Part shown: positions 1 through 64,000 of the stretch, piece by piece | Layout of the letters: every line of letters starts with the position of its first letter | How positions within the stretch are numbered: position 1 is the first letter of the stretch | NCBI RefSeq assembly: GCF_002355655.1 | Contig: NZ_AP017569.1 | Coordinates: forward strand, 620,001 to 684,000 | Length of the DNA: 64,000 nucleotides | Direction of reading: 5' to 3' | Source: Halorubrum trapanicum | GTDB taxonomy: Archaea > Halobacteriota > Halobacteria > Halobacteriales > Haloferacaceae | The notes under the pieces: generated by a model | Database searches by the model: none | Seen by the model: the letters and a program-made list of their open reading frames with translations, nothing else | What the model was told of the DNA's origin: nothing | Program-made: the position numbers and the translations under genes

Positions 1-1802
1 ACGCCGTCTACACGGGGATCTTTCGCGACGGCGTCGACGAAGCCGGCGGAGAGACGCTGGAGACGTTCCGCAACCTCGTCGAACACGCCGGCCACGCCAT
101 CTACATCACCGACGTCGACGGGACGATCGAGTACGTCAACCCGGCGTTCACCGACCATACTGGCTACGAGTCCGAGGAGGTCCTCGGCGAGACCCCGGAG
201 ATACTCAACTCCGGCGAGATGCCGGACGAGTACTTCGACGCGCTGTGGTCGACCCTGCTGGACGGCGAGGTGTGGGAGGAGGAGATAATCGACCGACGGC
301 GAGACGGCGAGCCGTACCGCGCCCACCAGACGATCGCGCCCGTGATCGGCGACGACGGCGAGGTGTCCCGGTTCGTCGCGATCCAGACGGACGTCACGGC
401 GCGGAAGGCGGCGATGGGGCAGCTGAAACAGTACCGGGACATCGTCGAGCGGCTCGACGACCCCGTCCTCCTCCAGAACCGCGACGGGGAGTTCGAGCTG
501 TTGAACGAGGCCGTAAGCGAGTTCGCTGGCGTCGACCGCGAGGCGCTGTACGGGACCGACGAGTTCGCGTTCATGGACGCGGAGACGGCGGGCGAGGTCG
601 ACGAGCGCCGCCAGAGCGTGCTCGACGCCGAGGAGATGGCCGAGTACGAGGTCTCGCCGACGTTTCCGGAGACCGATCGGGAGGCGACGTTCAGCACGCA
701 GCGGTACCCCTACTACGACGCCGACGGCGACCTCGCCGGCACCTTCGCCATCTGTCGGAACGTCACCGACCGCAAGGAGCGCGAACTGGAGTTGGAGCGG
801 TACGAGCGCGCGATCAACGGCGCGACGGACCTCATCGCGGCGGTCGACCGCGACGGGCGGCTCCTGTTCGCGAACCCGCAGTACCGCGAGTACCACGGGC
901 TCGAGGACCGCGACGTGACGGAACTGACGCTCGCCGACGTGGTCCCGGCCGACGGCTACGAGGACGTCGAGCGACAGGTGGAGCGCGCGCTCCGGGACGA
1001 GTCGGTGGAGTACCGGACGACGCGGACGCACCCGACCCGCGGCAGGCGGACGTTCGACGTTCGGTACTACCCGCTCGGAGGCCCGGACGACGGGGAGCCC
1101 GCCGGGGTCGTCGGCGTGCTTCGGGACGTGACGGACAGCGAGAACCGCGCGCGACAGCTTCGGGTCGTCGACCGGGTCCTCCAGCACAACCTCCGGAACG
1201 CGCTGACGGTCGTCCGCGGGCGGGCGGAACAGATCGCGGCGGGCGCCGCCGACCCCGCGGACGCGGCCGGGTACATCGTGTCGCGGGCGGACGACCTCTT
1301 GGAGACGAGCGAGAAGGCCCACCACATCACCGAGATACTGAGCGACGCGCCGGAGACCGAACCCGTCGACGTCGGGCGCGTCGCCCGACAGGTGGTCGAG
1401 GCGCGGACGACGGAGTTCCCGAACGCGACGATCGAGGCGTCGGTGCCGGACGACGGGGTCGCGACGGCGTCCGCGACGACCTGGCTCTCCCGGGCGATAG
1501 ACGAGCTGGTCCGGAACGCGGTCGAACACCACGACCGCGACCGGCCGACGGTCGTGGTGTCGGTCGAGGCCCGCTCCGACGCGATCGAGGTCCGCGTCGA
1601 GGACGACGGGCCGGGGCTGACCGGCATGAACCGAGACGTCCTCGTCGACGGGACGGCGGTCGACGCGCTGTACCACGGCAGCGGCCTCGGGCTCTGGCTC
1701 GTCTACTGGGTCGTTCAGCAGTCGGGCGGCGCCGCGGCGGTCGCGGACGCGGAGCCCCGCGGCACCGTAGTGACGCTTACCTTCCCCCGAGCCGACGACT
1801 GA
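1..1802 (+). CDS. Multi-PAS sensor histidine kinase (5' end outside window)
   Basis: The reading frame is open from position 3, so the gene starts upstream of the window; about 599 residues are visible. Three PAS modules follow one another (roughly visible residues 20-135, 140-255 and 265-375), each with the typical pattern of a D-x-D-G-x-I/L strand followed by N-x-A/P-F. A dimerisation/phosphoacceptor helix follows with an H-box of the haloarchaeal LQHNLRN type (His near residue 394). The HATPase domain then shows an N-box (DELVRNAVEHH), a G1 box (DDGPGL) and a G2 box (GSGLGLWL). No transmembrane segment is visible in this part, so it is probably a cytoplasmic sensor of redox, light or ligand. 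No response regulator lies beside it. The partner and signal are unknown. Confidence 0.93.
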   Translation, partial: AVYTGIFRDGVDEAGGETLETFRNLVEHAGHAIYITDVDGTIEYVNPAFTDHTGYESEEVLGETPEILNSGEMPDEYFDALWSTLLDGEVWEEEIIDRRRDGEPYRAHQTIAPVIGDDGEVSRFVAIQTDVTARKAAMGQLKQYRDIVERLDDPVLLQNRDGEFELLNEAVSEFAGVDREALYGTDEFAFMDAETAGEVDERRQSVLDAEEMAEYEVSPTFPETDREATFSTQRYPYYDADGDLAGTFAICRNVTDRKERELELERYERAINGATDLIAAVDRDGRLLFANPQYREYHGLEDRDVTELTLADVVPADGYEDVERQVERALRDESVEYRTTRTHPTRGRRTFDVRYYPLGGPDDGEPAGVVGVLRDVTDSENRARQLRVVDRVLQHNLRNALTVVRGRAEQIAAGAADPADAAGYIVSRADDLLETSEKAHHITEILSDAPETEPVDVGRVARQVVEARTTEFPNATIEASVPDDGVATASATTWLSRAIDELVRNAVEHHDRDRPTVVVSVEARSDAIEVRVEDDGPGLTGMNRDVLVDGTAVDALYHGSGLGLWLVYWVVQQSGGAAAVADAEPRGTVVTLTFPRADD

Positions 1803-1894
1803 ACCGCCGCCGTCGCGTTCGCGGGCCGAACGAACCGAACCGGGGCGACGCCCGCCGCGAAACGCTTATGATTAATCGTGTTATATGCTATCAT

Positions 1895-2110
1895 ATGTCA
1901 CTTAGAGACACCGGGCGACGGCTGCGGCTCCGACGCACCGGCCGCGTTCCGGCGGACGCGCGGGTTCGTCACTACGACGAACTGGACGACGACGAGCAGG
2001 GGGTCGTCCGAGAGCTGGCGGACGTGCCGTGGACGGCGCCGGAGACCGGCGACCTCGCCGACGGCGACGTGGTGAAGTTCACTGACTACTATCAGGTTCG
2101 ATCGCGGTGA
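1895..2110 (+). CDS. Small haloarchaeal protein of unknown function
   Basis: This 71-residue acidic protein starts at ATG 1895 (MSLRDTGRRL) and ends at TGA 2108-2110. An in-frame ATG at 1868 would add nine residues. The AT-rich stretch just upstream (1866-1896) can supply promoter elements. The basic N-terminus followed by an acidic core and the ending VVKFTDYYQV looks like a conserved small haloarchaeal family, but I cannot name a function. It lies alone between the kinase and the next hypothetical gene. Confidence 0.6.
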   Translation: MSLRDTGRRLRLRRTGRVPADARVRHYDELDDDEQGVVRELADVPWTAPETGDLADGDVVKFTDYYQVRSR

Positions 2111-2203
2111 GGGCGGTCGCGCGGTCGGAAGCGTCCGCCCGGAAGCGAAGTTGTTTTCGCCGGTCGGGGGTAAGCGGGGCGCATGGACAGCGGCGGATCT
2201 ACA

Positions 2204-2599
2204 GACATGACGCTGGCGTTCGAGTTGGAGGCGCTGAAAGCCCTCGCGGACCCCAACGCGGTGTTCAACAACGCCCGACAGTGGACCGAGTACGTCGGGG
2301 TCGTCAGCGAGAAGCCCACCTACGTCGTCACGAACTTCACGCGGAAACACCGCGTGCGACAGGACTTCTTCTCCGGCCCGCGCGGCGTCGAGGAGAGCCT
2401 AGAGAACATCAGCGGGCAGTTCGACACGGACCGCCACGTCTTCGTGGGGGTCGACGACGAGGACGAGGCGGTCGCCGAGGCGACCGGCTGGGAGTTCCTC
2501 CACGTCGAGGACGCCGCCGAAGCGGCCGGGTGGACGCTCGCCACCGGTGAGGCGGAGGACGAGGCGCCCGAGGAGCAGGCCCGCGACGACTGGCCCTGA
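2204..2599 (+). CDS. Conserved haloarchaeal hypothetical protein
   Basis: An acidic protein of about 131-138 residues. ATG at 2183 (MDSGGSTD) and ATG at 2207 (MTLAFELEALKALAD) are both in frame; the second marks the start of the conserved-looking part. The core contains the segments YVGVVSEKPTYVV, FTRKHRVRQDFFSGPRG and GQFDTDRHVFVGVDDEDEA. The C-terminus is a low-complexity acidic tail. It lies 42 bp upstream of the MoaB-like gene on the same strand, so the two may be co-transcribed. There are no metal-binding cysteines, membrane segments or motifs I recognise, so no function is proposed. The listed start is approximate because of the two candidate ATGs. Confidence 0.7.
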   Translation, partial: DMTLAFELEALKALADPNAVFNNARQWTEYVGVVSEKPTYVVTNFTRKHRVRQDFFSGPRGVEESLENISGQFDTDRHVFVGVDDEDEAVAEATGWEFLHVEDAAEAAGWTLATGEAEDEAPEEQARDDWP

Positions 2600-2641
2600 C
2601 AGACCGGGAGGTGTTTTGACGCGGGCGACGAAGGCGAGAGT

Positions 2642-3319
2642 ATGACCGATAACGGCGAGGCGGACGATCACGACCATCAGCACGACGACAGCGGCCATCA
2701 CGACCACGACCACCACCACCACGACAGCGGCCATCACGACCACGACGACGACCACCACCACCACGACGTCGACTCGGTCGCGGCCGCGGTCGTCACGGTG
2801 TCATCTTCGCGTAGCACGGACGAGGACCCGGCCGGCGACTACGTCGCGGCCGCGTTCGAGGAGGCGGGTCACGAGGTCGTCGTCCGCGAGCTGATCGACG
2901 ACGACTACGACAGCGTTCAGGGGACCGTCGACCGGCTGGCCCGGCGGAAGGACACCGACGCCGTCGTGACGACCGGCGGGACGGGGGTCACGCCCGACGA
3001 CGTCACGCCGGAGGCGGTTCGCGGCGTCCTCGCGAAGCGACTTCCCGGGTTCGGCGAGCTGTTCCGCCGGCTCTCGTACGAGGAGGTCGGCACGCGGACA
3101 GTCGGCTCGCGCGCGACCGCCGGCGTCGTCTCCGCCACGCCGGTGTTCTGCCTCCCGGGCTCCGAGAACGCGGTCCGGCTCGGCGTCGACGAGATAATTC
3201 TTCCCGAGGTCGGGCACCTCGCCGGGCTCGCCGGCCGAGGACTCGACGAGGCGGAGAGCGACCAGAAGCAAGTCGGCGACGAAACTGCGACAGACAAGAC
3301 GGCGAACGGCGGGTCGTAG
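2642..3319 (+). CDS. moaB: MoaB/MogA-family molybdenum cofactor protein with His-rich N-terminus
   Basis: 225 residues. From about residue 45 onward it matches the MoaB/MogA fold that adenylylates molybdopterin in Mo/W-cofactor synthesis. The key signature is the TTGGTG loop (about residues 108-113) followed by PDDVTPEAV, then [14 protein letters not shown] and the CLPGSENAV segment. Residues 8-42 form an unusual tail of Asp and 17 His built from a repeated Asp-Ser-Gly-His-His-Asp-His unit, visible in the DNA as tandem copies. Such a tail could hold or buffer a metal ion; that is inference. The start ATG at 2642 is the only one before the tail. It converges with the trp operon, with only 30 bp between the stop codons. 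Confidence 0.88.
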
Positions 3320-3349
3320 GCGGCCGGCGAAGCCCGACACAGCCGCGGC

Positions 3350-3943
3350 TCAGACGCCCGTGAGGAAGTTCCGGACGAGGTCGTGGCCCGACCCGGTCAG
3401 CACGCTCTCCGGGTGGAACTGGACCGCCTCGATCGGGTGATCGCGGTGGCGGATCCCCATCACGATCGACTCGTCGTCGTGGTCGGTGGTGGCCGTCACC
3501 GCGAACGACTCCGGGACCTCCGTGGCCGCCAAAGAGTGGTAGCGACCGGCTCGGAACCCCTGGTCGAGCCCGCGGAACACGCCCTCCCCGTCGTGGTCGA
3601 CCGGGAACGCCTTGCCGTGGACCGGCTCGGGGGCGTGGCCGACCGTCCCCCCGTACTCGTAGACGGCGGCCTCCAGACCGAGGCAGACACCGAGCGTCGG
3701 CACCGTCCGGGAGAGCTCGCGCAACACGGGCATCGTCACGCCCACGTCGCGCTCGTTCTTCGGGTGGCCGGGCCCCGGACTGACGATCACCGCGTCCGGC
3801 TCCGCGGCCTCGATCTCGGCGAGCGACGCGGTGTTCTTGAACACGTCGACGGCGACCGGCTCCCCGTCGACCGTCTGGTCGGAGACGTACTCGACGAGGT
3901 TGTAGGTGAACGAGTCGAAGTTGTCGACGACGACGACCCTCAT
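3350..3943 (-). CDS. trpG: Anthranilate synthase component II (glutamine amidotransferase)
   Basis: 197 residues. TrpG releases ammonia from glutamine for TrpE to turn chorismate into anthranilate. Visible are the N-terminal [15 protein letters not shown], the oxyanion loop SPGPGHP, the nucleophile motif GVCLG (Cys about residue 82) and the His-Glu pair in VQFHPES near the C-terminus. The residues after GVCLG are LE rather than the common HQ. Its ATG (3941-3943) overlaps the trpE stop in an ATGA arrangement, so translation is probably coupled. It is the last gene of the trpDFEG operon. Confidence 0.95.
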
Positions 3944-5622
3944 CGCTCGGCCTCCGTGCCGGTGGCGACCGGGTCGGCCGCGTCGCCTTCTTTTTCTTCC
4001 CCTTCCCGGATCCGGTCGATCGCGGTCAACACGCCGTCCATCTTCTGTTCGGTCTCCTCGTACTCCGCGGCCGGGTCCGAGTCGGCGACGAGGCCGGCGC
4101 CCGCGCGCACGCCGACGACCGACTCCTCGCCCGACTCGTCGAGCGTCGCGGTCCGGATCACGATCGCGAAGTCGGCGTCGCCGGTCCACGAGTAGTAGCC
4201 GACGCCGCCGCCGTACGCCTCCCGCGGGGTCGTCTCCAGGTCGTCGATGATCTCCATCGCGCGCACCTTCGGCGCGCCGGTGAGGGTCCCGGCGGGGAAC
4301 GTCGCGCGCGTCGCGTCGAACGCGTCGGCGTCGCCCGCGAGCGTCCCCGTCACGGTCGATTCGATGTGCTGGACGTGACTGTACTTCAGCACGTTCATGA
4401 ACTCCTCGACGCGGACGGAGCCCGGCTCCGAGACGCGCCGCACGTCGTTGCGCGCGAGGTCGACGAGCATCGTGTGCTCGGCGCGCTCCTTCCCGTCCGC
4501 CAGCATCTCGCCCGCGAGCCGGCGGTCCTCCACCGGGCTGGTCCCGCGCGGGCAGGTGCCGGCGATGGGGTTCGAGACGACGCGGTCGCCCTGCACCGAC
4601 ACGAGCGTCTCCGGGCTCGCGCCGACCACGGTCCGGTCGTCGTGGCGCAGCACGTACATGTACGGCGAGGGGTTCACGTCGCGGAGCGCCGCGTAGAGGC
4701 CGAGCGAGTCGACCTCGCCGCGGAGCTCGCGGCTGCGAGAGATCACGCCCTGGTAGATGTCGCCGTCGAGGACGTGCCGCTTGGCCGTCCGGACCGCCTC
4801 CTCGTACTCGTCGCGGGGGTCCGCGGACTCCTCGCGCACGCTGACCCCGTCCGGGTCCGGCGGCGACGCGGCCGCCAGCTCGGCCGCGACGCGCTCGGCC
4901 TCCGCGACGAGGTCGTCGTAGACCGCGGCGGGATCGTCGTCGACGCCGATCACGGGGGTGAACACGAGCTCGGCGCCGCCCTCCTTCTCGTCGAAGACGA
5001 CGGTCCGGGTGGTGAGCGCGAACTCGGCGTCGGGGAACTCGGTCTCCGGGCGCTCGACGCCGACCTCCTCTAACCAGAGGTCGTAGACGGCCTCGTACGC
5101 GAGGAAGCCGACGAACCCGCCCGAGAGGATCTGCCGGTCGGTGTCCGGGAACCCGCGGAGGCTCACGTCGGGAAACGCCGCGCGGACGCGGTCGACCGCG
5201 TCGCCCGCGTCGGGACCGAGCCCGGGCGCGGTCGCCTCGGCCGCCCCGTCGTCGCCGGTCGCGTCTCCGCCCGCGTCCTCCCCGAGGAACTCGGCCGCGG
5301 GCCCCAGTTCGGTTACTTCGGTCCGGTCCGGGTGGACGGAGACGATCGCCTCCGGGTCGTAGCCGACGAACGAGTAGCGGGCGTGCCTGTCGGCCTTCCC
5401 GCCCGACGTGAACGCGCCGTCGGGGTCGCTGGAGGCGACCTTCTCCCCCGATTCGAGGAGGAACCCGTACGGGCCCTCGCCGACGAGGGTCGCGTACGCG
5501 CCGAGCGGGCTGACGTCGGCGCCGAGCGAGGCCGACGCGCGGACCACGACCGGCTTCTCGGCGTCGGCGGCGAGCTCGACGAACTCGGCCTTCGTCCTGT
5601 CCAGCGGGGGCGCGTCGCTCAT
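3940..5622 (-). CDS. trpE: Anthranilate synthase component I
   Basis: 560 residues, normal to slightly long for the family. TrpE converts chorismate plus ammonia to anthranilate. The N-terminal regulatory part has LLESGEKVASSD, corresponding to the tryptophan-binding LLES motif. The chorismate-binding domain shows IAGTCPRG, HTMLVDLARNDVRRV, SHVQHIESTVTG, FPAGTLTGAPKVRAMEII and GGGVGYYSW. An acidic linker around residues 130-165 is the usual halophilic insertion. It overlaps trpF by 4 bp at its start and trpG by 4 bp at its end, so the three are one transcript. Confidence 0.96.
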   Translation of the reverse strand: MSDAPPLDRTKAEFVELAADAEKPVVVRASASLGADVSPLGAYATLVGEGPYGFLLESGEKVASSDPDGAFTSGGKADRHARYSFVGYDPEAIVSVHPDRTEVTELGPAAEFLGEDAGGDATGDDGAAEATAPGLGPDAGDAVDRVRAAFPDVSLRGFPDTDRQILSGGFVGFLAYEAVYDLWLEEVGVERPETEFPDAEFALTTRTVVFDEKEGGAELVFTPVIGVDDDPAAVYDDLVAEAERVAAELAAASPPDPDGVSVREESADPRDEYEEAVRTAKRHVLDGDIYQGVISRSRELRGEVDSLGLYAALRDVNPSPYMYVLRHDDRTVVGASPETLVSVQGDRVVSNPIAGTCPRGTSPVEDRRLAGEMLADGKERAEHTMLVDLARNDVRRVSEPGSVRVEEFMNVLKYSHVQHIESTVTGTLAGDADAFDATRATFPAGTLTGAPKVRAMEIIDDLETTPREAYGGGVGYYSWTGDADFAIVIRTATLDESGEESVVGVRAGAGLVADSDPAAEYEETEQKMDGVLTAIDRIREGEEKEGDAADPVATGTEAER

Positions 5623-6263
5623 GCCAGCTCCATCTCCCGGCCCGCGTTGGCGACGAAGCGGGCGACCGCGTTGTGGTCCTTGCGTCCGCCCTCGATCTCC
5701 ACGCCGGAGGCGACGTCGACCGCGAAGGGGTCAGCGACGCGGACCGCCTCGGCGACGTTGTCGGCCGTGAGCCCGCCCGCCAGCACGACGGGCGTGGTGA
5801 GCCGCTCGGCGAGCTCGCCGGTCGCGCGCCAGTCGTGCGTCTCGCCGGTCCCCCCGGCGCCCGAGTCGTCGGTGGAGTCGACGACGAAGGCGTCGACCGC
5901 GCCGTCGAGCTCCTCGGCGCGCGCCGGATCGTCGGCGTCGACCGTGAGCAACACGCGCCGCTCCGTCTCCGCGCGGATGAACCGCAGTTCGTCGGCGGTC
6001 CAGTCGCCGTGGAGCTGGATCGCGTCGGGCGCGACCGTCCGGACGAGCTCGACCGCGCGCTCGGCGGAGTCCGGCATCGTCACGAGGGTCGCGGTGACGA
6101 ACGGGGGCACGTCCGCGAGCAGTTCCGCCGCCTCGGCCGGGTCGACCTCGCGCGGCGAGTCGACGGGGACCTCGGTGATGACGCCGACCGCGTCGGCGCC
6201 CGCGTCGACCGCGGCGCGGAGGTCGGCTTCACTGGTGATCCCGCAGATCTTCACACGCGCCAT
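5619..6263 (-). CDS. trpF: Phosphoribosylanthranilate isomerase
   Basis: 214 residues, TIM barrel. It isomerises N-(5-phosphoribosyl)anthranilate in tryptophan synthesis. Evidence is the N-terminal MARVKICGITSEADL, with the catalytic Cys in KICG, the VQLHG-like IQLHGDW segment with the following barrel strands, and the C-terminal phosphate-binding VLAGGLTADNV and VDVASGVE. The longer reading frame that runs upstream through trpD is a shadow; the true start is ATG 6261-6263, which overlaps the trpD stop by one base (TGATG). Confidence 0.95.
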   Translation of the reverse strand: MARVKICGITSEADLRAAVDAGADAVGVITEVPVDSPREVDPAEAAELLADVPPFVTATLVTMPDSAERAVELVRTVAPDAIQLHGDWTADELRFIRAETERRVLLTVDADDPARAEELDGAVDAFVVDSTDDSGAGGTGETHDWRATGELAERLTTPVVLAGGLTADNVAEAVRVADPFAVDVASGVEIEGGRKDHNAVARFVANAGREMELA

Positions 6264-7315
6264 CAGTCGTCGTCCTCCGCGGTCGCGGTCTCGACGCCGT
6301 CGCCGAGAGACTCCCCGTCGCCGCACAGCGCCGCGAACTTCTCGGCGGCCGCGCCGGAGTCGATCGCGTCGGCCGCGCGCTCGACGCCCGCCGCGAGCGT
6401 GTCGGCCTCGCCGGCGACGTAGATCGCGGCGCCCGCGTTCGCCAGTATCAGGTCTCGCTTCGGGCCGGTGACGGAGCCGTCGACGATCCCGCGCAGGTCG
6501 GCGGCGTTCTCCTCGGGGGTGCCGCCCGAGACGTCTTCGATCGGCGCGCGGTCGAGTCCCAGGTCGTCGGGCGCGATCGTGAACTCCGTCACGTCCTCGC
6601 CGTCGACCTCGGCGGCGACCGTTTCGTCGTGGATCCCGATCTCGTCCATGCCGGCGCCGTGGACGACGAGGGCGCGCTCGACGGGCATGTGCGCGAGCGA
6701 CCGCGCGATGACGGGGACGAGGTCGGGGTCGTACACGCCGAGCACCTGCGCGTCGGCGCCCGCCGGGTTGGTGAGCGGCCCGAGGACGTTGAAGATCGTC
6801 CGCATCCCGAGCTCCTTGCGGGGGCCGATGACGGCCTTCATCGCCGGGTGGAACACCGGCGCGAGCATGAAGCCGATCCCGTCGTCCTCGATCGCCGCCT
6901 CGACGGCGGGCGGCTCGGCCTCGACGTCGGCGCCCGCGACCTCCAGCACGTCCGCGCTCCCCGAGGAGGAGGAGACCGAGTAGTTGCCGTGCTTCGCGAT
7001 CGGCACCCCGGCGCCCGCGGCGACGATGGCCGCGGTCGTCGACACGTTGATCGTGTCGTAGTCGTCGCCGCCGGTGCCGCAGGTGTCGACGAGCGGCTCG
7101 CGGTCGGGCTCGATCGTGCGCGCCGCGTCCCGCATCCCCTGCGCGAACCCGGCGATCTCGGCCTCGGTCTCGCCCTTCGTGCGGAGCGCGGCCAGCAGCG
7201 CCCCGATCTGGGCCTCCGTCGCCTCCTCGAAGACGAGCCGCGCGGCCTCGCGCGCCTCCTCGACAGTGAGATCCGTCCCGTCCGTCACGCGCTCGACCGT
7301 GTCGTTGAGATTCAT
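6263..7315 (-). CDS. trpD: Anthranilate phosphoribosyltransferase
   Basis: 350 residues from the chosen start (MNLNDTVERV). It transfers phosphoribose from PRPP to anthranilate. The diagnostic GTGGD loop is in VDTCGTGGDDYDTINVST, followed by KHGNYSVSSSSGSADVLE and GPRKELGMRTIFNVLGPL. An in-frame ATG 39 bp upstream (7354) exists, but it lies within the predicted operator, so 7315 is preferred. It is the first gene of trpDFEG; trpC, trpB and trpA are not in the window. Two TGTACA hexamers and a TATA-like element lie directly upstream. Confidence 0.95.
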   Translation of the reverse strand: MNLNDTVERVTDGTDLTVEEAREAARLVFEEATEAQIGALLAALRTKGETEAEIAGFAQGMRDAARTIEPDREPLVDTCGTGGDDYDTINVSTTAAIVAAGAGVPIAKHGNYSVSSSSGSADVLEVAGADVEAEPPAVEAAIEDDGIGFMLAPVFHPAMKAVIGPRKELGMRTIFNVLGPLTNPAGADAQVLGVYDPDLVPVIARSLAHMPVERALVVHGAGMDEIGIHDETVAAEVDGEDVTEFTIAPDDLGLDRAPIEDVSGGTPEENAADLRGIVDGSVTGPKRDLILANAGAAIYVAGEADTLAAGVERAADAIDSGAAAEKFAALCGDGESLGDGVETATAEDDD

Positions 7316-7347
7316 TGTGTCCACCGATGTAGTATTCCGCGTTGTGA

Positions 7348-7373
7348 TGTACAAGTGTGTACACTAATTTAAC
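7348..7373 (-). promoter_or_regulatory. trpDFEG promoter with paired TGTACA operator boxes
   Basis: Read on the minus strand, a TATA-like GTTAAATTAG (7364-7373) is followed directly by two TGTACA hexamers at 7358-7363 and 7348-7353. They are four bases apart, so their centres are 10 bp, or one helical turn, apart. They sit 33-48 bases upstream of the trpD ATG, where the TATA-to-start-site region should be. TGTACA is the published consensus of the TRP box bound by TrpY in Methanothermobacter; that a related repressor acts here is inference. Confidence 0.6.
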
Positions 7374-7464
7374 GCTGTCGCCGGGGCGGTAGACGATAAC
7401 GCGCAGTGACCGCGGACGAAAACGGTGAAGAACGTCTGGACTGCGAAGAGAGCGGTGACCGAGC

Positions 7465-8166
7465 CTACTCCGCGTCGAGCGCTGTCGACCCGTCGGCCTC
7501 GACCACGACGACCGGGACCTCGGCGTCGCCGACGACCGTGTCGGTGGTGGAGCCGAAGACGAAGCGGCCGACGGTCCCGGTCGTCGGCGCGCCCACGACG
7601 ACCAGGTCGTAGTACGCCGACTGCTCGACGACCGCGCCCGCCGCGGTCCGGTCCTCGACGAGCCAGCGGTCCGCGCGGTCGAACCCGCCGAGCCGCTCCT
7701 CGGCCGCGTCGAGGAGCCGCTCGCCGGCCGCGACGTAGTCCGTGGCGTTCGGGTCGCCCGCCTCGACGGCGGTCCCGGAGGCGTCCCCGTCGGGGCCGGC
7801 GTCGGCGAGCGCCGCGTCGGAGGGGACGACGTGGAACAGTTCCAGCCACGCGTCGGTCGACGCCGCGATCTCCCGCGCGACGTCGACGGTCGCCCCCGAG
7901 TGCGGGCCGGGACCGACGGCGACGAGGACCGAGGAGACCCGGTCTGGGCGCTCCGCGCGGTCGGCGCCGTTCAGCGACACGTCGGCGACGGAGGGGGCGT
8001 CTCCCGCGTCTTCCACCGCGGGCCGGATCATGGCGTCACCGACCGCGGGCGAGCCCGCGTGACCGGCCCCCCCGGCTCCGGCCGAACCGCTCGACTCCCC
8101 GCGGGCGCCGCCGTTTCGCGTCCCGCCCTCTCGGGCGCTTCCGCCGTCGGCGTCGCTCCCGTTCAT
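7465..8166 (-). CDS. UspA-family universal stress protein
   Basis: 233 residues from ATG 8166; an inner start at MIRPAVEDAG (about residue 46) is possible, because the first 45 residues are a low-complexity Gly/Ala/Ser stretch. The single USP domain (about residues 80-225) shows the strand VSSVLVAVGPGPHSGATVDVA, the ELFHVVP segment and the C-terminal nucleotide-binding pattern VVVGAPTTGTVGRFVFGSTT followed by DAEVPVVVVE. The canonical G-x2-G-x9-G-(S/T) pattern is roughly kept, so ATP binding is plausible. It lies between pus10 and the trp promoter, with no functional link visible. Confidence 0.82.
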   Translation of the reverse strand: MNGSDADGGSAREGGTRNGGARGESSGSAGAGGAGHAGSPAVGDAMIRPAVEDAGDAPSVADVSLNGADRAERPDRVSSVLVAVGPGPHSGATVDVAREIAASTDAWLELFHVVPSDAALADAGPDGDASGTAVEAGDPNATDYVAAGERLLDAAEERLGGFDRADRWLVEDRTAAGAVVEQSAYYDLVVVGAPTTGTVGRFVFGSTTDTVVGDAEVPVVVVEADGSTALDAE

Positions 8167-8267
8167 GCGTGAACGTCTGACGCTCGTCAGATAAATCCCG
8201 TTGGTTCCGCGTCCGCCGCGGAGCGGCGGTCGACGAGCGGAGCCGAGCCGGCGAGCCGCCCCCCGCG

Positions 8268-9551
8268 TCACTCCCGGAAGAACTCCTCGCGCTCGAACGG
8301 CTCCTCTTCGCCCTCCACCGCGAGGACGTCGAGCGCGGTCACCTCGGCGCCGACGCCGAGCAGGCCGGCGAGGCTCGGCTCCGTGCGCCCCTCGTCGCTC
8401 GATATCAGCTCCTTGATGTAGAGGCCCCCCTCGCCGCGGATCTCGACGGTCGCGTGGCGGGGGTCGTCGAGTTCGGCGGTCGCCTCGTACACGTCGCGCT
8501 CGCGCGTGATGCTCGCGCGGCGGTGGTCGACCCGGTTGGGCGTGTACTGCTCGACGGTCGCGCCCTCCAGCGCTTCGACCGCCTCGGCGAGCGCCTCGGC
8601 GTCGACGTCGGCGTCGAAGGTCACCAGCGCGCGGTAGCGCTTCGCGGCGTCGTGCTCCTTCACGCGCTCGACGGTGTCGTACGTCGCGAGCCGGAGCCCC
8701 TCGACCTCGACCGCGCCGTCGGCGAACGCGTTGATATCCGACTGGAGGCGGTCGGTGTCGACCCGGCGCCGCCGCGGCTCCTCGACCTCGATCACGAACG
8801 GGCGGCCAGTGCCGAGCATGAGGGCGTCCACGTCCTCGCGGCCCGCGCCGTGGAACGTCGCCTCGGTGCCGTCCATCACGTCCTCGACGACCGGTGCGGT
8901 GTACTCCTCGACGCTGTCGTCGTAGAGGTAGCCGGAGCCGCCGCAGTGGTCGCAGGGGTCCGCGCCCTGTCGCCCGGACCCCTTGCACTCGCGGCAGGGC
9001 CACTCGGTCTGCGGGATGTCGCGCTCCAGCTTCCGGTATCGACCGTAGACGAACGTGGAATTCACCTTTGCGTCGATCTCGTCGTCCGCCAAGTCGATCG
9101 TGAACTGGACGTCCGGGCGGTCGAAGGAGACCTCGGCGCCCGTCAGCCGCCCGACCCGCTTGCCGACCTCGCGGTTGAACTCCGACTTGAACGGCTCGCC
9201 CGCGTCCTCGTCGAGGCCGACGTCCGCGCGGAGGAGGGCCTCGTTCTCCTCGATCAGCGGCGGCGGACGCGTGCCGACGTTGTACGTGGCGAACTCGATC
9301 CCCTCGACCGCCTCCGCGGCGCGCTCCGCCCACGCGTCGAACTCGGCGCAGCGCCCCTCGCACACCCAGCAGTCCGCGGTCTCGACCGCCTCGTGGTCCT
9401 CGTCGTCGCGCAGCGCGAGCGACACCCGGAGCGCCGAGCCGCGGTCGGCGTTCGACAGCCCGAAGCTCCGGTCGGCGACGAGCCGGCCGAGACAGGCGTC
9501 GCACACCGGGCCGGTCTCGGTCGCGCGCGCCGCGACGTCGAGTACGTCCAT
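8268..9551 (-). CDS. pus10: tRNA pseudouridine(54/55) synthase Pus10
   Basis: 427 residues, the normal archaeal length. Pus10 makes pseudouridine 54 and 55 in the T-loop of archaeal tRNAs. The N-terminal part contains two CxxC pairs (CDAC near residue 18 and CWVC near residue 61), a predicted zinc site. A second Cys set (CRECKGSG and CDHCGGSGY) resembles a zinc knuckle. The catalytic domain has the Asp-containing GAGREDVDALMLGTGRPFVI. The C-terminus has GEGGLYIKELISSDEGRTEPS. It is divergent from nth. Confidence 0.94.
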   Translation of the reverse strand: MDVLDVAARATETGPVCDACLGRLVADRSFGLSNADRGSALRVSLALRDDEDHEAVETADCWVCEGRCAEFDAWAERAAEAVEGIEFATYNVGTRPPPLIEENEALLRADVGLDEDAGEPFKSEFNREVGKRVGRLTGAEVSFDRPDVQFTIDLADDEIDAKVNSTFVYGRYRKLERDIPQTEWPCRECKGSGRQGADPCDHCGGSGYLYDDSVEEYTAPVVEDVMDGTEATFHGAGREDVDALMLGTGRPFVIEVEEPRRRRVDTDRLQSDINAFADGAVEVEGLRLATYDTVERVKEHDAAKRYRALVTFDADVDAEALAEAVEALEGATVEQYTPNRVDHRRASITRERDVYEATAELDDPRHATVEIRGEGGLYIKELISSDEGRTEPSLAGLLGVGAEVTALDVLAVEGEEEPFEREEFFRE

Positions 9552-9645
9552 ACGCCCTCAAACGCGGCGCGTGGTAACTGTCTTACTACTCGGCAGAGGT
9601 ACCGCAGTCGGATCGTTCAATGTCGCCCGGGCGGAGGGGATCCGT

Positions 9646-10329
9646 ATGGGAACGCCACTCGACTCGCGCGACGAGCAGGTCGCCGAGGTCCTCGACCGGC
9701 TCTACGAGGAGTACCCCGACTCGACCATCTCGCTCAACTACTCGAACCGCCTGGAGCTGCTGATCGCGGTCATCCTCTCGGCGCAGTGTACGGACGAGCG
9801 CGTGAACGAGGTGTGCGCCGACCTGTTCGAGACGTACGAGACGCCCGAGGAGTACGCGAACGCGCCACAAGAGGAGATGGCCGAGGCCATAAACTCGATC
9901 ACCTACTACAACAACAAGGCGAAGTACATCCGCTCGGCGTGCGCGGACATCGCCGAGGAGCACGACGGCGAGGTGCCGGACACGATGTCGGAGCTGACGG
10001 AGCTGGCCGGCGTGGGGCGGAAGACCGCGAACGTCGTGCTCCAGCACGGTCACGACGTCGTCGAGGGGATCGTCGTCGACACCCACGTCCAGCGGCTCAC
10101 GCGCCGGCTGGGAATCACGGAGGAGGAGCGCCCCGAAGCGATCGAACAGGACCTGCTGGAGGTCGTCCCCGAGAGCGACTGGCAGCAGTTCACGCACCTC
10201 ATGATCGACCACGGCCGCGCGACGTGCACCGCGATCAACCCCGACTGCGCCGACTGCGTCCTCGCCGACGTCTGTCCCTCCGAGAAGGGCGACGGCGACG
10301 TGGATCTGGCGAGCGGCGAGGCGTGGTAG
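9646..10329 (+). CDS. nth: Endonuclease III, bifunctional DNA glycosylase/AP lyase
   Basis: 227 residues. It removes oxidised pyrimidines in base-excision repair. The helix-hairpin-helix ends in LAGVGRKTANVV with the catalytic Lys126; the catalytic Asp145 is in VVDTHVQR. The [4Fe-4S] cluster ligands are at the C-terminus with spacing C-x6-C-x2-C-x5-C. The start ATG 9646 follows a 90-bp divergent region shared with pus10; the longer upstream open frame is the pus10 antisense shadow. Confidence 0.96.
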   Translation: MGTPLDSRDEQVAEVLDRLYEEYPDSTISLNYSNRLELLIAVILSAQCTDERVNEVCADLFETYETPEEYANAPQEEMAEAINSITYYNNKAKYIRSACADIAEEHDGEVPDTMSELTELAGVGRKTANVVLQHGHDVVEGIVVDTHVQRLTRRLGITEEERPEAIEQDLLEVVPESDWQQFTHLMIDHGRATCTAINPDCADCVLADVCPSEKGDGDVDLASGEAW

Positions 10330-10368
10330 GAGACGGAACCGGGGCGATGCCGATGGCGTTCGGGAGGT

Positions 10369-10450
10369 AGTATTTAAAGGCCCCTCGGATGAGGGGAGGC
10401 GGCCGAATTCGTCCCGCCGAGGGGGAACTCGCTTTCCGGTTTATACGTCC
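10369..10450 (+). promoter_or_regulatory. Two candidate TATA boxes upstream of the DoxX-like gene
   Basis: AT-rich TATTTAAAGG at 10371-10380 and GGTTTATACG around 10439-10447 stand out in GC-rich sequence. The second lies about 35-45 bases before ATG 10483, suitable for a short leader that still contains the GAGGAGA ribosome-binding sequence at about 10470-10476. Confidence 0.4.
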
Positions 10451-10482
10451 GTCCGGCGTATTCGCAAGTGAGGAGAGACACT

Positions 10483-11037
10483 ATGTCCACCAAAACCACG
10501 AACGAGTTCGGCGGAGAGATCGGCGGGATCACGCTGCTGGGGAAGGCGCACTCGCTGTCGGCGCTGTTCATCGTCCTGCTCCGGGCGACCATCGGCGGGA
10601 TGATCCTGTTCGCGGGCCTCGGGAAGGTCTCCGAGTGGCCGTTCGACGCGGCCGGCTACCTCGCGAACGTCGACCCCGCGAGCCCGGTCAGCGGGATCTA
10701 CGCCGCCATGGCGTCGAACGCCGCGCTGATGGAGTTCGTCAACGTGTTCGTGCCCGCGACGCAGCTGCTCGTCGGCGTCGCGCTCATCACCGGCGCGTTC
10801 GTCCGCCTGGCCGCGTTCGGCGGCGCGATGCAGATGATGCTGTTCTACCTCGGCGGGTGGAGCGGCGAGTTCCTGTCGCTGTTCGGCTCGACGCTGGTGT
10901 ACGCGGTCGTGTTCCTCACGGTCGCCGCGTTCGGCGCGGGCCGCGTCCTCGGCCTCGACGCCTACATCGAGAACGTCGAGGTCGGCGGGCAGGCGCTCGT
11001 CGAGAAGTTCCCCGCGCTCCGGTACGTCCTCGGCTGA
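10483..11037 (+). CDS. DoxX-like integral membrane protein
   Basis: 184 residues. The start is ATG 10483 preceded by AGTGAGGAGAGA, a good Shine-Dalgarno sequence; an in-frame GTG at 10468 is less likely. Four hydrophobic segments are visible, about residues 25-45 (containing LLRATIGGMILFAGLGKVSEW), 80-105, 107-125 and 130-150. The R-x-x-x-G-x-x-x-x-x-G-x-x-K pattern in the first segment and the four-helix layout match the DoxX family of membrane proteins (thiosulfate:quinone oxidoreductase subunit or redox-partner type). The substrate cannot be told from sequence. Confidence 0.8.
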   Translation: MSTKTTNEFGGEIGGITLLGKAHSLSALFIVLLRATIGGMILFAGLGKVSEWPFDAAGYLANVDPASPVSGIYAAMASNAALMEFVNVFVPATQLLVGVALITGAFVRLAAFGGAMQMMLFYLGGWSGEFLSLFGSTLVYAVVFLTVAAFGAGRVLGLDAYIENVEVGGQALVEKFPALRYVLG

Positions 11038-11154
11038 ACTGGGGGCGAGACCGAGCGAGGGGAATCGGGCGGTGACGACTCACCGCCGACTCGTTTTCGA
11101 TACGTGGAGTACGGCGTGGGTGATTCACTTTTCGTAATCAGTTTGTAACGGCGA

Positions 11155-11400
11155 GCGCCCGCGTCGCGACCGCTTACTTATAAATAGATACCAGATATCG
11201 GCAGAAGACGCTGCCAATTCTCTGCCGATTACTTATAAATAATCAACCGTGGCTCGGCGGCGAACACTCCCATAGCCCCACCCGGACAGCACGACCGGAG
11301 GCCGGTCGCTTCGCTTCGTCGCCGGCGCGACGCGCCTCTCGCGGCCGCCACTGGCGGCCGCTCGCAGGCGCGCCACCGCCGCCTTATTTATAAATCGTCG
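11155..11400 (-). repeat. Dispersed intergenic element, copy 1 (TATA boxes flanking a GC-rich unit)
   Basis: This is the main content of the 454-bp gene-free stretch 11038-11491. On the minus strand a TTTATAAATA box (about 11383-11395) is followed by a 25-base unit (complement of 11355-11379) that is identical to 55347-55371 in the second copy. Further along, TGGGGCTATGGGAGTG (complement of 11265-11280) resembles TGGGGCTTTGGAGAAC in copy 2, and a pair of ACTTATAAATA boxes (about 11175-11186 and 11231-11241) closes the element. Between those two boxes is a perfect 8-base inverted repeat, TCGGCAGA (11198-11205) and TCTGCCGA (11221-11228). Confidence 0.6.
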
Positions 11401-11491
11401 TCAGCGAGGGTCGCGGATCGACGGCGACCCTGGTCCGATTCGATCCCGACGGACCGCCGCGCTTTATTCCCCGTCAGACCCACGGTCAGGT

Positions 11492-12268
11492 ATGAAGCTC
11501 TCCGAGTACGTCGATCGGCTCGACGACCGGCTCGACACGGCCGCGTACGCCGACGTCGACGCGAGCGCGAACGGGTTACAGGTGGGTCCGGACGACGCCG
11601 ACGTGGAGCGCGTCGCGTTCGCGGTCGACGCCGCGACGGCGACCGTCGAGGCCGCCGCGGACGCGGGCGCCGACGTCCTCGTCGTCCACCACGGACTCTC
11701 GTGGGGCGGCATCGAGCGCGTCACGGGACGGTCGCACGACCGGATCGCGGCCCTCGTCGAGAACGACGTCGCGCTGTACGTCTCGCACCTCCCGCTCGAC
11801 GGGCATCAGGAACTGGGTAACGCCGCGGGGGTCGCGGACGCGGTCGGGCTCTCCGACCGCGAGCCGTTCGGCGAGATGGGGCCGGTGACGATCGGGACGA
11901 TCGGCGAGACCGCGTCGCCGCGGTCGGCGGCCGAGATCCGCGAGACGCTCGACGGGTTCGAGGGGCAGCCGGCGGGCGAGGCGTCGCCCACGCGGGTGCT
12001 CGACTTCGGTCCCGACGAGATCGAGCGGGTCGCGGTCGTCACCGGTTCCGGGGTCGACTGGCTCGACGAGGCGGTCGCGGCGGACGCGGACGCGCTGATC
12101 ACCGGCGAGGGGAAAGGGCAGGTCTACCACGACGCGCGGGAGGCGGAGATTACGGTGTTCCTCGCCGGCCACTACGCCACGGAGACGTTCGGCGTCCGCG
12201 CGCTCCAGTCGGTGACCGACGACTGGGGCGTCGAGACGACGTACGTCTCGCACCCGACCGGGCTGTGA
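11492..12268 (+). CDS. Nif3-like dinuclear metal-centre protein (DUF34)
   Basis: 258 residues, typical of the compact Nif3/DUF34 family. Metal ligands expected for the family are visible: VVHHGLSWGG (His-His, about residues 70-75), HLPLDGH (residues 99-105), and the C-terminal GEGKGQVYHDAREAEITVFLAGHYATET with GE and H-x3-E. Some family members have been described as GTP cyclohydrolase type 1-like, but the biological role is not settled. The start ATG 11492 follows a TATA-like GCTTTATTCC at 11461-11470. Confidence 0.88.
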   Translation: MKLSEYVDRLDDRLDTAAYADVDASANGLQVGPDDADVERVAFAVDAATATVEAAADAGADVLVVHHGLSWGGIERVTGRSHDRIAALVENDVALYVSHLPLDGHQELGNAAGVADAVGLSDREPFGEMGPVTIGTIGETASPRSAAEIRETLDGFEGQPAGEASPTRVLDFGPDEIERVAVVTGSGVDWLDEAVAADADALITGEGKGQVYHDAREAEITVFLAGHYATETFGVRALQSVTDDWGVETTYVSHPTGL

Positions 12269-12367
12269 GTCGGCCGTCGGAGCGGCCGGGCGTTGAGGTG
12301 GCCGGGCGTCGGGGGCGCGCCCGCCGCCGAACGCAACCCTTACCGCTCGCGTCCGCGCAGTCGGGGT

Positions 12368-13846
12368 ATGCGCGATCACTTCGAGATCCGGGACCACGAC
12401 GCGGCCGGGCGGATCGGCCGGCTGGAGGTCCCGCGCGCCGACGTCACGGTCGAGACGCCGGCGCTCCTGCCCGTGGTCAACCCCAACGTGCTCACGATCG
12501 AGCCCGAGCGGCTCCGCGGGGAGTTCGGCGCGGAGATGCTGATCACGAACTCCTACATCATCCGCAGCACGGACCGCATCCGCGACCGCGTGCTCGACCA
12601 GGGGCTCCACGAGTTCCTCGGCTTCGACGGCGCGATCATGACCGACTCCGGCTCCTTCCAGCTGGCCGAGTACGGCGACATCGACGTGACGACCGAAGAG
12701 ATCATCGAGTTCCAGCGGCGGATCGGCAGCGACGTGGCGACGCCGGTCGACGTGCCGACGCCGCCCGACGCCGACCGCGAGCGGGCGGAGCGCGAACTGG
12801 CGACGACGAAGCAGGCGCTCGCGGACGCGGAAGAGGCCGAGACCGGCGAGATGCTCGTCAACGCGCCGGTCCAGGGGTCGACGTACGGCGACCTCCGCGA
12901 GGGTGCTGGGCGGCACGCGGCCGCGACCGACCTCGACGTCTTCCCGGTCGGCGCGATGGTCCCCCTCCTGAACTCCTACCGCTACGCCGAGATGGTGGAG
13001 GCGGTGCGCGCGGCCAAGCGCGGGCTCGGCCCGGGCGCGCCGGTCCACCTCTTCGGCGCCGGCCACCCGATGATGCTCGCGCTCGCGGTGGCGGCCGGCT
13101 GCGACCTGTTCGACTCGGCCGCGTACGCGCTGATGGCGCGCGACGGCCGCTACCTCACCGTCTCGGGGACAGAACACCTGGAGGACCTCGACTACTTTCC
13201 CTGCTCGTGTCCGGTGTGCGCGGATCACTCGCCGGCCGACCTCCGCGACTTCGACGACGGCGAGACGGAGCGGCTGCTCGCCGAGCACAACCTCCACGTC
13301 ACCTTCGAGGAGCTGCGCCGCGTGAAGGAGGCGATCCGCTCGGGGACGCTGCTCGAACTGGTCGACCGCCGCGCCCGCGGCCACCCGGCGATGCTCGACG
13401 GCTACCGCGCGCTGCTCGACCGCGCCGACGAACTGGAGCGCACCGATCCCGGCTCGAAGGACGCGTTCTTCTACACCTCCCACGAGGCGGCCCGCCGGCC
13501 GGAAGTCGAACGGCACCGCGACCGACTCGCCCGGCTGGCGGCGCCCGACGACCTCCTCCTCACGGAGTCGAAGGCGCCCTCGAACCACGAGTACGACGCC
13601 GTCTGGCGCGTGAAGCCGCCGTTCGGCCCCTATCCGCCCGCGCTCTCGGAGACGTATCCGCTCACCGCGGAGGTGCCCGAGCGGACCGACGACGCGGCGC
13701 AGGTCGCGGCCGCGGAGGGGGTCGTCGCGCTGGCGGCGGCCAACCCCGAGACGGCGCTCACGCTCGGCCACGACGCGTGGTGCGACCGCGCGCTCGACCG
13801 CCTGCCCGAGCGCGTCGAGACGGAGAACCTGCGGACGCTCGGCTGA
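12368..13846 (+). CDS. tgtA: Archaeosine tRNA-guanine transglycosylase
   Basis: 492 residues. TgtA swaps guanine 15 for preQ0 in tRNA, the first committed step to archaeosine. The TIM-barrel catalytic part shows ITNSYIIR, the catalytic Asp in [10 protein letters not shown] (about residue 95) and PVDVPTPPD. The zinc site CSCPVC is at about residues 279-284, with a downstream His in [12 protein letters not shown]. The C-terminal extension ends without an obvious PUA domain, as in the split haloarchaeal form where the ArcS/TgtA2 half is a separate gene. The start is ATG 12368, about 100 bp after nif3-like. Confidence 0.95.
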
Positions 13847-13942
13847 CGAGCGGGTTGCTCGCCGGCCTGAAAGCGCATCGAGTGCCGCGAGAAAACCGCA
13901 GCCGTGACCGAGTCGACCGCCGGTTCGGAGACGTCGCGCGCC

Positions 13943-14275
13943 TCAGTCCCGCCGGTGCCCGAGCGGCTTCTTCTGGTCGACCTCGACCTCGACGTGGATC
14001 GAGTCGGGGAAGTCGCGGCCGACGACGTCGCGCGCGATGTCGTCGGCGCCGTGGATCTCCATCGAGCGGCGGTACACGTCGTAGCGCCACGGCGAGAACT
14101 CGTCGCCGGGCTCGAGGTTCTTGTACAGCGGGACGGTGACGTTCTCCGAGGGGCTCGCGTGCGGGCCCTTGCACTCGGCGCCCTTGCGTTCGAGCGTCTC
14201 CTTGAGGTCCTGAACGGTCTCGACGAGCACGTCGCGGTCGCCGGACGCGAAGTCGAGTTTCGTGACGAAGGTCAT
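13943..14275 (-). CDS. uS10-like ribosomal-protein paralogue
   Basis: 110 residues from ATG 14273-14275 (MTFVTKLDFASGDR). The pattern of an N-terminal strand, a helix with LKETLERKGAECKGPHASP, the VTVPLYKNL segment, a SPWRYDVYRRSMEI segment and the ending FPDSIHVEVEVDQ follows the ferredoxin-like fold of ribosomal protein S10. It is not the canonical haloarchaeal S10. Its role is unknown: an accessory ribosomal or RNA-binding protein is plausible. It converges with tgtA. Confidence 0.75.
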   Translation of the reverse strand: MTFVTKLDFASGDRDVLVETVQDLKETLERKGAECKGPHASPSENVTVPLYKNLEPGDEFSPWRYDVYRRSMEIHGADDIARDVVGRDFPDSIHVEVEVDQKKPLGHRRD

Positions 14276-14448
14276 GGCTGGGGGTCGTCCGCCAATGGCC
14301 GCCCGAGCGGTAAAAACGCATCTACCCGTCGTCGGTCCGGCTGGCCGCACGGCGAATCCCACCCGGAGACCGGTCGACGCAGCCGAGTCGCTCGCCGCTG
14401 TTCGGGAGTCCGACACGCTCTTTAGGGGTGATCGCTTACCTGCGGCCA

Positions 14449-14895
14449 ATGACGGTCGAAGCGACCAGTGCCGGAGCCATCCTCTTCCGCGATACCCGCG
14501 GCGAACGGGAGTACTTGCTCCTGAAGAGCCGACCGGGGGACTGGGAGTTCCCCAAAGGCGGGGTCGAGGGGGACGAGGAGCTCCAGCAGACGGCGATACG
14601 AGAAGTCGGCGAGGAGGCCGGGATCGAGGATTTCCGGCTGATCGACGGGTTCCGCAGGGAGTACGACTACGTGTTCGAGGCGAACGGGAAGACCATCCAC
14701 AAGACGGTCCACCTGTTCATCGCCCGCTCGTTCGAGGCGAGCGCCGAGCTCTCGAAGGAACACCGCGACCTCCAGTGGCGCGACTACGACCAGGCGCTCA
14801 ACACGATCACCCAGGACGGGCCGCGAGACATCTTAGAGGAGGCCCACGACTACCTCGACGAGCGGAAAGACGAGGAGGAGGGGAAGTACGTCTGA
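14449..14895 (+). CDS. Nudix hydrolase (Ap4A-pyrophosphatase-like)
   Basis: 148 residues. The full Nudix box G-x5-E-x7-R-E-V-x-E-E-x-G-I is at residues 37-59. Preceding DWEFPKGG and following KTIHKTVHLFIARS fit the bis(5'-nucleosyl)-tetraphosphatase/diadenosine hydrolase branch. The start ATG 14449 is chosen because the TVEATSAGAILF strand begins there. It is divergent from the S10-like gene, with a TTTAGGGG TATA-like box around 14420. Confidence 0.9.
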   Translation: MTVEATSAGAILFRDTRGEREYLLLKSRPGDWEFPKGGVEGDEELQQTAIREVGEEAGIEDFRLIDGFRREYDYVFEANGKTIHKTVHLFIARSFEASAELSKEHRDLQWRDYDQALNTITQDGPRDILEEAHDYLDERKDEEEGKYV

Positions 14896-14980
14896 CCGGG
14901 ACGCGGGGCCGGCCCGCGGACGGCGACCGCCCCGTCCCCGAGCGGTTCGTTTTTGTCCGCCCCGCTCGACGGGGCGACCA

Positions 14981-15976
14981 GTGACGCCCGACGCCGAGTT
15001 CGGCTACGAGCTCTTGGTCTGCCGGTACGCCGAGCTGGCGTGGCACCCGAGCGAGTGCCCCCGTCCCGCGCTGGTCGCCCGCCAGCTCGGCACCCAAGAC
15101 CGACGGTGGGACACCGTCGTTATCGAGGTCGACCCGGCCGCGTTCGCGCGGCGGCGCGCGTTCGGCGACCGGGCCATCGGCTCCGACCTCCTCCACGTCG
15201 TCCGGGGGGCGCCCGCCGAGTGGGCGTTCTATCGCGACGCGCTGCCGCACCCCGGCTACCCGTGGCGCTACGTGCGGCAGGCGGTCCACCGCGCGGCGGG
15301 CCGGGACCTGATCGAGAAGCGGCGCGACGGCAACCGGATCCAGATCCGCCGGAAGCGACCGTACCCGGGCTGGGTCGAGCGGATCGTCGCGGTCGAGAAC
15401 AAGCCGGACCTGGACCGCTCCGCGGCCGACCGGCTCGCCGACCAGCTCGACCACGACATCGAGACCGCGCTCGCCGACGAGGCGTGGCTCGCGACCGAGA
15501 CGACCGGCGAGCGCGTCGAACCCGCGCTGCTCCGCGAGATGCCCGTCGAGGCCGGGATCCTCGCGACCGACTTCTCCGCGGGCGTCGACGCCGGGGCGGC
15601 CGACGTGGCGTGGCACCCCAGCGACCTCTCCCCGGGGGAAGGCGAGCGCCGCGACGCCGAGACCGAGACGCTGCGGCTGGAGATCGCCGAGCGCGCCTAC
15701 GGGAAGGGGTGGCGCTCGTACCACGACACGATGCGCCCCGACTGCCGGCACTTCGAACTCCGCCGCGAGGGGCGCGCGCTCGTCCCGCACTGCGCGGCGA
15801 AGGAGAAGCTCCCCACCGCGCGGGAGTGTTCCGGCTCCTGTTCGGAGTTCTCGCCGGAGCCGCCCCAATGGCGCACGAGCGGGTGGCCGATAGAGGGCGG
15901 GCCCGGGAAGGGGTTCAAGCGGCTACTGCGGCGGCGGCGGGAACGCGAGCGGGACCGGGCCGAAAGGGTTGAGTGA
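14981..15976 (+). CDS. DUF5787-type haloarchaeal protein, nuclease-like
   Basis: 331 residues with a GTG start at 14981. I recognise it as the haloarchaeal DUF5787 type. The middle contains WDTVVIEVD and then IVAVENKPDLDRSAADRLADQL followed by ADEAWLAT, a D...E-x-K strand plus helix arrangement like PD-(D/E)xK nucleases. One Cys lies at the N-terminus (YELLVCRYAELAW). Four more lie near the C-terminus: C-x(n)-C in MRPDCRHFELR/LVPHCAAKEK and CSGSC. That layout is reminiscent of Cas4/AddB iron-sulfur nucleases. Nuclease activity is inference. Confidence 0.7.
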   Translation: MTPDAEFGYELLVCRYAELAWHPSECPRPALVARQLGTQDRRWDTVVIEVDPAAFARRRAFGDRAIGSDLLHVVRGAPAEWAFYRDALPHPGYPWRYVRQAVHRAAGRDLIEKRRDGNRIQIRRKRPYPGWVERIVAVENKPDLDRSAADRLADQLDHDIETALADEAWLATETTGERVEPALLREMPVEAGILATDFSAGVDAGAADVAWHPSDLSPGEGERRDAETETLRLEIAERAYGKGWRSYHDTMRPDCRHFELRREGRALVPHCAAKEKLPTARECSGSCSEFSPEPPQWRTSGWPIEGGPGKGFKRLLRRRRERERDRAERVE

Positions 15977-15997
15977 GCGGCGGCGCCAGCCGGCCGT

Positions 15998-16207
15998 ATG
16001 CGGTTCCCGAACCCGTCGCTCTTCGAGTACGCGCTCAACACGGCGGTCGTGGTCCTCACGCTGGCGGTCCTCCAGTACACCGGCTGGCTCTGGGCCGACC
16101 CAGCCGGACTCGACCCGGCGTTCCTCGTCGCGGTCGGGGTGACGTTCCCCGCGTTCTCGTACCTGATCGCCCTCGTCGGGGCGAACGTGCGATCGAACGC
16201 GGAGTGA
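15998..16207 (+). CDS. Small two-helix membrane protein
   Basis: 69 residues, ATG 15998. Two hydrophobic segments (about residues 11-30, NTAVVVLTLAVLQYTGWLW, and 42-62, FLVAVGVTFPAFSYLIALVG) connected by a short acidic loop. It starts 21 bp after the DUF5787-type gene on the same strand, so it may be co-transcribed. No function known. Confidence 0.6.
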   Translation: MRFPNPSLFEYALNTAVVVLTLAVLQYTGWLWADPAGLDPAFLVAVGVTFPAFSYLIALVGANVRSNAE

Positions 16208-16257
16208 GGGCCGAGGCCGGCGCCGACGAACGCTGACCGACGACCCGCAGCCACCGC

Positions 16258-19200
16258 CTACGCCAGCGCGGCCGCCAGCTTCTCGATCGGATGCGACGGC
16301 TCCGGAACCTCGCCGGGGCCTTCCTCCAACTGCGTCCGACAGGAGGTTCCGGGCGCGACGAGTCCGTCGCCGTCGCTGGCCGAGACCTGCTCGAACAGGT
16401 TCTCGCCGATCGCCTTGCTCATCGAGTAGTGTTCGGCCTCGTAGCCGAACGAGCCCGCCATCCCGCAACAGGAGGAGTCGAGCGGGTCGACGCCGTAGCC
16501 GGCGCGCCGGAGCACGCCGACCGCGTGGTGGTCCTTCTTCGTCGCCTTCTGGTGGCAGTGGCCGTGGTAGGTGAGCGACTCGGTCGGCGCGTCGAGCGGG
16601 AGTTCCTCGTCGAGCCGGTGGGCGTCGACGAACTCCATGACCCCGTAGGCGTGCTCCGAGACGGCCGCCACGTCCTCGTCCGGCACGTCGCTGGCGTCGC
16701 CGTCGAGCAGGTCGTGGTAGTCGGACTGGAGCATGACGGCGTCGGAGGGCTCGACGACCACCACGTCCCAGCCGTCGCGCACGTCGGGCGCGAGCGTTTC
16801 GACGGCGTCTCTCGCGGTCGCGCGCGACACGTCGAGCAAGCCTTTGGAGTGAGGCGGGCGCCCGCTGCCGTCGACATCCGGAATCCTGACGTGGCAGTCG
16901 GCGGCCTCCAGCACGCGCACCGCGGCCTTCCCCGCGCCGGGGTTGGTGTAGGTGGTGTACACGTCGGGGAAGAGGAGCACGTCGCGGGCGGCCTCGTCGC
17001 GCGGGACGCCGGCGCCGCCGCGCGCCTCGAACCAGTCGACGAGCGTCTCCGAGCGGAAGGTCGGGAGGTCCCGTTCCCTCGCGATACCGAGCGCCTTCTC
17101 CGCGAGGAGGCCGCTCCCGGGGATCTTGTTCGGGAGGTTCGAGAGCGGGGCGAACTTCGAGGCGAGCGGCGCGAGCGACTCGAAGCGGCCGAGCAGTCGC
17201 GTTCGAAGGTCGATACCGTGTTCCTCGTGGTGGGCGTGTTCGACCTCGGCCTTCAGCTTCGCCATGTCGACGCCGCTCGGGCAGTCGACCTTACAGCCCT
17301 TGCAGCCGACACAGAGGTCCATCACCTCGGTGACGAACTCGTCGTCGGTCGGGTCGTCGGGGAGCTCGCCGGTCATGGCCCCGCGGAGGGTGTTCGCCCG
17401 CCCGCGGGTCGACTGGATCTCCTCGTCGGCGGCGCGGTAGGTCGGGCACATCACGCCGCCGGTCGTCTCCTGCGGGCCGCGGCAGCCGCCGCAGCCGTGA
17501 CAGAGCTCGACCATCCCCTGCATCCCGTTGTCGACGGCCCACTCCATCGCGGGGTCGAAGCCGGCGTCGTACTCGTAGTCGTCGTCGAACCGGAGGTTCT
17601 CGCGCATGTCGAACTCCCCGCAGACGTTCCCGGGGTTGAGCAGCCAGTCGGGGTCGAACGCGGTTTTGAGGTCGCGGAACGCCTCCCAGAGGTCGTCGCC
17701 GTACAGCTTCCGGTTCCACTGCGTCCGGGCGCGCCCGTCGCCGTGTTCGCCGGATACCGACCCGCCGAGCCGGACCACCGCGTCGGTGACGCGGTCGGCG
17801 ATGTCGACCATCGCGTCGACGCCGTCGACGTCCTTCGTGTTGATCAGCGGGCGGACGTGGAGCACGCCCGGGCCGGCGTGCGCGTAGAAGGTCGCGAACG
17901 TGTCGTTGTCGGCGAGGATCTCCTGGAACTCGCGAGTGTACTCGGGGAGGTGCTCCGGGGGAATGGCGCAGTCCTCGATGAAGGAGATATGCTTCTCGTC
18001 GGTGGTCCGCGACAGGAGGATCGGGAGCCCCGCCTTGCGCATCTTCCAGAACCGGTCGCGCTTCTCGGGGTCGTGCGCCTCCATCGCGTGAACCGCCCGA
18101 CGGGGGTGGCTCGTCGTCTCGGCGGCGCCCGCGCTCGGCTCGACCGCGGTGGCGACGCCGGCGCCGTCCCCGTCGCCCCCGTTCGCGGCCGCGCCCACCC
18201 GATCCGCGATCAGGTCCGCGACCTTCCGCTTCCCCGCCGCGTCGCTGTCGGCGTAGAACTCGACGAGCAGCACGGAGTCGGTGCCGTCGGGGAGCATGCC
18301 GACGACGTCCTCGAACTCCGGCGTGTCGGCGGCGAGCCCCAGCAGAACGTCGTCCATCACCTCGACGGCGGCTGGGTCGTGTTCGAGGCACGCCGCCACG
18401 TCCTCCATCGCGTCGAGGAGGTCGTCGTAGGTGAGCAGCGCGACCGCCTTCGTCTCGGGGATCTCGACGAGCGAGAGGGTCGCCTCCGTCACCGTCGCGA
18501 GCGTCCCCTCGCTGCCGGCGAGCAGGCGGGCGAGGTTGACAACGCCCGCCTCGCCGTGTTCGCCGCGATGCTCGGCGAGCAGGCGGTCGAGGTTGTAGCC
18601 GGAGACGTTCCGCTTCAGCTCCGGGAACCGCTCGTCGATCCGGTCGGCCTCCTCGTCGAGGACTCGGACGACCTCGGCGTGGATCCGGGGCAGGAGGTCG
18701 TCGGCGTCAGGGTCGGCGGACGCGCGGAGGTCCTCGACCGCGACCTCGCCGAACGTCGTCACGGTGCCGTCGGCGAGGACGACCTCCGCCTCCTCGACGT
18801 AGTGGTCGGTCTTCCCGTACTTCAGCGAGTGCGAGCCGGTGGAGTTGTTGCCGATCGCGCCGCCGACCGCGGACTTGTCGCGCCACGCCGGGTCGGGCGC
18901 GAACTTCAGGCCGTCGGGCTCGACCGCGGCGTTCAGGTCGCCGACGTACGCGCCGGCCTGGACGCGGGCCCGCTTCGCGTCGGGATCGGTCGACACCACG
19001 TCGTCCATCTCGCCCGTCAGATCGAGGACGACCGCCTCGTTGACGGTCTGCCCGGCGAGCGAGGTGCCGCCGCCCCGCGGGAGGACGGGGATCCCCTCCT
19101 CGAAGCAGTACTCGTGGACGGCCGCGACGTCCGCGGTCGACTCCGGGATCACGACGCCGATCGGCGTGACCTCGTACGCCGAGGCGTCGGTCGCGTACAG

Positions 19201-19344
19201 CCGCTTCGAGTAGTCGTCGAACCGCACGTCGCCCGCGACGCGCTCGGCGAGCGCGTCGACGAGGTCCGGTCGCTCCACCGCGCCGCCGGTGTAGTCGAAG
19301 TCCCCGCCGTCCGTCGGGTCGGGACCCGGGGTGTTAGTCGCCAT
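16258..19344 (-). CDS. FAD-linked oxidase fused to Fe-S/CCG domain, D-lactate dehydrogenase type
   Basis: 1028 residues. Start ATG 19342-19344 (MATNTPGPDP); an upstream extension through 19479 is unlikely. The N-terminal half is a PCMH-type FAD-binding oxidase: PRGGGTSLAGQTVN, AIGNNSTGSHS and SGEHGDGRAR. The C-terminal half carries a [4Fe-4S] module (CHGCGGC and CVGCKGCKVDCP) and two CCG-type cysteine-rich domains, including DSSCCGMAGSFGY. This layout matches large D-lactate or D-2-hydroxyacid dehydrogenases feeding electrons to the quinone pool. The neighbouring divergent lutC and lutBA genes support a lactate role. Its C-terminal third is clearly homologous to the C-terminal third of the lutBA fusion. 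Confidence 0.9.
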   Translation of the reverse strand: MATNTPGPDPTDGGDFDYTGGAVERPDLVDALAERVAGDVRFDDYSKRLYATDASAYEVTPIGVVIPESTADVAAVHEYCFEEGIPVLPRGGGTSLAGQTVNEAVVLDLTGEMDDVVSTDPDAKRARVQAGAYVGDLNAAVEPDGLKFAPDPAWRDKSAVGGAIGNNSTGSHSLKYGKTDHYVEEAEVVLADGTVTTFGEVAVEDLRASADPDADDLLPRIHAEVVRVLDEEADRIDERFPELKRNVSGYNLDRLLAEHRGEHGEAGVVNLARLLAGSEGTLATVTEATLSLVEIPETKAVALLTYDDLLDAMEDVAACLEHDPAAVEVMDDVLLGLAADTPEFEDVVGMLPDGTDSVLLVEFYADSDAAGKRKVADLIADRVGAAANGGDGDGAGVATAVEPSAGAAETTSHPRRAVHAMEAHDPEKRDRFWKMRKAGLPILLSRTTDEKHISFIEDCAIPPEHLPEYTREFQEILADNDTFATFYAHAGPGVLHVRPLINTKDVDGVDAMVDIADRVTDAVVRLGGSVSGEHGDGRARTQWNRKLYGDDLWEAFRDLKTAFDPDWLLNPGNVCGEFDMRENLRFDDDYEYDAGFDPAMEWAVDNGMQGMVELCHGCGGCRGPQETTGGVMCPTYRAADEEIQSTRGRANTLRGAMTGELPDDPTDDEFVTEVMDLCVGCKGCKVDCPSGVDMAKLKAEVEHAHHEEHGIDLRTRLLGRFESLAPLASKFAPLSNLPNKIPGSGLLAEKALGIARERDLPTFRSETLVDWFEARGGAGVPRDEAARDVLLFPDVYTTYTNPGAGKAAVRVLEAADCHVRIPDVDGSGRPPHSKGLLDVSRATARDAVETLAPDVRDGWDVVVVEPSDAVMLQSDYHDLLDGDASDVPDEDVAAVSEHAYGVMEFVDAHRLDEELPLDAPTESLTYHGHCHQKATKKDHHAVGVLRRAGYGVDPLDSSCCGMAGSFGYEAEHYSMSKAIGENLFEQVSASDGDGLVAPGTSCRTQLEEGPGEVPEPSHPIEKLAAALA

Positions 19345-19503
19345 GCGACTCCCTCGCGGTCGAACCATGAAAAAACCTCCTGCCGTCCGCGCGTCGGCGG
19401 AATTCGGTCGCCCCGCGGCGGCCGAGACCGCCGCGTCCCGGCCGCGCTGTCGCCTGCCGGGAGCCGCCGTAACACCCATATGCCGGCCGGCGAACTCACA
19501 TCC

Positions 19504-20082
19504 ATGTCACTCGCAGACACGTCGACGTTCGCCGGTCGGCTCGACGACCTCGGCGTCGCGGTCTCGACGGGGCCGCCCGCGGAGTGCGCGGCCATGGTCG
19601 AGGCGGCCGCGGGCGAGCCCGCGGTCGGGGTGCCGCTGGCGCGCTCGGGGCCGGCCGCGTTCGCCGACTCGCCCGCGGCCCTGCCGGACCGCGTCGAGAC
19701 GGCGCCGACGACCGCCGACCTCCGGGCGGCGCACACCGGCGTCACCGCGGCGTCGCTCGGCGTCGCCGAGTACGGGAGCGTCGCGCTGGAGGCGGACGCG
19801 GCCGGCACGGAGCCGGTGAGCCTCTTCGTCGACCGCCACGTCGTCGTCCTCCGAGAGGCCGACCTCGTCCCGGACATGCCCGACGCCTTCGACTGGCTCG
19901 GGCCGCGGGCGCGCGACGAGTCGGTCGACGTGGTGTTCGCGACCGGGCCGAGCGCGACCGCGGACATGGGCGGGCTCGTTCACGGCGCGCACGGGCCGAA
20001 GGAGGTCCACGTGATCCTGTTGCGCGGCGAGGACGCGGCGGACGGCTCGGACGCCGCTGTCGACGCGGAGGACGACCAATGA
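19504..20082 (+). CDS. lutC: LutC-like lactate utilisation protein (LUD domain)
   Basis: 192 residues, start ATG 19504. LUD-domain features include GVAEYGSVALEADAAGTEPVSLFVDRHVVVL and the C-terminal TADMGGLVHGAHGPKEVHVILL, where the G-x-H-G-P-K segment is diagnostic. LutC works with LutA and LutB to oxidise L-lactate to pyruvate. Its stop overlaps the next ATG (ATGA), so it is co-translated with the lutBA fusion. The acidic C-terminal tail is typical of halophiles. Confidence 0.9.
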   Translation: MSLADTSTFAGRLDDLGVAVSTGPPAECAAMVEAAAGEPAVGVPLARSGPAAFADSPAALPDRVETAPTTADLRAAHTGVTAASLGVAEYGSVALEADAAGTEPVSLFVDRHVVVLREADLVPDMPDAFDWLGPRARDESVDVVFATGPSATADMGGLVHGAHGPKEVHVILLRGEDAADGSDAAVDAEDDQ

Positions 20083-22367
20083 GTAGCGACGCCGAGACCG
20101 GCGCCGAGGAGGCGGCGGCGACCGAACCGGCGGACAATCCCGACCGCGAGGCGAAGGCCGAGCGGATCCGCGAGCTGTTGACGACCGAGGGCGACGCGGT
20201 CGCAGAGAACACCCGCGGGTTCAACGAGGGCCGCTACGAGTCGACCGGGCGGCTCGACGGCTACGAGGAACTGAAAGACGAGGCGCGGGCGATCAAGGAG
20301 GACGCGATCGAGCGGCTCCCCGACCTCATCGACGAGGTGAGAGCGAGCGTCGAGGCCAACGGGGGCACGGTCTACCTCGCCGACGACGCGGCCGACGCGA
20401 ACCGATACATCCGCGAGGTCGCGGCCGAGCGAGACGCCGAGCGCGCGGTGAAGTCGAAGTCGATGACCTCCGAGGAGATCGAGGTGAACGACGCGCTCGA
20501 AGCGGACGGCGTCGACGTCGTCGAGACCGACCTCGGCGAGTGGGTGCTCCAGCTGGCCGACGAGGAGCCCTCGCACATCGTCGCGCCGGCGATCCACAAG
20601 TCGCGTGAGGGGATCGCGGAGCTGTTCGCCGAGCGGTTCGACCCGGAAGACCCGCCCGAGACCGCCGAGGAGCTCACGATGTTCGCCCGCGAGCGGCTGG
20701 GCGAGCTGATCGAGGACGCGGACCTCGGGATGACCGGCGCGAACTTCATCGCCGCCGACTCGGGCACCATGCTCTTAGTCACCAGCGAGGGGAACGCCCG
20801 CAAGACGGTGACCGCGACCGACACCCACGTCGCGGTCGCGGGCGTCGAGAAGCTCGTCCCGACCGTCGAGGAGTTCTCCCCGTTCGTCGAGCTGATCGGC
20901 CGGTCGGGGACCGGTCAGGACGTGACCTCCTACATCTCGACGCTCACGCCGCCCGTCGACTCGCCCGTGCCGGACTTCGAAGCGGCGGACGAGCCGCTCG
21001 CCGACGGCTCGGAGTCCGACCGCGAGTTCCACCTCGTCCTGATCGACAACGGGCGCATGGCGATGCGCGACGACGAGGAGCTGAAGGAGACGCTGTACTG
21101 TATCCGCTGTTCGGCCTGCTCGAACGCCTGCGGCAACTTCCAGAGCGTCGGCGGCCACGCGTTCGGCGGCGAGACGTACTCCGGCGGGATCGCCACCGGC
21201 TGGGAGGCCGGCATCGAGGGGCTCGACACCGCGGCCGAGTTCAACGACCTCTGTACCGGCTGCTCGCGCTGCGTCCCGGCGTGTCCGGTCGGCATCGACA
21301 TCCCGTGGATCAACACCGCGGTCCGCGACCGGATCAACCGCGGCGAGGCGGAGCCCGGCCAGACGGACTGGATGTTCGAGGAGCTGGTCCCGGACGAGGA
21401 GCCCGGCGGGCTCGACCTGGCCACGCGCCTCGTGGGCAACTACGCGACGCTCGCGGAGTGGGGCCACAAGACGGCGCCGGTCGCCAACCGCCTCGCGAAC
21501 GCCGGCCCGGTGCGCGCGCTCGCCGAGCGGGTGGCCGGCATCGACCGCCGCCGAGAGCTCCCCGAGTTCGCGCGCGAGTCGCTCGTGGAGTGGTTCGACG
21601 CGCGGGGCGGCCCGGCGGTCCCGGCCGACGAGGCGACCCGCGAGGCCGTCGTCTACCCCGACACCGCGACGAACTACGTCGACGTCGGGCGCGGGAAGGC
21701 GACCGTCAGGGCGCTGGAGGCACTGGGCGTCCGCGTCCGCGTGCCGGACCTTCCCGGGAGCGGCCGCCCGCCGCTGTCGCAGGGGATGATCGCGACCGCC
21801 GAGGCCGCCGCCGAGGACCTCTACGCCGGGCTGGCGCCCCACCTCGACGCCGGCCGCGACGTGGTCGCCATCGAGCCGAGCGACCTCGCGACGTTCCGTC
21901 GCGAGTACGAGCGGTTCCTCCCGGCCGCCTCCTACGAGCGGCTCGCGGACGCGAGCTACGACGTCATGGAGTACGCCTTCGGCCTGCTGGAGAACGGCGC
22001 CGACCCGGCGGCGCTGCGCGCGCCGAGCGAGGGGACCGGCCCGGTGGCGTCGGGGCAGCGGATCGCCTACCACCCGCACTGTCAGGCCCGCACGGTCGGG
22101 GTGAGCGAGTACGCGACCGCGACCCTCGAACGGCTCGGCTACGACGTGCGCGTCTCCGACACGGAGTGTTGCGGGATGGCGGGCTCGTTCGGCTACAAGA
22201 CGGACTACTACGAGCTGAGCGTGGACGTCGGCGAGCCCCTCGTCGAGCAGTTCGGCGACACCGACCGCACCGTCGTCGCACCGGGCACGTCCTGTACCGA
22301 GCAGCTCGACGCCCTGTTGGACGCGGCGCCGAGACATCCGATCGAGGTCGTCGCGCCGCGGGAGTGA
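20079..22367 (+). CDS. LutB-LutA fusion, iron-sulfur lactate oxidase subunit
   Basis: 762 residues. Residues 1-340 are a LUD domain (GANFIAADSGTMLLVTSEGNARKT). It is followed by ferredoxin-type clusters with CIRCSACSNAC and CTGCSRCVPACPVGIDIP (about residues 346-412). Residues 490-762 are two LutA-like CCG domains (YHPHCQARTVGVSEY and DTECCGMAGSFGYKTDYYELS). In bacteria LutA and LutB are separate; here they are one chain. The start ATG 20079 overlaps lutC. The CCG part is paralogous to that of the divergent D-lactate dehydrogenase-type gene (both share RELPEF/RDLPTF, VEWFDARGG and GSGRPP). Confidence 0.9.
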   Translation: MSSDAETGAEEAAATEPADNPDREAKAERIRELLTTEGDAVAENTRGFNEGRYESTGRLDGYEELKDEARAIKEDAIERLPDLIDEVRASVEANGGTVYLADDAADANRYIREVAAERDAERAVKSKSMTSEEIEVNDALEADGVDVVETDLGEWVLQLADEEPSHIVAPAIHKSREGIAELFAERFDPEDPPETAEELTMFARERLGELIEDADLGMTGANFIAADSGTMLLVTSEGNARKTVTATDTHVAVAGVEKLVPTVEEFSPFVELIGRSGTGQDVTSYISTLTPPVDSPVPDFEAADEPLADGSESDREFHLVLIDNGRMAMRDDEELKETLYCIRCSACSNACGNFQSVGGHAFGGETYSGGIATGWEAGIEGLDTAAEFNDLCTGCSRCVPACPVGIDIPWINTAVRDRINRGEAEPGQTDWMFEELVPDEEPGGLDLATRLVGNYATLAEWGHKTAPVANRLANAGPVRALAERVAGIDRRRELPEFARESLVEWFDARGGPAVPADEATREAVVYPDTATNYVDVGRGKATVRALEALGVRVRVPDLPGSGRPPLSQGMIATAEAAAEDLYAGLAPHLDAGRDVVAIEPSDLATFRREYERFLPAASYERLADASYDVMEYAFGLLENGADPAALRAPSEGTGPVASGQRIAYHPHCQARTVGVSEYATATLERLGYDVRVSDTECCGMAGSFGYKTDYYELSVDVGEPLVEQFGDTDRTVVAPGTSCTEQLDALLDAAPRHPIEVVAPRE

Positions 22368-22471
22368 CTGACGGCGACGCGCGCGGCGTCGACCCCGCGG
22401 GACCCGCCGGCGTCCGACGCGCGTCGTTCGACAACGAACGCTTATTAGGCGCGCTCGTGACCCTATCAGGT

Positions 22472-22786
22472 ATGAACGCAGCCCCCGAAGAGATCACGTC
22501 GCTCGTCGGTCGCGAGGTGTACTCGAGCAACGGCGTTTTCGTCGGCGAGATCGAAGACATCCAGCTCGATCTGGACGCGCGCTCCGTCACCGGCCTCGCG
22601 CTCGCCGAACTCAACCACGAACTGTTCGCCGGACAGGTGGGCGGATCGACCGGCGTCATCGTCCCGTACCGCTGGGTCCGCGCGGTCGGCGACGTCGTCC
22701 TGATCAACGACGTCATCGAGCGGTACGACACGGGCGAGTCCGACGAGGAAGGGAGCGAGGTCGAGGCCCGGGCGGAGTCCCGGTAA
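22472..22786 (+). CDS. PRC-barrel domain protein
   Basis: 104 residues, ATG 22472. A single PRC barrel covers residues 5-85: ITSLVGREVYSSNGVFVGEIEDIQLDLDARSVTGLAL and the following GVIVPYRWVRAVGDVVLIND. PRC-barrel proteins in haloarchaea include CdpB cell-division factors that bind SepF, but I cannot tell whether this is one of them. The C-terminus is a short acidic tail. A TATA-like CTTATTAGG lies around 22441-22449, giving a leader of about 5 bases or none. Confidence 0.8.
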   Translation: MNAAPEEITSLVGREVYSSNGVFVGEIEDIQLDLDARSVTGLALAELNHELFAGQVGGSTGVIVPYRWVRAVGDVVLINDVIERYDTGESDEEGSEVEARAESR

Positions 22787-22823
22787 CAGGTTCCCGACCG
22801 CGCGCGCCGCGCCCGGGGCCGCT

Positions 22824-23150
22824 TCAGAAGGGGAGAGCGTCGCGGAGGCTGGCGATCACGCCGCGCTCTTCCCGGCGCGCCTCGTCGAACACCGGGTACA
22901 TGGCGTCGAGAAACGTCGTCTCGTTTTCGAACTCCCGCTTGGGCACGCGGTCGAGCGCGTCCGCGAGCGCGATGGAGCGTCCCTGCGCGTCGTAGGGCAC
23001 CTCCTGATCGCCGAGCGCGTCCCGTAGCTCCGCGGCCGTCGCGGGAAACGACACGTCCGCCTCGTCGAGCCGTGCGTCGAGCGCGGCGATGCCGAACTCG
23101 ATCGCCTCCGGCTCCTCCGTATCGCCGCCGCCGGGTGGCCGTGCTGCCAT
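22824..23150 (-). CDS. Small acidic haloarchaeal protein (DUF5789-like)
   Basis: 108 residues from ATG 23150. The sequence is a helical, acidic fold with ADVSFPATAAELRDALGD and YDAQGRSIALADALDRVP, reminiscent of the haloarchaeal DUF5789 family; that assignment is tentative. It has no cysteines and no membrane segment. It ends in LRDALPF. Function unknown. Confidence 0.65.
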   Translation of the reverse strand: MAARPPGGGDTEEPEAIEFGIAALDARLDEADVSFPATAAELRDALGDQEVPYDAQGRSIALADALDRVPKREFENETTFLDAMYPVFDEARREERGVIASLRDALPF

Positions 23151-23205
23151 TACGGCGTGTTACTCCCTCCGGCGGCTTGAAACCCCTGTTCTCGGCGCGT
23201 CCCGC

Positions 23206-23622
23206 TCATTCCGGCACGGACTCGGTCGGCGGCGCGGCGTCGACGACGGCGAGCTCGACCCCGTCCCCGGACCGGTCGAACGCGGCGACCGAGTCGCCGT
23301 CGTACGGCGGGACCGCGACGATCACCACGCCCGCGAGGTCGTCGGTGCGGGAGACCCCGAGGAACCCGTCCGGGTGCGAGAGGAACCGCGCGCCGCCCGC
23401 GCCCGCCGGCGTGCCGAGGTCGACGCCGAACACGGAGCTGACGGAGTTCCCCACGGACGGGAGCGTGAAGTGGGTCACCACCGGCGTAGCCGGGTCGAGG
23501 CCGAGGTCGGCCTCGAACTCGCCGGCCGGCGTGGCCGAGAGCCGGAGGTTCACCGCCTCGGGGTCCTCGCTCGCGGCGCGCTCGCGCAGCACGGTCAACA
23601 GGTCGCGGGTGACGTAGATCAC
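23206..23622 (-). CDS. Conserved haloarchaeal hypothetical protein
   Basis: 138 residues from ATG 23622 (MIYVTRDLLTVLRERA). Alternating strands (VVTHFTLPSVGNSVSSVFGVDLGTP, RFLSHPDG and GVVIVAVPPYD) suggest a small alpha/beta fold. There is no recognised catalytic motif. It lies between two other minus-strand hypothetical genes with gaps of 55 and 98 bp, so a shared transcript is possible but not evident. Confidence 0.65.
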   Translation of the reverse strand: MIYVTRDLLTVLRERAASEDPEAVNLRLSATPAGEFEADLGLDPATPVVTHFTLPSVGNSVSSVFGVDLGTPAGAGGARFLSHPDGFLGVSRTDDLAGVVIVAVPPYDGDSVAAFDRSGDGVELAVVDAAPPTESVPE

Positions 23623-23720
23623 TGGTCGAGCCTCGCTACGGGACGCATTGGCAAAAGGTCACGCACGGATCGGTCGGTGCGGTCGGTGCGTCCGACCTCA
23701 CAGCCCGTCTCTGCCCGCGC

Positions 23721-24422
23721 TCAGAACGGCAGCGCCGATTTGAGCGTCTTCGCGTACAGTCCCGGCGCCTTCGGCCGCGAGTCGGAGAGCGCGTCCTCGA
23801 GGGCGACGGCCGCGCGCTCGTGGACGCCCACGCCGTGGCCGACGAGGACGCGCTCGGGGTCGAGCCCGGAGAGCGCGCCAGTCGGCGGCGTGAGCCGCAG
23901 CATCGGGTGGACGCCGAGGCGCTCGCGGTCGCCCCGGAAGTACGACGCGGAGCCGAGCGACTCGGGGACGATCAGCGTCTCCCCGTCGAAGAGCCCGACC
24001 TCCTGCCACGGCGGCAGCGAGGAGTCGCGGATTTTGATTGCCTCGAAGCCGGTGTCCGCGAGCCGTGCGCCGAACCGCTCGACCTCGACGTCCGGGCCGA
24101 GCTCCTCCGCGACGCCCGTCATCCACTCGGGGACGTACACCGGGACGTCGTGGCGCGCGGCGACCTCGCCGCTGTCGCGCACGTGGCGGTCGAGCCCGAC
24201 CACGACGCCGGCGACGTCGCCGAGGTCGGCGAGCAGCTCGTCGACCCCGGGCGCGTCGACCGGGTCGACCACCCACACGTCGTCCGCGCCCGTCTCGTCG
24301 TTGTGGACCGCGAACGCGTGGCTCGCGCGCTCCATCGTCTCGTCGGGGTACGCGATCCAGCCGACGCCGCCGTCGTAGCGATCGATCTCGTGGAGGTCCG
24401 GCTCGTCGCCTTTCATTCCCAT
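23721..24422 (-). CDS. Metallo-beta-lactamase-fold-like protein lacking the metal site
   Basis: 233 residues from ATG 24422. The layout of a WIAYPDETMERASHAFAVHND opening, an AFAVHN/VWVVDPVDAPGVDELL strand pair, GVVVGLDRHVRD at the place of the usual HxHxDH loop and the ending RVLVGHGVGVHERAAVALEDAL resembles haloarchaeal MBL-fold proteins. The metal-binding HxHxDH motif is absent; only DRHVRD remains. So it is either a non-catalytic member or one with a changed function. This is a fold-level judgement by eye. Confidence 0.6.
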   Translation of the reverse strand: MGMKGDEPDLHEIDRYDGGVGWIAYPDETMERASHAFAVHNDETGADDVWVVDPVDAPGVDELLADLGDVAGVVVGLDRHVRDSGEVAARHDVPVYVPEWMTGVAEELGPDVEVERFGARLADTGFEAIKIRDSSLPPWQEVGLFDGETLIVPESLGSASYFRGDRERLGVHPMLRLTPPTGALSGLDPERVLVGHGVGVHERAAVALEDALSDSRPKAPGLYAKTLKSALPF

Positions 24423-24506
24423 ACCACCCGTTCGGCCCGGACGCTTGTTAAGTCGTCTCCGGCGGAACGCCGATCCGGTGTTACCGGTGATCGCAGCGGG
24501 GGCGAC

Positions 24507-25067
24507 TCAGGCGTCGGGCCATTTGATCGAACAGCCCCGGGAGGGCCGGTCCGGGATTTCGACGTCCTCGCCCGCGAGGACGGCGTCGACCGCGTCGCGA
24601 ATGTAGAACTCGGTCGGCTCGTCGTCGGGGTTGAGCGCGTCGTCGAGGCGGCCGTGGTAGCGCAGCCGCCACGCGCCGTCCTCGCGGCCGAAGAGGAACG
24701 GGTCGGGGGTACACACCGCGTCGTAGGCGGCCGCGACCTCGCCGGTCTCGTCGCGGAGGTACGCGTCGTACGCGACGGTGCCGTCCGCGACCGCCTCGCG
24801 CATCGCCTCGAAGGAGTCCTCGGGGTACGCGTCGGCGTCGTTGGGGTTGATCCCGACGACCGCGAGGTCGTCGTACCCGGCGGCGAGCTCGTTCAGCAGG
24901 TCGATCTTCGCCTTCGCGTACGGGCAGTGGTTACACGTAAACACGATGAGCAGCGCGTCCGCGTCGAAGTCGTCGAGCGCGTACGTTTCCCCGTCCGCGC
25001 CGGGCAGTTCGAAGTCGGGCGCGGCGTCGCCGCGGTCGAGCGCCGAGTCGGATTCCATCTGGACCAT
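24507..25067 (-). CDS. Thioredoxin-family redoxin (AhpC/TSA-like)
   Basis: 186 residues from 25067; an inner ATG (MESDSALDRG, 25058) is equally plausible. The redox motif CNHCPY (about residues 45-50) follows the strand DALLIVFT, and the opening APDFELPGADGETYALDDFDA is typical of redoxins. VCTPDPFLFGREDGAWRLRYHGRLDD with cis-Pro completes the fold. It is probably a cytoplasmic thiol reductase or peroxiredoxin-like protein of the thioredoxin-family type with CxxC. A further Cys (RGCSIKWP) sits near the C-terminus. No partner lies next to it. Confidence 0.85.
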   Translation of the reverse strand: MVQMESDSALDRGDAAPDFELPGADGETYALDDFDADALLIVFTCNHCPYAKAKIDLLNELAAGYDDLAVVGINPNDADAYPEDSFEAMREAVADGTVAYDAYLRDETGEVAAAYDAVCTPDPFLFGREDGAWRLRYHGRLDDALNPDDEPTEFYIRDAVDAVLAGEDVEIPDRPSRGCSIKWPDA

Positions 25068-25205
25068 ATCGGGGCGTACGCGCGGGAACGGAAAAGGCGT
25101 TGCGAGCCACTTCAGATGTCGAGTCAGCGATCCACGACGAGCCGTTCACTCGAGACCGGCGAATCAATGACTGATCTGATCTGTTAACTACCTAATTCAA
25201 CGCTA

Positions 25206-25217
25206 GTATTTTATATG
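25206..25217 (+). promoter_or_regulatory. TATA box of the vapBC pair
   Basis: GTATTTTATATG lies about 30-40 bases before the antitoxin ATG at 25247, inside an AT-rich stretch (25185-25246) that contrasts with flanking GC-rich DNA. Confidence 0.5.
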
Positions 25218-25246
25218 TCTGAAGAAAAGTAATAATAGAAAATAGT

Positions 25247-25555
25247 ATGAGTAAGACAGAGTCTGAAAAAGTGGTGTCCGTATCGTCGCGCGGGCAAGCC
25301 ACAATCCCGAAGGAGTTCCGTGAGGAGTTGGGTATCGACACGCCCGGCCGTGTGAAGTTCATTCGGACCGAAGAGGGCGACATCGTTGTTCGCCCCATCC
25401 ACTCGGTTACGGACCTGCGTGGGGTTCTGGAAGGGAAAACCGACGAGCAGGGGCGCTCAGCAACCGAGCGCCTCCAAGAGGAACGGACAGCGGACAAAGC
25501 CAGTGAAGAAGAGTTGCGGCGGCGCTACGCCGGTGACGACGAGGGTGACGCATGA
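25247..25555 (+). CDS. vapB: AbrB/MazE-type antitoxin
   Basis: 102 residues. The N-terminal 50 residues form a SpoVT-AbrB swapped-hairpin DNA-binding domain: VVSVSSRGQATIPKEFREELGI followed by GRVKFIRTEEGDIVVRP. The charged C-terminus would wrap the toxin. It overlaps the PIN-domain toxin gene by four bases (ATGA), the usual antitoxin-first order, and such antitoxins generally repress their own operon. Naming it vapB rests on the neighbouring PIN toxin. Confidence 0.88.
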   Translation: MSKTESEKVVSVSSRGQATIPKEFREELGIDTPGRVKFIRTEEGDIVVRPIHSVTDLRGVLEGKTDEQGRSATERLQEERTADKASEEELRRRYAGDDEGDA

Positions 25556-25980
25556 CCAACGGGGCTGAGATTCCCGAAACGATCGTCTTCGACGCCGAAC
25601 CACTCATCGCCTATTTCTGTAACGAACCAGGGAGCGACACCGTCGAAACGTACGTTGAGGCCATCGAAGGCGCAGCAGACGGCTACATCTCGGCGGCCAA
25701 TCTTGCCGAGGTCCATTATATTGTCCGGGCGATCGACGGCGAGGAGCGCGCTGATGCCGTCGTCGACGTTCTCGAGGAAAGTGGCATCCGTCGCGTCGAC
25801 ACCGAACAGACATGGGCGTCAGCAGCCGACTTCAAATTCCGCTACTCGCCAGCACTCGGTGATGCTTTTGCGCTCGGGACAGCAGCGCACGTCGACGGGA
25901 TGCTGTTGGTCGGTGCCGACGACGACTACGACGACGTCACCGATGTCCCGATCACTCGGTTCCGGACCGAACCAGCTTGA
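25552..25980 (+). CDS. vapC: PIN-domain toxin, VapC family
   Basis: 142 residues. PIN nuclease with the expected acidic residues: Asp14 and Glu16 in VFDAEPLIAY, Glu in ANLAEVHY (about residue 50), Asp in LGDAFALGTA (about residue 104) and Asp in GADDDYDD (about residue 123). VapC toxins cleave RNA, typically initiator tRNA or rRNA; the target here is unknown. Codon use is less GC-rich than in the genes to its left, which fits a mobile module. Confidence 0.9.
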   Translation: MTNGAEIPETIVFDAEPLIAYFCNEPGSDTVETYVEAIEGAADGYISAANLAEVHYIVRAIDGEERADAVVDVLEESGIRRVDTEQTWASAADFKFRYSPALGDAFALGTAAHVDGMLLVGADDDYDDVTDVPITRFRTEPA

Positions 25981-25986
25981 CTTCCT

Positions 25987-26003
25987 CCCACGACTGTCGT
26001 GGG
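25987..26003 (+). terminator. Hairpin after vapC (terminator or IS200/IS605-type end remnant)
   Basis: CCCACGA-CTG-TCGTGGG is a perfect 7-bp stem starting six bases after the vapC stop. CTTCCTCCCACG plus hairpin resembles the subterminal hairpins at the ends of haloarchaeal IS200/IS605/IS1341 elements, so it may be a leftover end rather than a dedicated terminator. The 150 bp up to the next stop codon hold no gene I can support. Confidence 0.4.
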
Positions 26004-26134
26004 CTCTCTCCGCTGTTCTCTGTAGGGTCGGCCAGAACCGGGGCCACCGACAAGGCCGCACATTTGGCGGTGGGTGGTGACGACTGACTGGCTGTGACCT
26101 GCTTTCGCTTCTTAACTGCGACCGGACCCGCTGC

Positions 26135-27079
<945 letters not shown>

Positions 27080-27159
27080 CTGCTCTGGAGAAACGCGGCC
27101 GCGGTAAAGAAGGGCCGGGTATCAGACGGCCGCATCGGCCGCGGCCTCGGCGTCCGCGG

Positions 27160-30100
27160 TCAGTTCGCCGCGCTCGCGGTCAGGTCGGCCGCGCTCGCGA
27201 CCGGCTCGGCGCCGATCAGCGACCCCGCGTCGGTCGAGTTCGTCGAGTCGCCGCCGTCGCTTCCGCCGCCGTCGTCGACCGGGCACTCGGGGTCGCCGCT
27301 GGGACAGTCGATGATCCGCTCTTCGAGCTCGACCGTCGCCGCCGCGTCGTCGACGCCGACGACCTGGCCCTCGGTCACCTCGACCTGTCCGAACCGCTCG
27401 GTGGTGTACAGGTCGTCGCCGGTCGTCCGCTCGGTGGTAATATTGTACGGCCCGGTCGCGCGGACGCTCGTGTTCGTGTACCCGTTCTCGGGGCCGAACT
27501 CTTCGTAGCCCGTCGTCGAGTACGGGAGCGTGAACTCGAAGGTCCCGTCCTCGTCGGCGGTCGCGTACTGCGTGTACTCGAACGTCTGCCCGTCCGGCTT
27601 CCGGAGTTCGACGGTCGCCTTGACCTCCTGGCCGGGGTCGGCGCCCGACCCCTCGACGGTCGCGCCCGGCACGCGTTCGAACGTCTTGACGAAGTCGTCG
27701 CGCAGCGCGCCGAAGAACGACTCGCCGAACGTCGCCTGGAGGTCGACGCCGAACCGCTGGGCGAGGATGCTCGCCTGCTGGGCGTACGGCGACCGGCCCG
27801 GCGCCTCCGTGGCGTGGACCAGCCGGTAGTGTTCGAGCGCGTCCAGCCGCTCGGAGGGGACGCCCATCACGCCGCCGACCTGCGCGGAGCCGTCCTCCTC
27901 GACGTACGCCTGCGCCGCCGAGAGGTTATCGAACCGGCGGATCGCCTGACCTTCCGTCGGGAGCACCTTGATCTCGACCTGTTCGCCCGCCTGGGTCTGC
28001 GCGGTCTGCGGCTCCCAGTCGACGACGACCGGCTGTGGCTCGACCGCGCTGCCGTAGTGCTGGTAGAGCCGGATCATCTGGCTCTCGTGGTAGCGCTGGG
28101 TGCGCAGCTGGAGCGCGAACCGGAGCCCGCCGCCCTGACCGTTCTGGCCTTGGACGCGCTGGTAGAGCACCTCGTTGAAGTCACGCACCGTCTCGTTGCC
28201 CGAGTAGAACGTCACCGGCGCGTTGAACTTGGAGTTCGTCGACGCCATCTGCCAGTCGACCATCACGTAGCGGGTCTCGTTGCCCTCGGTGCTCTGGCTC
28301 GCGAGGACTTCGGCCGCTTCCTCCTCGCTCGGTGCGAGGAGGTAGTCCGCCGCTGCGCCCGCGTTCTGCTGGAACGGGTTCGCGTTCGGGATGCGCTCGG
28401 CGCGCGTGGTGATCCAGTGGCCGTAGTCCCACCACGACTGGACGCCGTACGCGCCCTCCGGATACTCGAAGTCGCCGTCTGCGGGGCGCTCGTAGGTGCC
28501 GTACAGCTCCATCGGGTTGTCCGCGCCCTCGAGCTCGCCCGGTTTCGGGGTGTTGTCGTTCATCCACTGGAGGCTCTCGTCCCACTGGACGACGCTGCCG
28601 GGGCCGCTGGAGTTGCCCGCTTGCCAGACCGGGGTGGCGACGCCGACGAGCGGGACGATGAGGACCGCGAGCACGGCGGCGACGGTGAGCACCTGCCACC
28701 CCTCGATGTCGCGGACGGCGTCGAGCGAGGTGAGATCGAGGGCGTCGAGCGCGACCTGGAGGAAGTACGCCGTGCCGACCGCGACGACGACGGCGAGGTA
28801 GTAGTTGAACCGCGTCTGCGTGAACGCCGCGCTGCCGATGAACGCCGCCCACACGACGAAGTACAGCTCCTCGGCGTCGTACTCGACGAGCAGCGTCGCA
28901 CCGACGAGGAAGGCGGCGGCGATGAGCAGGCCGATCACCTGCCAGTCGACGCCGACGAGGCCGCCGACCGCGCCGTACGCCTGCGGGACCGCGTAGACGG
29001 AGCCGACGACTGCGAGCGCGGCCGGGATGTAGAGGGTGTGATTGGTGTCGTCGGAGCGGTACAGCGGGCGCGCAAGGATGTAGAGGACCGCGGCGAGCGC
29101 GAGGAAGAAGGCGAGCCCGTACTGCGAGAGGACGAAGTTCGAGAACGAGGCGCCCTGGAGGGGGGGCTGGGCTTCGCCGATGGTGCGGAACTGTGCGGTG
29201 GCGCTGAATCCGACGAAGTTCAGGAGGTTGTTAGTGAGTGTCCCCCAGAGCGAGGGGAGCGCAAGCCAAATGACGACAGCAGACGCGACGATGAGCCCGC
29301 CGACGGCTGGCGGGAAGGTCGCAGCTTCGAGGTCTCGTGACTCCCACTGGCGCGCGAGCCAAGCAAGGAAGACGGCGCCGAGCGCGACGCCGAGCGGGAG
29401 AATCACTTGGAGGAGCGAATACTGAGTGGTTTGGAAAGAGAACGTGTCGAGCGGGACCAGCTGCATTGCCCCGGCGACGGTCATGGCGACCGCCCCGACG
29501 AAGGCGATCGGTTCGGGGCTCTCGCCGTGGTAGACGTCGCTCGTGAGCTTCACCGCGAGGAAGACCCCCGTGATACCGACCAGGAGGACGCCCGGCTGCC
29601 ACGTCCACATGTACAGACCGAGCGCAACCCCGGCGGCGGCGGCGAAGGCCAGCGGGCGCTTCAGCGCGTCCCAATCCTGATCAACGACGAGCTCCCACAC
29701 CGGCTTCTCGCGCTCGGCGACGCCGAAGGCGACGAGGAACGCGAGGACGGCGGTGCTCTGGAAGAGGACCTCGGCCGCGCTGTGGTCGGGGAAGCCGACG
29801 AGCGAGTATCGGAAGAAGGTGCCCGAGAAGAGCGCGAGCGTCGCCGCTCCGGCGAGCGCGGGAACGCGCTCGGTGAACCGCCGCGCGATGAAGTACGTCG
29901 GTACGGCGACGAGTGCGCCGACGATGGGGGCCATAACGAGCATGACCTCCTCGGTGCCGCCCATGATCGGCCGAGCGATCCACACGCCGACGGCCATGAT
30001 GTGGTCCCAGAGAGTACCGAACTGACCCGCACTGTTTCCGTACGGGAACCCCGTCCACGGGTCGAACGGGAGCGTGTTCGGCCAGTTCTCCAAGAGGTAT

Positions 30101-30300
30101 GACGTTTCGCGGAGGTGGTACCACGCGTCGTTGCCGCGGAAGTACACTTCGCCGTTTTGGACGAAGTTGCCGTACGACCGGAGGCGGGTCCACAGCATGA
30201 ATACGAATGCCCCGAAGAGGAGCGGGACATGATACCACCGTCTGAGGACGTCGAGGGGCGATCCCCCATCATCTCCGACGGCGTCGGTTTGCTGACTCAT
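27160..30300 (-). CDS. aglB: Archaeal oligosaccharyltransferase AglB (STT3 family)
   Basis: 1046 residues. It moves lipid-linked glycans onto Asn in N-x-S/T sites of S-layer and other surface proteins. The N-terminal ~560 residues contain about 13 transmembrane helices, with the first loop holding GNDAWYHLRE and later loops FPDHS. The soluble domain holds the catalytic WWDYG signature at about residue 620 (QSWWDYGHWITTRAER). An Ig-like C-terminal part and an Asp/Ser-rich end follow. The start ATG 30298-30300 follows a TATA box at 30336-30345. It anchors the glycan island that begins just upstream on the opposite strand. Confidence 0.97.
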   Translation of the reverse strand: MSQQTDAVGDDGGSPLDVLRRWYHVPLLFGAFVFMLWTRLRSYGNFVQNGEVYFRGNDAWYHLRETSYLLENWPNTLPFDPWTGFPYGNSAGQFGTLWDHIMAVGVWIARPIMGGTEEVMLVMAPIVGALVAVPTYFIARRFTERVPALAGAATLALFSGTFFRYSLVGFPDHSAAEVLFQSTAVLAFLVAFGVAEREKPVWELVVDQDWDALKRPLAFAAAAGVALGLYMWTWQPGVLLVGITGVFLAVKLTSDVYHGESPEPIAFVGAVAMTVAGAMQLVPLDTFSFQTTQYSLLQVILPLGVALGAVFLAWLARQWESRDLEAATFPPAVGGLIVASAVVIWLALPSLWGTLTNNLLNFVGFSATAQFRTIGEAQPPLQGASFSNFVLSQYGLAFFLALAAVLYILARPLYRSDDTNHTLYIPAALAVVGSVYAVPQAYGAVGGLVGVDWQVIGLLIAAAFLVGATLLVEYDAEELYFVVWAAFIGSAAFTQTRFNYYLAVVVAVGTAYFLQVALDALDLTSLDAVRDIEGWQVLTVAAVLAVLIVPLVGVATPVWQAGNSSGPGSVVQWDESLQWMNDNTPKPGELEGADNPMELYGTYERPADGDFEYPEGAYGVQSWWDYGHWITTRAERIPNANPFQQNAGAAADYLLAPSEEEAAEVLASQSTEGNETRYVMVDWQMASTNSKFNAPVTFYSGNETVRDFNEVLYQRVQGQNGQGGGLRFALQLRTQRYHESQMIRLYQHYGSAVEPQPVVVDWEPQTAQTQAGEQVEIKVLPTEGQAIRRFDNLSAAQAYVEEDGSAQVGGVMGVPSERLDALEHYRLVHATEAPGRSPYAQQASILAQRFGVDLQATFGESFFGALRDDFVKTFERVPGATVEGSGADPGQEVKATVELRKPDGQTFEYTQYATADEDGTFEFTLPYSTTGYEEFGPENGYTNTSVRATGPYNITTERTTGDDLYTTERFGQVEVTEGQVVGVDDAAATVELEERIIDCPSGDPECPVDDGGGSDGGDSTNSTDAGSLIGAEPVASAADLTASAAN

Positions 30301-30335
30301 TACACGAAGTCACTTCCAAAACCTCCATAAGGCTT

Positions 30336-30345
30336 GTTATATACC
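30336..30345 (-). promoter_or_regulatory. aglB TATA box
   Basis: On the minus strand GGTATATAAC lies about 36-45 bases upstream of the aglB ATG, the normal distance for a short leader. A CTTTTTATTC box at 30446-30455 faces the opposite gene. Confidence 0.5.
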
Positions 30346-30475
30346 GGTAGCCGATGGAGTTGTACATGTCGTGCTATCACTGAGGGCAGTTGAGCGGCGT
30401 AGAGACGATCTGTGGGAGTTCAACGGGAAGATCTCGTGAAGGTGCCTTTTTATTCGGTGCCGACAACACCGACAT

Positions 30476-31618
30476 ATGAACGTGTTCGCGGCGGCCGCGC
30501 TGGGCCTTCTGGGCGTGACGGCCGCACCGTATCTCGTCTTCCTCGGACTGTACGCGTGGGTCCGCCCCGAGGGCTCACCCGCCGCCAAGGAGCCGGCGGA
30601 GCCGACGGTGAGCGTCGTCCTCCCCACGTACAACGAAGCTCGGATCATCCATGCGAAGCTCGACGACCTCCTCGAGCTCGACTACCCGATGGCAAAGATC
30701 GAGCTCGTCGTCGTCGACTCCTCGACCGACGAGACGCGATCGCTGATCCGCGAGTACTTCGAGGACGTGGACGCTCTCGATCTCGTGCTGATCGAGGAGG
30801 ACGAGCGGCGGGGGCTCGCACCCGCGCTCAACGAGGCGTACGAGGCGGCGCAAAACGAGATGGTCGTTAAGACCGACTGTGACTCGAAGCTGCCGCCGGA
30901 CGTGCTCCGCGAGGCGGCGGCGAACCTCGCCGACGAGGAGGTCGACGCCGTCACGGGGCGGAACGTCGAGGTCCTCGGCGGCAGCGAGGTGGAATCGGGT
31001 TATCGCGGCGTGCAGTCGCACATCCAGCAGCTGGAGTCGCACCTCGACTCAACGCTCATCTTCCACGGGCCCTTCTCTGCGTTTGAGAACGACGCGCTGT
31101 TGTCGATCGACCCGAACTCGCTGGCCGACGACACGGAGCTCGCGCTGAAGATCCGTCGTCAGGGCGGCCGAGTGGTGTTCGATCCCGCGGTAGAATACAT
31201 GGAGGCGAGTCACTCGGCGTTCGTCAAGCGCCGGAAGCAGAAGGATCGCCGGGCGATGGGATTGATTCAACTACTGGTCCAGCACCGAGACGCACTTGGA
31301 CGGTACGGGAGATACGGGATGGTAGTGTTGCCGTTCAACTGGTGGTTCATGATTGCGTCGCCGTGGCTGCTGGCACTGACGCTAGCGGTCGGGACGGTCG
31401 GCTCCGTGATCGCGTTCGGTGTGGCGGGGCTCGCGTTGCCGCTCGTCTTCGGACTGTTCACGTACTTGGGGCAGAAGGACGTGCTCGGACCTGTACAAGC
31501 ACTGTATTCTTTGCTCGATACGCAGGTGTCGTTGTTGCGTGCGTGTGTAGAATTGTTACGCGGAAAGGGCGACGGTACATGGGAAGCTGACGCAGAATTG
31601 AGGGAAGCGTTCGACTAG
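30476..31618 (+). CDS. Membrane-bound family 2 glycosyltransferase
   Basis: 380 residues, ATG 30476. An N-terminal membrane helix (residues 4-27) is followed by a GT-A domain: VSVVLPTYNEARII, LVVVDSSTDET, KTDCDSKLPPD (the DxD-like metal site, about residues 137-143) and DDTELALKIRRQGG. Two to three membrane helices occupy residues 285-345. This resembles membrane GT2 enzymes that transfer sugars to polyprenyl phosphate or extend lipid-linked glycans at the cytoplasmic face. It is divergent from aglB, which supports an N-glycan role. Donor sugar unknown. Confidence 0.88.
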   Translation: MNVFAAAALGLLGVTAAPYLVFLGLYAWVRPEGSPAAKEPAEPTVSVVLPTYNEARIIHAKLDDLLELDYPMAKIELVVVDSSTDETRSLIREYFEDVDALDLVLIEEDERRGLAPALNEAYEAAQNEMVVKTDCDSKLPPDVLREAAANLADEEVDAVTGRNVEVLGGSEVESGYRGVQSHIQQLESHLDSTLIFHGPFSAFENDALLSIDPNSLADDTELALKIRRQGGRVVFDPAVEYMEASHSAFVKRRKQKDRRAMGLIQLLVQHRDALGRYGRYGMVVLPFNWWFMIASPWLLALTLAVGTVGSVIAFGVAGLALPLVFGLFTYLGQKDVLGPVQALYSLLDTQVSLLRACVELLRGKGDGTWEADAELREAFD

Positions 31619-31686
31619 TCGGTCAACTCCCGGAATTGGTTGGACAAGTACAAACTATTTTATTGCTCTCAGGGAATAAAATACCG

Positions 31687-32631
31687 ATGGCAAATTCGGG
31701 AACCTCCCTTCTCCAGTCCGGATTACAGATTTATCGGACACAGGGGCTCTGGCAACTGACACGTGAGGCTTTTTATTATTGTTATGAGTCTACACTCAGA
31801 GCCGGTTGTTCACTCTTCGGCGACCGACAGGGCGACAATATCTACGAGGACGACTGGGACGTTCTGTTGATTCTCGACGCTTGTCGTGTCGACCTCCTTC
31901 GAGAGGTCACTGGTGAGTATCCGTTTCTGGACGTCATCGAAACCCGGCGTTCAGTAGGAAGTACCTCTGCCGAGTGGATGAATAACACGTTCACGGCAAA
32001 GCACCAAGATGTAGTCGCAAACACCATCTACGTCACGGGAAATCCATTTAGCGACGACCATGTATCGTCCGAAGACTTTGCTGTAGTCGACGAAGTGTGG
32101 CGCAACGAGTGGGATGAGGCGGCGGAAACAATCCGTCCGCGGCCACTGACTGACCAAGCTATCGCCCGATGGCGATCGGAGGCGGACGCAGATCGCATGA
32201 TAGTCCACTACATGCAGCCACACTACCCATTCATCGGTTCCTCGATTGCTGGTGCTGGCCTGTCGCTCGAGAACTGGGGCGAGACGTTCGATTCGAGGAA
32301 CGTCTGGGAATTGCTTCGAGACGGCGAGATAGAATACGATGCGCTCTGGGATGCCTACCGAGAGAACCTCCGAGCCGTCCTCAACGACGTCGAATTGCTT
32401 ATAGAGACGATCGACGCTGACGTCGTCGCCATGACTGCCGACCACGGGAATGCTGTGGGAGAGTACGGCGTCTACGGACACCCCGCAGGAATCTGTCTCT
32501 CAGCGCTGCGCGACGTTCCCTGGGTCACCACGAATGCCGAACAGGTACGCGAATACGAACCCGAAACAACCAACGAGGCCCCAACAAACGAGGACGTATC
32601 CGACCGCTTGGAAGCACTCGGATATAAATAA
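31687..32631 (+). CDS. Alkaline-phosphatase/sulfatase-fold protein, paralogue 1
   Basis: 314 residues from ATG 31687 (MANSGTSLLQ); the open frame begins at 31636, but 31687 fits the TATA-like ACTATTTTATTG at about 31656-31667. An amphipathic N-terminal segment (IYRTQGLWQLTREAFYY) precedes the fold. Metal ligands of the superfamily are visible: Asp64/Asp69 in LDACRVD, a candidate Thr/Ser nucleophile in GSTS (residues 91-94), HYMQPHYPF, ADHGN and GHP near the end. It could remove or transfer sulfate, phosphate or phospho-alcohol groups on glycans. Two paralogues lie at 35.9 and 45.9 kb. Confidence 0.75.
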   Translation: MANSGTSLLQSGLQIYRTQGLWQLTREAFYYCYESTLRAGCSLFGDRQGDNIYEDDWDVLLILDACRVDLLREVTGEYPFLDVIETRRSVGSTSAEWMNNTFTAKHQDVVANTIYVTGNPFSDDHVSSEDFAVVDEVWRNEWDEAAETIRPRPLTDQAIARWRSEADADRMIVHYMQPHYPFIGSSIAGAGLSLENWGETFDSRNVWELLRDGEIEYDALWDAYRENLRAVLNDVELLIETIDADVVAMTADHGNAVGEYGVYGHPAGICLSALRDVPWVTTNAEQVREYEPETTNEAPTNEDVSDRLEALGYK

Positions 32632-33579
32632 TCAGGGTGCGTGGCGTGAGTTCGCAAGGCGGCGGATGAACGTCTGAGTGCGGTATGGTAGCCTGTTTGC
32701 GACCCGGAACCAGCCAGCACTCATGGCACGCTTCCCCCAGTTCATCGGGGTCGAATCAAGCTCTAACAACTCCGCATACTCGTCCCACTCATGCTCCGGA
32801 AGGGCGGTACTGAGAAGCGCTCGGTTGCCATAATGAAGGCCTGCAACTGACCGAGGCACCCGGAGAAACGCGGGCACCGGGTAGTTGTTCGTGAGCGGGA
32901 GTGTCGCAAACGAGGTCTCCTGGGCGAGTAGCGATAAGGCAACCTGGTCACTGTAAAACAGTGGCGTTCGGCTCCCGGCAGCCTCGGCGACATCAGCACT
33001 CTCGTCAGCTCGAATTTTCATGCTCAATTCTAAAAGACGTCCGGGGAGAGATAGGTCGCGGGCGACCACGGCAGCGGAGTTGTAGAACGGGTACGGTAAC
33101 TCACCGCCGAGCACCGCGGATATGCTGTGCTCAGGCTCCGAGATATTGTAGCGGGTGTACAGCAGTTCCCAGACCGGAACGGACACGTCGTGCGTCCAGA
33201 AGGACCCACGAAGCGTACACGCTCGCGCGCTCAGTGCCGCGTCTCCAGCGGGGAACGACAGGCGATCCAGCAAGACGATGTCGGTATCTAGCATCACCGC
33301 TTGCTCTACACCACTCCGTTCTGCAGCGAGTTCAAACGCGCGAAGTTGGGCTGTAATTGGATAGTCGTCGTCTGGATACGGCCCTACCTCGACGGTCGTA
33401 TCCTTTTCTAACTCTGCCAGTAGGTTTTTCGACATCGCCGAAGCACCCATTTCGGGGATAAATACGACTATATCTGACTCTGGGTGGTGTTCTCGGATGG
33501 AGCGCACGAGTACGAGTGCCTGCGCACCAAAGGCTCCCTCGTCGGCAGTGATTGCAAAGACAGTCTCTTCATCAATCAT
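32632..33579 (-). CDS. GT8-like nucleotide-diphospho-sugar transferase
   Basis: 315 residues from ATG 33577-33579 (MIDEETVFAIT). The longer frame would need a TTG start at 33669. The fold opens with VFAITADEGAFGAQALVLVRSIREHHP and has the metal-binding DxD in MLDTDIVLLDRL (about residues 96-105). Later come YNSAAVVARD and FYSDQVALSLLAQE, as in GT8 enzymes. It converges directly with the sulfatase-like gene, the two stop codons being adjacent. It probably adds one sugar to a surface glycan. Confidence 0.78.
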   Translation of the reverse strand: MIDEETVFAITADEGAFGAQALVLVRSIREHHPESDIVVFIPEMGASAMSKNLLAELEKDTTVEVGPYPDDDYPITAQLRAFELAAERSGVEQAVMLDTDIVLLDRLSFPAGDAALSARACTLRGSFWTHDVSVPVWELLYTRYNISEPEHSISAVLGGELPYPFYNSAAVVARDLSLPGRLLELSMKIRADESADVAEAAGSRTPLFYSDQVALSLLAQETSFATLPLTNNYPVPAFLRVPRSVAGLHYGNRALLSTALPEHEWDEYAELLELDSTPMNWGKRAMSAGWFRVANRLPYRTQTFIRRLANSRHAP

Positions 33580-33827
33580 TCGTAGCTCGTTGCTTCCGGA
33601 GAACTCTAGAGCACGCCTCAAAAACTCCGTTATTGATGATATTTCGAGCGATGCGGTTTGCGCCAACAAGCATTATCACCTCGTTCAACAGACCGCTACA
33701 AAACAGCTCTGTTTACCAGGCAGGCAACATACTAATACCGCCCAAAACAGCCGACTACATCAGTGCGTACTGGTCCCTACACCAAACTCATTTGTCGCCA
33801 CATCGACTCCCACGGGTAACGAAAACT

Positions 33828-33920
33828 GTCGTCCTCGCGCCGGGACGGGACCGCAAAATGACCGGGAACTATACGTTTACACCAGCCATCTTTCACGCGT
33901 ACCAACTGATGCAGCCGTTT
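33828..33920 (+). pseudogene. Remnant of an aglF-like nucleotidyltransferase with internal deletion
   Basis: One frame reads VVLAPGRDRK-MTGNYTFTPAIFHAYQLMQP. The first part matches the AVVLAAGKG start of the intact nucleotidyltransferase at 51697-52467. The second part, from ATG 33858, matches its MTGFYTFTPAIFHACHLVQP (about residue 168). The roughly 155 codons between are missing, so this is a decayed copy. The remaining gene-free sequence in 33580-34136 shows only a terminator-like hairpin. Confidence 0.7.
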
Positions 33921-34076
33921 AACTGCGATAAGTGTGGATTTTTGAATCGATCGGTTCACGCATAGAGAGCGTCCACGTGATAGATGTAATCCAGATAGAC
34001 GGTTAGGATATGGACGGAGGTACCCCGAGGACTACGATTAGGCCGAGCAGCATCAAAGCGAGAAGTCGATCTGATC

Positions 34077-34097
34077 AACCCCGCGCTACGCGGGGTT
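34077..34097 (+). terminator. Perfect hairpin in front of a GT2 gene
   Basis: AACCCCGCG-CTA-CGCGGGGTT forms a perfect 9-bp stem with a 3-base loop, followed by AGAACAATATTATTTTATC. It ends 40 bases before ATG 34137. It may be a terminator for upstream transcription or a relic of an inserted element. The AT-rich tail also holds the TATA-like TATTATTTTATC for the next gene. Confidence 0.45.
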
Positions 34098-34136
34098 AGA
34101 ACAATATTATTTTATCAATTCCCCACAGAGCCGAAC

Positions 34137-35069
34137 ATGATGAGTACTCCCGGAACGGTGAGTGTCGTGATTCCGACGTACAACCGGGCAGAGGTACTCG
34201 GCAAATCGATCGATAGCGCTCTCGCACAAACCTATGAGAACGTCGAAGTCGTCGTCGTCGACGACGCCTCCATGGACAAGACGGAACGGCTCGTCGGGGA
34301 GTACGGCGGGGACATCTTGTACCACTGTTTTGAGGAGAATCAGGGGGCGAACGCGGCCCGAAACAAGGGAATTGAACTCGCTGAGGGAGCGTTCGTGGCG
34401 TTCCTTGACGCGGACGACTATTGGCGACCCGAGAAACTGGAACGACAGATGCAGGCGTTTGAAAACGCTCCGGATTACTGCGGCCTCGTCCATACCGCTA
34501 TCGAGATCCAAAATTTCGACGGCGAGACTATTGATAAGGTTCCAACAACCTCGCCAGACGACCCAAAACGACGGCTGCTACTTGGAGACTATGTCGGCAC
34601 GTTCTCCAGCGTGGTCGTGAAGTCTCGAGTGTTCGATACCATCAAACCCCTAAAGCGAGAACTCCCGAGCTGGCAGGATTGGGAGTTCTATCTTCGGGTT
34701 GCCGACAAGTATGACTTCCGAGCTGTCGACGACCACCTGACAGTCAAACGCTCGGGAAAAGACGACCAAATCAGCAAGAATCTTGAGCCCCTCCTAGAGA
34801 CAACGTATCCGTTCTTCGAGTCCAAGATTCGTCGCGATGCAGCCGCGTACGGTGCGATGTTCAAGCGGCGAGCTCTCGCCAGACTCCGGATGGAGGTCGG
34901 GGACGCAGCTCTCGTGAATCGTGATACCAAGACCGCGAGAAGGTATTTTTTGAGTGGACTCGCTGCGTACCCGTTCGAATCAAAACTGGTCGCTTACTTC
35001 CTCCTCTCTCTGTTTGGTATGAACGCGTACGATGCTGCACTGAAAGCGAGACGTATGGTCACAACATGA
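34137..35069 (+). CDS. Family 2 glycosyltransferase
   Basis: 310 residues, ATGATG start at 34137. GT-A fold: VSVVIPTYNRAEVLGKSIDSAL, VVVVDDASMDKTE, GANAARNKGIE and the DxD in VAFLDADDYW (about residues 84-91), then LPSWQDWEFYLRVA as the catalytic region. The last ~50 residues are helical, with a mildly hydrophobic stretch. It is probably soluble or peripherally bound. Base composition is lower in GC than core genes, as elsewhere in the island. Confidence 0.88.
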   Translation: MMSTPGTVSVVIPTYNRAEVLGKSIDSALAQTYENVEVVVVDDASMDKTERLVGEYGGDILYHCFEENQGANAARNKGIELAEGAFVAFLDADDYWRPEKLERQMQAFENAPDYCGLVHTAIEIQNFDGETIDKVPTTSPDDPKRRLLLGDYVGTFSSVVVKSRVFDTIKPLKRELPSWQDWEFYLRVADKYDFRAVDDHLTVKRSGKDDQISKNLEPLLETTYPFFESKIRRDAAAYGAMFKRRALARLRMEVGDAALVNRDTKTARRYFLSGLAAYPFESKLVAYFLLSLFGMNAYDAALKARRMVTT

Positions 35070-35284
35070 TGGCGGGTCAGGAGAGATATCGGCTTCCGAA
35101 CGACGAAGGCACGTCGTCATGGGGTAGGAATCGTCGATGAAAACACCTGTAAACGTCAACCTGATACAGGGGTCCATAATCACCTTCGTCTGGGACAGTC
35201 TCGATAAGATCGCCAGTTTTGATCTGTCTCTAACGCGATATTGCTAAAACTATTCGCACACGATGATGTTTATTGTCCTATTTC

Positions 35285-35762
35285 TTAAAAGATGCGTTCG
35301 ATAGCATTCCGATTTCCATGTTGAATGATTTAAACTCGATAGCCATCTTCGGCGAGAACAGATCCGAGATAGTCTCCGTCATCGACGAGAAATTCCACGT
35401 TATTGAGCTGGTAGCGCCAGTGTAGCTCGGTCAGAAACCATCGTGTTGTCTGTTTATTTGCGGTCGGATAGAGGCTTACGTGAAGAATTTCGTTCGTCTG
35501 TGATCAACCGCGTCGCACAGCCAGAACTGCTGGTCGTGGAGGCGGATCATCTTTTCGTCAACCGCGAGTTGATCCTCGGAGACGGTTGAGATCGGCTGTA
35601 GATCGGCCTTATGAACCCAGTTATGGATCGCAACATGACTCCGCTTGATCCAAACAGTTCAAGATGCTTACTTACCTCACGTAGTGACATGCCGGCCAAG
35701 TGACAGCAGATCCCTACTTCAATCGCCCAGCGCGGAGTTCGATCTCGCTTCACAAACGACAA
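35285..35762 (-). pseudogene. Decayed IS6-family transposase
   Basis: On the minus strand the start reads MSFVKRDRTPRWAIEVG, then HLAGMSLREVSKHLELFG. After a frame change it continues HNWVHKADLQPISTV, LAVDEKMIRLHDQQFWL, a stop, and in a third frame EFLVDDGDYLGSVLAEDGY, ending at IERIF-stop. These are the DDE segments of haloarchaeal IS6-type transposases, with at least two frameshifts and stops. The rest of 35070-35900 has no supported gene; a small hairpin (ACGACG/CGTCGT) is at 35100-35118. The remnant lies just upstream of the duplicated leader at 35857. Confidence 0.8.
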
Positions 35763-35856
35763 GTCGATTCATGCGATACGTTCGCTTAGGCACTCGGTTT
35801 CGGCCATCGACACTCTGAAGTCGAGCGCCTCATCCTCAAACTTAACGCGACGCACC

Positions 35857-35980
35857 GACGAAAGGTAGAATTGAAGTGCTGGCGTCCGTAGTTACTGTGG
35901 ATGAAATCTATCATGAGGCGGGTTAGCAGTATCTACAGGAAGGAGGGTCTAGTCGCGCTTCTGCGGCGGTCAAGCAATTA
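35857..35980 (+). repeat. Duplicated leader plus first codons, copy A
   Basis: These 124 bases align without gaps to 38232-38355, with about 14 differences. Bases 35857-35900 (non-coding leader) differ at only two positions. The rest encodes the N-terminus MKSIMRRVSSIYRKEGLVAL and the following RRSSN. The matching copy begins a gene of an unrelated enzyme family. Confidence 0.85.
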
Positions 35981-36866
35981 CGTGTTGGAGTCCGCCTCAA
36001 AAAAATTAGGGCAACCAATCTTGGAGTGGAGATACCCGGACGACGGGTTCAACGTGCTGGACGAGGACTGGGACACGTTGGTCATCTTTGACTGTGCGCG
36101 ATATGATGTCTTCACAGACGTTGTCGGGGAAGATGTCTCTCCTCGACGGTCCGTTGCCTCCGTCACTGCGAACTTCCTCAGGCGGACGTTCTCTAAACGA
36201 ACTGCCCACGACACCGTCTACCTGTCCGCGAATCCCATCGTCGGGAAGAACGAGGAACACCTGAACACGTACAAACTTGTGAAATCGTGGGAGAGTCGTT
36301 CCAGTACGACGAGGAAAGGACAGGAGAGCCCAGGGATCATGGATCCCAAACCGCTGCTGGAACGATCCGTCGAACTCCACGAGAAGCACCCGAACAAACG
36401 CCACGTCGTCCATCTGCTTCCCCCGCACACCCCTCACGAACTGAAAGACGGAGGCCCAGTTCCCGAAGACTCACCCTACCGGAACTACAAAGCGGCGATG
36501 AAACACGGAATCTCGCCGGCCGAGATGTTGGATGTCTACGAAGAAAACCTGCTGAACGCGGTCCAATTAACCAAGGAGGCCCTCGCAGACGTCGACGGAA
36601 AGGTGGTGTTCACGGCCGATCACGGGGAGCTACTTGGGGAAGGGATGCCGCTCTGGATGAAAGTGCTCCACCACCGCTGGGGGAACCAGTTCTCGAAGTA
36701 CGACTTTGGCCACTACAGCAACTGTAACGTCAGCGAGTTGCGAGAGGTACCTTGGTACGTCTTCCAAGATGGTGACCGACGAGAGATCGTTGCCGAAGAG
36801 CCCATCGGTTCGACACGCGTGGACGAATCCGTCGAGGCGCATCTGGAGGCACTTGGTTACAGATAG
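35901..36866 (+). CDS. Alkaline-phosphatase/sulfatase-fold protein, paralogue 2
   Basis: 321 residues, ATG 35901. An N-terminal amphipathic helix (residues 1-30) is shared almost exactly with the nitroreductase-like gene at 38276. The fold then shows DEDWDTLVIFDCARYDVF (metal Asp), RSVASVTANF (Ser/Thr nucleophile region), HVVHLLPPHTPH, VFTADHGELLGEG and DFGHYSN. It lacks a secretion signal, so a cytoplasmic or membrane-peripheral glycan-modifying role is likely. Paralogues at 31.7 and 45.9 kb share the ACRYD/ADHG pattern. Substrate unknown. Confidence 0.75.
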   Translation: MKSIMRRVSSIYRKEGLVALLRRSSNYVLESASKKLGQPILEWRYPDDGFNVLDEDWDTLVIFDCARYDVFTDVVGEDVSPRRSVASVTANFLRRTFSKRTAHDTVYLSANPIVGKNEEHLNTYKLVKSWESRSSTTRKGQESPGIMDPKPLLERSVELHEKHPNKRHVVHLLPPHTPHELKDGGPVPEDSPYRNYKAAMKHGISPAEMLDVYEENLLNAVQLTKEALADVDGKVVFTADHGELLGEGMPLWMKVLHHRWGNQFSKYDFGHYSNCNVSELREVPWYVFQDGDRREIVAEEPIGSTRVDESVEAHLEALGYR

Positions 36867-36897
36867 CTCCGGCCTCGACACCACACTGTGGTTTCGA

Positions 36898-38190
36898 TCA
36901 CTCCTCGAACACGTTGTCGAACAGGGCTCGCTCCTTGATGCTCTCCGCTGTGCTGGCTATCCCCGCCGACTCGGTGCCGCTGTTGCGGTCCATCCGGACG
37001 ACGGCATCCGTCAGTCGCTGCACGTCGAGTCCGTCTCGTACGTCGAAAAAATACTGGCTCTGGTCGAACCGTCGCAGCAGTTCGTCGTATTTCACGGCCC
37101 ACCCGATCGCCACGACCGGTACTCCGTGTTTGTATCCGTGAACGATGGAGTGATATCTCGACGCAATCATGTATTCGAACTGTGCGATCAACGCCTCAAG
37201 TTCGGGCGCGTCGAAGTCGTCGTCGAGCATATGGACGGCATTGACTCGCGTAAATGGTTCGCAGATCGCCTTGCAGAGTTCTAAGTCCTCGGTCGAGTGA
37301 CGCAGAACATATACCTCCTTGTCCAGCTCCAGCAGGCAATCGATTAGCTGCTCGTACATCGCATAGAACAATTCATTTGACGTTCGTTCGAACACCTTTG
37401 AATTGGGCACGATTCCGACGGCATCGTCGGGGAGGGTCCGAACCTCGATACCACGGTCGGTCACGTAGATGTTCTCCAAGTCGTACTCGCCGCCCTGAAG
37501 AACAATGTCGAACTCTCGCCGGACGTTTGCTCTCGTGTACGGTTCGAGTGCCCTGACCCCGTCTTCCTCCCGAGGACAGATCATCTTCGGGTACGGAAGA
37601 TATGTTCTCATGAGCGGATCGAGGAGGAGTCTCATCGGCAGGGAGTAGTCGAACGGACCGATTGACTGGGGGAGAATGTACATCGGAACACTGTACATCC
37701 GCGCGAGGAGGACCGTCGTGAGATACGAAAACGACATTCTGGCCCCCATCTGTGAGGACAGAGCGTATCCGTTGATGTCCAAGATCATGCGACAGTCTTC
37801 GAACGCGTTTCGAACTGACCGGTGGACTTCAGTCGGGTGCGACTGAGTGTTCGTCAGGTTCGCGTACGGTGCTAGGAGTGAAAGCTGAATCTCCGAGTCC
37901 CATGGAAGGATTTCAAACGTGTACGCGTCCTTCTCCGCAGGGTCGCGAAGATAGTCCTGTTCGGACAGCAGATAGACTCTCTTGTTCGGGTATCTTCTCG
38001 AGATCTCGTCGACCACGGTGTACGTCATCGCCTGAGCACCCTTGTTGAATAGCTCCCCACCGGAAATGAGGATCGACGACCCATCGTCACGTGTTCCCGA
38101 ATGATCGTCGCTCGTCAGGCGATCGTATAATGCTCGGGCTTCCGCGGAGGAAACGAGAGAGATGTTACGCACGACGTCGCGAATCGACAT
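36898..38190 (-). CDS. Polysaccharide pyruvyl transferase family protein
   Basis: 430 residues from ATG 38188-38190 (MSIRDVVRNI). The frame extends to 38289, but that would overlap the start of the divergent gene. Family features are ISGGELFNKGAQAMTYTVVDEI near the start, ICPREEDGVRAL in the middle, and the C-terminal MIASRYHSIVHGYKHGVPVVAIGWAVKYDELL, the conserved R-x-H-x3 region of CsaB-type enzymes. These enzymes add pyruvate ketals from phosphoenolpyruvate to sugars, giving glycans a negative charge. It is divergent from the nitroreductase-like gene. Confidence 0.88.
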   Translation of the reverse strand: MSIRDVVRNISLVSSAEARALYDRLTSDDHSGTRDDGSSILISGGELFNKGAQAMTYTVVDEISRRYPNKRVYLLSEQDYLRDPAEKDAYTFEILPWDSEIQLSLLAPYANLTNTQSHPTEVHRSVRNAFEDCRMILDINGYALSSQMGARMSFSYLTTVLLARMYSVPMYILPQSIGPFDYSLPMRLLLDPLMRTYLPYPKMICPREEDGVRALEPYTRANVRREFDIVLQGGEYDLENIYVTDRGIEVRTLPDDAVGIVPNSKVFERTSNELFYAMYEQLIDCLLELDKEVYVLRHSTEDLELCKAICEPFTRVNAVHMLDDDFDAPELEALIAQFEYMIASRYHSIVHGYKHGVPVVAIGWAVKYDELLRRFDQSQYFFDVRDGLDVQRLTDAVVRMDRNSGTESAGIASTAESIKERALFDNVFEE

Positions 38191-38231
38191 GTGTACAGCC
38201 AAGACTGTCAGCGAATATAATACACTCGGTA

Positions 38232-38355
38232 GACGAAAGGTGGAATTCAAGTGCTGGCGTCCGTAGTTACTGTGGATGAAATCTATCACGAAGAAGATTA
38301 GCAGTATTTACAAGGAGGAGGGTCTTGTCGCGCTTCTGAGGCGGTCGAGCAATTT
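38232..38355 (+). repeat. Duplicated leader plus first codons, copy B
   Basis: Gap-free match to 35857-35980 (about 14 of 124 bases differ). The 44-base leader before ATG 38276 is 42/44 identical; coding similarity fades after codon 27. A TATA-like ATATAATA at about 38213-38220 lies just outside the repeated part. Confidence 0.85.
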
Positions 38356-39391
38356 CATCACGGATCGATTCTTTCAGACGGTCGTCTGGAACGCCGTACC
38401 GAAAGATCGGACGCTTCGGCTCATCGCCCGATCTCGAGTTCTGACGGCACTTTACTTTCTGCTTTCGGGGACCTTCTACCGGGAGCAGCGGTCGGTACTC
38501 TGGGGGATCGCCTCCTATAGCGAGTCCGAAGAGACGGGTGACGAACCCCACTTCCGCATCATCCGTAACGTCCACCGGATCGAGAAGGGGCTGTCCATGA
38601 AGGATCGGCGGCCGGTGTTCGCCGAATCGTATATCGAGCAGGTCGTTGCCGATCTTCGGTCCACGTGGGACCGTGACGGTGATAAACGACTTGAGTGGGC
38701 AGTGGATGTACTGGCGGAGTACTTCGATACCGTCGAAATGACGCCGCCAATCTCTGCCGCGAAGTCGAATTTCGACGAGTTCCTCGCCGAGATAGCGTAT
38801 CGCCCGACCGATCAAACGCCGTTTCGTCGGGACGAGATCGACGGATCCGGGGTCCGCCCGGAAGCGTTGGAACAGCTTTCGAGACAGCGAACGAGTACCC
38901 GGTGGTTCGAAGACAAAGACGTCCCCCGAGAGAAACTGGACAGTGCGATCAAGGTGGCGTTACAGTCTCCCAGCGCCTGTAACCGGCAGTCCTACGAATT
39001 TCGACTGTTCGACGACCGGGAACTGATCGATTCGGTCTCGTCGCTCGCGATGGGGGCAACCGGCTACCGAGAGAACATCCCGTGTCTTGGAGTAATCGTC
39101 GGTAAGCAGCGTGCGTACTTCGACGACCGGGATCGACACGTCATCTACATCGACGCCAGTCTTGCGGCGATGGCTTTCCAGTTCTCCCTGGAGACGCAGG
39201 GACTGGCCTCGTGCTGTATCAACTGGCCCGCTATTCCGCATCGAGAGCGGAAAATCGAGACCCTGTTGAACCTCGACCCCGACGAATGCGTCGTCATGAT
39301 GATGGCGATTGGGTACCCAGATCCGGACGAGAAGGTCCCGTACTCCAAGAAGATGGGGGTCGAGGACGCCCGCTCCTACAACGAGCTGTGA
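38276..39391 (+). CDS. Nitroreductase-family protein with N-terminal extension
   Basis: 371 residues. Residues 1-27 copy the N-terminus of the sulfatase-fold gene at 35901. Residues 60-185 form an unassigned segment with RIIRNVHRIEKGLSMKDRRP. Residues 200-371 are a nitroreductase fold: RTSTRWFEDKDVPREKLD, ALQSPSACNRQS (FMN-binding region), DASLAAMAFQFSLETQGLASC and CVVMMMAIGYPD. Nitroreductase-like proteins of this shape occur in bacterial capsule loci beside pyruvyl transferases; their reaction is not established. Location suggests a redox step on a glycan precursor. Confidence 0.82.
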   Translation: MKSITKKISSIYKEEGLVALLRRSSNFITDRFFQTVVWNAVPKDRTLRLIARSRVLTALYFLLSGTFYREQRSVLWGIASYSESEETGDEPHFRIIRNVHRIEKGLSMKDRRPVFAESYIEQVVADLRSTWDRDGDKRLEWAVDVLAEYFDTVEMTPPISAAKSNFDEFLAEIAYRPTDQTPFRRDEIDGSGVRPEALEQLSRQRTSTRWFEDKDVPREKLDSAIKVALQSPSACNRQSYEFRLFDDRELIDSVSSLAMGATGYRENIPCLGVIVGKQRAYFDDRDRHVIYIDASLAAMAFQFSLETQGLASCCINWPAIPHRERKIETLLNLDPDECVVMMMAIGYPDPDEKVPYSKKMGVEDARSYNEL

Positions 39392-39393
39392 AG

Positions 39394-40629
39394 TCAGTTC
39401 GATTCCCCACCCGACGAGCGATCGATTTCGTCCAGTAAATGTCGCAACTGGGACACGTCAACGTGAAGGTCGCTGTTGTACGTGTCGTCAGCGGTGGAAA
39501 CGCCTCGTAGGCAGTGGTAATCGTGCCCGAGCAGGCGTGCAATTTCGAAGTACGGCGGTTTGATCACGTCGTTGAATATCTCGACGATGGCACAATCGTC
39601 TGCCCAGATCATGTCGGTCAACCCTGCGCCGTGGACGCCGACGATCAGCGACGCCCTGCTGAACAGCTCGACCTGTTCGTCGAACCGCAGATCCTCGGTC
39701 GTGTAAGTCTTGATATCGTACTCCTTTAGGACGGTCGAAACCTCCGCTCTGTTCGTTATCTTCCGGGTTCGAGCCTTCTCGCGGGAGACGAATATCCGCT
39801 CGTCGCCGCAGGCAGGCGCTGCGCCGTTCCGGTCGACTTCCGACCCCACCCGTTCGTTCAGCCATCGACAGACCGGGACCGTTGGTTCCGTGAAACTCGG
39901 CTGAACTAGGTTGTCCACGGAGACGACGCCACCCTCCCAACCAATACAGTCCTCGAGACTGTACCCCAGCAGTTCGAGAGATTCCTCGATGTACGACGGT
40001 GGCTCCGCCGGGACGACGAGTTCCACCTGGACGTCGCGGTTCCGCTTCAGGTACTCCAGCGCCCGAAGTTTCGGCAGATGCTCGATCACCCAGTGATAGT
40101 AGTTGTCCCAACTGTTGACCAGCGAGCAGGCGTACGACAGTTCTTGGTGGGGATCGCGGCTGATCATCTCGGCGATGGTTCTTCGGTCGGTCAGGGTGCG
40201 CGCTACTGCCTGCTTCAATCTGTACCCCTCCTCTCCGGATGGCTCTATGGCCTCACAGACGATGGTGTCGTCGTCGATGACGGGAATCGCGTCTGGTCCC
40301 ACAAGTTCAACCTCGGGAACGACGAATAGATGTTGGTCGGTGTAGGAGTATCGGGGCAGGTTCCTGAACCCCCTGGAAGACGGGTCGACGCCGAACGGTG
40401 TCCGTGCGTCGGGGGCTGCCGTGGACTCGTCCAACTTCACCTGCCAGGTGATCCGGTGGTCGTCGATCAGATCCTCCGTTCTGGCCAGATCGAACTGCGT
40501 CAGTACGATAGGGGCCACCGCTTTAGACGCTCTGTCGAGGGCCAGCGCTCGCCCGGCCCGGTACGTGGCGAGTGGGCCATCTCGTTCCCACTTCCTTCGC
40601 GCTTTGCCGACGAGCGCTCCCACTCTCAT
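39394..40629 (-). CDS. Family 61 glycosyltransferase (DUF563)
   Basis: 411 residues from ATG 40627-40629 (MRVGALVGKA); the extra 42 codons upstream are unlikely. The N-terminus has an amphipathic KARRKWERDGPLATYRAG. Then come the GT61 hallmarks: WDNYYHWVIEHLPKLRALE, IFVSREKARTRKITN and LIVGVHGAGLTDMIWAD. GT61 includes plant xylosyl/arabinosyl and bacterial capsule transferases. Its stop codon is two bases from that of the nitroreductase-like gene. It follows the kds operon on the same strand after a 180-bp gap. Confidence 0.88.
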   Translation of the reverse strand: MRVGALVGKARRKWERDGPLATYRAGRALALDRASKAVAPIVLTQFDLARTEDLIDDHRITWQVKLDESTAAPDARTPFGVDPSSRGFRNLPRYSYTDQHLFVVPEVELVGPDAIPVIDDDTIVCEAIEPSGEEGYRLKQAVARTLTDRRTIAEMISRDPHQELSYACSLVNSWDNYYHWVIEHLPKLRALEYLKRNRDVQVELVVPAEPPSYIEESLELLGYSLEDCIGWEGGVVSVDNLVQPSFTEPTVPVCRWLNERVGSEVDRNGAAPACGDERIFVSREKARTRKITNRAEVSTVLKEYDIKTYTTEDLRFDEQVELFSRASLIVGVHGAGLTDMIWADDCAIVEIFNDVIKPPYFEIARLLGHDYHCLRGVSTADDTYNSDLHVDVSQLRHLLDEIDRSSGGESN

Positions 40630-40809
40630 TATTACGTTTGTATTGTTTGTAACAGTATATTCGGGTTTCGGATCCGGAACGGCTGATATCTCGGTACCCA
40701 GCGGAGGTGAAACGAACACGTCCTCCCGATCCAGTCTAGAGATTTCCTGCTTCAAACCGACACTGCTCTAGGTCGTTTTCGCGGGACATTGATCGGATGA
40801 CATCCGGTC

Positions 40810-41814
40810 CTAAGGGTTCCGTGTGCTGGTCAGTCCCTCCTCCATGATGTCGTGGAGGTGGATGATTCCCTCAAACGTGTTGTCGCTGTCGGCGACGACG
40901 AGTTGCGTAATGTTATTTTCTTCGAGGAGTTCGAGCGCTTCGACCGCCGAAACGTCGGGGGTGATGGTCACCGGGTCGGTGATCATCACCTCCTCGGCCA
41001 CGACGTCGTGGAGATCCGTGTCGTCCTGAAGGAGTCTCCGGATGTCGCCGTCGGTCAGTATCCCTAAGACCTGCCCGTGCTGGTTCTGTACGACGGCGAT
41101 GCCCTTGCCACCCTTGCTCATTTTCAGTGCGACCTCGGCGAGCGTATCATCCGGGTGGGTCCTCGGAATGTCGCCGTAGAGTAGGTCGCTCGCGTCTAGG
41201 AGGAGTCGTTTCCCGATAGTACCGCTCGGGTGGAACTGCCCGAAGTCGTCTTTCGTGAACCCCTTCCGTTCCATGAGTGCGTTCGCGATACAGTCACCGA
41301 TCACGATGGTCGTCGTGGTGCTGGCCATAGGAACGAGATCGACGACAGACCCCTCCTCTGAAATCCGCGTGTCGACGATCCGGTCAGCACTGCGACCAAG
41401 TTTCGAATCGGGACTCGACGTGATGGTGATCGTCATGGGATCGAACGGCTCTATGAACTTTTGGAGTTCCACGATTTCGTTCGTGTTCCCGCTGTTCGAC
41501 ACGAAAATCACGATATCGTCCTCGGCCAGGACTCCGATGTCACCGTGTAACGCCTCAACCGGGTGAATGAAGTGGGAGGAGACGCCGATGCTATTGAACG
41601 TCGACACTATTTTTTTGGCGACATCTCCCGATTTTCCGACGCCGGTGAACACGATCCGACCGTCGGAGGCGTCGATCATCTCTGCGACCCTCTTTATCTG
41701 GTCGACCGTCTCCTCATTCAGGAGGTCCGCGACGCAAGCGGCTTGGAGTTCGATCGTCCGTTCTATGGTCGTGATCGTGTCGTCGCCCGTCGAGTCCGCA
41801 CGGTCTCTACTCAT
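40810..41814 (-). CDS. kdsD: Arabinose-5-phosphate isomerase (KdsD/KpsF/GutQ type)
   Basis: 334 residues. The N-terminal SIS domain shows IVFTGVGKSGDVAKKIVSTFNSIG, HPVEALHGDIG and IFVSNSGNTNEIVEL. Two CBS domains follow (about residues 210-270 and 275-330, with DGDIRRLL and the ending HLHDIMEEG). This is the standard SIS-CBS-CBS layout and length of KdsD. It converts ribulose-5-P to arabinose-5-P, the Kdo precursor. Its ATG overlaps the end of kdsA, so the genes are translationally coupled. The neighbours kdsA and kdsC-kdsB make the function much firmer than homology alone would. Confidence 0.93.
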   Translation of the reverse strand: MSRDRADSTGDDTITTIERTIELQAACVADLLNEETVDQIKRVAEMIDASDGRIVFTGVGKSGDVAKKIVSTFNSIGVSSHFIHPVEALHGDIGVLAEDDIVIFVSNSGNTNEIVELQKFIEPFDPMTITITSSPDSKLGRSADRIVDTRISEEGSVVDLVPMASTTTTIVIGDCIANALMERKGFTKDDFGQFHPSGTIGKRLLLDASDLLYGDIPRTHPDDTLAEVALKMSKGGKGIAVVQNQHGQVLGILTDGDIRRLLQDDTDLHDVVAEEVMITDPVTITPDVSAVEALELLEENNITQLVVADSDNTFEGIIHLHDIMEEGLTSTRNP

Positions 41815-42631
41815 CTTTGACGGTGGAGTCGATCGCTAGCCACTGCTCAACCAACGAGTCCACGCGGCTGAGCGGTAGCTGCGTCGCGGCGTCACACTTC
41901 GCTGACGGTGGATCTGGATGTACTTCCGCGAATATCCCGGCAACTCCGGTCGCAAGCGCTGCGCGCGCCAGCGTGGGTGCGAACCGACGATCACCACCGC
42001 TGCTGTCTCCATGTGAACCGGGTCGCTGTACGGAGTGTGTCGTGTCGAAGACGACCGGTTTGCCGATGTCCTTCATGATGTCTATATTTCGGAAGTCTAC
42101 AACGAGATTATTGTAGCCGTACATGGCGCCGCGTTCGCAAAGGAGGATCCGTTCATTGCCCGTGGATTCGATCTTGTCGACGACGTTTTCCATTCCCTCC
42201 GCGGAGAGAAACTGCCCCTTCTTCACGTTGATCGGGAGCCCGGTTTCTCCGGCGGCTGTCAGCATGTCCGTCTGCCTGGAGAGAAATGCAGGCACTTGGA
42301 GAACGTCCACGACATCCGCGACGCGAGACGCCTGATCTGGCGTGTGAAAATCGGTGATGATCGGGAGGTCGTATCGAGTCTTCACCATTTGGAGGATTTC
42401 GAGCCCCCGATCCAGTCCAGGCCCGCGATACGAGTCGATCGATGACCGGTTCGCCTTATCGAACGAGCTCTTGAAAACCACGTCGATGTCGTGTGTCTCG
42501 CCGACGGTTTTCAGCGTCTCCGCCGTCTCCAGTACCTGCTCTTCGGACTCGATAACGCAGGGACCAGCGATCAGAAAGAACTCCGAGTCGTTAGCGACGG
42601 ATATCCGGTCGCTAATTTTCATTCTCGTCAT
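41807..42631 (-). CDS. kdsA: Kdo-8-phosphate synthase
   Basis: 274 residues from ATG 42629-42631 (MTRMKISD); ATG 42620-42622 (MKISDR) is also possible. It condenses arabinose-5-P with PEP. Near-complete family motifs are present: IAGPCVIES, FKSSFDKANRSS, SYRGPGLDRGL, ITDFHTPDQ, PAFLSRQTDML, NVKKGQF, ILLCERGAMYGYNNLVVD, VVFDTTHSVQRPG, SGGDRRFAPTLARAA and HPDPPSAKCDA. The Cys in AGPC (residue 25), with the His, Glu and Asp in the last motifs, places it with the metal-dependent class. It overlaps kdsD, and its start overlaps or abuts the kdsC-kdsB stop. Confidence 0.95.
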   Translation of the reverse strand: MTRMKISDRISVANDSEFFLIAGPCVIESEEQVLETAETLKTVGETHDIDVVFKSSFDKANRSSIDSYRGPGLDRGLEILQMVKTRYDLPIITDFHTPDQASRVADVVDVLQVPAFLSRQTDMLTAAGETGLPINVKKGQFLSAEGMENVVDKIESTGNERILLCERGAMYGYNNLVVDFRNIDIMKDIGKPVVFDTTHSVQRPGSHGDSSGGDRRFAPTLARAALATGVAGIFAEVHPDPPSAKCDAATQLPLSRVDSLVEQWLAIDSTVKDE

Positions 42632-43811
42632 TACCACGAAGTTGTTGCTCTACGACCGCAATATCTCTTTCTACATTGACCTCCTTCGACTCGTAGTCGG
42701 TTTCGACGGTCTGAATATCGTATCCGTTTTCGAGCAGGCGTAGTTGCTCCAAGTTCTCGCGAGTTTCCAAATCGGAGCGCATACTCACGTAATCCAACAG
42801 CTGTTCGGTCTCGAAGGCGTAGAGGCCTATGTGCTTGTAAGTTGAGCCGAGCTGGCCGTCTGACGGGATGAGTGACCGAGAGAAGTAGAGTGCCCGGTTC
42901 TCGCTGTCGGTGACGACCTTCACCACGTTCTCGTCGTTCAGTTCTGATTCCTCGTCGATGGGTGATATCGGCGTCGCAACCCGTGGGGCGGTCGTCCGGA
43001 GCGTCTCCACCACCGAATCGATGACATCCGGTCGAATGAGGGGCTCGTCACCCTGGATGTTGACGGTAAACATCGCACCGACTTCACGGGCCACCTCGGC
43101 GACCCTGTCTGTCCCGGTTTGATGGTCGGGACTCGTCATCATCGCCGTTCCGCCGACCGATTCAATCGTATCGACGATACGCTCGTCATCGGTCGCCACC
43201 ACGACCCGATCGAGGGTCGTTGCCCGATTCGCGCGTTCGTATACGTGGGTGATCATCGGCTTTCCGTCGATGTCGACGAGTGGTTTTCCTGGAAGCCGCG
43301 TGGAGCCGTATCTAGCGGGTATTACTCCCAGAACGGTGCCGGAACCATTCCGTAGCGTGTCCAGAATATCTCGCACGGCCCCCTCGCCACCGTCGAAGCT
43401 ACTCACATAGTCACACCGGCGCCTCACCCGCCGCACTACGTCCGCTGGACAGCAGGCAACTCCGACGCTCTCCATCGCTTCCAGGTCCGTCGGCTCGTCC
43501 CCAATGTACGCCACCTGCGACCGATCGATCCCCCGTCGTTGGACTATCGATCTGACTATTCCGCTTTTGTCGGAAACGCCCTGATAGAACTCCTCGACAT
43601 CAAGTTCTTCTGCGCGTCGCGCGACCGCCTGGGACTCGCGAGACGTGACGATGACAAAGTCCCGGTCCTCTTCCTGGATCCACCGCACGATCCCGTAACC
43701 ATCTTTTACGTTGAACGACTTAAACAGCTCTTCGTCCTTCCCGTAGTGAAGCTTCGAGTCAGTGAGGACGCCATCCACGTCGCTGATTACCAGCCGGATC
43801 GTATCTCCCAT
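42612..43811 (-). CDS. Fused Kdo-8-P phosphatase and CMP-Kdo synthetase (KdsC-KdsB)
   Basis: 399 residues, two domains in one chain. Residues 1-155 are a C0-type HAD phosphatase: ISDVDGVLTDSKLHYG, VTSRESQAVARRAEEL and YIGDEPTDLEAM, matching KdsC. Residues 158-399 are a KdsB cytidylyltransferase: GVIPARYGSTRLPGKPLVDIDGKPMI, ATDDERI, TGTDRVAEVA and NIQGDEPLI, ending in NLEQLRLLENGYDI. Together they turn Kdo-8-P into Kdo and then CMP-Kdo. In bacteria these are normally separate proteins. The start is ATG 43811, 46 bp after the ABC transporter. Confidence 0.94.
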   Translation of the reverse strand: MGDTIRLVISDVDGVLTDSKLHYGKDEELFKSFNVKDGYGIVRWIQEEDRDFVIVTSRESQAVARRAEELDVEEFYQGVSDKSGIVRSIVQRRGIDRSQVAYIGDEPTDLEAMESVGVACCPADVVRRVRRRCDYVSSFDGGEGAVRDILDTLRNGSGTVLGVIPARYGSTRLPGKPLVDIDGKPMITHVYERANRATTLDRVVVATDDERIVDTIESVGGTAMMTSPDHQTGTDRVAEVAREVGAMFTVNIQGDEPLIRPDVIDSVVETLRTTAPRVATPISPIDEESELNDENVVKVVTDSENRALYFSRSLIPSDGQLGSTYKHIGLYAFETEQLLDYVSMRSDLETRENLEQLRLLENGYDIQTVETDYESKEVNVERDIAVVEQQLRGNDENEN

Positions 43812-43857
43812 GGCTCTGTAGAGATTACTGGCTCCGATATAACTTTCCTCCTAGACG

Positions 43858-45654
43858 CTACCCGCTCGACTGGATGGCGTAGAGGTCGGCGTACTCCCCG
43901 TCCTCCACGATCAATTCCTCGTGCGTCCCCGACTCGACGATTCGGCCCTCCTCGACCGTGTGTATCTGATCGGCGTTCTGCACCGTGGACAGGCGGTGGG
44001 CGATCGTAATTATTCCGTGGTCGCGTTCCATGGCCTCGATGGAGGCCTGGACCTCTCGTTCGAGGTTGGAGTCGAGGTCGCTCGTGGCCTCGTCCAAGAC
44101 AAGAAAGTCGGCGTCGGTCAGGAGCGCTCGGGCCAGGGCGACCCGCTGACGCTGCCCGCCGGACAGTCTGACACCGTCGTCACCAAGTTGCGAGTCGAAT
44201 CCGTCCGGGAGGTCGTCGATGAATTCGTCGACCCGGGCTATCTCACAGACTCTGTTGACTTCGCGCTGATCGGCGTCTCTGTTGCCGACCGTGATGTTCC
44301 CTCGGAGCGTATCGTTGAAGATGTACGGCTGCTGTCTGACGACTGCGATGCGCTCCCTCCACGCGCGCAGGTCGAACTCCTCGATTGGCGTTCCGTCCGC
44401 GGTGATCCGTCCAGTGTCGGGGTCGTAGAACCTCGCGAGGAGCGAAACGATGGTCGACTTCCCTGCGCCCGACTGGCCGACGAAGGCGACGAACTCGTCC
44501 CGGTCGACCGAGAACGAAATCCCGTTCAGCACAGTCTCGTCATCCGTGTACGAGAAGTGAACGTCGTCGAAGGCGATGGACGAAACCTCGTCCGGTTCGA
44601 CGTCGCCATCCGATTCTCGCTGGGCCTGAAACGTGTCGACGAACTCCTGCGTGCGAACCAGGTGTGACAGGTTTCCCTCGACGTGGTAGACGCTGCTGTT
44701 CAGACGACTGACAAGCGGTGTAAGTCGAAACATCGCGAGAAAGAAGATCCCGAGCGCGCCGAGGTTGAGACGACTATAGGTAAATCCGATGTAGATGAGG
44801 AAGAAGAGCGTGAGCGCGGCGGCGAGGTCGTAGAAATTCTGAATGGCGGCCTTGTTTCGCGCGAGGTCGATCGACGACGAGCGGTACTCGCTGATCCACT
44901 CGTCGAACTTCCTGAAAACCTCCGTTGCGAGACCGAACAGTTTAACATCCCGGATCCCTTGTGTCCCGGCCTGCGCAGCCTCCTGAACCCGTTCGTTTGC
45001 GTTAGCCACTCGCGAACCGACTGTGTAGGCCGGTTCGATGACCTCCCGCAGGAGGTACGTGATTCCACCGAGTAGCACGATGGCCAACACCGTCATCCGC
45101 GGAGCAATGTAGAACATCACCGCGAGGTAGACCAGCGCCAGGAAGAGGGTTTCCAGCGACTTCACTGCGAATTTGATCACCTTTCCAGAGTATCGGGTCT
45201 CCGTGATGATCGCGTTGAGAATGTCGTCCGACCCCTCCTGATCGAAGTACTGGACTTGGGCGTCCAGCGCCGTGTCGAACGTTCGAGTCCGCAGCGTTTC
45301 CTCGTAGTTCATTTGGAGAATTGATCGGAGCCATGCCACGACAAATGACGATGTGAACCGAATTGTCATAGCTAGTCCAACTCCGATGATCAGAAACTCC
45401 AGATCGAACGGGATACTGAGGATTGAGTACACTCGCAGGAAGACTCCCAAAAACCCGTCTGCCTGGGTGATCGGATCTTCAGCCTGTGCGACCTCTAGGA
45501 TTGGCCAGATGAAGCTCAGTCCGATCCCCTCAAGTAACGCAGTGAAACCGCCGAAAGCAACAATAATAAGAGTGAGCTTTGGGCGATACACTACAACTCG
45601 CCGGAGGGCAGTGATCTTCTCCTCCCAGGTAATATTCTCCTCGGAGCCAGACAT
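43858..45654 (-). CDS. ABC exporter/flippase (MsbA/PglK-like)
   Basis: 598 residues: a six-helix transmembrane domain (residues 25-330) fused to a nucleotide-binding domain (360-598). It has Walker A GQSGAGKST, Q-loop VRQQPYIF, signature LSGGQRQRVALARAL, Walker B FLVLDEATSDLD and the H-loop IAHRLSTV. The half-transporter layout fits lipid or lipid-linked oligosaccharide flippases such as MsbA and PglK. As first gene of the abc-kdsCB-kdsA-kdsD transcript, it probably moves a Kdo-containing lipid-linked glycan outward; that is inference. Confidence 0.88.
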   Translation of the reverse strand: MSGSEENITWEEKITALRRVVVYRPKLTLIIVAFGGFTALLEGIGLSFIWPILEVAQAEDPITQADGFLGVFLRVYSILSIPFDLEFLIIGVGLAMTIRFTSSFVVAWLRSILQMNYEETLRTRTFDTALDAQVQYFDQEGSDDILNAIITETRYSGKVIKFAVKSLETLFLALVYLAVMFYIAPRMTVLAIVLLGGITYLLREVIEPAYTVGSRVANANERVQEAAQAGTQGIRDVKLFGLATEVFRKFDEWISEYRSSSIDLARNKAAIQNFYDLAAALTLFFLIYIGFTYSRLNLGALGIFFLAMFRLTPLVSRLNSSVYHVEGNLSHLVRTQEFVDTFQAQRESDGDVEPDEVSSIAFDDVHFSYTDDETVLNGISFSVDRDEFVAFVGQSGAGKSTIVSLLARFYDPDTGRITADGTPIEEFDLRAWRERIAVVRQQPYIFNDTLRGNITVGNRDADQREVNRVCEIARVDEFIDDLPDGFDSQLGDDGVRLSGGQRQRVALARALLTDADFLVLDEATSDLDSNLEREVQASIEAMERDHGIITIAHRLSTVQNADQIHTVEEGRIVESGTHEELIVEDGEYADLYAIQSSG

Positions 45655-45827
45655 TCAGATAAGATGTTTTTTATCTCGCTTGATAAGAGTTGTGAAGAAG
45701 CGAGGCGCAGCGGCCACCTGACGCCGCCCACTGCTGCCCGACCGCAATCGAAACGGCGACGGAGTGGGGGTATGTCTGACGTTCACACCTGCCAAAGCCT
45801 GGAAGCGGACCTGTAGGTTTCTACGGT

Positions 45828-45851
45828 GTCCTCGCCATTAACCGCGAGGAC
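45828..45851. other. Hairpin in the intergenic region 45655-45931
   Basis: GTCCTCGC-CATTAACC-GCGAGGAC is a perfect 8-bp stem with an 8-base loop. It lies between the divergent ABC-kds operon and the third sulfatase-fold gene. It may be a terminal hairpin of a lost IS200-type element or a regulatory RNA structure. The downstream AAGTTTAAGTA (about 45898-45908) is a likely TATA box for the gene at 45932. Confidence 0.4.
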
Positions 45852-45931
45852 GGCCCCCATCGGCCTACCGCTCAGACGAGTCAGTTTCTGCCACAGCAAG
45901 TTTAAGTAATTCCGGAAAATCCCTCCACGTA

Positions 45932-46921
45932 ATGGACAAGATCAGACGGTCAAGAGAAATACTAACTAATGAGGGGTTCTTCTCCTTCTGCCGATCGGCA
46001 ACCACGCACTTTTTTTTGGATTCGTACAATAATCACTGGGAACAGAACCACGACTCGCCAACGCCGATTCCCGAGATGGACTGGGATAACCTGATCGTTC
46101 TCGATGCGTGCCGGTACGACGAGTTCTCCAGATTGTTCGACATGGATACACCAGTGAACTCTCGGGTCACCTTCGGGTCCAGCACCCCGGAATTCCTGCA
46201 GCGCAACTTCTTGGACAGAGAGCTGTTCAACACAGTCTATCTCACGGCAAACCCCAAATCACTCAAGCTCGAACGTGGTGACTACGGATCCGATCCGATA
46301 TTTCACGCCCTGATTCCGGTACTCGACGACTGGAATGAAGAGTACCATACGGTGATGCCGAAAACGATGACGGAACGGGCGCTGTCGATCGAGGAAGATT
46401 TTCCACAGAAGCGACTTCTGATCCACTTCGTCCAACCTCACTTGCCGTATATTGGCGACACGGCGAGATCGATCCAGCGTGAACTCGATATCGCGATCGG
46501 AGGGTGGGAGTTTGACTGGCGAGATTACACGGAGGAGAGGTCGTCCATCGATGTCGATCGGATCACCTTTGAGGGGATCACGAGAGACGAATTCCCCCTG
46601 ACAGTGGAGGACTATCTCCAGATGTACCGCGAGTCGCTATCGATTACGCTGTCGCACGTGGCTGAACTGGTGGAGGGACTCAGTGGTAAAACCGTCATAA
46701 CTGCGGATCACGGCGAAATGTTCGGTGAACGTATTTTCCCGTTGGGCAAGCGAATATATGGTCATCCGCCGGGGCTCCGCACCGACGAACTCTGTATCGT
46801 GCCACACGTGGAATTCGATGGGACCGACCGGAAGCAGATCCGGGCCGAGGCACCCATCGAGCGGGACAGTTACGACGAGGAGTTGATCGAGCATCGATTG
46901 ACCGCGCTGGGATACCAGTAG
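45932..46921 (+). CDS. Alkaline-phosphatase/sulfatase-fold protein, paralogue 3
   Basis: 329 residues, ATG 45932. An N-terminal amphipathic segment (RRSREILTNEGFFSFCRSATTHF) precedes WDNLIVLDACRYDEF, SRVTFGSSTPEF (candidate nucleophile), LIHFVQPHLPYIG, VITADHGEMFGE and YGHPPG. This is the most complete superfamily pattern of the three paralogues. No signal peptide. It starts divergently from the ABC-kds operon and is followed by the GT-B gene on the same strand, so it may act on the same glycan. Substrate unknown. Confidence 0.78.
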   Translation: MDKIRRSREILTNEGFFSFCRSATTHFFLDSYNNHWEQNHDSPTPIPEMDWDNLIVLDACRYDEFSRLFDMDTPVNSRVTFGSSTPEFLQRNFLDRELFNTVYLTANPKSLKLERGDYGSDPIFHALIPVLDDWNEEYHTVMPKTMTERALSIEEDFPQKRLLIHFVQPHLPYIGDTARSIQRELDIAIGGWEFDWRDYTEERSSIDVDRITFEGITRDEFPLTVEDYLQMYRESLSITLSHVAELVEGLSGKTVITADHGEMFGERIFPLGKRIYGHPPGLRTDELCIVPHVEFDGTDRKQIRAEAPIERDSYDEELIEHRLTALGYQ

Positions 46922-47021
46922 ATGGTCGTCTTGAATCCCATGCGGGCCGTCCGGTACCTGGGTCCTCCTCCCGTCGCCGCCAACCCAACTACGTTGAAAG
47001 CATGCGATACCTGTCCAGAAG

Positions 47022-48692
47022 ATGAGTGAGGAACTCCACGTGTACTTCGAAGAAGGTGACTGCCCGGACCCCGAAGACGGTTCAAACTACGTCATCCGGA
47101 ACAACCTAGGGGCCGAGGACGATTTCTGGTTCAACACGCTCACCGGACTGGAATTGCCCCATGAGAGCCGTTTCTCCTACGACAAGTTCTACGCCTATCT
47201 CCTCCGTCCGAGTGGAGGGAACCTCTACGTGTACCTCGAAACGTATCAGAAACTGGAGACGAAGATCGAAAATCGGGGATTCAAGCGGATCGTCCCCCAC
47301 GACCTCAACGAGGGGTATCTGACGGTTCTGAAAGATCTATGTGACGGAGCAGATGTCGAACTCGTCCGCGACTCGGCGTCGTCCGGGGGAAGCAACCGGC
47401 GTGTCATCTTCACGCTCTCAACGCTACTGTTACTGTTCGACTTCGTGCTCTCGTCGGTGTTAGGCAGGATCCTCCCGTCCACGGCGGCGGAGCCAGAAGA
47501 CGCTGTCCTGTTTGTTCCGTTCCTAGGCCGAACCGAGAGCATGTATCCAGTGGTTGAAGAGGTGGGCGGTGCCGTGCGGATACTCACGACGAGATCCTGG
47601 TCGAGTCACCTCCTCAGGGGAGACTTCGTCGACCTCTACCGCGACCCCGATCGCCGTTCGATATCCGCGTACGCGAACGGAAGGCGAATCCTCAGGATGG
47701 TCCGGTCCCTCCTCGGGTTGCAGTGGTCCCTCCTCGTGGGAGAGCTGGAACTGTCCACTCGGCTGTCGGAGTACCTGGAAGGGAACCATCGACTTACCGC
47801 CCCCCACACCGTCGAGTACGCCTGTGAAAAAATTCTTGCCGAGCATACGGACAGCGTACTGAAATCCGCGATAATGCGAGCGGCGGTTCAAGAGATGGAC
47901 CCTGAGGAGATCGTCGTCGGAGGACTGAGTCCCAAGGACATCGAATCCCTGCGGACTGCCGACGAACTCGACGCAGGACTGCATTATATTCCCCACTCGA
48001 TCACCCACGAGGACGAGTTCGTCCCTCCGAGCGTCGAGACGAAAGTGTACACCACCGGGCCTGCAGACAACCGTCTCTTCAAGAAGCACTACGAGGAATC
48101 GGACCGGCCAGTCCTAATTCCCACGGGGAAACCGAACGTGGACGACCTGCTCGCAAACCTGGATGGTGTGGAAGCCAAGTCCGAATCTCACAGGATCGTC
48201 ATTGGGACACAGGCCTACGACGACTGGATGCGCGAACAGTTCTTCCTCGATTCACTGGATGCGATAGCGAACTGTGGATATGATCAGACCGTCGTGGTGA
48301 AGATTCACCCCTCCGAGGGGACGGATTTCTATCGACAGTTGATTGCAGAGGCCGAAACCAGCTACGAGTTCGATATCGTGATCCGGGTGAAGGGGCTCCG
48401 TGAAGTGCTCTCGAAAGCGGACATTCTGCTGACCATCAACTCGAACATCGGAGTCGAGGCCATTATCTTGGACACGTACTGTATCTCGTACAACCCATTC
48501 GAACCGTTCACGTTCCGCTCGTCCTACATCGACGGGAACCACGTCCCGTACACGACTGCAGTTCCGGAACTGACGGAGGAGCTTGACCGGGTGATCGGTG
48601 CCGACTCGATTCGGAGTACCCAGCGTGAGCATCTCGATCGGTCCTACGTCTTCGGAGGGAGTGCGGAGCGGATCGCGGAACGGATACGATGA
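47022..48692 (+). CDS. Large GT-B-like glycosyltransferase, candidate Kdo/acid-sugar transferase
   Basis: 556 residues, ATG 47022. A hydrophobic stretch lies at about residues 126-147. The C-terminal half resembles capsule GT-B enzymes (KpsS/KpsC or CDP-glycerol-transferase-like): TVVVKIHPSEGTDFY followed by LREVLSKADILLTINSNIGVEAIILDTYCISYNPF, the HP and S-N-x-G-x-E-A pattern that binds CMP- or CDP-activated donors. The N-terminal half is unassigned. Because CMP-Kdo should be made by the operon 3 kb away, it is the best candidate in the window to use it. That link is inference. Confidence 0.65.
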   Translation: MSEELHVYFEEGDCPDPEDGSNYVIRNNLGAEDDFWFNTLTGLELPHESRFSYDKFYAYLLRPSGGNLYVYLETYQKLETKIENRGFKRIVPHDLNEGYLTVLKDLCDGADVELVRDSASSGGSNRRVIFTLSTLLLLFDFVLSSVLGRILPSTAAEPEDAVLFVPFLGRTESMYPVVEEVGGAVRILTTRSWSSHLLRGDFVDLYRDPDRRSISAYANGRRILRMVRSLLGLQWSLLVGELELSTRLSEYLEGNHRLTAPHTVEYACEKILAEHTDSVLKSAIMRAAVQEMDPEEIVVGGLSPKDIESLRTADELDAGLHYIPHSITHEDEFVPPSVETKVYTTGPADNRLFKKHYEESDRPVLIPTGKPNVDDLLANLDGVEAKSESHRIVIGTQAYDDWMREQFFLDSLDAIANCGYDQTVVVKIHPSEGTDFYRQLIAEAETSYEFDIVIRVKGLREVLSKADILLTINSNIGVEAIILDTYCISYNPFEPFTFRSSYIDGNHVPYTTAVPELTEELDRVIGADSIRSTQREHLDRSYVFGGSAERIAERIR

Positions 48693-49231
48693 CTGGCCGC
48701 GCGGATGTTGGAAGCGGGAGTGTACCTCCGTACAGTCGGGAGACGACTGTCTTCCTTGACTCCGTGTCGGCCTGAATTATCTCCTGAGGGCGGGAAGACG
48801 GTCAGTCGAGTCGTCAGCAACGGCCGGCTACAGTAATCGCAACGCTACCGACACCAATTTGGTACAGACTAATGCCATGTGACATAAGCAAAATAGTAGG
48901 TAAAGACGGCTCCGCGGGCGGCAAAAACGCTCGAGTAGTAGGACTCCCGAACCGGTCGATCTTTGGAGAGAACGACCATTTCCGCATACGAACCCCAACC
49001 CAAAGGGCGTACCGAAACCAAACTAACGAACTTTGACCGTCGGCCTCAGGTCGTCGCGAGCGACGACGGGATTATTGACGCTGGCGATGTCGCTCTAATT
49101 TGCTTCGCTCTGGTCGGCGGACACGGTTAGACTCCTCGATCGGGGTCATATACACGACGCCTTCTGTTTGGGTAGTGTCAGAGTCCGTTCCGGAGGCAAA
49201 TGTTTTAATATGTGAATATCCTCTCTTTTAT
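48693..49231. other. 539-bp region without a supported gene
   Basis: Holds an imperfect inverted repeat GACTGTCTTCC (48745-48755) and GGAAGACGGTC (48793-48803), possibly a terminator for the GT-B gene. There is also a perfect small hairpin TCGTCGC-GA-GCGACGA (49051-49066). The last 30 bases include a TATA-like TTTTAATATG (about 49203-49212) suited to the gene at 49232. Otherwise nothing recognised. Confidence 0.5.
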
Positions 49232-50005
49232 ATGGGTATTAGATCTCGGCTTCTTCGTCCGTTGATCCCCAAAGTAATAAATGAAATAACACTATCCCTA
49301 AATTCAGGATCAGTCTCATTCAAAACTTCAAATGTAAAACAATATGAGTGGGTGAGAGACTTTGGAAGAGAAAAAGGTATCTTATTAGAATTTTTGGATG
49401 AACTGAAGAAAGATGATATATTTTTTGATATTGGTGCCGGTTATGGGATATACACCTGTTTTGCTGGCAATATAATCAGCGAAGGGGAAATTATAGCTTT
49501 TGAGCCGTTTTCGGACCGTTCCGAAATGTTAAAGCAAAATATCAACACGAATCAAATAACAGCGAGAGTTGTTGAAAAAGTCCTCTGGGACGACCAAGGA
49601 AATTCCGAAGTGGGGCTTGATAATGAGAAATCATCAATTCGGGTGACTAATACAGGGGAGAGAGAGATCTCGAACGACACGAAAGAAGTACAATCCATAC
49701 CCAAGGTCCCAGCTGATTCTCTTATTGAACAAGGGAAAATCCCTGAGCCTACAATATTGAAGATTGATGTTGAAGGATCCGAAGTTCGCGTCCTTCGTGG
49801 TTTAGAAAAGACTCTTCAAACTTCTAAATGTAGAACAGTCTTCTGTGAGATTCATTTTCCGATGGGAAATTCGCGGTCTGCTAGAGATTATGATGATGAT
49901 CCATATGAGGTATATGACCTCCTGCGTGAACATGGTTTTTCAATCACTCAACTGGATCCTAATGCTAATCGCCCAAGTGTACACTTAATTCGTGCGGATA
50001 AATAA
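49232..50005 (+). CDS. FkbM-family methyltransferase (AT-rich, transferred)
   Basis: 257 residues from ATG 49232 (MGIRSRLLRP); the open frame before it is GC-rich and unlike the gene. It is a SAM-dependent O-methyltransferase of FkbM type: DIFFDIGAGYGIYTCFAG (motif I), EIIAFEPFSDRSEML, TILKIDVEGSEVRVLRGLEKTL and TVFCEIHFP. Its base composition is markedly AT-rich (runs such as GATGATATATTTTTTGATATT), unlike all neighbours, and its protein is less acidic. This points to recent transfer, perhaps from a methanogen or low-GC source. It may methylate a glycan sugar. Confidence 0.88.
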   Translation: MGIRSRLLRPLIPKVINEITLSLNSGSVSFKTSNVKQYEWVRDFGREKGILLEFLDELKKDDIFFDIGAGYGIYTCFAGNIISEGEIIAFEPFSDRSEMLKQNINTNQITARVVEKVLWDDQGNSEVGLDNEKSSIRVTNTGEREISNDTKEVQSIPKVPADSLIEQGKIPEPTILKIDVEGSEVRVLRGLEKTLQTSKCRTVFCEIHFPMGNSRSARDYDDDPYEVYDLLREHGFSITQLDPNANRPSVHLIRADK

Positions 50006-50056
50006 AAATTGTACCCGGTCTTTGAGGTACATCACACCGTCCAGCGAACGTCGTAG

Positions 50057-50263
50057 TTTACTACAGATCCCGACGTTTACACCGGACACGCGACGATCGT
50101 AGAGGAGAGTCCCCGGTTGAGGGGTCCCTCTACTGAATACGACAAGTATGGGAACCCTGCCGGCGAGCGGTTTGTTCGGTGTACCGGGTGCGGCATCAAG
50201 ATCCTCGCCGACGACACCCGACACGCGACGCACCGGGTTGGGTGCGACGGCATCAAGGAGTAG
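50057..50263 (+). pseudogene. C-terminal fragment of a small zinc-binding protein
   Basis: An open frame without a start codon reads to TAG 50261-50263 and contains STEYDKYGNPAGERFVRCTG then CGIKILADDTRHATHRVGC, a CxxC plus His/Cys zinc-knuckle pattern seen in small haloarchaeal proteins. A stop at 50054-50056 cuts off any N-terminus, so it is a fragment. It sits between the transferred FkbM gene and transposon remains. Confidence 0.5.
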
Positions 50264-50530
50264 GCCGCCGCAGATTATTTCACTTTCTTGTAAGACATAA
50301 ATATATAGCCTTCAATTATTATCTGTGGAAAAAACCGCCCAAGAGTGGCTTATATTAAAAAATTTGGGTGTAGAAGTCGGAATAATTAATAAAATTCCAG
50401 AACGACCGGCCCGCCGTGAGACGCCTCGCGCGCGCGTAGGTTCCTCGATAAAGTCGGTGAGATCTGTACAACACGCGACCGCCCTCCTCGCGTGGTGTTG
50501 GTTAAGCGTCGGTGTCGGCGTCGACGACCC
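50264..50530. other. AT-rich junk region with a short orphan frame
   Basis: Contains an AT-rich tract (50285-50400), from which EKTAQEWLILKNLGVEVGII can be read as a likely 3' end of a lost gene, followed by GC-rich sequence. No intact gene. The composition change at about 50403 marks a junction. Confidence 0.4.
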
Positions 50531-50913
50531 TTAGGCACTCACCTCTGATGTATCGTACACCTCTTCACGCCCCAGCATATGGGAGATCAACACGACTAGT
50601 TTTCGCGCCGTTACGACAATCGCTATCTGGTGGTTCTTCCGCTGTTTCAATCGAGCGTAAAACGGTCCAAGATACGGATCGTTACACCGGTGAATCCTGT
50701 TTGAACACACTGAACCAGGATCCAGCGTAAGTCTCCACTTCCACGCTTCGAGATCGACCCTTCCGTCCGCGAGTCAGGTGACTCACGGACGACCGGATCT
50801 AATCCCGCGTAGCTCACCACCTGCTTTGCCTCATTGAATCGGTCAATCTCACCGATCTCCAAGGTGACCAGCAGCGACGAGTATAAACCCACGCCCGGAA
50901 TCGTCGGTCGTGT
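50531..50913 (-). pseudogene. 3' fragment of an IS110-family transposase
   Basis: Reading the minus strand from about 50911: PTIPGVGLYSSLLVTLEIGEIDRF, VVSYAGLDPVVRESPDSR, SISKRGSGDLRWILVQCVQT. After a frame disturbance it continues KNHQIAIVVTARKLVVLISHML-GREEVYDTSE to the stop at 50531-50533. This is the C-terminal Transposase_20 half of IS110 elements; the N-terminal DEDD half is missing. Confidence 0.8.
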
Positions 50914-51640
50914 TCAGATAAGTTGATTCCATGCGAAGGCGAAAGATCTGAGCTACCCGTTCGCAGTTTCTGCTTCGGCGTTGCTGAAACAGTTTGAGAA
51001 ACTGGCAGTTCTGCGTTTTACCTCACGGAAGACACGTTCGACGCTGTTCCGAGTTCCATGTCGTTTGTATCTAAAATCGAGTCATATTTGTCACAAGCTC
51101 GCTGAAGTGGAACCGCGCCGTTAACAAGAAAGATCGCGTCATCTACGTCGTGTTTTTCGCGGAGTTCCGCGAAAAACGGATCCGCTATCACGTTCGTTCT
51201 TGTCGGCTCAAGCTTTGTATGGAGTAAATCGTTTGAATCGGGATCGACGGCGGCGTACAGCCAATATTGTTCATCGTCAAGCTGAATCACGGTTTCATCG
51301 ACCGCAACGTGATTCGGGCACCGACCAGATTTCGGCTGTAGATCGGCCTTGTGAACCTAGTTATGAACGGTTGATCTGACCCGATCAATACCGAGCACCC
51401 CAAGAAACGAAACAGTATTCCAAAGCGATAATCCGGACAAATGAAGCTGAATACTGAGCTTCATCAACAGCTTCGGTGTTGCTTCTCTCTCCACAAACTC
51501 TAAGATAATATCGTCTAAACAGCCGTTGTGGCGGTCGTTTTCGGGGATAGAACACTTTAAAGACGCACCGCCTCGCTTTTCAATCCTTTCTGAACACCGT
51601 CTTTCAAAGCGCACCGCCTCGCTTTTCAATCCTTATCTGA
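50914..51640 (-). pseudogene. Decayed IS6-family transposase (second copy type)
   Basis: The N-terminal part (from about 51500) reads LLMKLSIQLHLSGLSLWNTVSFLGVLGIDRVRSTVHN, then after a frameshift VAVDETVIQLDDEQYWLYAAVDPDSNDLLHTKLEP and FFAELREKHDVDDAIFLVNG. Another shift leads to the C-terminal FREVKRRTASFSNCFSNAEAET and AFAWNQLI-stop at 50914-50916. The DDE Asp residues are partly present, but the frame is broken several times. It abuts the IS110 fragment directly, suggesting nested insertion. Confidence 0.82.
51564..51634 (+). repeat. Tandem direct repeat upstream of aglF
   Basis: The 25-base core CGCACCGCCTCGCTTTTCAA+TCCTT occurs at 51564-51588 and again, identical, at 51610-51634 (period 46). 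Similar flanks CTTTAAAG/CTTTCAAAG and CTGAACACCG/CTGAACCCCG make the unit about 45 bases. It lies between the IS6 remnant and ATG 51697. Confidence 0.75.
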
Positions 51641-51696
51641 ACCCCGCCGATACCCCGCTCACAAAGTATTTCCCACCACCTCGACATCCACAAACC

Positions 51697-52467
51697 ATGC
51701 AAGCAGTCGTACTCGCCGCGGGCAAGGGCACGCGCCTCCGACCGCTCACTGACGACAAACCCAAAGTTCTCGTTGAGGTTAACGGCACGCCGCTCATCGA
51801 GGACGTCTTCGACAACCTGCTCGACGCGGGTGCGACCGAGCTCATTGTCGTCGTCGGTTACAAAGCCGAACAAATAATCGACCGTTACGGTGACGCCTAC
51901 CGCGACGTCCCGATCACTTACACCCACCAGCGCGAACAGCTCGGACTCGCACACGCTATTCTTCAGGCCGAGCCCCATGTCGACGGCGACTTCATGCTGA
52001 TGCTCGGTGACAACGTCTTCCGTGGCAACCTCCCCGACGTGACCAACCGCCAGCGAGAAGACCGCGCCGACGCCGCGTTCCTCGTCGAGGAGGTCCCGTA
52101 CGAGGAGGCGTCCCGCTACGGCGTCCTCGACACCAACGAGTACGGCGAGGTCGTCGAGGTCGTCGAGAAGCCCGATGACCCGCCGAGCAACCTCGTGATG
52201 ACCGGCTTCTACACGTTCACACCCGCCATTTTCCACGCGTGTCACCTCGTTCAGCCCTCGGACCGTGGCGAGTACGAACTCCCCGACGCGATCGATCTGC
52301 TCATCCAGTCCGGCCGCACTATCGACGCGATTCGGCTGGACGGCTGGCGTATTGACGTCGGGTATCCCGAAGATCGTGACCGCGCTGAGGGGCGGCTCGA
52401 CGAATTGGATGCTGAAGAGGCGGAAGCGGAAGACGGCGACGCAGACGAAGCAGTCGCCGATAACTAA
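51697..52467 (+). CDS. aglF: Sugar-1-phosphate nucleotidyltransferase, AglF-like
   Basis: 256 residues, ATG 51697. It makes a UDP- or dTDP-glucose type donor from sugar-1-P. The NTP-binding start AVVLAAGKGTRLRPLTDDKPK, then GDNVFRGN, VEEVPYEEASRYGVLD, VEKPDDPPSNLVMTGFYTF and DGWRIDVGYPED are canonical. The acidic Glu/Asp/Ala tail (last 25 residues) is a halophilic extra. AglF in Haloferax volcanii supplies the N-glycan hexuronate branch together with AglM, which is the next gene here. A deleted copy lies at 33.8 kb. Confidence 0.88.
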   Translation: MQAVVLAAGKGTRLRPLTDDKPKVLVEVNGTPLIEDVFDNLLDAGATELIVVVGYKAEQIIDRYGDAYRDVPITYTHQREQLGLAHAILQAEPHVDGDFMLMLGDNVFRGNLPDVTNRQREDRADAAFLVEEVPYEEASRYGVLDTNEYGEVVEVVEKPDDPPSNLVMTGFYTFTPAIFHACHLVQPSDRGEYELPDAIDLLIQSGRTIDAIRLDGWRIDVGYPEDRDRAEGRLDELDAEEAEAEDGDADEAVADN

Positions 52468-52672
52468 CCGGCCACCGGGGGTGTCGTAACGTAAATAACA
52501 CCCCAGACGCGCGCAAGAACGCTCCCACATCGATGAGATGAACCGCTGTCTTGTGCCGCCAGCCAGCACAGACAGGTGGTGGATCCTGACTCTATTGAGA
52601 CGATAATACCAATTCGGTCGGCGTATTCTCCCGATCAAACGTTTCTTATCAAAGATCGACGAATGTAGTCGT

Positions 52673-53995
52673 ATGAACATCTCCATCATCGGCAGCGGCT
52701 ACGTCGGCACGACGGTCGCCGCCTGCTTCGCCGATCTGGGCCACGACGTGGTGAACATCGACATCGACGAGTCGGTCGTCGAGACGATCAACGCCGGCGA
52801 GGCGCCGATCCACGAGGAGGGGCTCGCCGACCTCATCGCCGAACACGCCGGCCCGGAGGGCACGGGTCGGCTCCGGGCGACCACCGACTATGCGGCCGTC
52901 CTCGACACCGACGTCACCTTCCTCTGTCTCCCGACCCCGCAGAACGACGACGGCAGCATCGACCTGTCGATCATGGAGGCGGGCGCGAGCCAACTCGGGG
53001 AGGAACTCGCCGCCAAAGAGGGCTGGCACACCGTCGTCGTCAAGAGCACGGTCGTTCCCGGCTCGACGGCAGACACCATCACCCCGATCTTGGAAGCGGA
53101 GAGCGGTAAGACCGCCGGCGAGGCGTTCGGCGTCGGCATGAACCCGGAGTTCCTCCGCGAGGGGACGGCGGTCCACGACTTCCTCAATCCGGACAAGGTC
53201 GTCCTCGGCGCGGACGACGACCGCGCGCTAGAGGACATGCGCGCGGTGTTCGCCCCGCTCGTCGAGGCGGCCGACGCGCCGGTCGTCGAGACCGACACGC
53301 GAACCGCCGAGATGATCAAGTACGCCAACAACGGCTTCCTCGCGGCGAAGATCAGCCTCATCAACGACATCGGGAACATCTGTAAGGAGCTCGGTGTCGA
53401 TGCCTACGAGGTCGCCGACGCGATCGGCCTCGACGACCGGATCAGCGAGCAGTTCCTCCAGAGCGGCGTGGGGTGGGGCGGGAGCTGTTTCCCCAAGGAC
53501 GTCGCCGCGATCATCGCGGCCGCGGAGGAGACCGGCTACGACCCGGCGGTGCTCAACGCGGCGACAGAGGTCAACGATCGCCAGCCGGGGCGGCTGGTCG
53601 AACTCCTCGCCGACCACCTCACCGAGCGCCGCGACCGCGGGTTCGACGGGGCGACAATCGCCGTGCTCGGACTGGCGTTCAAACCCGGCACCGACGACAT
53701 GCGGAACTCCCGCGCCATTCCGGTGATCGAGGACCTCCAAGCGCGCGGCGCGGCGGTGACCGCCTACGACCCGGTCGCGGCCGACAACGCCCCGAACTAC
53801 GTCGACGACGTAACCTACGCCGACTCGGCCGCGGCGGCGCTCGACGGCGCCGACGGCGCGGTCGTCGTCACCGACTGGGACGAGTTCGCCGCGCTCGACG
53901 CGGAGTTCGACGCGATGGCGACCCCGATCGTCGTCGACGGCCGACGGATTATCGAGCGCCGCGACGGAATCACGTACGAGGGACTGACTTGGTAG
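52673..53995 (+). CDS. aglM: UDP-glucose 6-dehydrogenase, AglM-like
   Basis: 440 residues. It oxidises UDP-glucose to UDP-glucuronate in two NAD-dependent steps. Evidence is the Rossmann start [52 protein letters not shown], the middle helix [19 protein letters not shown], the catalytic Cys in [12 protein letters not shown] (about residue 270) and [16 protein letters not shown]. It shares the strand with aglF and the epimerase. Core-like GC content shows the island's right edge returns to native composition here. Confidence 0.94.
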
Positions 53996-54278
53996 GGAAA
54001 AGAGGATCGCAGCCACTCGAGGGTAGCGCTCTTCCCGAGGTTAAGCGACTATCTATCGACCGTCCCCTGTCGTTCGCCACGTAGTACGCGAACAACTGGT
54101 GAAGGACGTTCCGTGGCGGAGGTTCGACGACCCCTACGTAGGGAACCGATACCGAGGCATCTAGCGTGTGGAACATCTCCTCGAAGGGAGCGCTGGTCTC
54201 ATACTAGTCACTCGTTTGCGAGACCCTGCCGACGCCGAAACCGACACGATAATCCCGGTGCTCCGACGAAAACGGAAT

Positions 54279-55190
54279 ATGCAGGACAAACGCGTCCTCG
54301 TCACGGGCGGGGCCGGGTTCATCGGCTCGAACCTCGCGAACCGCCTCGCAAGCGACAACGACGTGATCGCGGTCGACGACACCTATCTCGGCACGCCCGA
54401 GAACCTCGATTCCGACGTCGAGTTCGTCGAGGCCTCCGTCGTCGACGGTGAGTTCCCCGTCGACGTCGACGTCGTCTTCCACCTCGCCGCGCTCTCCTCG
54501 CGGAACATGCACGAGAGCGACCCCCAGCGCGGCTGCCGCGTCAACGTCGAGGGGTTCGTCAACACCGTCGAGCGCGCCCGGAAGGAAGGATGTGAAACCG
54601 TCGTGTACGCCTCCACCTCGTCCATCTACGGCAGCCGCACCGAGCCCTCCCCGGTCGACATGGACGTGGAGGCCCACACCGCCTACGAGGCCTCGAAGCT
54701 CGCGCGCGAGCGCTACGCCGAGTACTACGCCAACCACCACGATATGAACGTGGCCGGCCTCCGGTTCTTCTCGGTGTACCAGGGCTTCGGCGGCAACGAG
54801 GAGCACAAGGGCGAGTACGCGAACACGGTCGCGCAGTTCGCCGACGCCATCGCCAACGGCGAGGCGCCCGAGCTGTTCGGCGACGGCACCCAGACCCGCG
54901 ACTTCACGCACGTCTCGGACGTGGCCCGCGCCTGCGAGCTCGCGGCCGACCACGAGCTGACGGGCGTGTACAACGTCGGCACGCAGGAGGCGTACTCGTT
55001 CAACGAGATGGTCGACATGATCAACGACGCGCTCGGCACCGATATCGACCCCGTCTACATCGAGTGCCCGTTCGACGGCTACGTCCACGACACGATGGCC
55101 GACTACTCGACGTTCCACGAGGCGACCGGCTGGGAGCCCGAAATCAGCTTCGAGGAGGGCGTCGAGATGGTGTGCGAGCCGTATCAGTAG
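54279..55190 (+). CDS. NAD-dependent sugar epimerase/dehydratase
   Basis: 303 residues from ATG 54279 (MQDKRVLVTG); the 37 codons upstream are unlikely. It is an extended SDR: RVLVTGGAGFIGSNLANRL, VVFHLAALSSR, YASTSSIYG, the catalytic Tyr-Lys in AYEASKLARERYAEYY, and RFFSVYQGFGG. It is probably a UDP-glucose/glucuronate 4-epimerase or related enzyme making N-glycan donors, acting after aglF and aglM on the same strand. Exact substrate not determinable. Confidence 0.9.
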   Translation: MQDKRVLVTGGAGFIGSNLANRLASDNDVIAVDDTYLGTPENLDSDVEFVEASVVDGEFPVDVDVVFHLAALSSRNMHESDPQRGCRVNVEGFVNTVERARKEGCETVVYASTSSIYGSRTEPSPVDMDVEAHTAYEASKLARERYAEYYANHHDMNVAGLRFFSVYQGFGGNEEHKGEYANTVAQFADAIANGEAPELFGDGTQTRDFTHVSDVARACELAADHELTGVYNVGTQEAYSFNEMVDMINDALGTDIDPVYIECPFDGYVHDTMADYSTFHEATGWEPEISFEEGVEMVCEPYQ

Positions 55191-55294
55191 ACCGGATCTG
55201 TCGCTATCTGCTCAAGCAGTCTTTTTAAACCCGGAGGAGCGATCTGCGCACTGATCGACGGCGGGAGTGAGTATCGCAGATCGGCGGCCGCGAT

Positions 55295-55680
55295 GTGGTA
55301 TTTAAATAACCACGAGCGACGGCGACGAGCGCTTATAAAAAGGGGTGCGGTGGCGCGCCTGCGAGCGGCCGGAGCAAAGCGGAGGCCGCGAGCCAGCCCG
55401 CGAGGGACGCCGCGAACGCCCGCAGGGCGTGAGCGGCGAGGTTGGGGAGGCGTGAGGTGCGGTGCCGTGCGGGGCGGGACTCAAAGGGGCAGTCGCGAGG
55501 GCGAAGCACGCCGCAGTAAGCACCGCAAGGAGCGAGTGAAACGAGCGACTGAGGAGCACAGCAAGGCGCGCGAGCCGTCGCGACTGGGGCTTTGGAGAAC
55601 ATCATCTCGGCAGTGTCAGTCATTTATAAACAGCCGACAACAACACCGCTATTTACTTATAAACGACCTCACTCACGATA
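55295..55680 (+). repeat. Dispersed intergenic element, copy 2
   Basis: Fills the 498-bp gene-free stretch 55191-55688. It holds a palindromic TATA region GTGGT-ATTTAAATA-ACCAC (55296-55313), then GCTTATAAAA (55331-55340), then the 25-base unit 55347-55371 identical to copy 1. About 200 bp of GC-rich sequence follow, then TGGGGCTTTGGAGAAC (about 55585-55600), and finally two boxes, CATTTATAAAC (about 55620-55630) and TTTACTTATAAAC (about 55653-55665). The Arg-rich open frame across it has no convincing start, so an RNA is a better guess than a protein. Confidence 0.6.
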
Positions 55681-55688
55681 TACTACAC

Positions 55689-56159
55689 CTACTCCCGCAA
55701 TCGATCGCTCCCGTACTGTTCGATCGCCTCGCCACGTTCGGCGACGACGTGCGGGGCCTCGTCCGCCGCCCCGTCGCCGTCGATCTCCTTGAGGATCGCG
55801 TAGAACCGCCAGTCGTCGCCGTAGTCGTACACGTAACAGATCCGGTCGCGCTCGTCGAGACCGAGGAGGTCGGCCAGCTCGTCGACCGTGGTCTCGCCGG
55901 CGTCGTACGTCGTCTCGTCCGCCTGAACGAACGTCGGCTCCGCCGACTCGTCGAACTCCTGCGGTGACTGAAACTTATCGTCGCTCTGCCAGTACGCCTC
56001 GCCCGCGCCGATGAACCAGAGGTGGCCCCGATCGAGCCCCATCGCGTCGTTGATCGTCGCTTGGAACTCGTCGAGCGTGCGGCCGCCTCCGACGACGACG
56101 TCTCGCCAGAGGCCGGTCGGGTCCGAATCAAACTTGACGCGGAATCGATACGCGGTCAT
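55689..56159 (-). CDS. pRiA4b ORF-3-like protein
   Basis: 156 residues, ATG 56157-56159. Family signs are YRFRVKFDSDPTGLWRDVVV, TLDEFQATINDAMGLDRGHLWFI and the near-invariant CYVYDYGDDWRFYAIL. The family occurs on plasmids, near transposons and also as chromosomal genes in haloarchaea; its function is unknown. It is not clearly part of the glycan island, since a repeat element separates them. Confidence 0.85.
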   Translation of the reverse strand: MTAYRFRVKFDSDPTGLWRDVVVGGGRTLDEFQATINDAMGLDRGHLWFIGAGEAYWQSDDKFQSPQEFDESAEPTFVQADETTYDAGETTVDELADLLGLDERDRICYVYDYGDDWRFYAILKEIDGDGAADEAPHVVAERGEAIEQYGSDRLRE

Positions 56160-56235
56160 CTTCGATCCGACTGACGCGAACGAACAAGAAGGTCGGGTTC
56201 CAGAAGAGGGTCGGAGAGTCAGTTCCCGGGGGCGA

Positions 56236-57207
56236 TCACATGTAGCCGAGGTCGCGCAGGCGCTCCATCAGGTCCTCCTTGTCCTGGGCGCGGCCGGCGC
56301 GCTCGGTCGTTCCCTCGAGGTCCTGGAGCCACGCGGGTTCCTCGGTCGTTTTTTCCGTACTGACCTCGCTGCCGAGCGAGCGGAACCCGGCGAAGTACTT
56401 CGGCGAGATGGGCACGTCCTCCTGCGTGACGCCCTCGGGGAGGTCGTCGTCGCTCTGCGGGATGTATCCCTCGTCGGGGAACGCCTCGACGGTGTCGGGC
56501 ACCACGAAGTTCCAGAACGCCTCCCACACGTCGGCCTCGGCGAACTGGAGGATGGGCTGGATGCGGTCGTGGGGCGGGAACAGGTCCGGGTCGTGGCGCG
56601 GCGAGAAGAACGTCTCGTCGGCGCGGGCCTCCTGCTCGTCCCAGCGGACGCCCGAGATGACGCCGTCGATGTCGTACTCCTCGAGGGCGTCGTTGAGCGC
56701 GACCGTCTTCAGCAGGTGGTTCCCGACGTACGTGTCGAGCAGGAACGGGAACGAGTCCTCCTCGAACTCCAGAATCTCCCGGATGTGGTGCTGATTGTGC
56801 TCCGAGAGCGCGTCGACCGGGATGTCGTCGCCCGGTTCGAGGCCGTGTTCTGCGACGTAGTCGCCGACGTCCTCGTTGCGGGCGTAGACGAGGTCGATCT
56901 CCCACTCGTCGGCCCAGTGCTCGACGAAGTCGGTGATGTCGTCGAAGTGCTGGAAGTGGTCGATGAACACCGCGGTGGGCTTCTCGTAGCCGTACTCCTC
57001 GGCGACCTGGTTAATGAAGTACAGCGTCAGCGTGGAGTCTTTGCCGCCGGTCCACATCACCGCGGGGTTGTCGTACTGTTCGAGGCCGCGGCGGGTGACC
57101 TCGACCGCCTTCTCGATCTTGTGCTGGATCGACGGGTAGTCCTCGGGGGCCTCCCCCTCGCCGTCGGTGTAATCGACGTCGACGCTCGCCGGGAAGTCGT
57201 CGCTCAT
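56236..57207 (-). CDS. PAPS-reductase/CysD-family PP-loop protein
   Basis: 323 residues from ATG 57205-57207 (MSDDFPASVDV). An ATP-pyrophosphatase PP-loop is seen in AVMWTGGKDSTLTLYFI (SGGKDS type, about residues 40-50), then VFIDHFQHFDDITDFV, ISGVRWDEQEARADETFFSPRHDPDLFPPHDRIQPIL and YIPQSDDD. It resembles sulfate adenylyltransferase subunit 2 or PAPS reductase. It lacks the C-terminal catalytic Cys pair of PAPS reductase, which favours adenylylation or a related PP-loop reaction. No CysN neighbour is present. It could supply activated sulfate for glycan sulfation; that is speculative. Confidence 0.8.
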   Translation of the reverse strand: MSDDFPASVDVDYTDGEGEAPEDYPSIQHKIEKAVEVTRRGLEQYDNPAVMWTGGKDSTLTLYFINQVAEEYGYEKPTAVFIDHFQHFDDITDFVEHWADEWEIDLVYARNEDVGDYVAEHGLEPGDDIPVDALSEHNQHHIREILEFEEDSFPFLLDTYVGNHLLKTVALNDALEEYDIDGVISGVRWDEQEARADETFFSPRHDPDLFPPHDRIQPILQFAEADVWEAFWNFVVPDTVEAFPDEGYIPQSDDDLPEGVTQEDVPISPKYFAGFRSLGSEVSTEKTTEEPAWLQDLEGTTERAGRAQDKEDLMERLRDLGYM

Positions 57208-57314
57208 ACGGCGTAGCTGTCGCCGTCGAGACGAATAGGCTTTCTGAATCGCTCTCGGGGGTCGAAATTCGCCGGAACACAAGGGATATGCCGGCCGCCC
57301 CGGAACCGGCTGGC

Positions 57315-58658
57315 ATGGGTCTGTTCGACCGGCTCCGCGGCGACGACGACGGCCGCGTCGTCTTCCTCGGGATCGACGGCGTACCGCTCGACCTCGTCGA
57401 GGACCACCCCGACGTCTTCGAGAACCTGACCGAGATCGCCGAGACCGGCTCCGGCGGGCGCTTGGAGAGCATCGTCCCGCCGGAGTCGAGCGCGTGCTGG
57501 CCGAGCCTCACGACCGGCGTGAACCCCGGCGCGACGGGCGTGTACGGCTTCCAAGACCGCGAGCGCGACTCCTACGAGACGTACGTCCCGCTCGGGCGCC
57601 ACGTGGAGGCGACACGGCTGTGGGACCGCGTCACCGACGCCGGCCGCGACGCGACCGTCCTCAACGTCCCCGTCACGTTCCCGCCGTCGACGCGGATCCA
57701 GCGGATGGTCTCCGGCTTCCTCTCGCCCGACCTCGACGCGGCCGCGAGCGACGAGGAGGTGCGCGCGACGCTCGACGGCTTCGACTACAAAATCGACGTC
57801 AACGCCAAGCTCGGCCACGACGACGACAAGACGGAGTTCGTCGAGAACGCGCACGCCACCCTCGACGCTCGCTACGAGGCGTTCTCCCACTACCTCGACG
57901 AGGACGACTGGGACCTCTTCTTCGGCGTCTTCATGAGTACCGACCGCGTGAACCACTTCCTGTTCGGTGACTACGTAAACGACGGCGAGTACGCCGCGGA
58001 GTTCCTCGAGTTCTACCGCAAGCTCGACGGGTACATCGGCGAGATCCGCGACTCGCTCGACGACGACACAACCTTTGTCGTCGCCTCCGACCACGGGTTC
58101 ACCGAGCTGGAGTGGGAGGTGAACTTCAACCAGTTCCTCGCCGACGAGGGGTGGCTCTCGTACGCGGACGACGACCACGACTCGCTGACGGACATCGACG
58201 ACGAGACGCGCGCCTACTCGCTCATCCCCGGCCGCTTCTACCTCAACTTAGAGGGCCGCGAGCCGGAGGGCGTCGTCCCCGAGTCCGAGTACGAGGCGAC
58301 GCGCGAGGAGCTCATCGACGACCTCGAATCGCTCACCGGCCCCGACGGCCGACAGGTGTGCAAGCGGATCGTGAAAGGCGAGACCGTCTTCGACGGCGCC
58401 CACGACGACATCGCCCCCGACCTCGTCGTCATCCCCGCGGACGGCTTCGATCTCAAGTCCGGCTTCTCCGGCAAGGAGGCCGTCTTCACCGAGGGTCCGC
58501 GCAACGGGATGCACAAGTTCGAGAACTCGCTGCTGTATTCGACCGAGCCCGGCCTCGACCTGACGGACGCGAACCTCTTCGACGTGACGCCGACGCTGCT
58601 CGACCTGATGGACGTCGACGCTGACGACGAGTTCGACGGCGAGAGCCTGCTGGGCTGA
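57315..58658 (+). CDS. Alkaline-phosphatase-superfamily phosphodiesterase-like protein
   Basis: 447 residues from ATG 57315 (MGLFDRLRGDDD); ATG 57288 is also in frame. Features are VVFLGIDGVPLDLVEDHP (first metal Asp), PESSACWPSLTTGVNPGATGVYGF (nucleophile region as in nucleotide pyrophosphatases/phosphodiesterases), FMSTDRVNHFLFG, VVASDHGFTELEWEVNFN and NGMHKFEN. These match the type I phosphodiesterase branch rather than the three small sulfatase-fold proteins of the island. It is divergent from the PP-loop gene. Substrate unknown; phosphoglycerol or nucleotide phosphodiesters are possible. Confidence 0.85.
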   Translation: MGLFDRLRGDDDGRVVFLGIDGVPLDLVEDHPDVFENLTEIAETGSGGRLESIVPPESSACWPSLTTGVNPGATGVYGFQDRERDSYETYVPLGRHVEATRLWDRVTDAGRDATVLNVPVTFPPSTRIQRMVSGFLSPDLDAAASDEEVRATLDGFDYKIDVNAKLGHDDDKTEFVENAHATLDARYEAFSHYLDEDDWDLFFGVFMSTDRVNHFLFGDYVNDGEYAAEFLEFYRKLDGYIGEIRDSLDDDTTFVVASDHGFTELEWEVNFNQFLADEGWLSYADDDHDSLTDIDDETRAYSLIPGRFYLNLEGREPEGVVPESEYEATREELIDDLESLTGPDGRQVCKRIVKGETVFDGAHDDIAPDLVVIPADGFDLKSGFSGKEAVFTEGPRNGMHKFENSLLYSTEPGLDLTDANLFDVTPTLLDLMDVDADDEFDGESLLG

Positions 58659-58706
58659 CGGCCGTCGCAGGGACGGGACCTACTCTGTCGCCCGCGACGC
58701 GCGCCC

Positions 58707-59474
58707 TCAGATCACCTCTGTCGGCCGCGAACACCGCAGACAGAGGATTCGGGTGCCCGCCCAGTTCACGTGGTTCGACCCACAGTGCGGGCAGCGGTGG
58801 TTCTCGTTGTCGTACTCCGTCGTCCCCCGCGGCGCGGCGAGGTGGGCGTCGTCGACCGCGCGCTCGACGAGCCCGGCGAACCGCTGCTTCTTGAACCGAG
58901 CGCGGTGCGCGAGGAACTCGCCGGGCCGTCCCGGATCCGATCCGTGGAGGTCCTCCCACTTTATCGCTATCTCGCCGTCAGCTGGCCCACGCGCGACCTG
59001 CTTGATCGTCGCCGCTGCGGCCTCGAAGAGGGGGGTCGTCGCGAGCGCCTGCGGGGAGTCGACCTCGTCGCCCGCGGCCGCGTAGCACTCGGCGGCGTCG
59101 TCGTACGCCTCGTCGGCGCCGCCGAGCCCGCCCGCGACCCGGAAGTCGGCGACGAACTCCGCGAGGCAGGCGCCCTGTCCCGGGTCGGTGAGGACGGACT
59201 CGAAGTCGCGGGCGGCGGCGATCCCCTCGGCCGCGCGCCGGGCCGCGCGCTCGTCGATGCCGGCGACCCGGTAGGCGACCGTCGCCGCGAGCAGCTGTTG
59301 GAGCCCCTGCCCGATCCATCCCTTGTCGTCCGGCTCGAAGGGGTCGACCTCGGGTCGCGGGTCCGCGAGCACGCGTCGCCCGCCGCGGGTGTAGCGGTCC
59401 CCCGCGCGCTCGTACTCCCGGGCCGCCAGCGCGTCGACCGCCGCGTCGTGGTGGCCGCCGTCGTCGGTGTTCAC
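58707..59474 (-). CDS. Haloarchaeal hypothetical with C-terminal zinc ribbon
   Basis: 255 residues with a GTG start (complement of 59472-59474). The body is Ala-rich and helical, with repeat-like AAREYERAGDRYTRGG and ADEAYDDAAECYAAAGDE units that look like TPR helices. The last 35 residues hold a zinc ribbon, CPHCG...CLRCS. Probably a protein- or RNA-binding adaptor. Function unknown. Confidence 0.72.
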   Translation of the reverse strand: MNTDDGGHHDAAVDALAAREYERAGDRYTRGGRRVLADPRPEVDPFEPDDKGWIGQGLQQLLAATVAYRVAGIDERAARRAAEGIAAARDFESVLTDPGQGACLAEFVADFRVAGGLGGADEAYDDAAECYAAAGDEVDSPQALATTPLFEAAAATIKQVARGPADGEIAIKWEDLHGSDPGRPGEFLAHRARFKKQRFAGLVERAVDDAHLAAPRGTTEYDNENHRCPHCGSNHVNWAGTRILCLRCSRPTEVI

Positions 59475-59574
59475 ACGCGCGCTACGGGCGGGGACGGGTT
59501 ACGCCTGACGGGCGGCGGGCGAGCGGAAGGCTGCCGTCCGGACCATACTTATTTCCGGGCGTCGAAGCGCCCCC

Positions 59575-60138
59575 ATGGAGCGACCGGACGGCGATTCGGG
59601 CCCGGCCTCGGAGCCGCCGTCGCGATCCGTCTCGCGGGAGAGCGCGGACCCGACGCCGGTCAGCGGCGCCGTCGAGTGGCTCCTCGTCGTCGCGCTGCTC
59701 GCGGCCCCGATGGCGGTCGTTCCGGGCGGTGACGACGCCCCGACGCTGGTGAGCCTCTGGGGGTTCGTGACGCTCGGCGGCGACGGGAGCGGGCTCGGCG
59801 GCTACCCCGTGTGGGCGTACTTCCTCGACCAGCCGCGACCGTTCGCGACGCTCCCGCCGTCGATCCGGGCCTGGCCGCTCGCGCTCGGCTTCCACCTGCT
59901 CGCGACCGGGAGCGCGACGAGCGGCGTCGCCCTCGGACGCGAGGACCGTCGGGTGACGGGCGGGGTCCTCGTGCTCGGCGCGGCCGCGACGCTGTGGGTC
60001 GCCGCGGGGCTGGGCGTGCGCTTCGGCGTCGGGACCACGGCGGGCTGGCTGACGGTGCTGCCGGTGAGCGCGCTCGCGACGCTCGCGGTCGCGGTCGCCG
60101 CGTACGGCGGCGACCTCCGGAGAATCGTGACGCATTGA
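59575..60138 (+). CDS. Haloarchaeal integral membrane protein (TIGR04206-like)
   Basis: 187 residues. A Ser/Pro-rich cytoplasmic N-terminus of about 30 residues is followed by four to five hydrophobic segments (residues 33-50, 57-75, 98-118, 125-148, 153-178). It resembles the haloarchaea-only TIGR04206 type; the call is tentative. A TATA-like CATACTTATT (59544-59553) lies about 22-31 bases before ATG 59575, which suggests a leaderless transcript. Confidence 0.65.
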   Translation: MERPDGDSGPASEPPSRSVSRESADPTPVSGAVEWLLVVALLAAPMAVVPGGDDAPTLVSLWGFVTLGGDGSGLGGYPVWAYFLDQPRPFATLPPSIRAWPLALGFHLLATGSATSGVALGREDRRVTGGVLVLGAAATLWVAAGLGVRFGVGTTAGWLTVLPVSALATLAVAVAAYGGDLRRIVTH

Positions 60139-60234
60139 CCGGCCGAGGTCGCGCGTGCGAGCCGCCCGGGCGACCGGCCGCCGTCGCGCCCTCGGTCCAC
60201 CCCCTTTATCAACCCGTGCGCGGATGCGGATCGC

Positions 60235-61155
60235 ATGACGTCGTTCGCGACCATGATCGGCGTGACGAGCGCGGCCGGGCTCGTGACCGCGCTCGGCGCG
60301 CTCCCCGTCTTCCTCCGAGCGCGAGTGACGCACCGCACCTACGACGCCGCGCTCGGGCTCGCCGCCGGGCTGATGGTCGCGGCCAGCGTGTTCGGACTCG
60401 TGATTCCGGGGCTGGAGGAGGGGACGCTCGCGGAGGTGATGACGGGCGTCTTCGTCGGCGGCCTCGTCCTGCTCGGCGGGAACTACCTCATCCCGCACAT
60501 CCACGCACAGTACCGGGAGTGGCTCCCGGACGGGGGCGCGACCGGCGCCGACGCGGCCGCGATGGGCTTCCCGGCCGCGGACCCGGTCGACGCCGCGGGC
60601 GGATCCGTCCACGGCGACGCCACCGCCGACGCGCCCGCGGACGGCGAGGTCGCTTCCGATCCCGCCGCGGATGACGCCGCCGAGAGCGCCGACGGGATGG
60701 AGGCCCCGCTGCGGAAGGCGCTGCTCATCGGCGGGGCGATCACCCTCCACAACGCGCCCGAGGGGCTGGCGATCGGCGTCGCGTTCGCCTCCGGGTTGAA
60801 CGAGGTGGCGCTCGTGCTGGCGGTGGTGATCGGGCTGCAGAACGTCCCGGACGGGTTCGCGTTCGCGGTGCCGATGGCCGAGACCGGGATGTCGAACGCA
60901 CGCGTCCTCTGGTACACCGCGCTCTCCGGGTTCGCGCCGCAGGTCGTCGCCTCCGCGTTCGGCTTCTGGCTCGTCGGACTCTCGACCGGGCTGTTCCCGG
61001 TCGCCTCCGGGTTCGCCGCGGGCGCGATGCTCGCGGTCGTGTTCCGGGAGCTGATCCCCTCCTCGCACGGCCACGGGCACGCCGACGCCGCGACCGCGGC
61101 GTTCCTCGTCGGGTTCGTCCTCCTCGTCGTCGTCGACGCCGTCGTGACGGTGTGA
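60235..61155 (+). CDS. ZIP-family metal transporter
   Basis: 306 residues, about eight transmembrane helices. Helix IV has HNAPEGLAIGVAFASGLNE and helix V QNVPDGFAFAVPMAE, the ZIP metal-transfer motifs. FRELIPSSHGHGHADA near the end adds a His cluster. A ~60-residue acidic/Ala-rich loop with HGDATADAPA lies between helices III and IV at the place of the usual His-rich loop. It probably imports Zn2+ or another divalent metal. A CCTTTATC TATA-like box is at about 60203-60210. Confidence 0.92.
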   Translation: MTSFATMIGVTSAAGLVTALGALPVFLRARVTHRTYDAALGLAAGLMVAASVFGLVIPGLEEGTLAEVMTGVFVGGLVLLGGNYLIPHIHAQYREWLPDGGATGADAAAMGFPAADPVDAAGGSVHGDATADAPADGEVASDPAADDAAESADGMEAPLRKALLIGGAITLHNAPEGLAIGVAFASGLNEVALVLAVVIGLQNVPDGFAFAVPMAETGMSNARVLWYTALSGFAPQVVASAFGFWLVGLSTGLFPVASGFAAGAMLAVVFRELIPSSHGHGHADAATAAFLVGFVLLVVVDAVVTV

Positions 61156-61232
61156 CCGCGCCCGCCGACGGAGTTGTCGACCGGGCGCCAGACCGCGAAA
61201 CGCTTTCGCCGGCGGGACGCGTCGCGTCGCAC

Positions 61233-61442
61233 ATGTCCACGACCGTGTCGACGCCCGACGCCGACGAGACGTGCGCGTACTGCGGCTCGCGGATCTTCGA
61301 CCACGATCCGGTCTGCGTGCGCGACTGCGACGCCGACTGCGGCGCGCCCGCCTACTTCTGTAACTACGCGTGCCTCTCTGCGTACGTCGACGAGAACGAG
61401 CTCACCGCGGGCGACGCCTGCGAGTGGTCGCCCGACGCGTGA
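61233..61442 (+). CDS. Small Cys-rich zinc-binding protein
   Basis: 69 residues from ATG 61233 (MSTTVSTPDADE). The frame also runs back to 61152, overlapping the ZIP stop, but the segment before 61233 looks non-conserved. Cys pattern C-x2-C, C-x3-C, C and C-x3-C (CAYCGSRIFDHDPVC, CDADCG, FCNYACLSAYV), consistent with a treble-clef-like zinc fold. It follows the ZIP transporter on the same strand. Function unknown. Confidence 0.72.
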   Translation: MSTTVSTPDADETCAYCGSRIFDHDPVCVRDCDADCGAPAYFCNYACLSAYVDENELTAGDACEWSPDA

Positions 61443-61666
61443 CCGACCGACCACGGTCGTTCCGGCTCGTGCGGGAGGCCACCGTCGGCGAAGTCCGCCT
61501 CCGTGAGCGGGATCGCGGCCGATCGCCGCGTCGTCGTCGCGGCGACGTAGACGGCTTCCTCGTCGGCGAACGGTTGCGTGTCGTCGCTGATCCGGACGTA
61601 CGGTCGGAAGTCGTTGTCTGCGAACAGATCCGGTCCCTTCGCGACCGCGCCGCGCTCGTCGGTCAC
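61443..61666 (-). pseudogene. Truncated MazF/PemK-like toxin
   Basis: From ATG 61666 the frame reads KGPDLFADNDFRPYVRISDD, VYVAATTTRRSAAIPLTEAD and FADGGLPHEPERPWSV, the N-terminal two thirds of haloarchaeal MazF/PemK-like proteins. After PWSV it runs into sequence antisense to the zinc-protein gene (to 61364) and loses all similarity, so the C-terminal strand-helix part is missing. It overlaps the winged-helix gene by 4 bp, a toxin-antitoxin-like order. Confidence 0.65.
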
Positions 61667-61986
61667 GTCTCGTCCTCGCCGTAGTAGTCGTCCGTCGTCG
61701 ACGCGGAACTCGCCGCGCGCTGCGCGGCGAACGACGCGAGCCGCTCGTCCTCTGCGATCGCCCAGTACCGACCCCGATGGCGGACGAGTCCGCGGTCATC
61801 GAGTCGCGATAGGACGGCGCCGACGCTCCCGCGTTTGATTCCCGTCTCCTCGTGGATCTCGGTCTGCGTGAACGCCTGGTCGTCGTACTCGGCGAGGAAG
61901 GAGAGGACCCGATACGGTTGGGTCCCGGGGGCGACGTCGAGCGCCGCCTCCGGTTCGTCGTCGAACGCGTCGATACCGATCGGCAT
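61663..61986 (-). CDS. Winged-helix regulator/antitoxin-like protein
   Basis: 107 residues, ATG 61984-61986. A winged helix spans about residues 23-75: YRVLSFLAEYDDQAFTQTEIHEETGIKRGSVGAVLSRLDDRGLVRHRGRYWAIAE, similar to MarR/ArsR-type DNA-binding folds. The last 25 residues are Ser/Thr/Asp-rich and may form a toxin-binding tail. It overlaps the broken MazF-like gene (ATGA), so it is probably the antitoxin or autoregulator of a decayed module. Confidence 0.8.
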   Translation of the reverse strand: MPIGIDAFDDEPEAALDVAPGTQPYRVLSFLAEYDDQAFTQTEIHEETGIKRGSVGAVLSRLDDRGLVRHRGRYWAIAEDERLASFAAQRAASSASTTDDYYGEDET

Positions 61987-62094
61987 GCGTCATAGTCTGT
62001 AATATTCTGTACTAAATTTGTGGGCGAGTCAACGACTTATCGCCCCTCGAATCAGTTGCCACCGCGAAAAGCCGCTCCGAATCCGCCTCGCCCG

Positions 62095-63282
62095 CTACTC
62101 GTTCCGCGGGCTGCTCGGGTGGTAGTCGGTGTCGTACTCGCCCGGGTTCCCGTCCACGCGGTCGGGGTTGATCCGGCCGGCGAGCAGCATGAAGTCGAGG
62201 ACCGTACAGTAGAGCATCGCCTCGACGACGGGCACGGCCCGCGGCGGGAGGACCGGGTCGTGGCGGCCGACGACCTGGATCTCCTTCTCCTCGCCGGTCT
62301 CCCAGTCGGCCGAGCGCTGCTTCTTCGGGATCGACGTGGGCGCGTGCCACGTCGCCTCGCCGTAGATGGGCTCGCCCGTGGTGATCCCGCCCTGGAGCCC
62401 CCCGTGGTCGTTCCCCTCCGGGACCGGGTCGCCCTCGTCGCTCTCGACGTGGTCGAACGACTCGCCGTCGTCGAACGTCCAGTCCTCGTTGCGCTCGCTT
62501 CCCGTCACGTCGACGGCCTCCTTCCCGAGACCGAACTCGACGCCGGTCGTCGCCGGGATGGCGAACAATGCCTGGCCGAGCCGGCTCGGGAACCCGTCGA
62601 AGCGCGGCGCGCCGAGCCCGCGCGGGACGCCGCGACACTCGAAGTAGATGGAGCCCCCGATGGAGTCGCCCTTCTCTTGGTACTCCTCGATCAGCTCCTG
62701 CATCTCCGCGGCCGCCTCGGGGTCGGCGCAGCGCACGTCGTTCTCCTCGCTGTTCGCGAGGAGCTGCTCGAAGCTCACCGCGTCGGCTTCGACGTCGCCG
62801 ATGCGGTTGACGTGGGCTTTAATCTCCACGTCGTGATCGGAGGCGTCGAGGACCTGCTCGGCGACCGCGCCCGCCGCGACCCAGTTGACGGTCTCGCGCG
62901 CGGAGGAGCGCCCGCCGCCGCCCCAGTTGCGCGTGCCGAACTTCGCGGAGTAGGTGTAGTCGCCGTGCGAGGGGCGCGGCGCCGTGACGTACGGCTCGTA
63001 CTTCCCCGAGCGCGCGTCCTTGTTCTGGATCACCATGCCGATCGGCGTCCCGGTCGTGTAGCCGTCCTGAACGCCGGAGTTGACGACGACCTCGTCCGGC
63101 TCGCCCCGTGAGGTGGTGATCATCGACTGGCCCGGCTTGCGCCGGTCGAGCTGCGCCTGGATGGCCTCCTCGTCGAGCTCGACGCCCGCGGGCACGCCGG
63201 AGACGGTGACGCCCATCGCGTCGCCGTGGCTCTCGCCGTAGGTCGTCAGCTGGAAGAGTCGGCCGAACCGGTTCCCGTTCAT
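62095..63282 (-). CDS. aroC: Chorismate synthase
   Basis: 395 residues from ATG 63280-63282 (MNGNRFGRLF). It makes chorismate, the branch point to Trp, Phe and Tyr. Signatures are LTTYGESHGDAMGVTVSG, RRKPGQSMITTSRGEPDEV, SGVQDGYTTGTPIGMVIQNKD, RPSHGDYTYSAKFGTRNWGGGGRSSARETV and GGLQGGITTGEPI. The final SSPRNE is a plain end. It needs reduced FMN. A CATATATG TATA box at 63304-63311 (minus strand) lies 22-29 bases upstream of the ATG, so the transcript is probably leaderless. The upstream 57 codons of the open frame are excluded for that reason. Confidence 0.96.
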   Translation of the reverse strand: MNGNRFGRLFQLTTYGESHGDAMGVTVSGVPAGVELDEEAIQAQLDRRKPGQSMITTSRGEPDEVVVNSGVQDGYTTGTPIGMVIQNKDARSGKYEPYVTAPRPSHGDYTYSAKFGTRNWGGGGRSSARETVNWVAAGAVAEQVLDASDHDVEIKAHVNRIGDVEADAVSFEQLLANSEENDVRCADPEAAAEMQELIEEYQEKGDSIGGSIYFECRGVPRGLGAPRFDGFPSRLGQALFAIPATTGVEFGLGKEAVDVTGSERNEDWTFDDGESFDHVESDEGDPVPEGNDHGGLQGGITTGEPIYGEATWHAPTSIPKKQRSADWETGEEKEIQVVGRHDPVLPPRAVPVVEAMLYCTVLDFMLLAGRINPDRVDGNPGEYDTDYHPSSPRNE

Positions 63283-63301
63283 ACCCTCACGTGTGGCCGG
63301 G

Positions 63302-63313
63302 GGCATATATGGG
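63302..63313 (-). promoter_or_regulatory. aroC TATA box
   Basis: CCCATATATGCC on the minus strand, 20-31 bases upstream of the aroC ATG, in otherwise GC-rich sequence. Confidence 0.55.
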
Positions 63314-63436
63314 TTGCAATCCGCGCAACGGGGCGGTCGGGGACGGTCGGCGGTCGAGGCGGTGTCGGACGACCGCAGATCGGCGAGCCGCCGCGCGACC
63401 GATGGGAGTATGTAACGGGACCCCGTTGATGGGGGC

Positions 63437-63658
63437 GTGCGCGACCGTCTCACCTCTGACCTCGGCGTGTACGCCCTCTCGGGACTGTTCTCGCTGGTCG
63501 TCTTCGTCCTCGCCCTCGGGATCCTCTCGCGGACGCTCCCCGACGGGCTCGCGAGCCGACAGCTCGGGGGGCTGATCGTCGGCTACCTCTTGTTCGTCGG
63601 GGTGTACACGACCGCTTGGTTCATCTACACCGGGATCGACAGCCGCGAGGAGATCTGA
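63437..63658 (+). CDS. Small two-helix membrane protein
   Basis: 73 residues with a GTG start at 63437. Two hydrophobic helices (about residues 10-32, VYALSGLFSLVVFVLALGIL, and 43-65, LGGLIVGYLLFVGVYTTAWFIY). A TATA-like element around 63408-63416 (AGTATGTAA) suggests a short or absent leader. Function unknown. Confidence 0.65.
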   Translation: MRDRLTSDLGVYALSGLFSLVVFVLALGILSRTLPDGLASRQLGGLIVGYLLFVGVYTTAWFIYTGIDSREEI

Positions 63659-63712
63659 CTGGCGGGTCGCGGCCGCGAACGGGGGTGGATCCTGATAGAG
63701 TTACGAGCGCAT

Positions 63713-63734
63713 ACCCCCGTCTTTAGGCGGGGGT
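63713..63734 (+). mobile_element. Left-end hairpin of an IS200-type element
   Basis: ACCCCCG-TCTTTAGG-CGGGGGT, a 7-bp perfect stem, about 100 bp before the transposase ATG. Subterminal hairpins of this kind are what single-strand Y1 transposases recognise. The right end lies outside the window. Confidence 0.65.
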
Positions 63735-63837
63735 CGAGCGGACAATAGCGTACACCTCCACCGACGACGCTACGGCTGGATTTCCCATCGATTCACCACC
63801 AGTATTAAGATACCCTGATACATAGTGTACAACGCAA

Positions 63838-64000
63838 ATGAAGACCACACGGCACGCGACCTACAACCTCAACTACCACATAGTGTGGTTGCCGAAGTAC
63901 CGCAACTCGGTACTCAAAGGCGAGGTCGCTGACCGTGTGCGAACCATCCTCCACGAAATTGCCGACGACAAGGGCCTCGAAATTCTCGATCTCACCGTCC
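63838..64000 (+). CDS. tnpA: IS200-type Y1 transposase TnpA (3' end outside window)
   Basis: The frame opens at ATG 63838 with MKTTRHATYNLNYHIVWLPK and continues YRNSVLKGEV, then RTILHEIADDKGLEIL, the characteristic N-terminus of IS200/IS605 TnpA HUH transposases (YHIVWLPKYR is diagnostic). Only 54 codons are visible; the HUH motif and the catalytic Tyr lie beyond the window. A tnpB gene may follow. Confidence 0.92.
   Translation, partial: MKTTRHATYNLNYHIVWLPKYRNSVLKGEVADRVRTILHEIADDKGLEILDLTV

Follow-up and report, generated by a model that had tools for sequence, protein, structure and literature searches.

Kdo is regarded as a hallmark of Gram-negative lipopolysaccharide (LPS) and of the walls of plants and algae, and we found no report of Kdo in archaea in the open-access literature, in agreement with the original prediction for this locus, according to which no Kdo pathway is established for archaea. 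A stretch of Halorubrum trapanicum DNA of 64,000 nucleotides, referred to here as the window, contains genes of the kds type, which raises the question of whether this archaeon makes CMP-Kdo and, if so, to what the sugar would be attached. The genes for KdsD, KdsA and a KdsC-KdsB fusion had been described as overlapping on the same strand, and exact coordinates and family cut-offs agree with that description (Table 1). The overlap between kdsA and kdsD is 8 nt; the likely start of kdsA is an ATG at 42622, within the kdsCB stop region, and kdsCB and kdsA then overlap by 11 nt. Judged by sequence, the presence of a genuine CMP-Kdo-type cassette is confirmed: KdsA and KdsB score above NCBIfam equivalog cut-offs, KdsC and KdsD score above subfamily cut-offs, and the known catalytic residues of all four Kds activities are kept, with the exception of one Mg-binding Asp in KdsB. 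The cassette is not a chance arrangement, because the three genes, fusion included, stand in this order in five other haloarchaeal genomes, and assembly contamination is ruled out since it sits within a 2.84-Mb contig of a genome that is 99.55% complete.

Table 1 Features of the glycan island and its edge
Feature	Coordinates	Strand	Remarks
Low-GC glycan island	30001-52000		49-59% GC vs 65-74% outside; holds the cassette and the neighbours below, not AglB
kdsD	40810-41814	(-)	Coordinates exact; TIGR00393 passed
kdsA	41807-42637	(-)	Coordinates exact; TIGR01362 and NF003543 passed
kdsC-kdsB fusion (kdsCB)	42612-43811	(-)	Coordinates exact; TIGR01670 and TIGR00466 passed
ABC exporter/flippase, MsbA/PglK/HepA type	43858-45654	(-)	46 bp upstream of kdsCB, same strand
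Candidate CMP-Kdo (ulosonate) transferase, GT-B, 556 aa	47022-48692	(+)	Motifs, synthetase co-location, PDB profile, model
GT61-family glycosyltransferase	39394-40755	(-)	54 bp downstream of kdsD; PF04577, 77.1 bits
Polysaccharide pyruvyl transferase family protein	36898-38289	(-)	In island; PF04230, 60.1 bits
AglB oligosaccharyltransferase	27160-30300	(-)	Island edge; STT3/AglB domains

KdsA is predicted to be a Kdo-8-phosphate synthase on the strength of its equivalog score and motifs. It reaches 380.7 bits against TIGR01362 (cut-off 314) and 397.9 bits against NF003543 (cut-off 242), its best PDB matches are Kdo8P synthases throughout, and it contains the motifs AGPC, SFDKANRSS, DTTHS, AEVHPDP and AKCDAATQLPL, which bears out its earlier assignment to the Cys (metal-dependent) type. 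The Kdo8P-specific motifs (KANRSS and the Cys/His/Glu/Asp metal ligands) are present in all six haloarchaeal KdsA copies. KdsD scores 253.3 bits against TIGR00393 (cut-off 203.7), and its SIS-CBS-CBS architecture (Pfam), together with a Lys, two Glu and a His that match K59/E111/E152/H193 of E. coli KdsD in an alignment to 2xhz, identifies this KdsD/KpsF protein as a predicted arabinose-5-phosphate isomerase.

The fusion protein (399 aa) combines a Kdo-8-phosphate phosphatase at residues about 1-155 with a CMP-Kdo synthetase at about 160-395, and matches KdsC (2r8e) and KdsB (1gq9/3oam) in the PDB. The KdsC part scores 144.2 bits against TIGR01670 (cut-off 107.0), lies under the stricter NF007019 equivalog cut-off (133.5 vs 208), and carries the HAD motifs (DxD, Ser, Lys and GDxxxD) as DVDGVLTD, VTSRES, SDKSG and GDEPTD. 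For the KdsB part the score is 201.6 bits against TIGR00466 (cut-off 155.2), and the motifs PARYGSTRLPGK and QGDEP are present in alignments. In Aquifex KdsB, Mg-A is bound by two Asp ligands, D95 and D219 (PMC3149649). The first of these is kept in the haloarchaeal protein; at the position of the second, all six haloarchaeal fusions and the archaeal genome G469 have Asn, and bacterial neighbours and stand-alone haloarchaeal KdsB-like proteins have Asp. In the H. trapanicum protein this Asn is N222, numbered from the first residue of the KdsB part (42612-43340). Asp is strictly conserved at this site in characterized KdsB, and the change to Asn had been missed in the original prediction.

A KdsA search and tree, proposed along with the original prediction, located kdsA in 6 of 391 haloarchaeal genomes, which represent five genera and three families, and united the haloarchaeal sequences in one clade (support 100/99). 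KdsA identity across the three families is 78-90%. All six genomes have the kdsCB-kdsA-kdsD cassette with gene order and overlaps kept, and the KdsC-KdsB fusion is present at each locus, with kdsCB truncated at a contig edge in one of them. The KdsA of G469 clusters with Prevotella (100/98), which in its case contradicts one common origin of the archaeal copies. A direct bacterial source of the fusion is not supported, because KdsB precedes KdsC in the sole bacterial fusion seen. A search of genome contigs with KdsA gave bacterial matches only, and KdsA-like matches in Gram-positive phage records show low identity (26-33%). NeuB was not found in the whole genome of H. trapanicum, and the only CTP_transf_3-type synthetase in the genome is the KdsB of the fusion. 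Together with the cut-offs, the catalytic residues and the cassette in six genomes, this leaves the predicted complete CMP-Kdo pathway well supported.

No PF04413 match above the cut-off, and no convincing WaaA-type Kdo transferase, was found in the whole genome. The likely Kdo-attaching enzyme for surface sugars is the GT-B protein encoded at 47022-48692, which contains Q397AYDD401 (QXXXD) and K427IHP430 (KXHP) and is the sole protein in the window with both motifs at the right spacing. QXXXD is the nucleophile motif and (K/R)XHP the CMP-binding motif of retaining Kdo glycosyltransferases (PMC12887879, PMC10148158), and both are kept in most members of the 47022 family. In WbbB, KpsC and KrkA, exchange of the nucleophile Asp for Cys traps a Kdo adduct of +220 Da. 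This family has ten full-length members in the 391 haloarchaeal genomes, and all nine that are testable lie 0.4-11.3 kb from a CTP_transf_3-type (CMP-sugar-synthetase-like) gene, the tenth being outside the count. All eight PDB matches of the family profile under E=1 are CMP-ulosonate glycosyltransferases (SiaD, WbbB and KpsC), with weak E values of 0.015-0.86. An AlphaFold model built from 13 sequences (pLDDT 81.5) gives GT-B matches; the 50 Foldseek matches listed are other GT-B proteins, mostly UDP-GlcNAc 2-epimerases, which rank first, and neither KpsC nor WbbB is among them.

The 47022 protein is the only PF05159-like glycosyltransferase in the genome; on its own it scores 15.8 bits against this model (cut-off 20), and relatives in G145, G275 and G029 score above the cut-off. 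PF05159 is commoner in kdsA-positive genomes (4/6 vs 32/385, p=8e-4), but is too weak as a Kdo-transferase marker by itself, because it is present in those 32 kdsA-negative genomes. The kds loci of G007 and G017 (2/6) have no PF05159 match, and another transferase may be in use there. Furthermore, some members of the 47022 family adjoin weaker, NeuA-like synthetases, and the family is therefore not exclusive to Kdo.

With respect to the neighbouring genes, a homologue of the ABC gene (56-68% identity) occurs in three of the five other kds loci, adjoining kdsCB in G145 and G017 and lying about 17 kb off in G007. The GT61 gene is the probable last gene of the operon. Polysaccharide pyruvyl transferase family proteins are encoded immediately after kdsD in G007 and G017, in G296 and G253 the gene after kdsD is for a methyltransferase, and AglB also adjoins the kds locus of G007.

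The sequence shows the gene identities, the catalytic motifs, the conserved cassette and the co-location of the 47022 family with CMP-sugar synthetases; that the sugar is Kdo, that it is transferred, to which acceptor and how it gets to the surface are what we infer in the pathway proposed here. In the cytoplasm, KdsD would convert ribulose-5-P to arabinose-5-P, which KdsA would condense with PEP, giving Kdo-8-P; after dephosphorylation to Kdo by the KdsC domain, the fused KdsB domain would use CTP to form CMP-Kdo or a very close 3-deoxy-octulosonate. With CMP-Kdo as donor, the 47022 protein would then add Kdo to a lipid-linked glycan under assembly; the Kdo-bearing glycan would be flipped by the MsbA/PglK-like ABC protein, and S-layer protein may receive it through AglB. 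We consider this sequence of events, from a cassette that yields CMP-Kdo or a close relative to the possible attachment by AglB, quite probable. The original prediction of a Kdo-decorated surface glycan gains from the co-located candidate transferase, the flippase-type ABC gene beside kdsCB and the position of AglB bordering the island, although it is still a proposal.

The destination of the sugar could be a different one, with CMP-Kdo being made and Kdo ending in an ABC-exported capsule-like or glycolipid polymer and not in an AglB-dependent N-glycan. The same-strand ABC gene of flipping or export type, adjoining kdsCB and found again in three of the five other loci, would suit such a polymer, the closest characterized transferases build the linkers that contain Kdo in group 2 capsules (PMC10148158), and on a Pseudomonas plasmid a capsule gene is accompanied by kdsA, fused kdsBC and kpsF; however, a scan of island genes identified no exporter of the KpsMT/KpsDE type, and AglB borders the island here and the locus in G007, so that we regard a polymer of this kind as a possible but rather doubtful end point. 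The attaching enzyme might likewise be another protein, such as the GT61 protein or an MptE-like protein in other loci. On the strand of the operon, kdsD is followed directly by GT61, which has homologues in G253 and at two loci that contain a stand-alone KdsB-like gene, and MptE-like genes take the place of PF05159 genes in G007 and G017, with one more in G217. Set against this are the motif pair and the PF05159 resemblance peculiar to the 47022 protein, and the tracking of CMP-sugar synthetases by its family, which leave these other candidates a minor, if appreciable, chance.

A product other than Kdo, such as a 3-deoxy-octulosonate with an amino, methyl or other modification to which KdsB has shifted, is unlikely. 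The Asp-to-Asn change at the metal site in all haloarchaeal KdsB copies, a match of the KdsC part to a KDN-9-phosphatase model (under its cut-off) and the methyltransferase in G296 and G253 are consistent with it, but KdsA has the motifs and equivalog score of a Kdo8P enzyme, and an aminotransferase of the 8-amino-Kdo type was not recognised among the window proteins scanned (a scan without a specific KdnA/KdnB search). That the enzymes have decayed or serve another pathway is highly improbable. KdsA does belong to the DAHP synthase superfamily by PF00793, and KdsB is without one metal ligand; a role of KdsA as DAHP synthase is nevertheless rejected by its 380.7 bits with the Kdo8P model against at most about 138 for DAHP models, and the motifs and the whole cassette are kept at high identity in six genomes from three families, unlike what decay would leave.

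A full CMP-Kdo gene set with an adjacent likely transferase means that Kdo may coat some archaea. Whether some haloarchaea indeed carry Kdo on surface glycans by means of a laterally spread kdsCB-kdsA-kdsD cassette and an undescribed CMP-ulosonate transferase family, with the 47022 protein as type member, appears to us evenly balanced. The enzymes as such are known already; the archaeal setting, the KdsC-KdsB fusion and the predicted transferase family would be new. If the proposal is true, Kdo reaches archaeal surfaces and adds one sugar to the archaeal glycan alphabet, kds genes or Kdo in environmental samples are not proof of Gram-negative LPS, and the 47022 family would hint at the place of attachment of other haloarchaeal CMP-sugars (legionaminic-type and others). 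The gene set is defined and testable, in a group with genetic tools.

The cassette resembles the bacterial CMP-Kdo pathway (KdsD-KdsA-KdsC-KdsB) in that all four activities are recognised by family cut-offs, and resembles capsule-type clusters of Burkholderia and of a Pseudomonas plasmid in having kdsA, kdsC/kdsB and kpsF as neighbours. It differs from bacterial kds clusters in its archaeal host, in the Asn at the KdsB Mg site and in an island located beside aglB instead of LPS genes, and the haloarchaeal fusion has KdsC in front of KdsB, the reverse of the Pseudomonas order. The ABC protein shares the exporter architecture of Campylobacter PglK and MsbA, and scores under their equivalog cut-offs. 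A haloarchaeal glycan gene cluster that provides a CMP-activated ulosonic acid is known from the legionaminic acid pathway of Halorubrum sp. PV6 (PMC6137143), to which the kds cassette is similar in this respect; the PV6 pathway, however, uses the NeuB- and NeuA-type enzymes LegI and LegF, for which Haloferax volcanii has served as host, on a nine-carbon sugar, whereas the H. trapanicum genome is without NeuB. Finally, the 47022 protein is comparable with the retaining β-Kdo glycosyltransferases GT99 (WbbB), GT107 (KpsC) and GT140 (KrkA) in its predicted GT-B fold and its QXXXD and (K/R)XHP motifs; it is only marginally similar to them in sequence, its N-terminal part is longer, and it belongs to a haloarchaeal family of its own.

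The three kds genes lie at the positions given in the original prediction, and the encoded proteins bear out its claim of a complete CMP-Kdo enzyme set. KdsA and KdsB exceed NCBIfam equivalog cut-offs and KdsC and KdsD exceed subfamily cut-offs, Pfam is consistent with these assignments, and bacterial Kdo enzymes are the nearest solved structures for every domain. Catalytic residues traced on alignments comprise the metal-site Cys, His, Glu and Asp and the KANRSS segment of KdsA; DxD, Ser, Lys and GDxxxD of KdsC; and the catalytic Lys, Glu, Glu and His of KdsD. KdsB contains PARYGSTRLPGK and QGDEP, and the sole departure in the set is one Asp replaced by Asn. In Aquifex KdsB, Mg-A is held by two strictly conserved aspartates, D95 and D219 (PMC3149649). 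The D219 equivalent is Asn in all six haloarchaeal copies, within the conserved string EVNVxxDI, and likewise in G469, an archaeon outside Halobacteria; Asp is retained in bacterial KdsB adjoining kdsA and in stand-alone haloarchaeal KdsB-like proteins. Since the flanking sequence is strongly conserved, the Asn would be a tolerated or adaptive change rather than decay. The haloarchaeon probably makes CMP-Kdo, or a very close 3-deoxy-octulosonate.

The kds genes reside in a low-GC island (49–59% GC versus 65–74% outside) bordered by AglB and a UDP-sugar dehydrogenase. The ABC flippase, kdsCB, kdsA, kdsD and GT61 genes follow one another on the minus strand, where 46 bp separate the flippase gene from kdsCB and 54 bp separate kdsD from GT61. 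They hence likely form a single five-gene operon, whose ABC protein would suit the flipping of a lipid-linked glycan. AglB adjoins the kds genes here and in the haloarchaeal genome G007, which suggests that they serve N-glycan assembly; that Kdo sits specifically on the AglB-dependent N-glycan is a tentative reading, rated slightly below even, and a capsule-like product is possible.

Three paralogous sulfatase/phosphatase-like proteins (~320–330 aa) in the island have homologues in most kds loci, and a nitroreductase-family gene is flanked by opposite-strand genes. A similar short N-terminal segment (e.g., MKSITKKISSIYKEEGLVALLRRSSN) recurs in island enzymes that are not related to one another (sulfatase-like, nitroreductase, GT61, capsule-type GT, methyltransferase), as if it were a shared targeting tag.

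Coordinates of features (window unless an L record is named)
Feature	Position	Strand
AglB, island border	27160-30300	
UDP-sugar dehydrogenase, island border	52673-53995	
kdsD	40810-41814	-
kdsA	41807-42637	-
kdsCB	42612-43811	-
Candidate transferase, ORF 47022	47022-48692	+
Sulfatase/phosphatase-like paralogues	31636-32631, 35901-36866, 45932-46921	
Nitroreductase family	38276-39391	+
Similar N-terminal segment	35901, 38276	+
Similar N-terminal segment	31636, 45932, 39394; L044:5851, L044:8208, L046:1548	
Stand-alone KdsB-like	L094:6730-7476, L095:10914-11669, L097:12162-12998, L098:8929-9711, L099:8814-9596, L100:8995-9759, L101:8971-9732	
pL21564-1 KdsB-KdsC fusion	L075:3971-5257	
Phage kdsA and kdsB	L130:2974-4395	

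The whole genome holds one CTP_transf_3-type synthetase, the window KdsB, and searches of it found no NeuB and no PF04413 (WaaA-type) match above cut-off. Its single PF05159 (KpsC/KpsS-like) match, a weak one, is ORF 47022, 3.7 kb from the KdsB domain, which contains Q397AYDD and K427IHP; in retaining Kdo transferases QXXXD is the nucleophile motif and (K/R)XHP the CMP-binding motif (PMC12887879, PMC10148158). Five of 215 proteins searched bear the motifs versus ~0.55 expected by chance; three of the five are PF05159-like and come from the window, G145 and G296. A profile built from six relatives found ten full-length members in 391 haloarchaeal genomes, nine with QXXXD then KXHP (the best-placed Q-to-D match in G389 is less clear). 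For nine of the ten genomes the distance to the nearest CTP_transf_3-type match could be read, and it is 0.4–11.3 kb; G376, the remaining one, has family member and match on separate contigs. A strong KdsB match is present in five of these ten genomes and weaker, NeuA-like matches in the other five, so the most likely donors for the family are CMP-ulosonates in general, with Kdo the likely sugar in the window and G145. PF05159 is commoner in kdsA-positive (4/6 versus 32/385, p=8e-4) and strong-KdsB genomes (7/13 versus 29/378, p=3.6e-5), by tests that ignore phylogeny; G007 and G017 have no match, and polysaccharide-pyruvyl-transferase-like and MptE-like genes follow kdsD instead.

Below E=1 the profile has eight PDB matches, every one to a CMP-ulosonate transferase (SiaD, WbbB or KpsC), but these matches are marginal (E=0.015–0.86). 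The AlphaFold model (pLDDT 81.5) is a GT-B protein, and the 50 Foldseek matches listed are GT-B proteins, with UDP-GlcNAc 2-epimerases at the top and KpsC not singled out. We therefore favour a family that works like a Kdo transferase and is at most a candidate member of GT99/107/140, and lean slightly towards Kdo transfer by ORF 47022 itself.

KdsA exceeds the Kdo8P cut-off in 6 of 391 haloarchaeal genomes, spanning five genera and three families, and in none of the ~20 other genomes listed from the window's own genus. All six keep the overlapping order kdsCB-kdsA-kdsD, and their KdsA proteins (78–90% identity) form one clade (support 100/99), whose position among bacterial KdsA the tree leaves unsettled. 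KdsD of G296 shares 75% identity with the G253 protein, from a different family, but 61% with the protein of G145, a congener. In both G296 and G253 a methyltransferase gene also comes directly after kdsD, and together this points to putative cassette exchange between haloarchaeal families. G469 KdsA clusters with Prevotella (support 100/98), apart from the haloarchaeal clade, which argues from the phylogeny that kds genes entered archaea more than once. In the phylum-level draw, three archaeal genomes from outside Halobacteria have kds clusters, complete in G469 and G563 and partial in G613 (L077/L078, L079/L080, L081). The G469 KdsC-like protein has an additional C-terminal part resembling the CBS region of KdsD. 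Seven kdsA-negative haloarchaeal genomes encode a stand-alone KdsB-like synthetase (61–82% mutual identity, ~40% to the window) with D-2-hydroxyacid dehydrogenase, SDR and GT2 as recurring neighbours, apparently a distinct pathway for a CMP-activated sugar.

Searches of the open-access literature turned up no paper describing archaeal Kdo or an archaeal Kdo pathway, in agreement with the prediction; the label kds may well have been given to these genes already by automated annotation in public databases. The nearest case in that literature is the legionaminic acid of Halorubrum sp. PV6 (PMC6137143). In Synechococcus phage S-SCSM2R two genes are annotated as kdsA and kdsB. On Pseudomonas plasmid pL21564-1, KdsB and KdsC are fused in the reverse order to the haloarchaeal KdsC-KdsB; kdsA, kpsF and a capsule gene adjoin that fusion. 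The Kds enzymes are of a known kind; the novelty would lie in their occurrence in an archaeon, in a C-B fusion that carries the Asn, and in the transferase family coupled to them.
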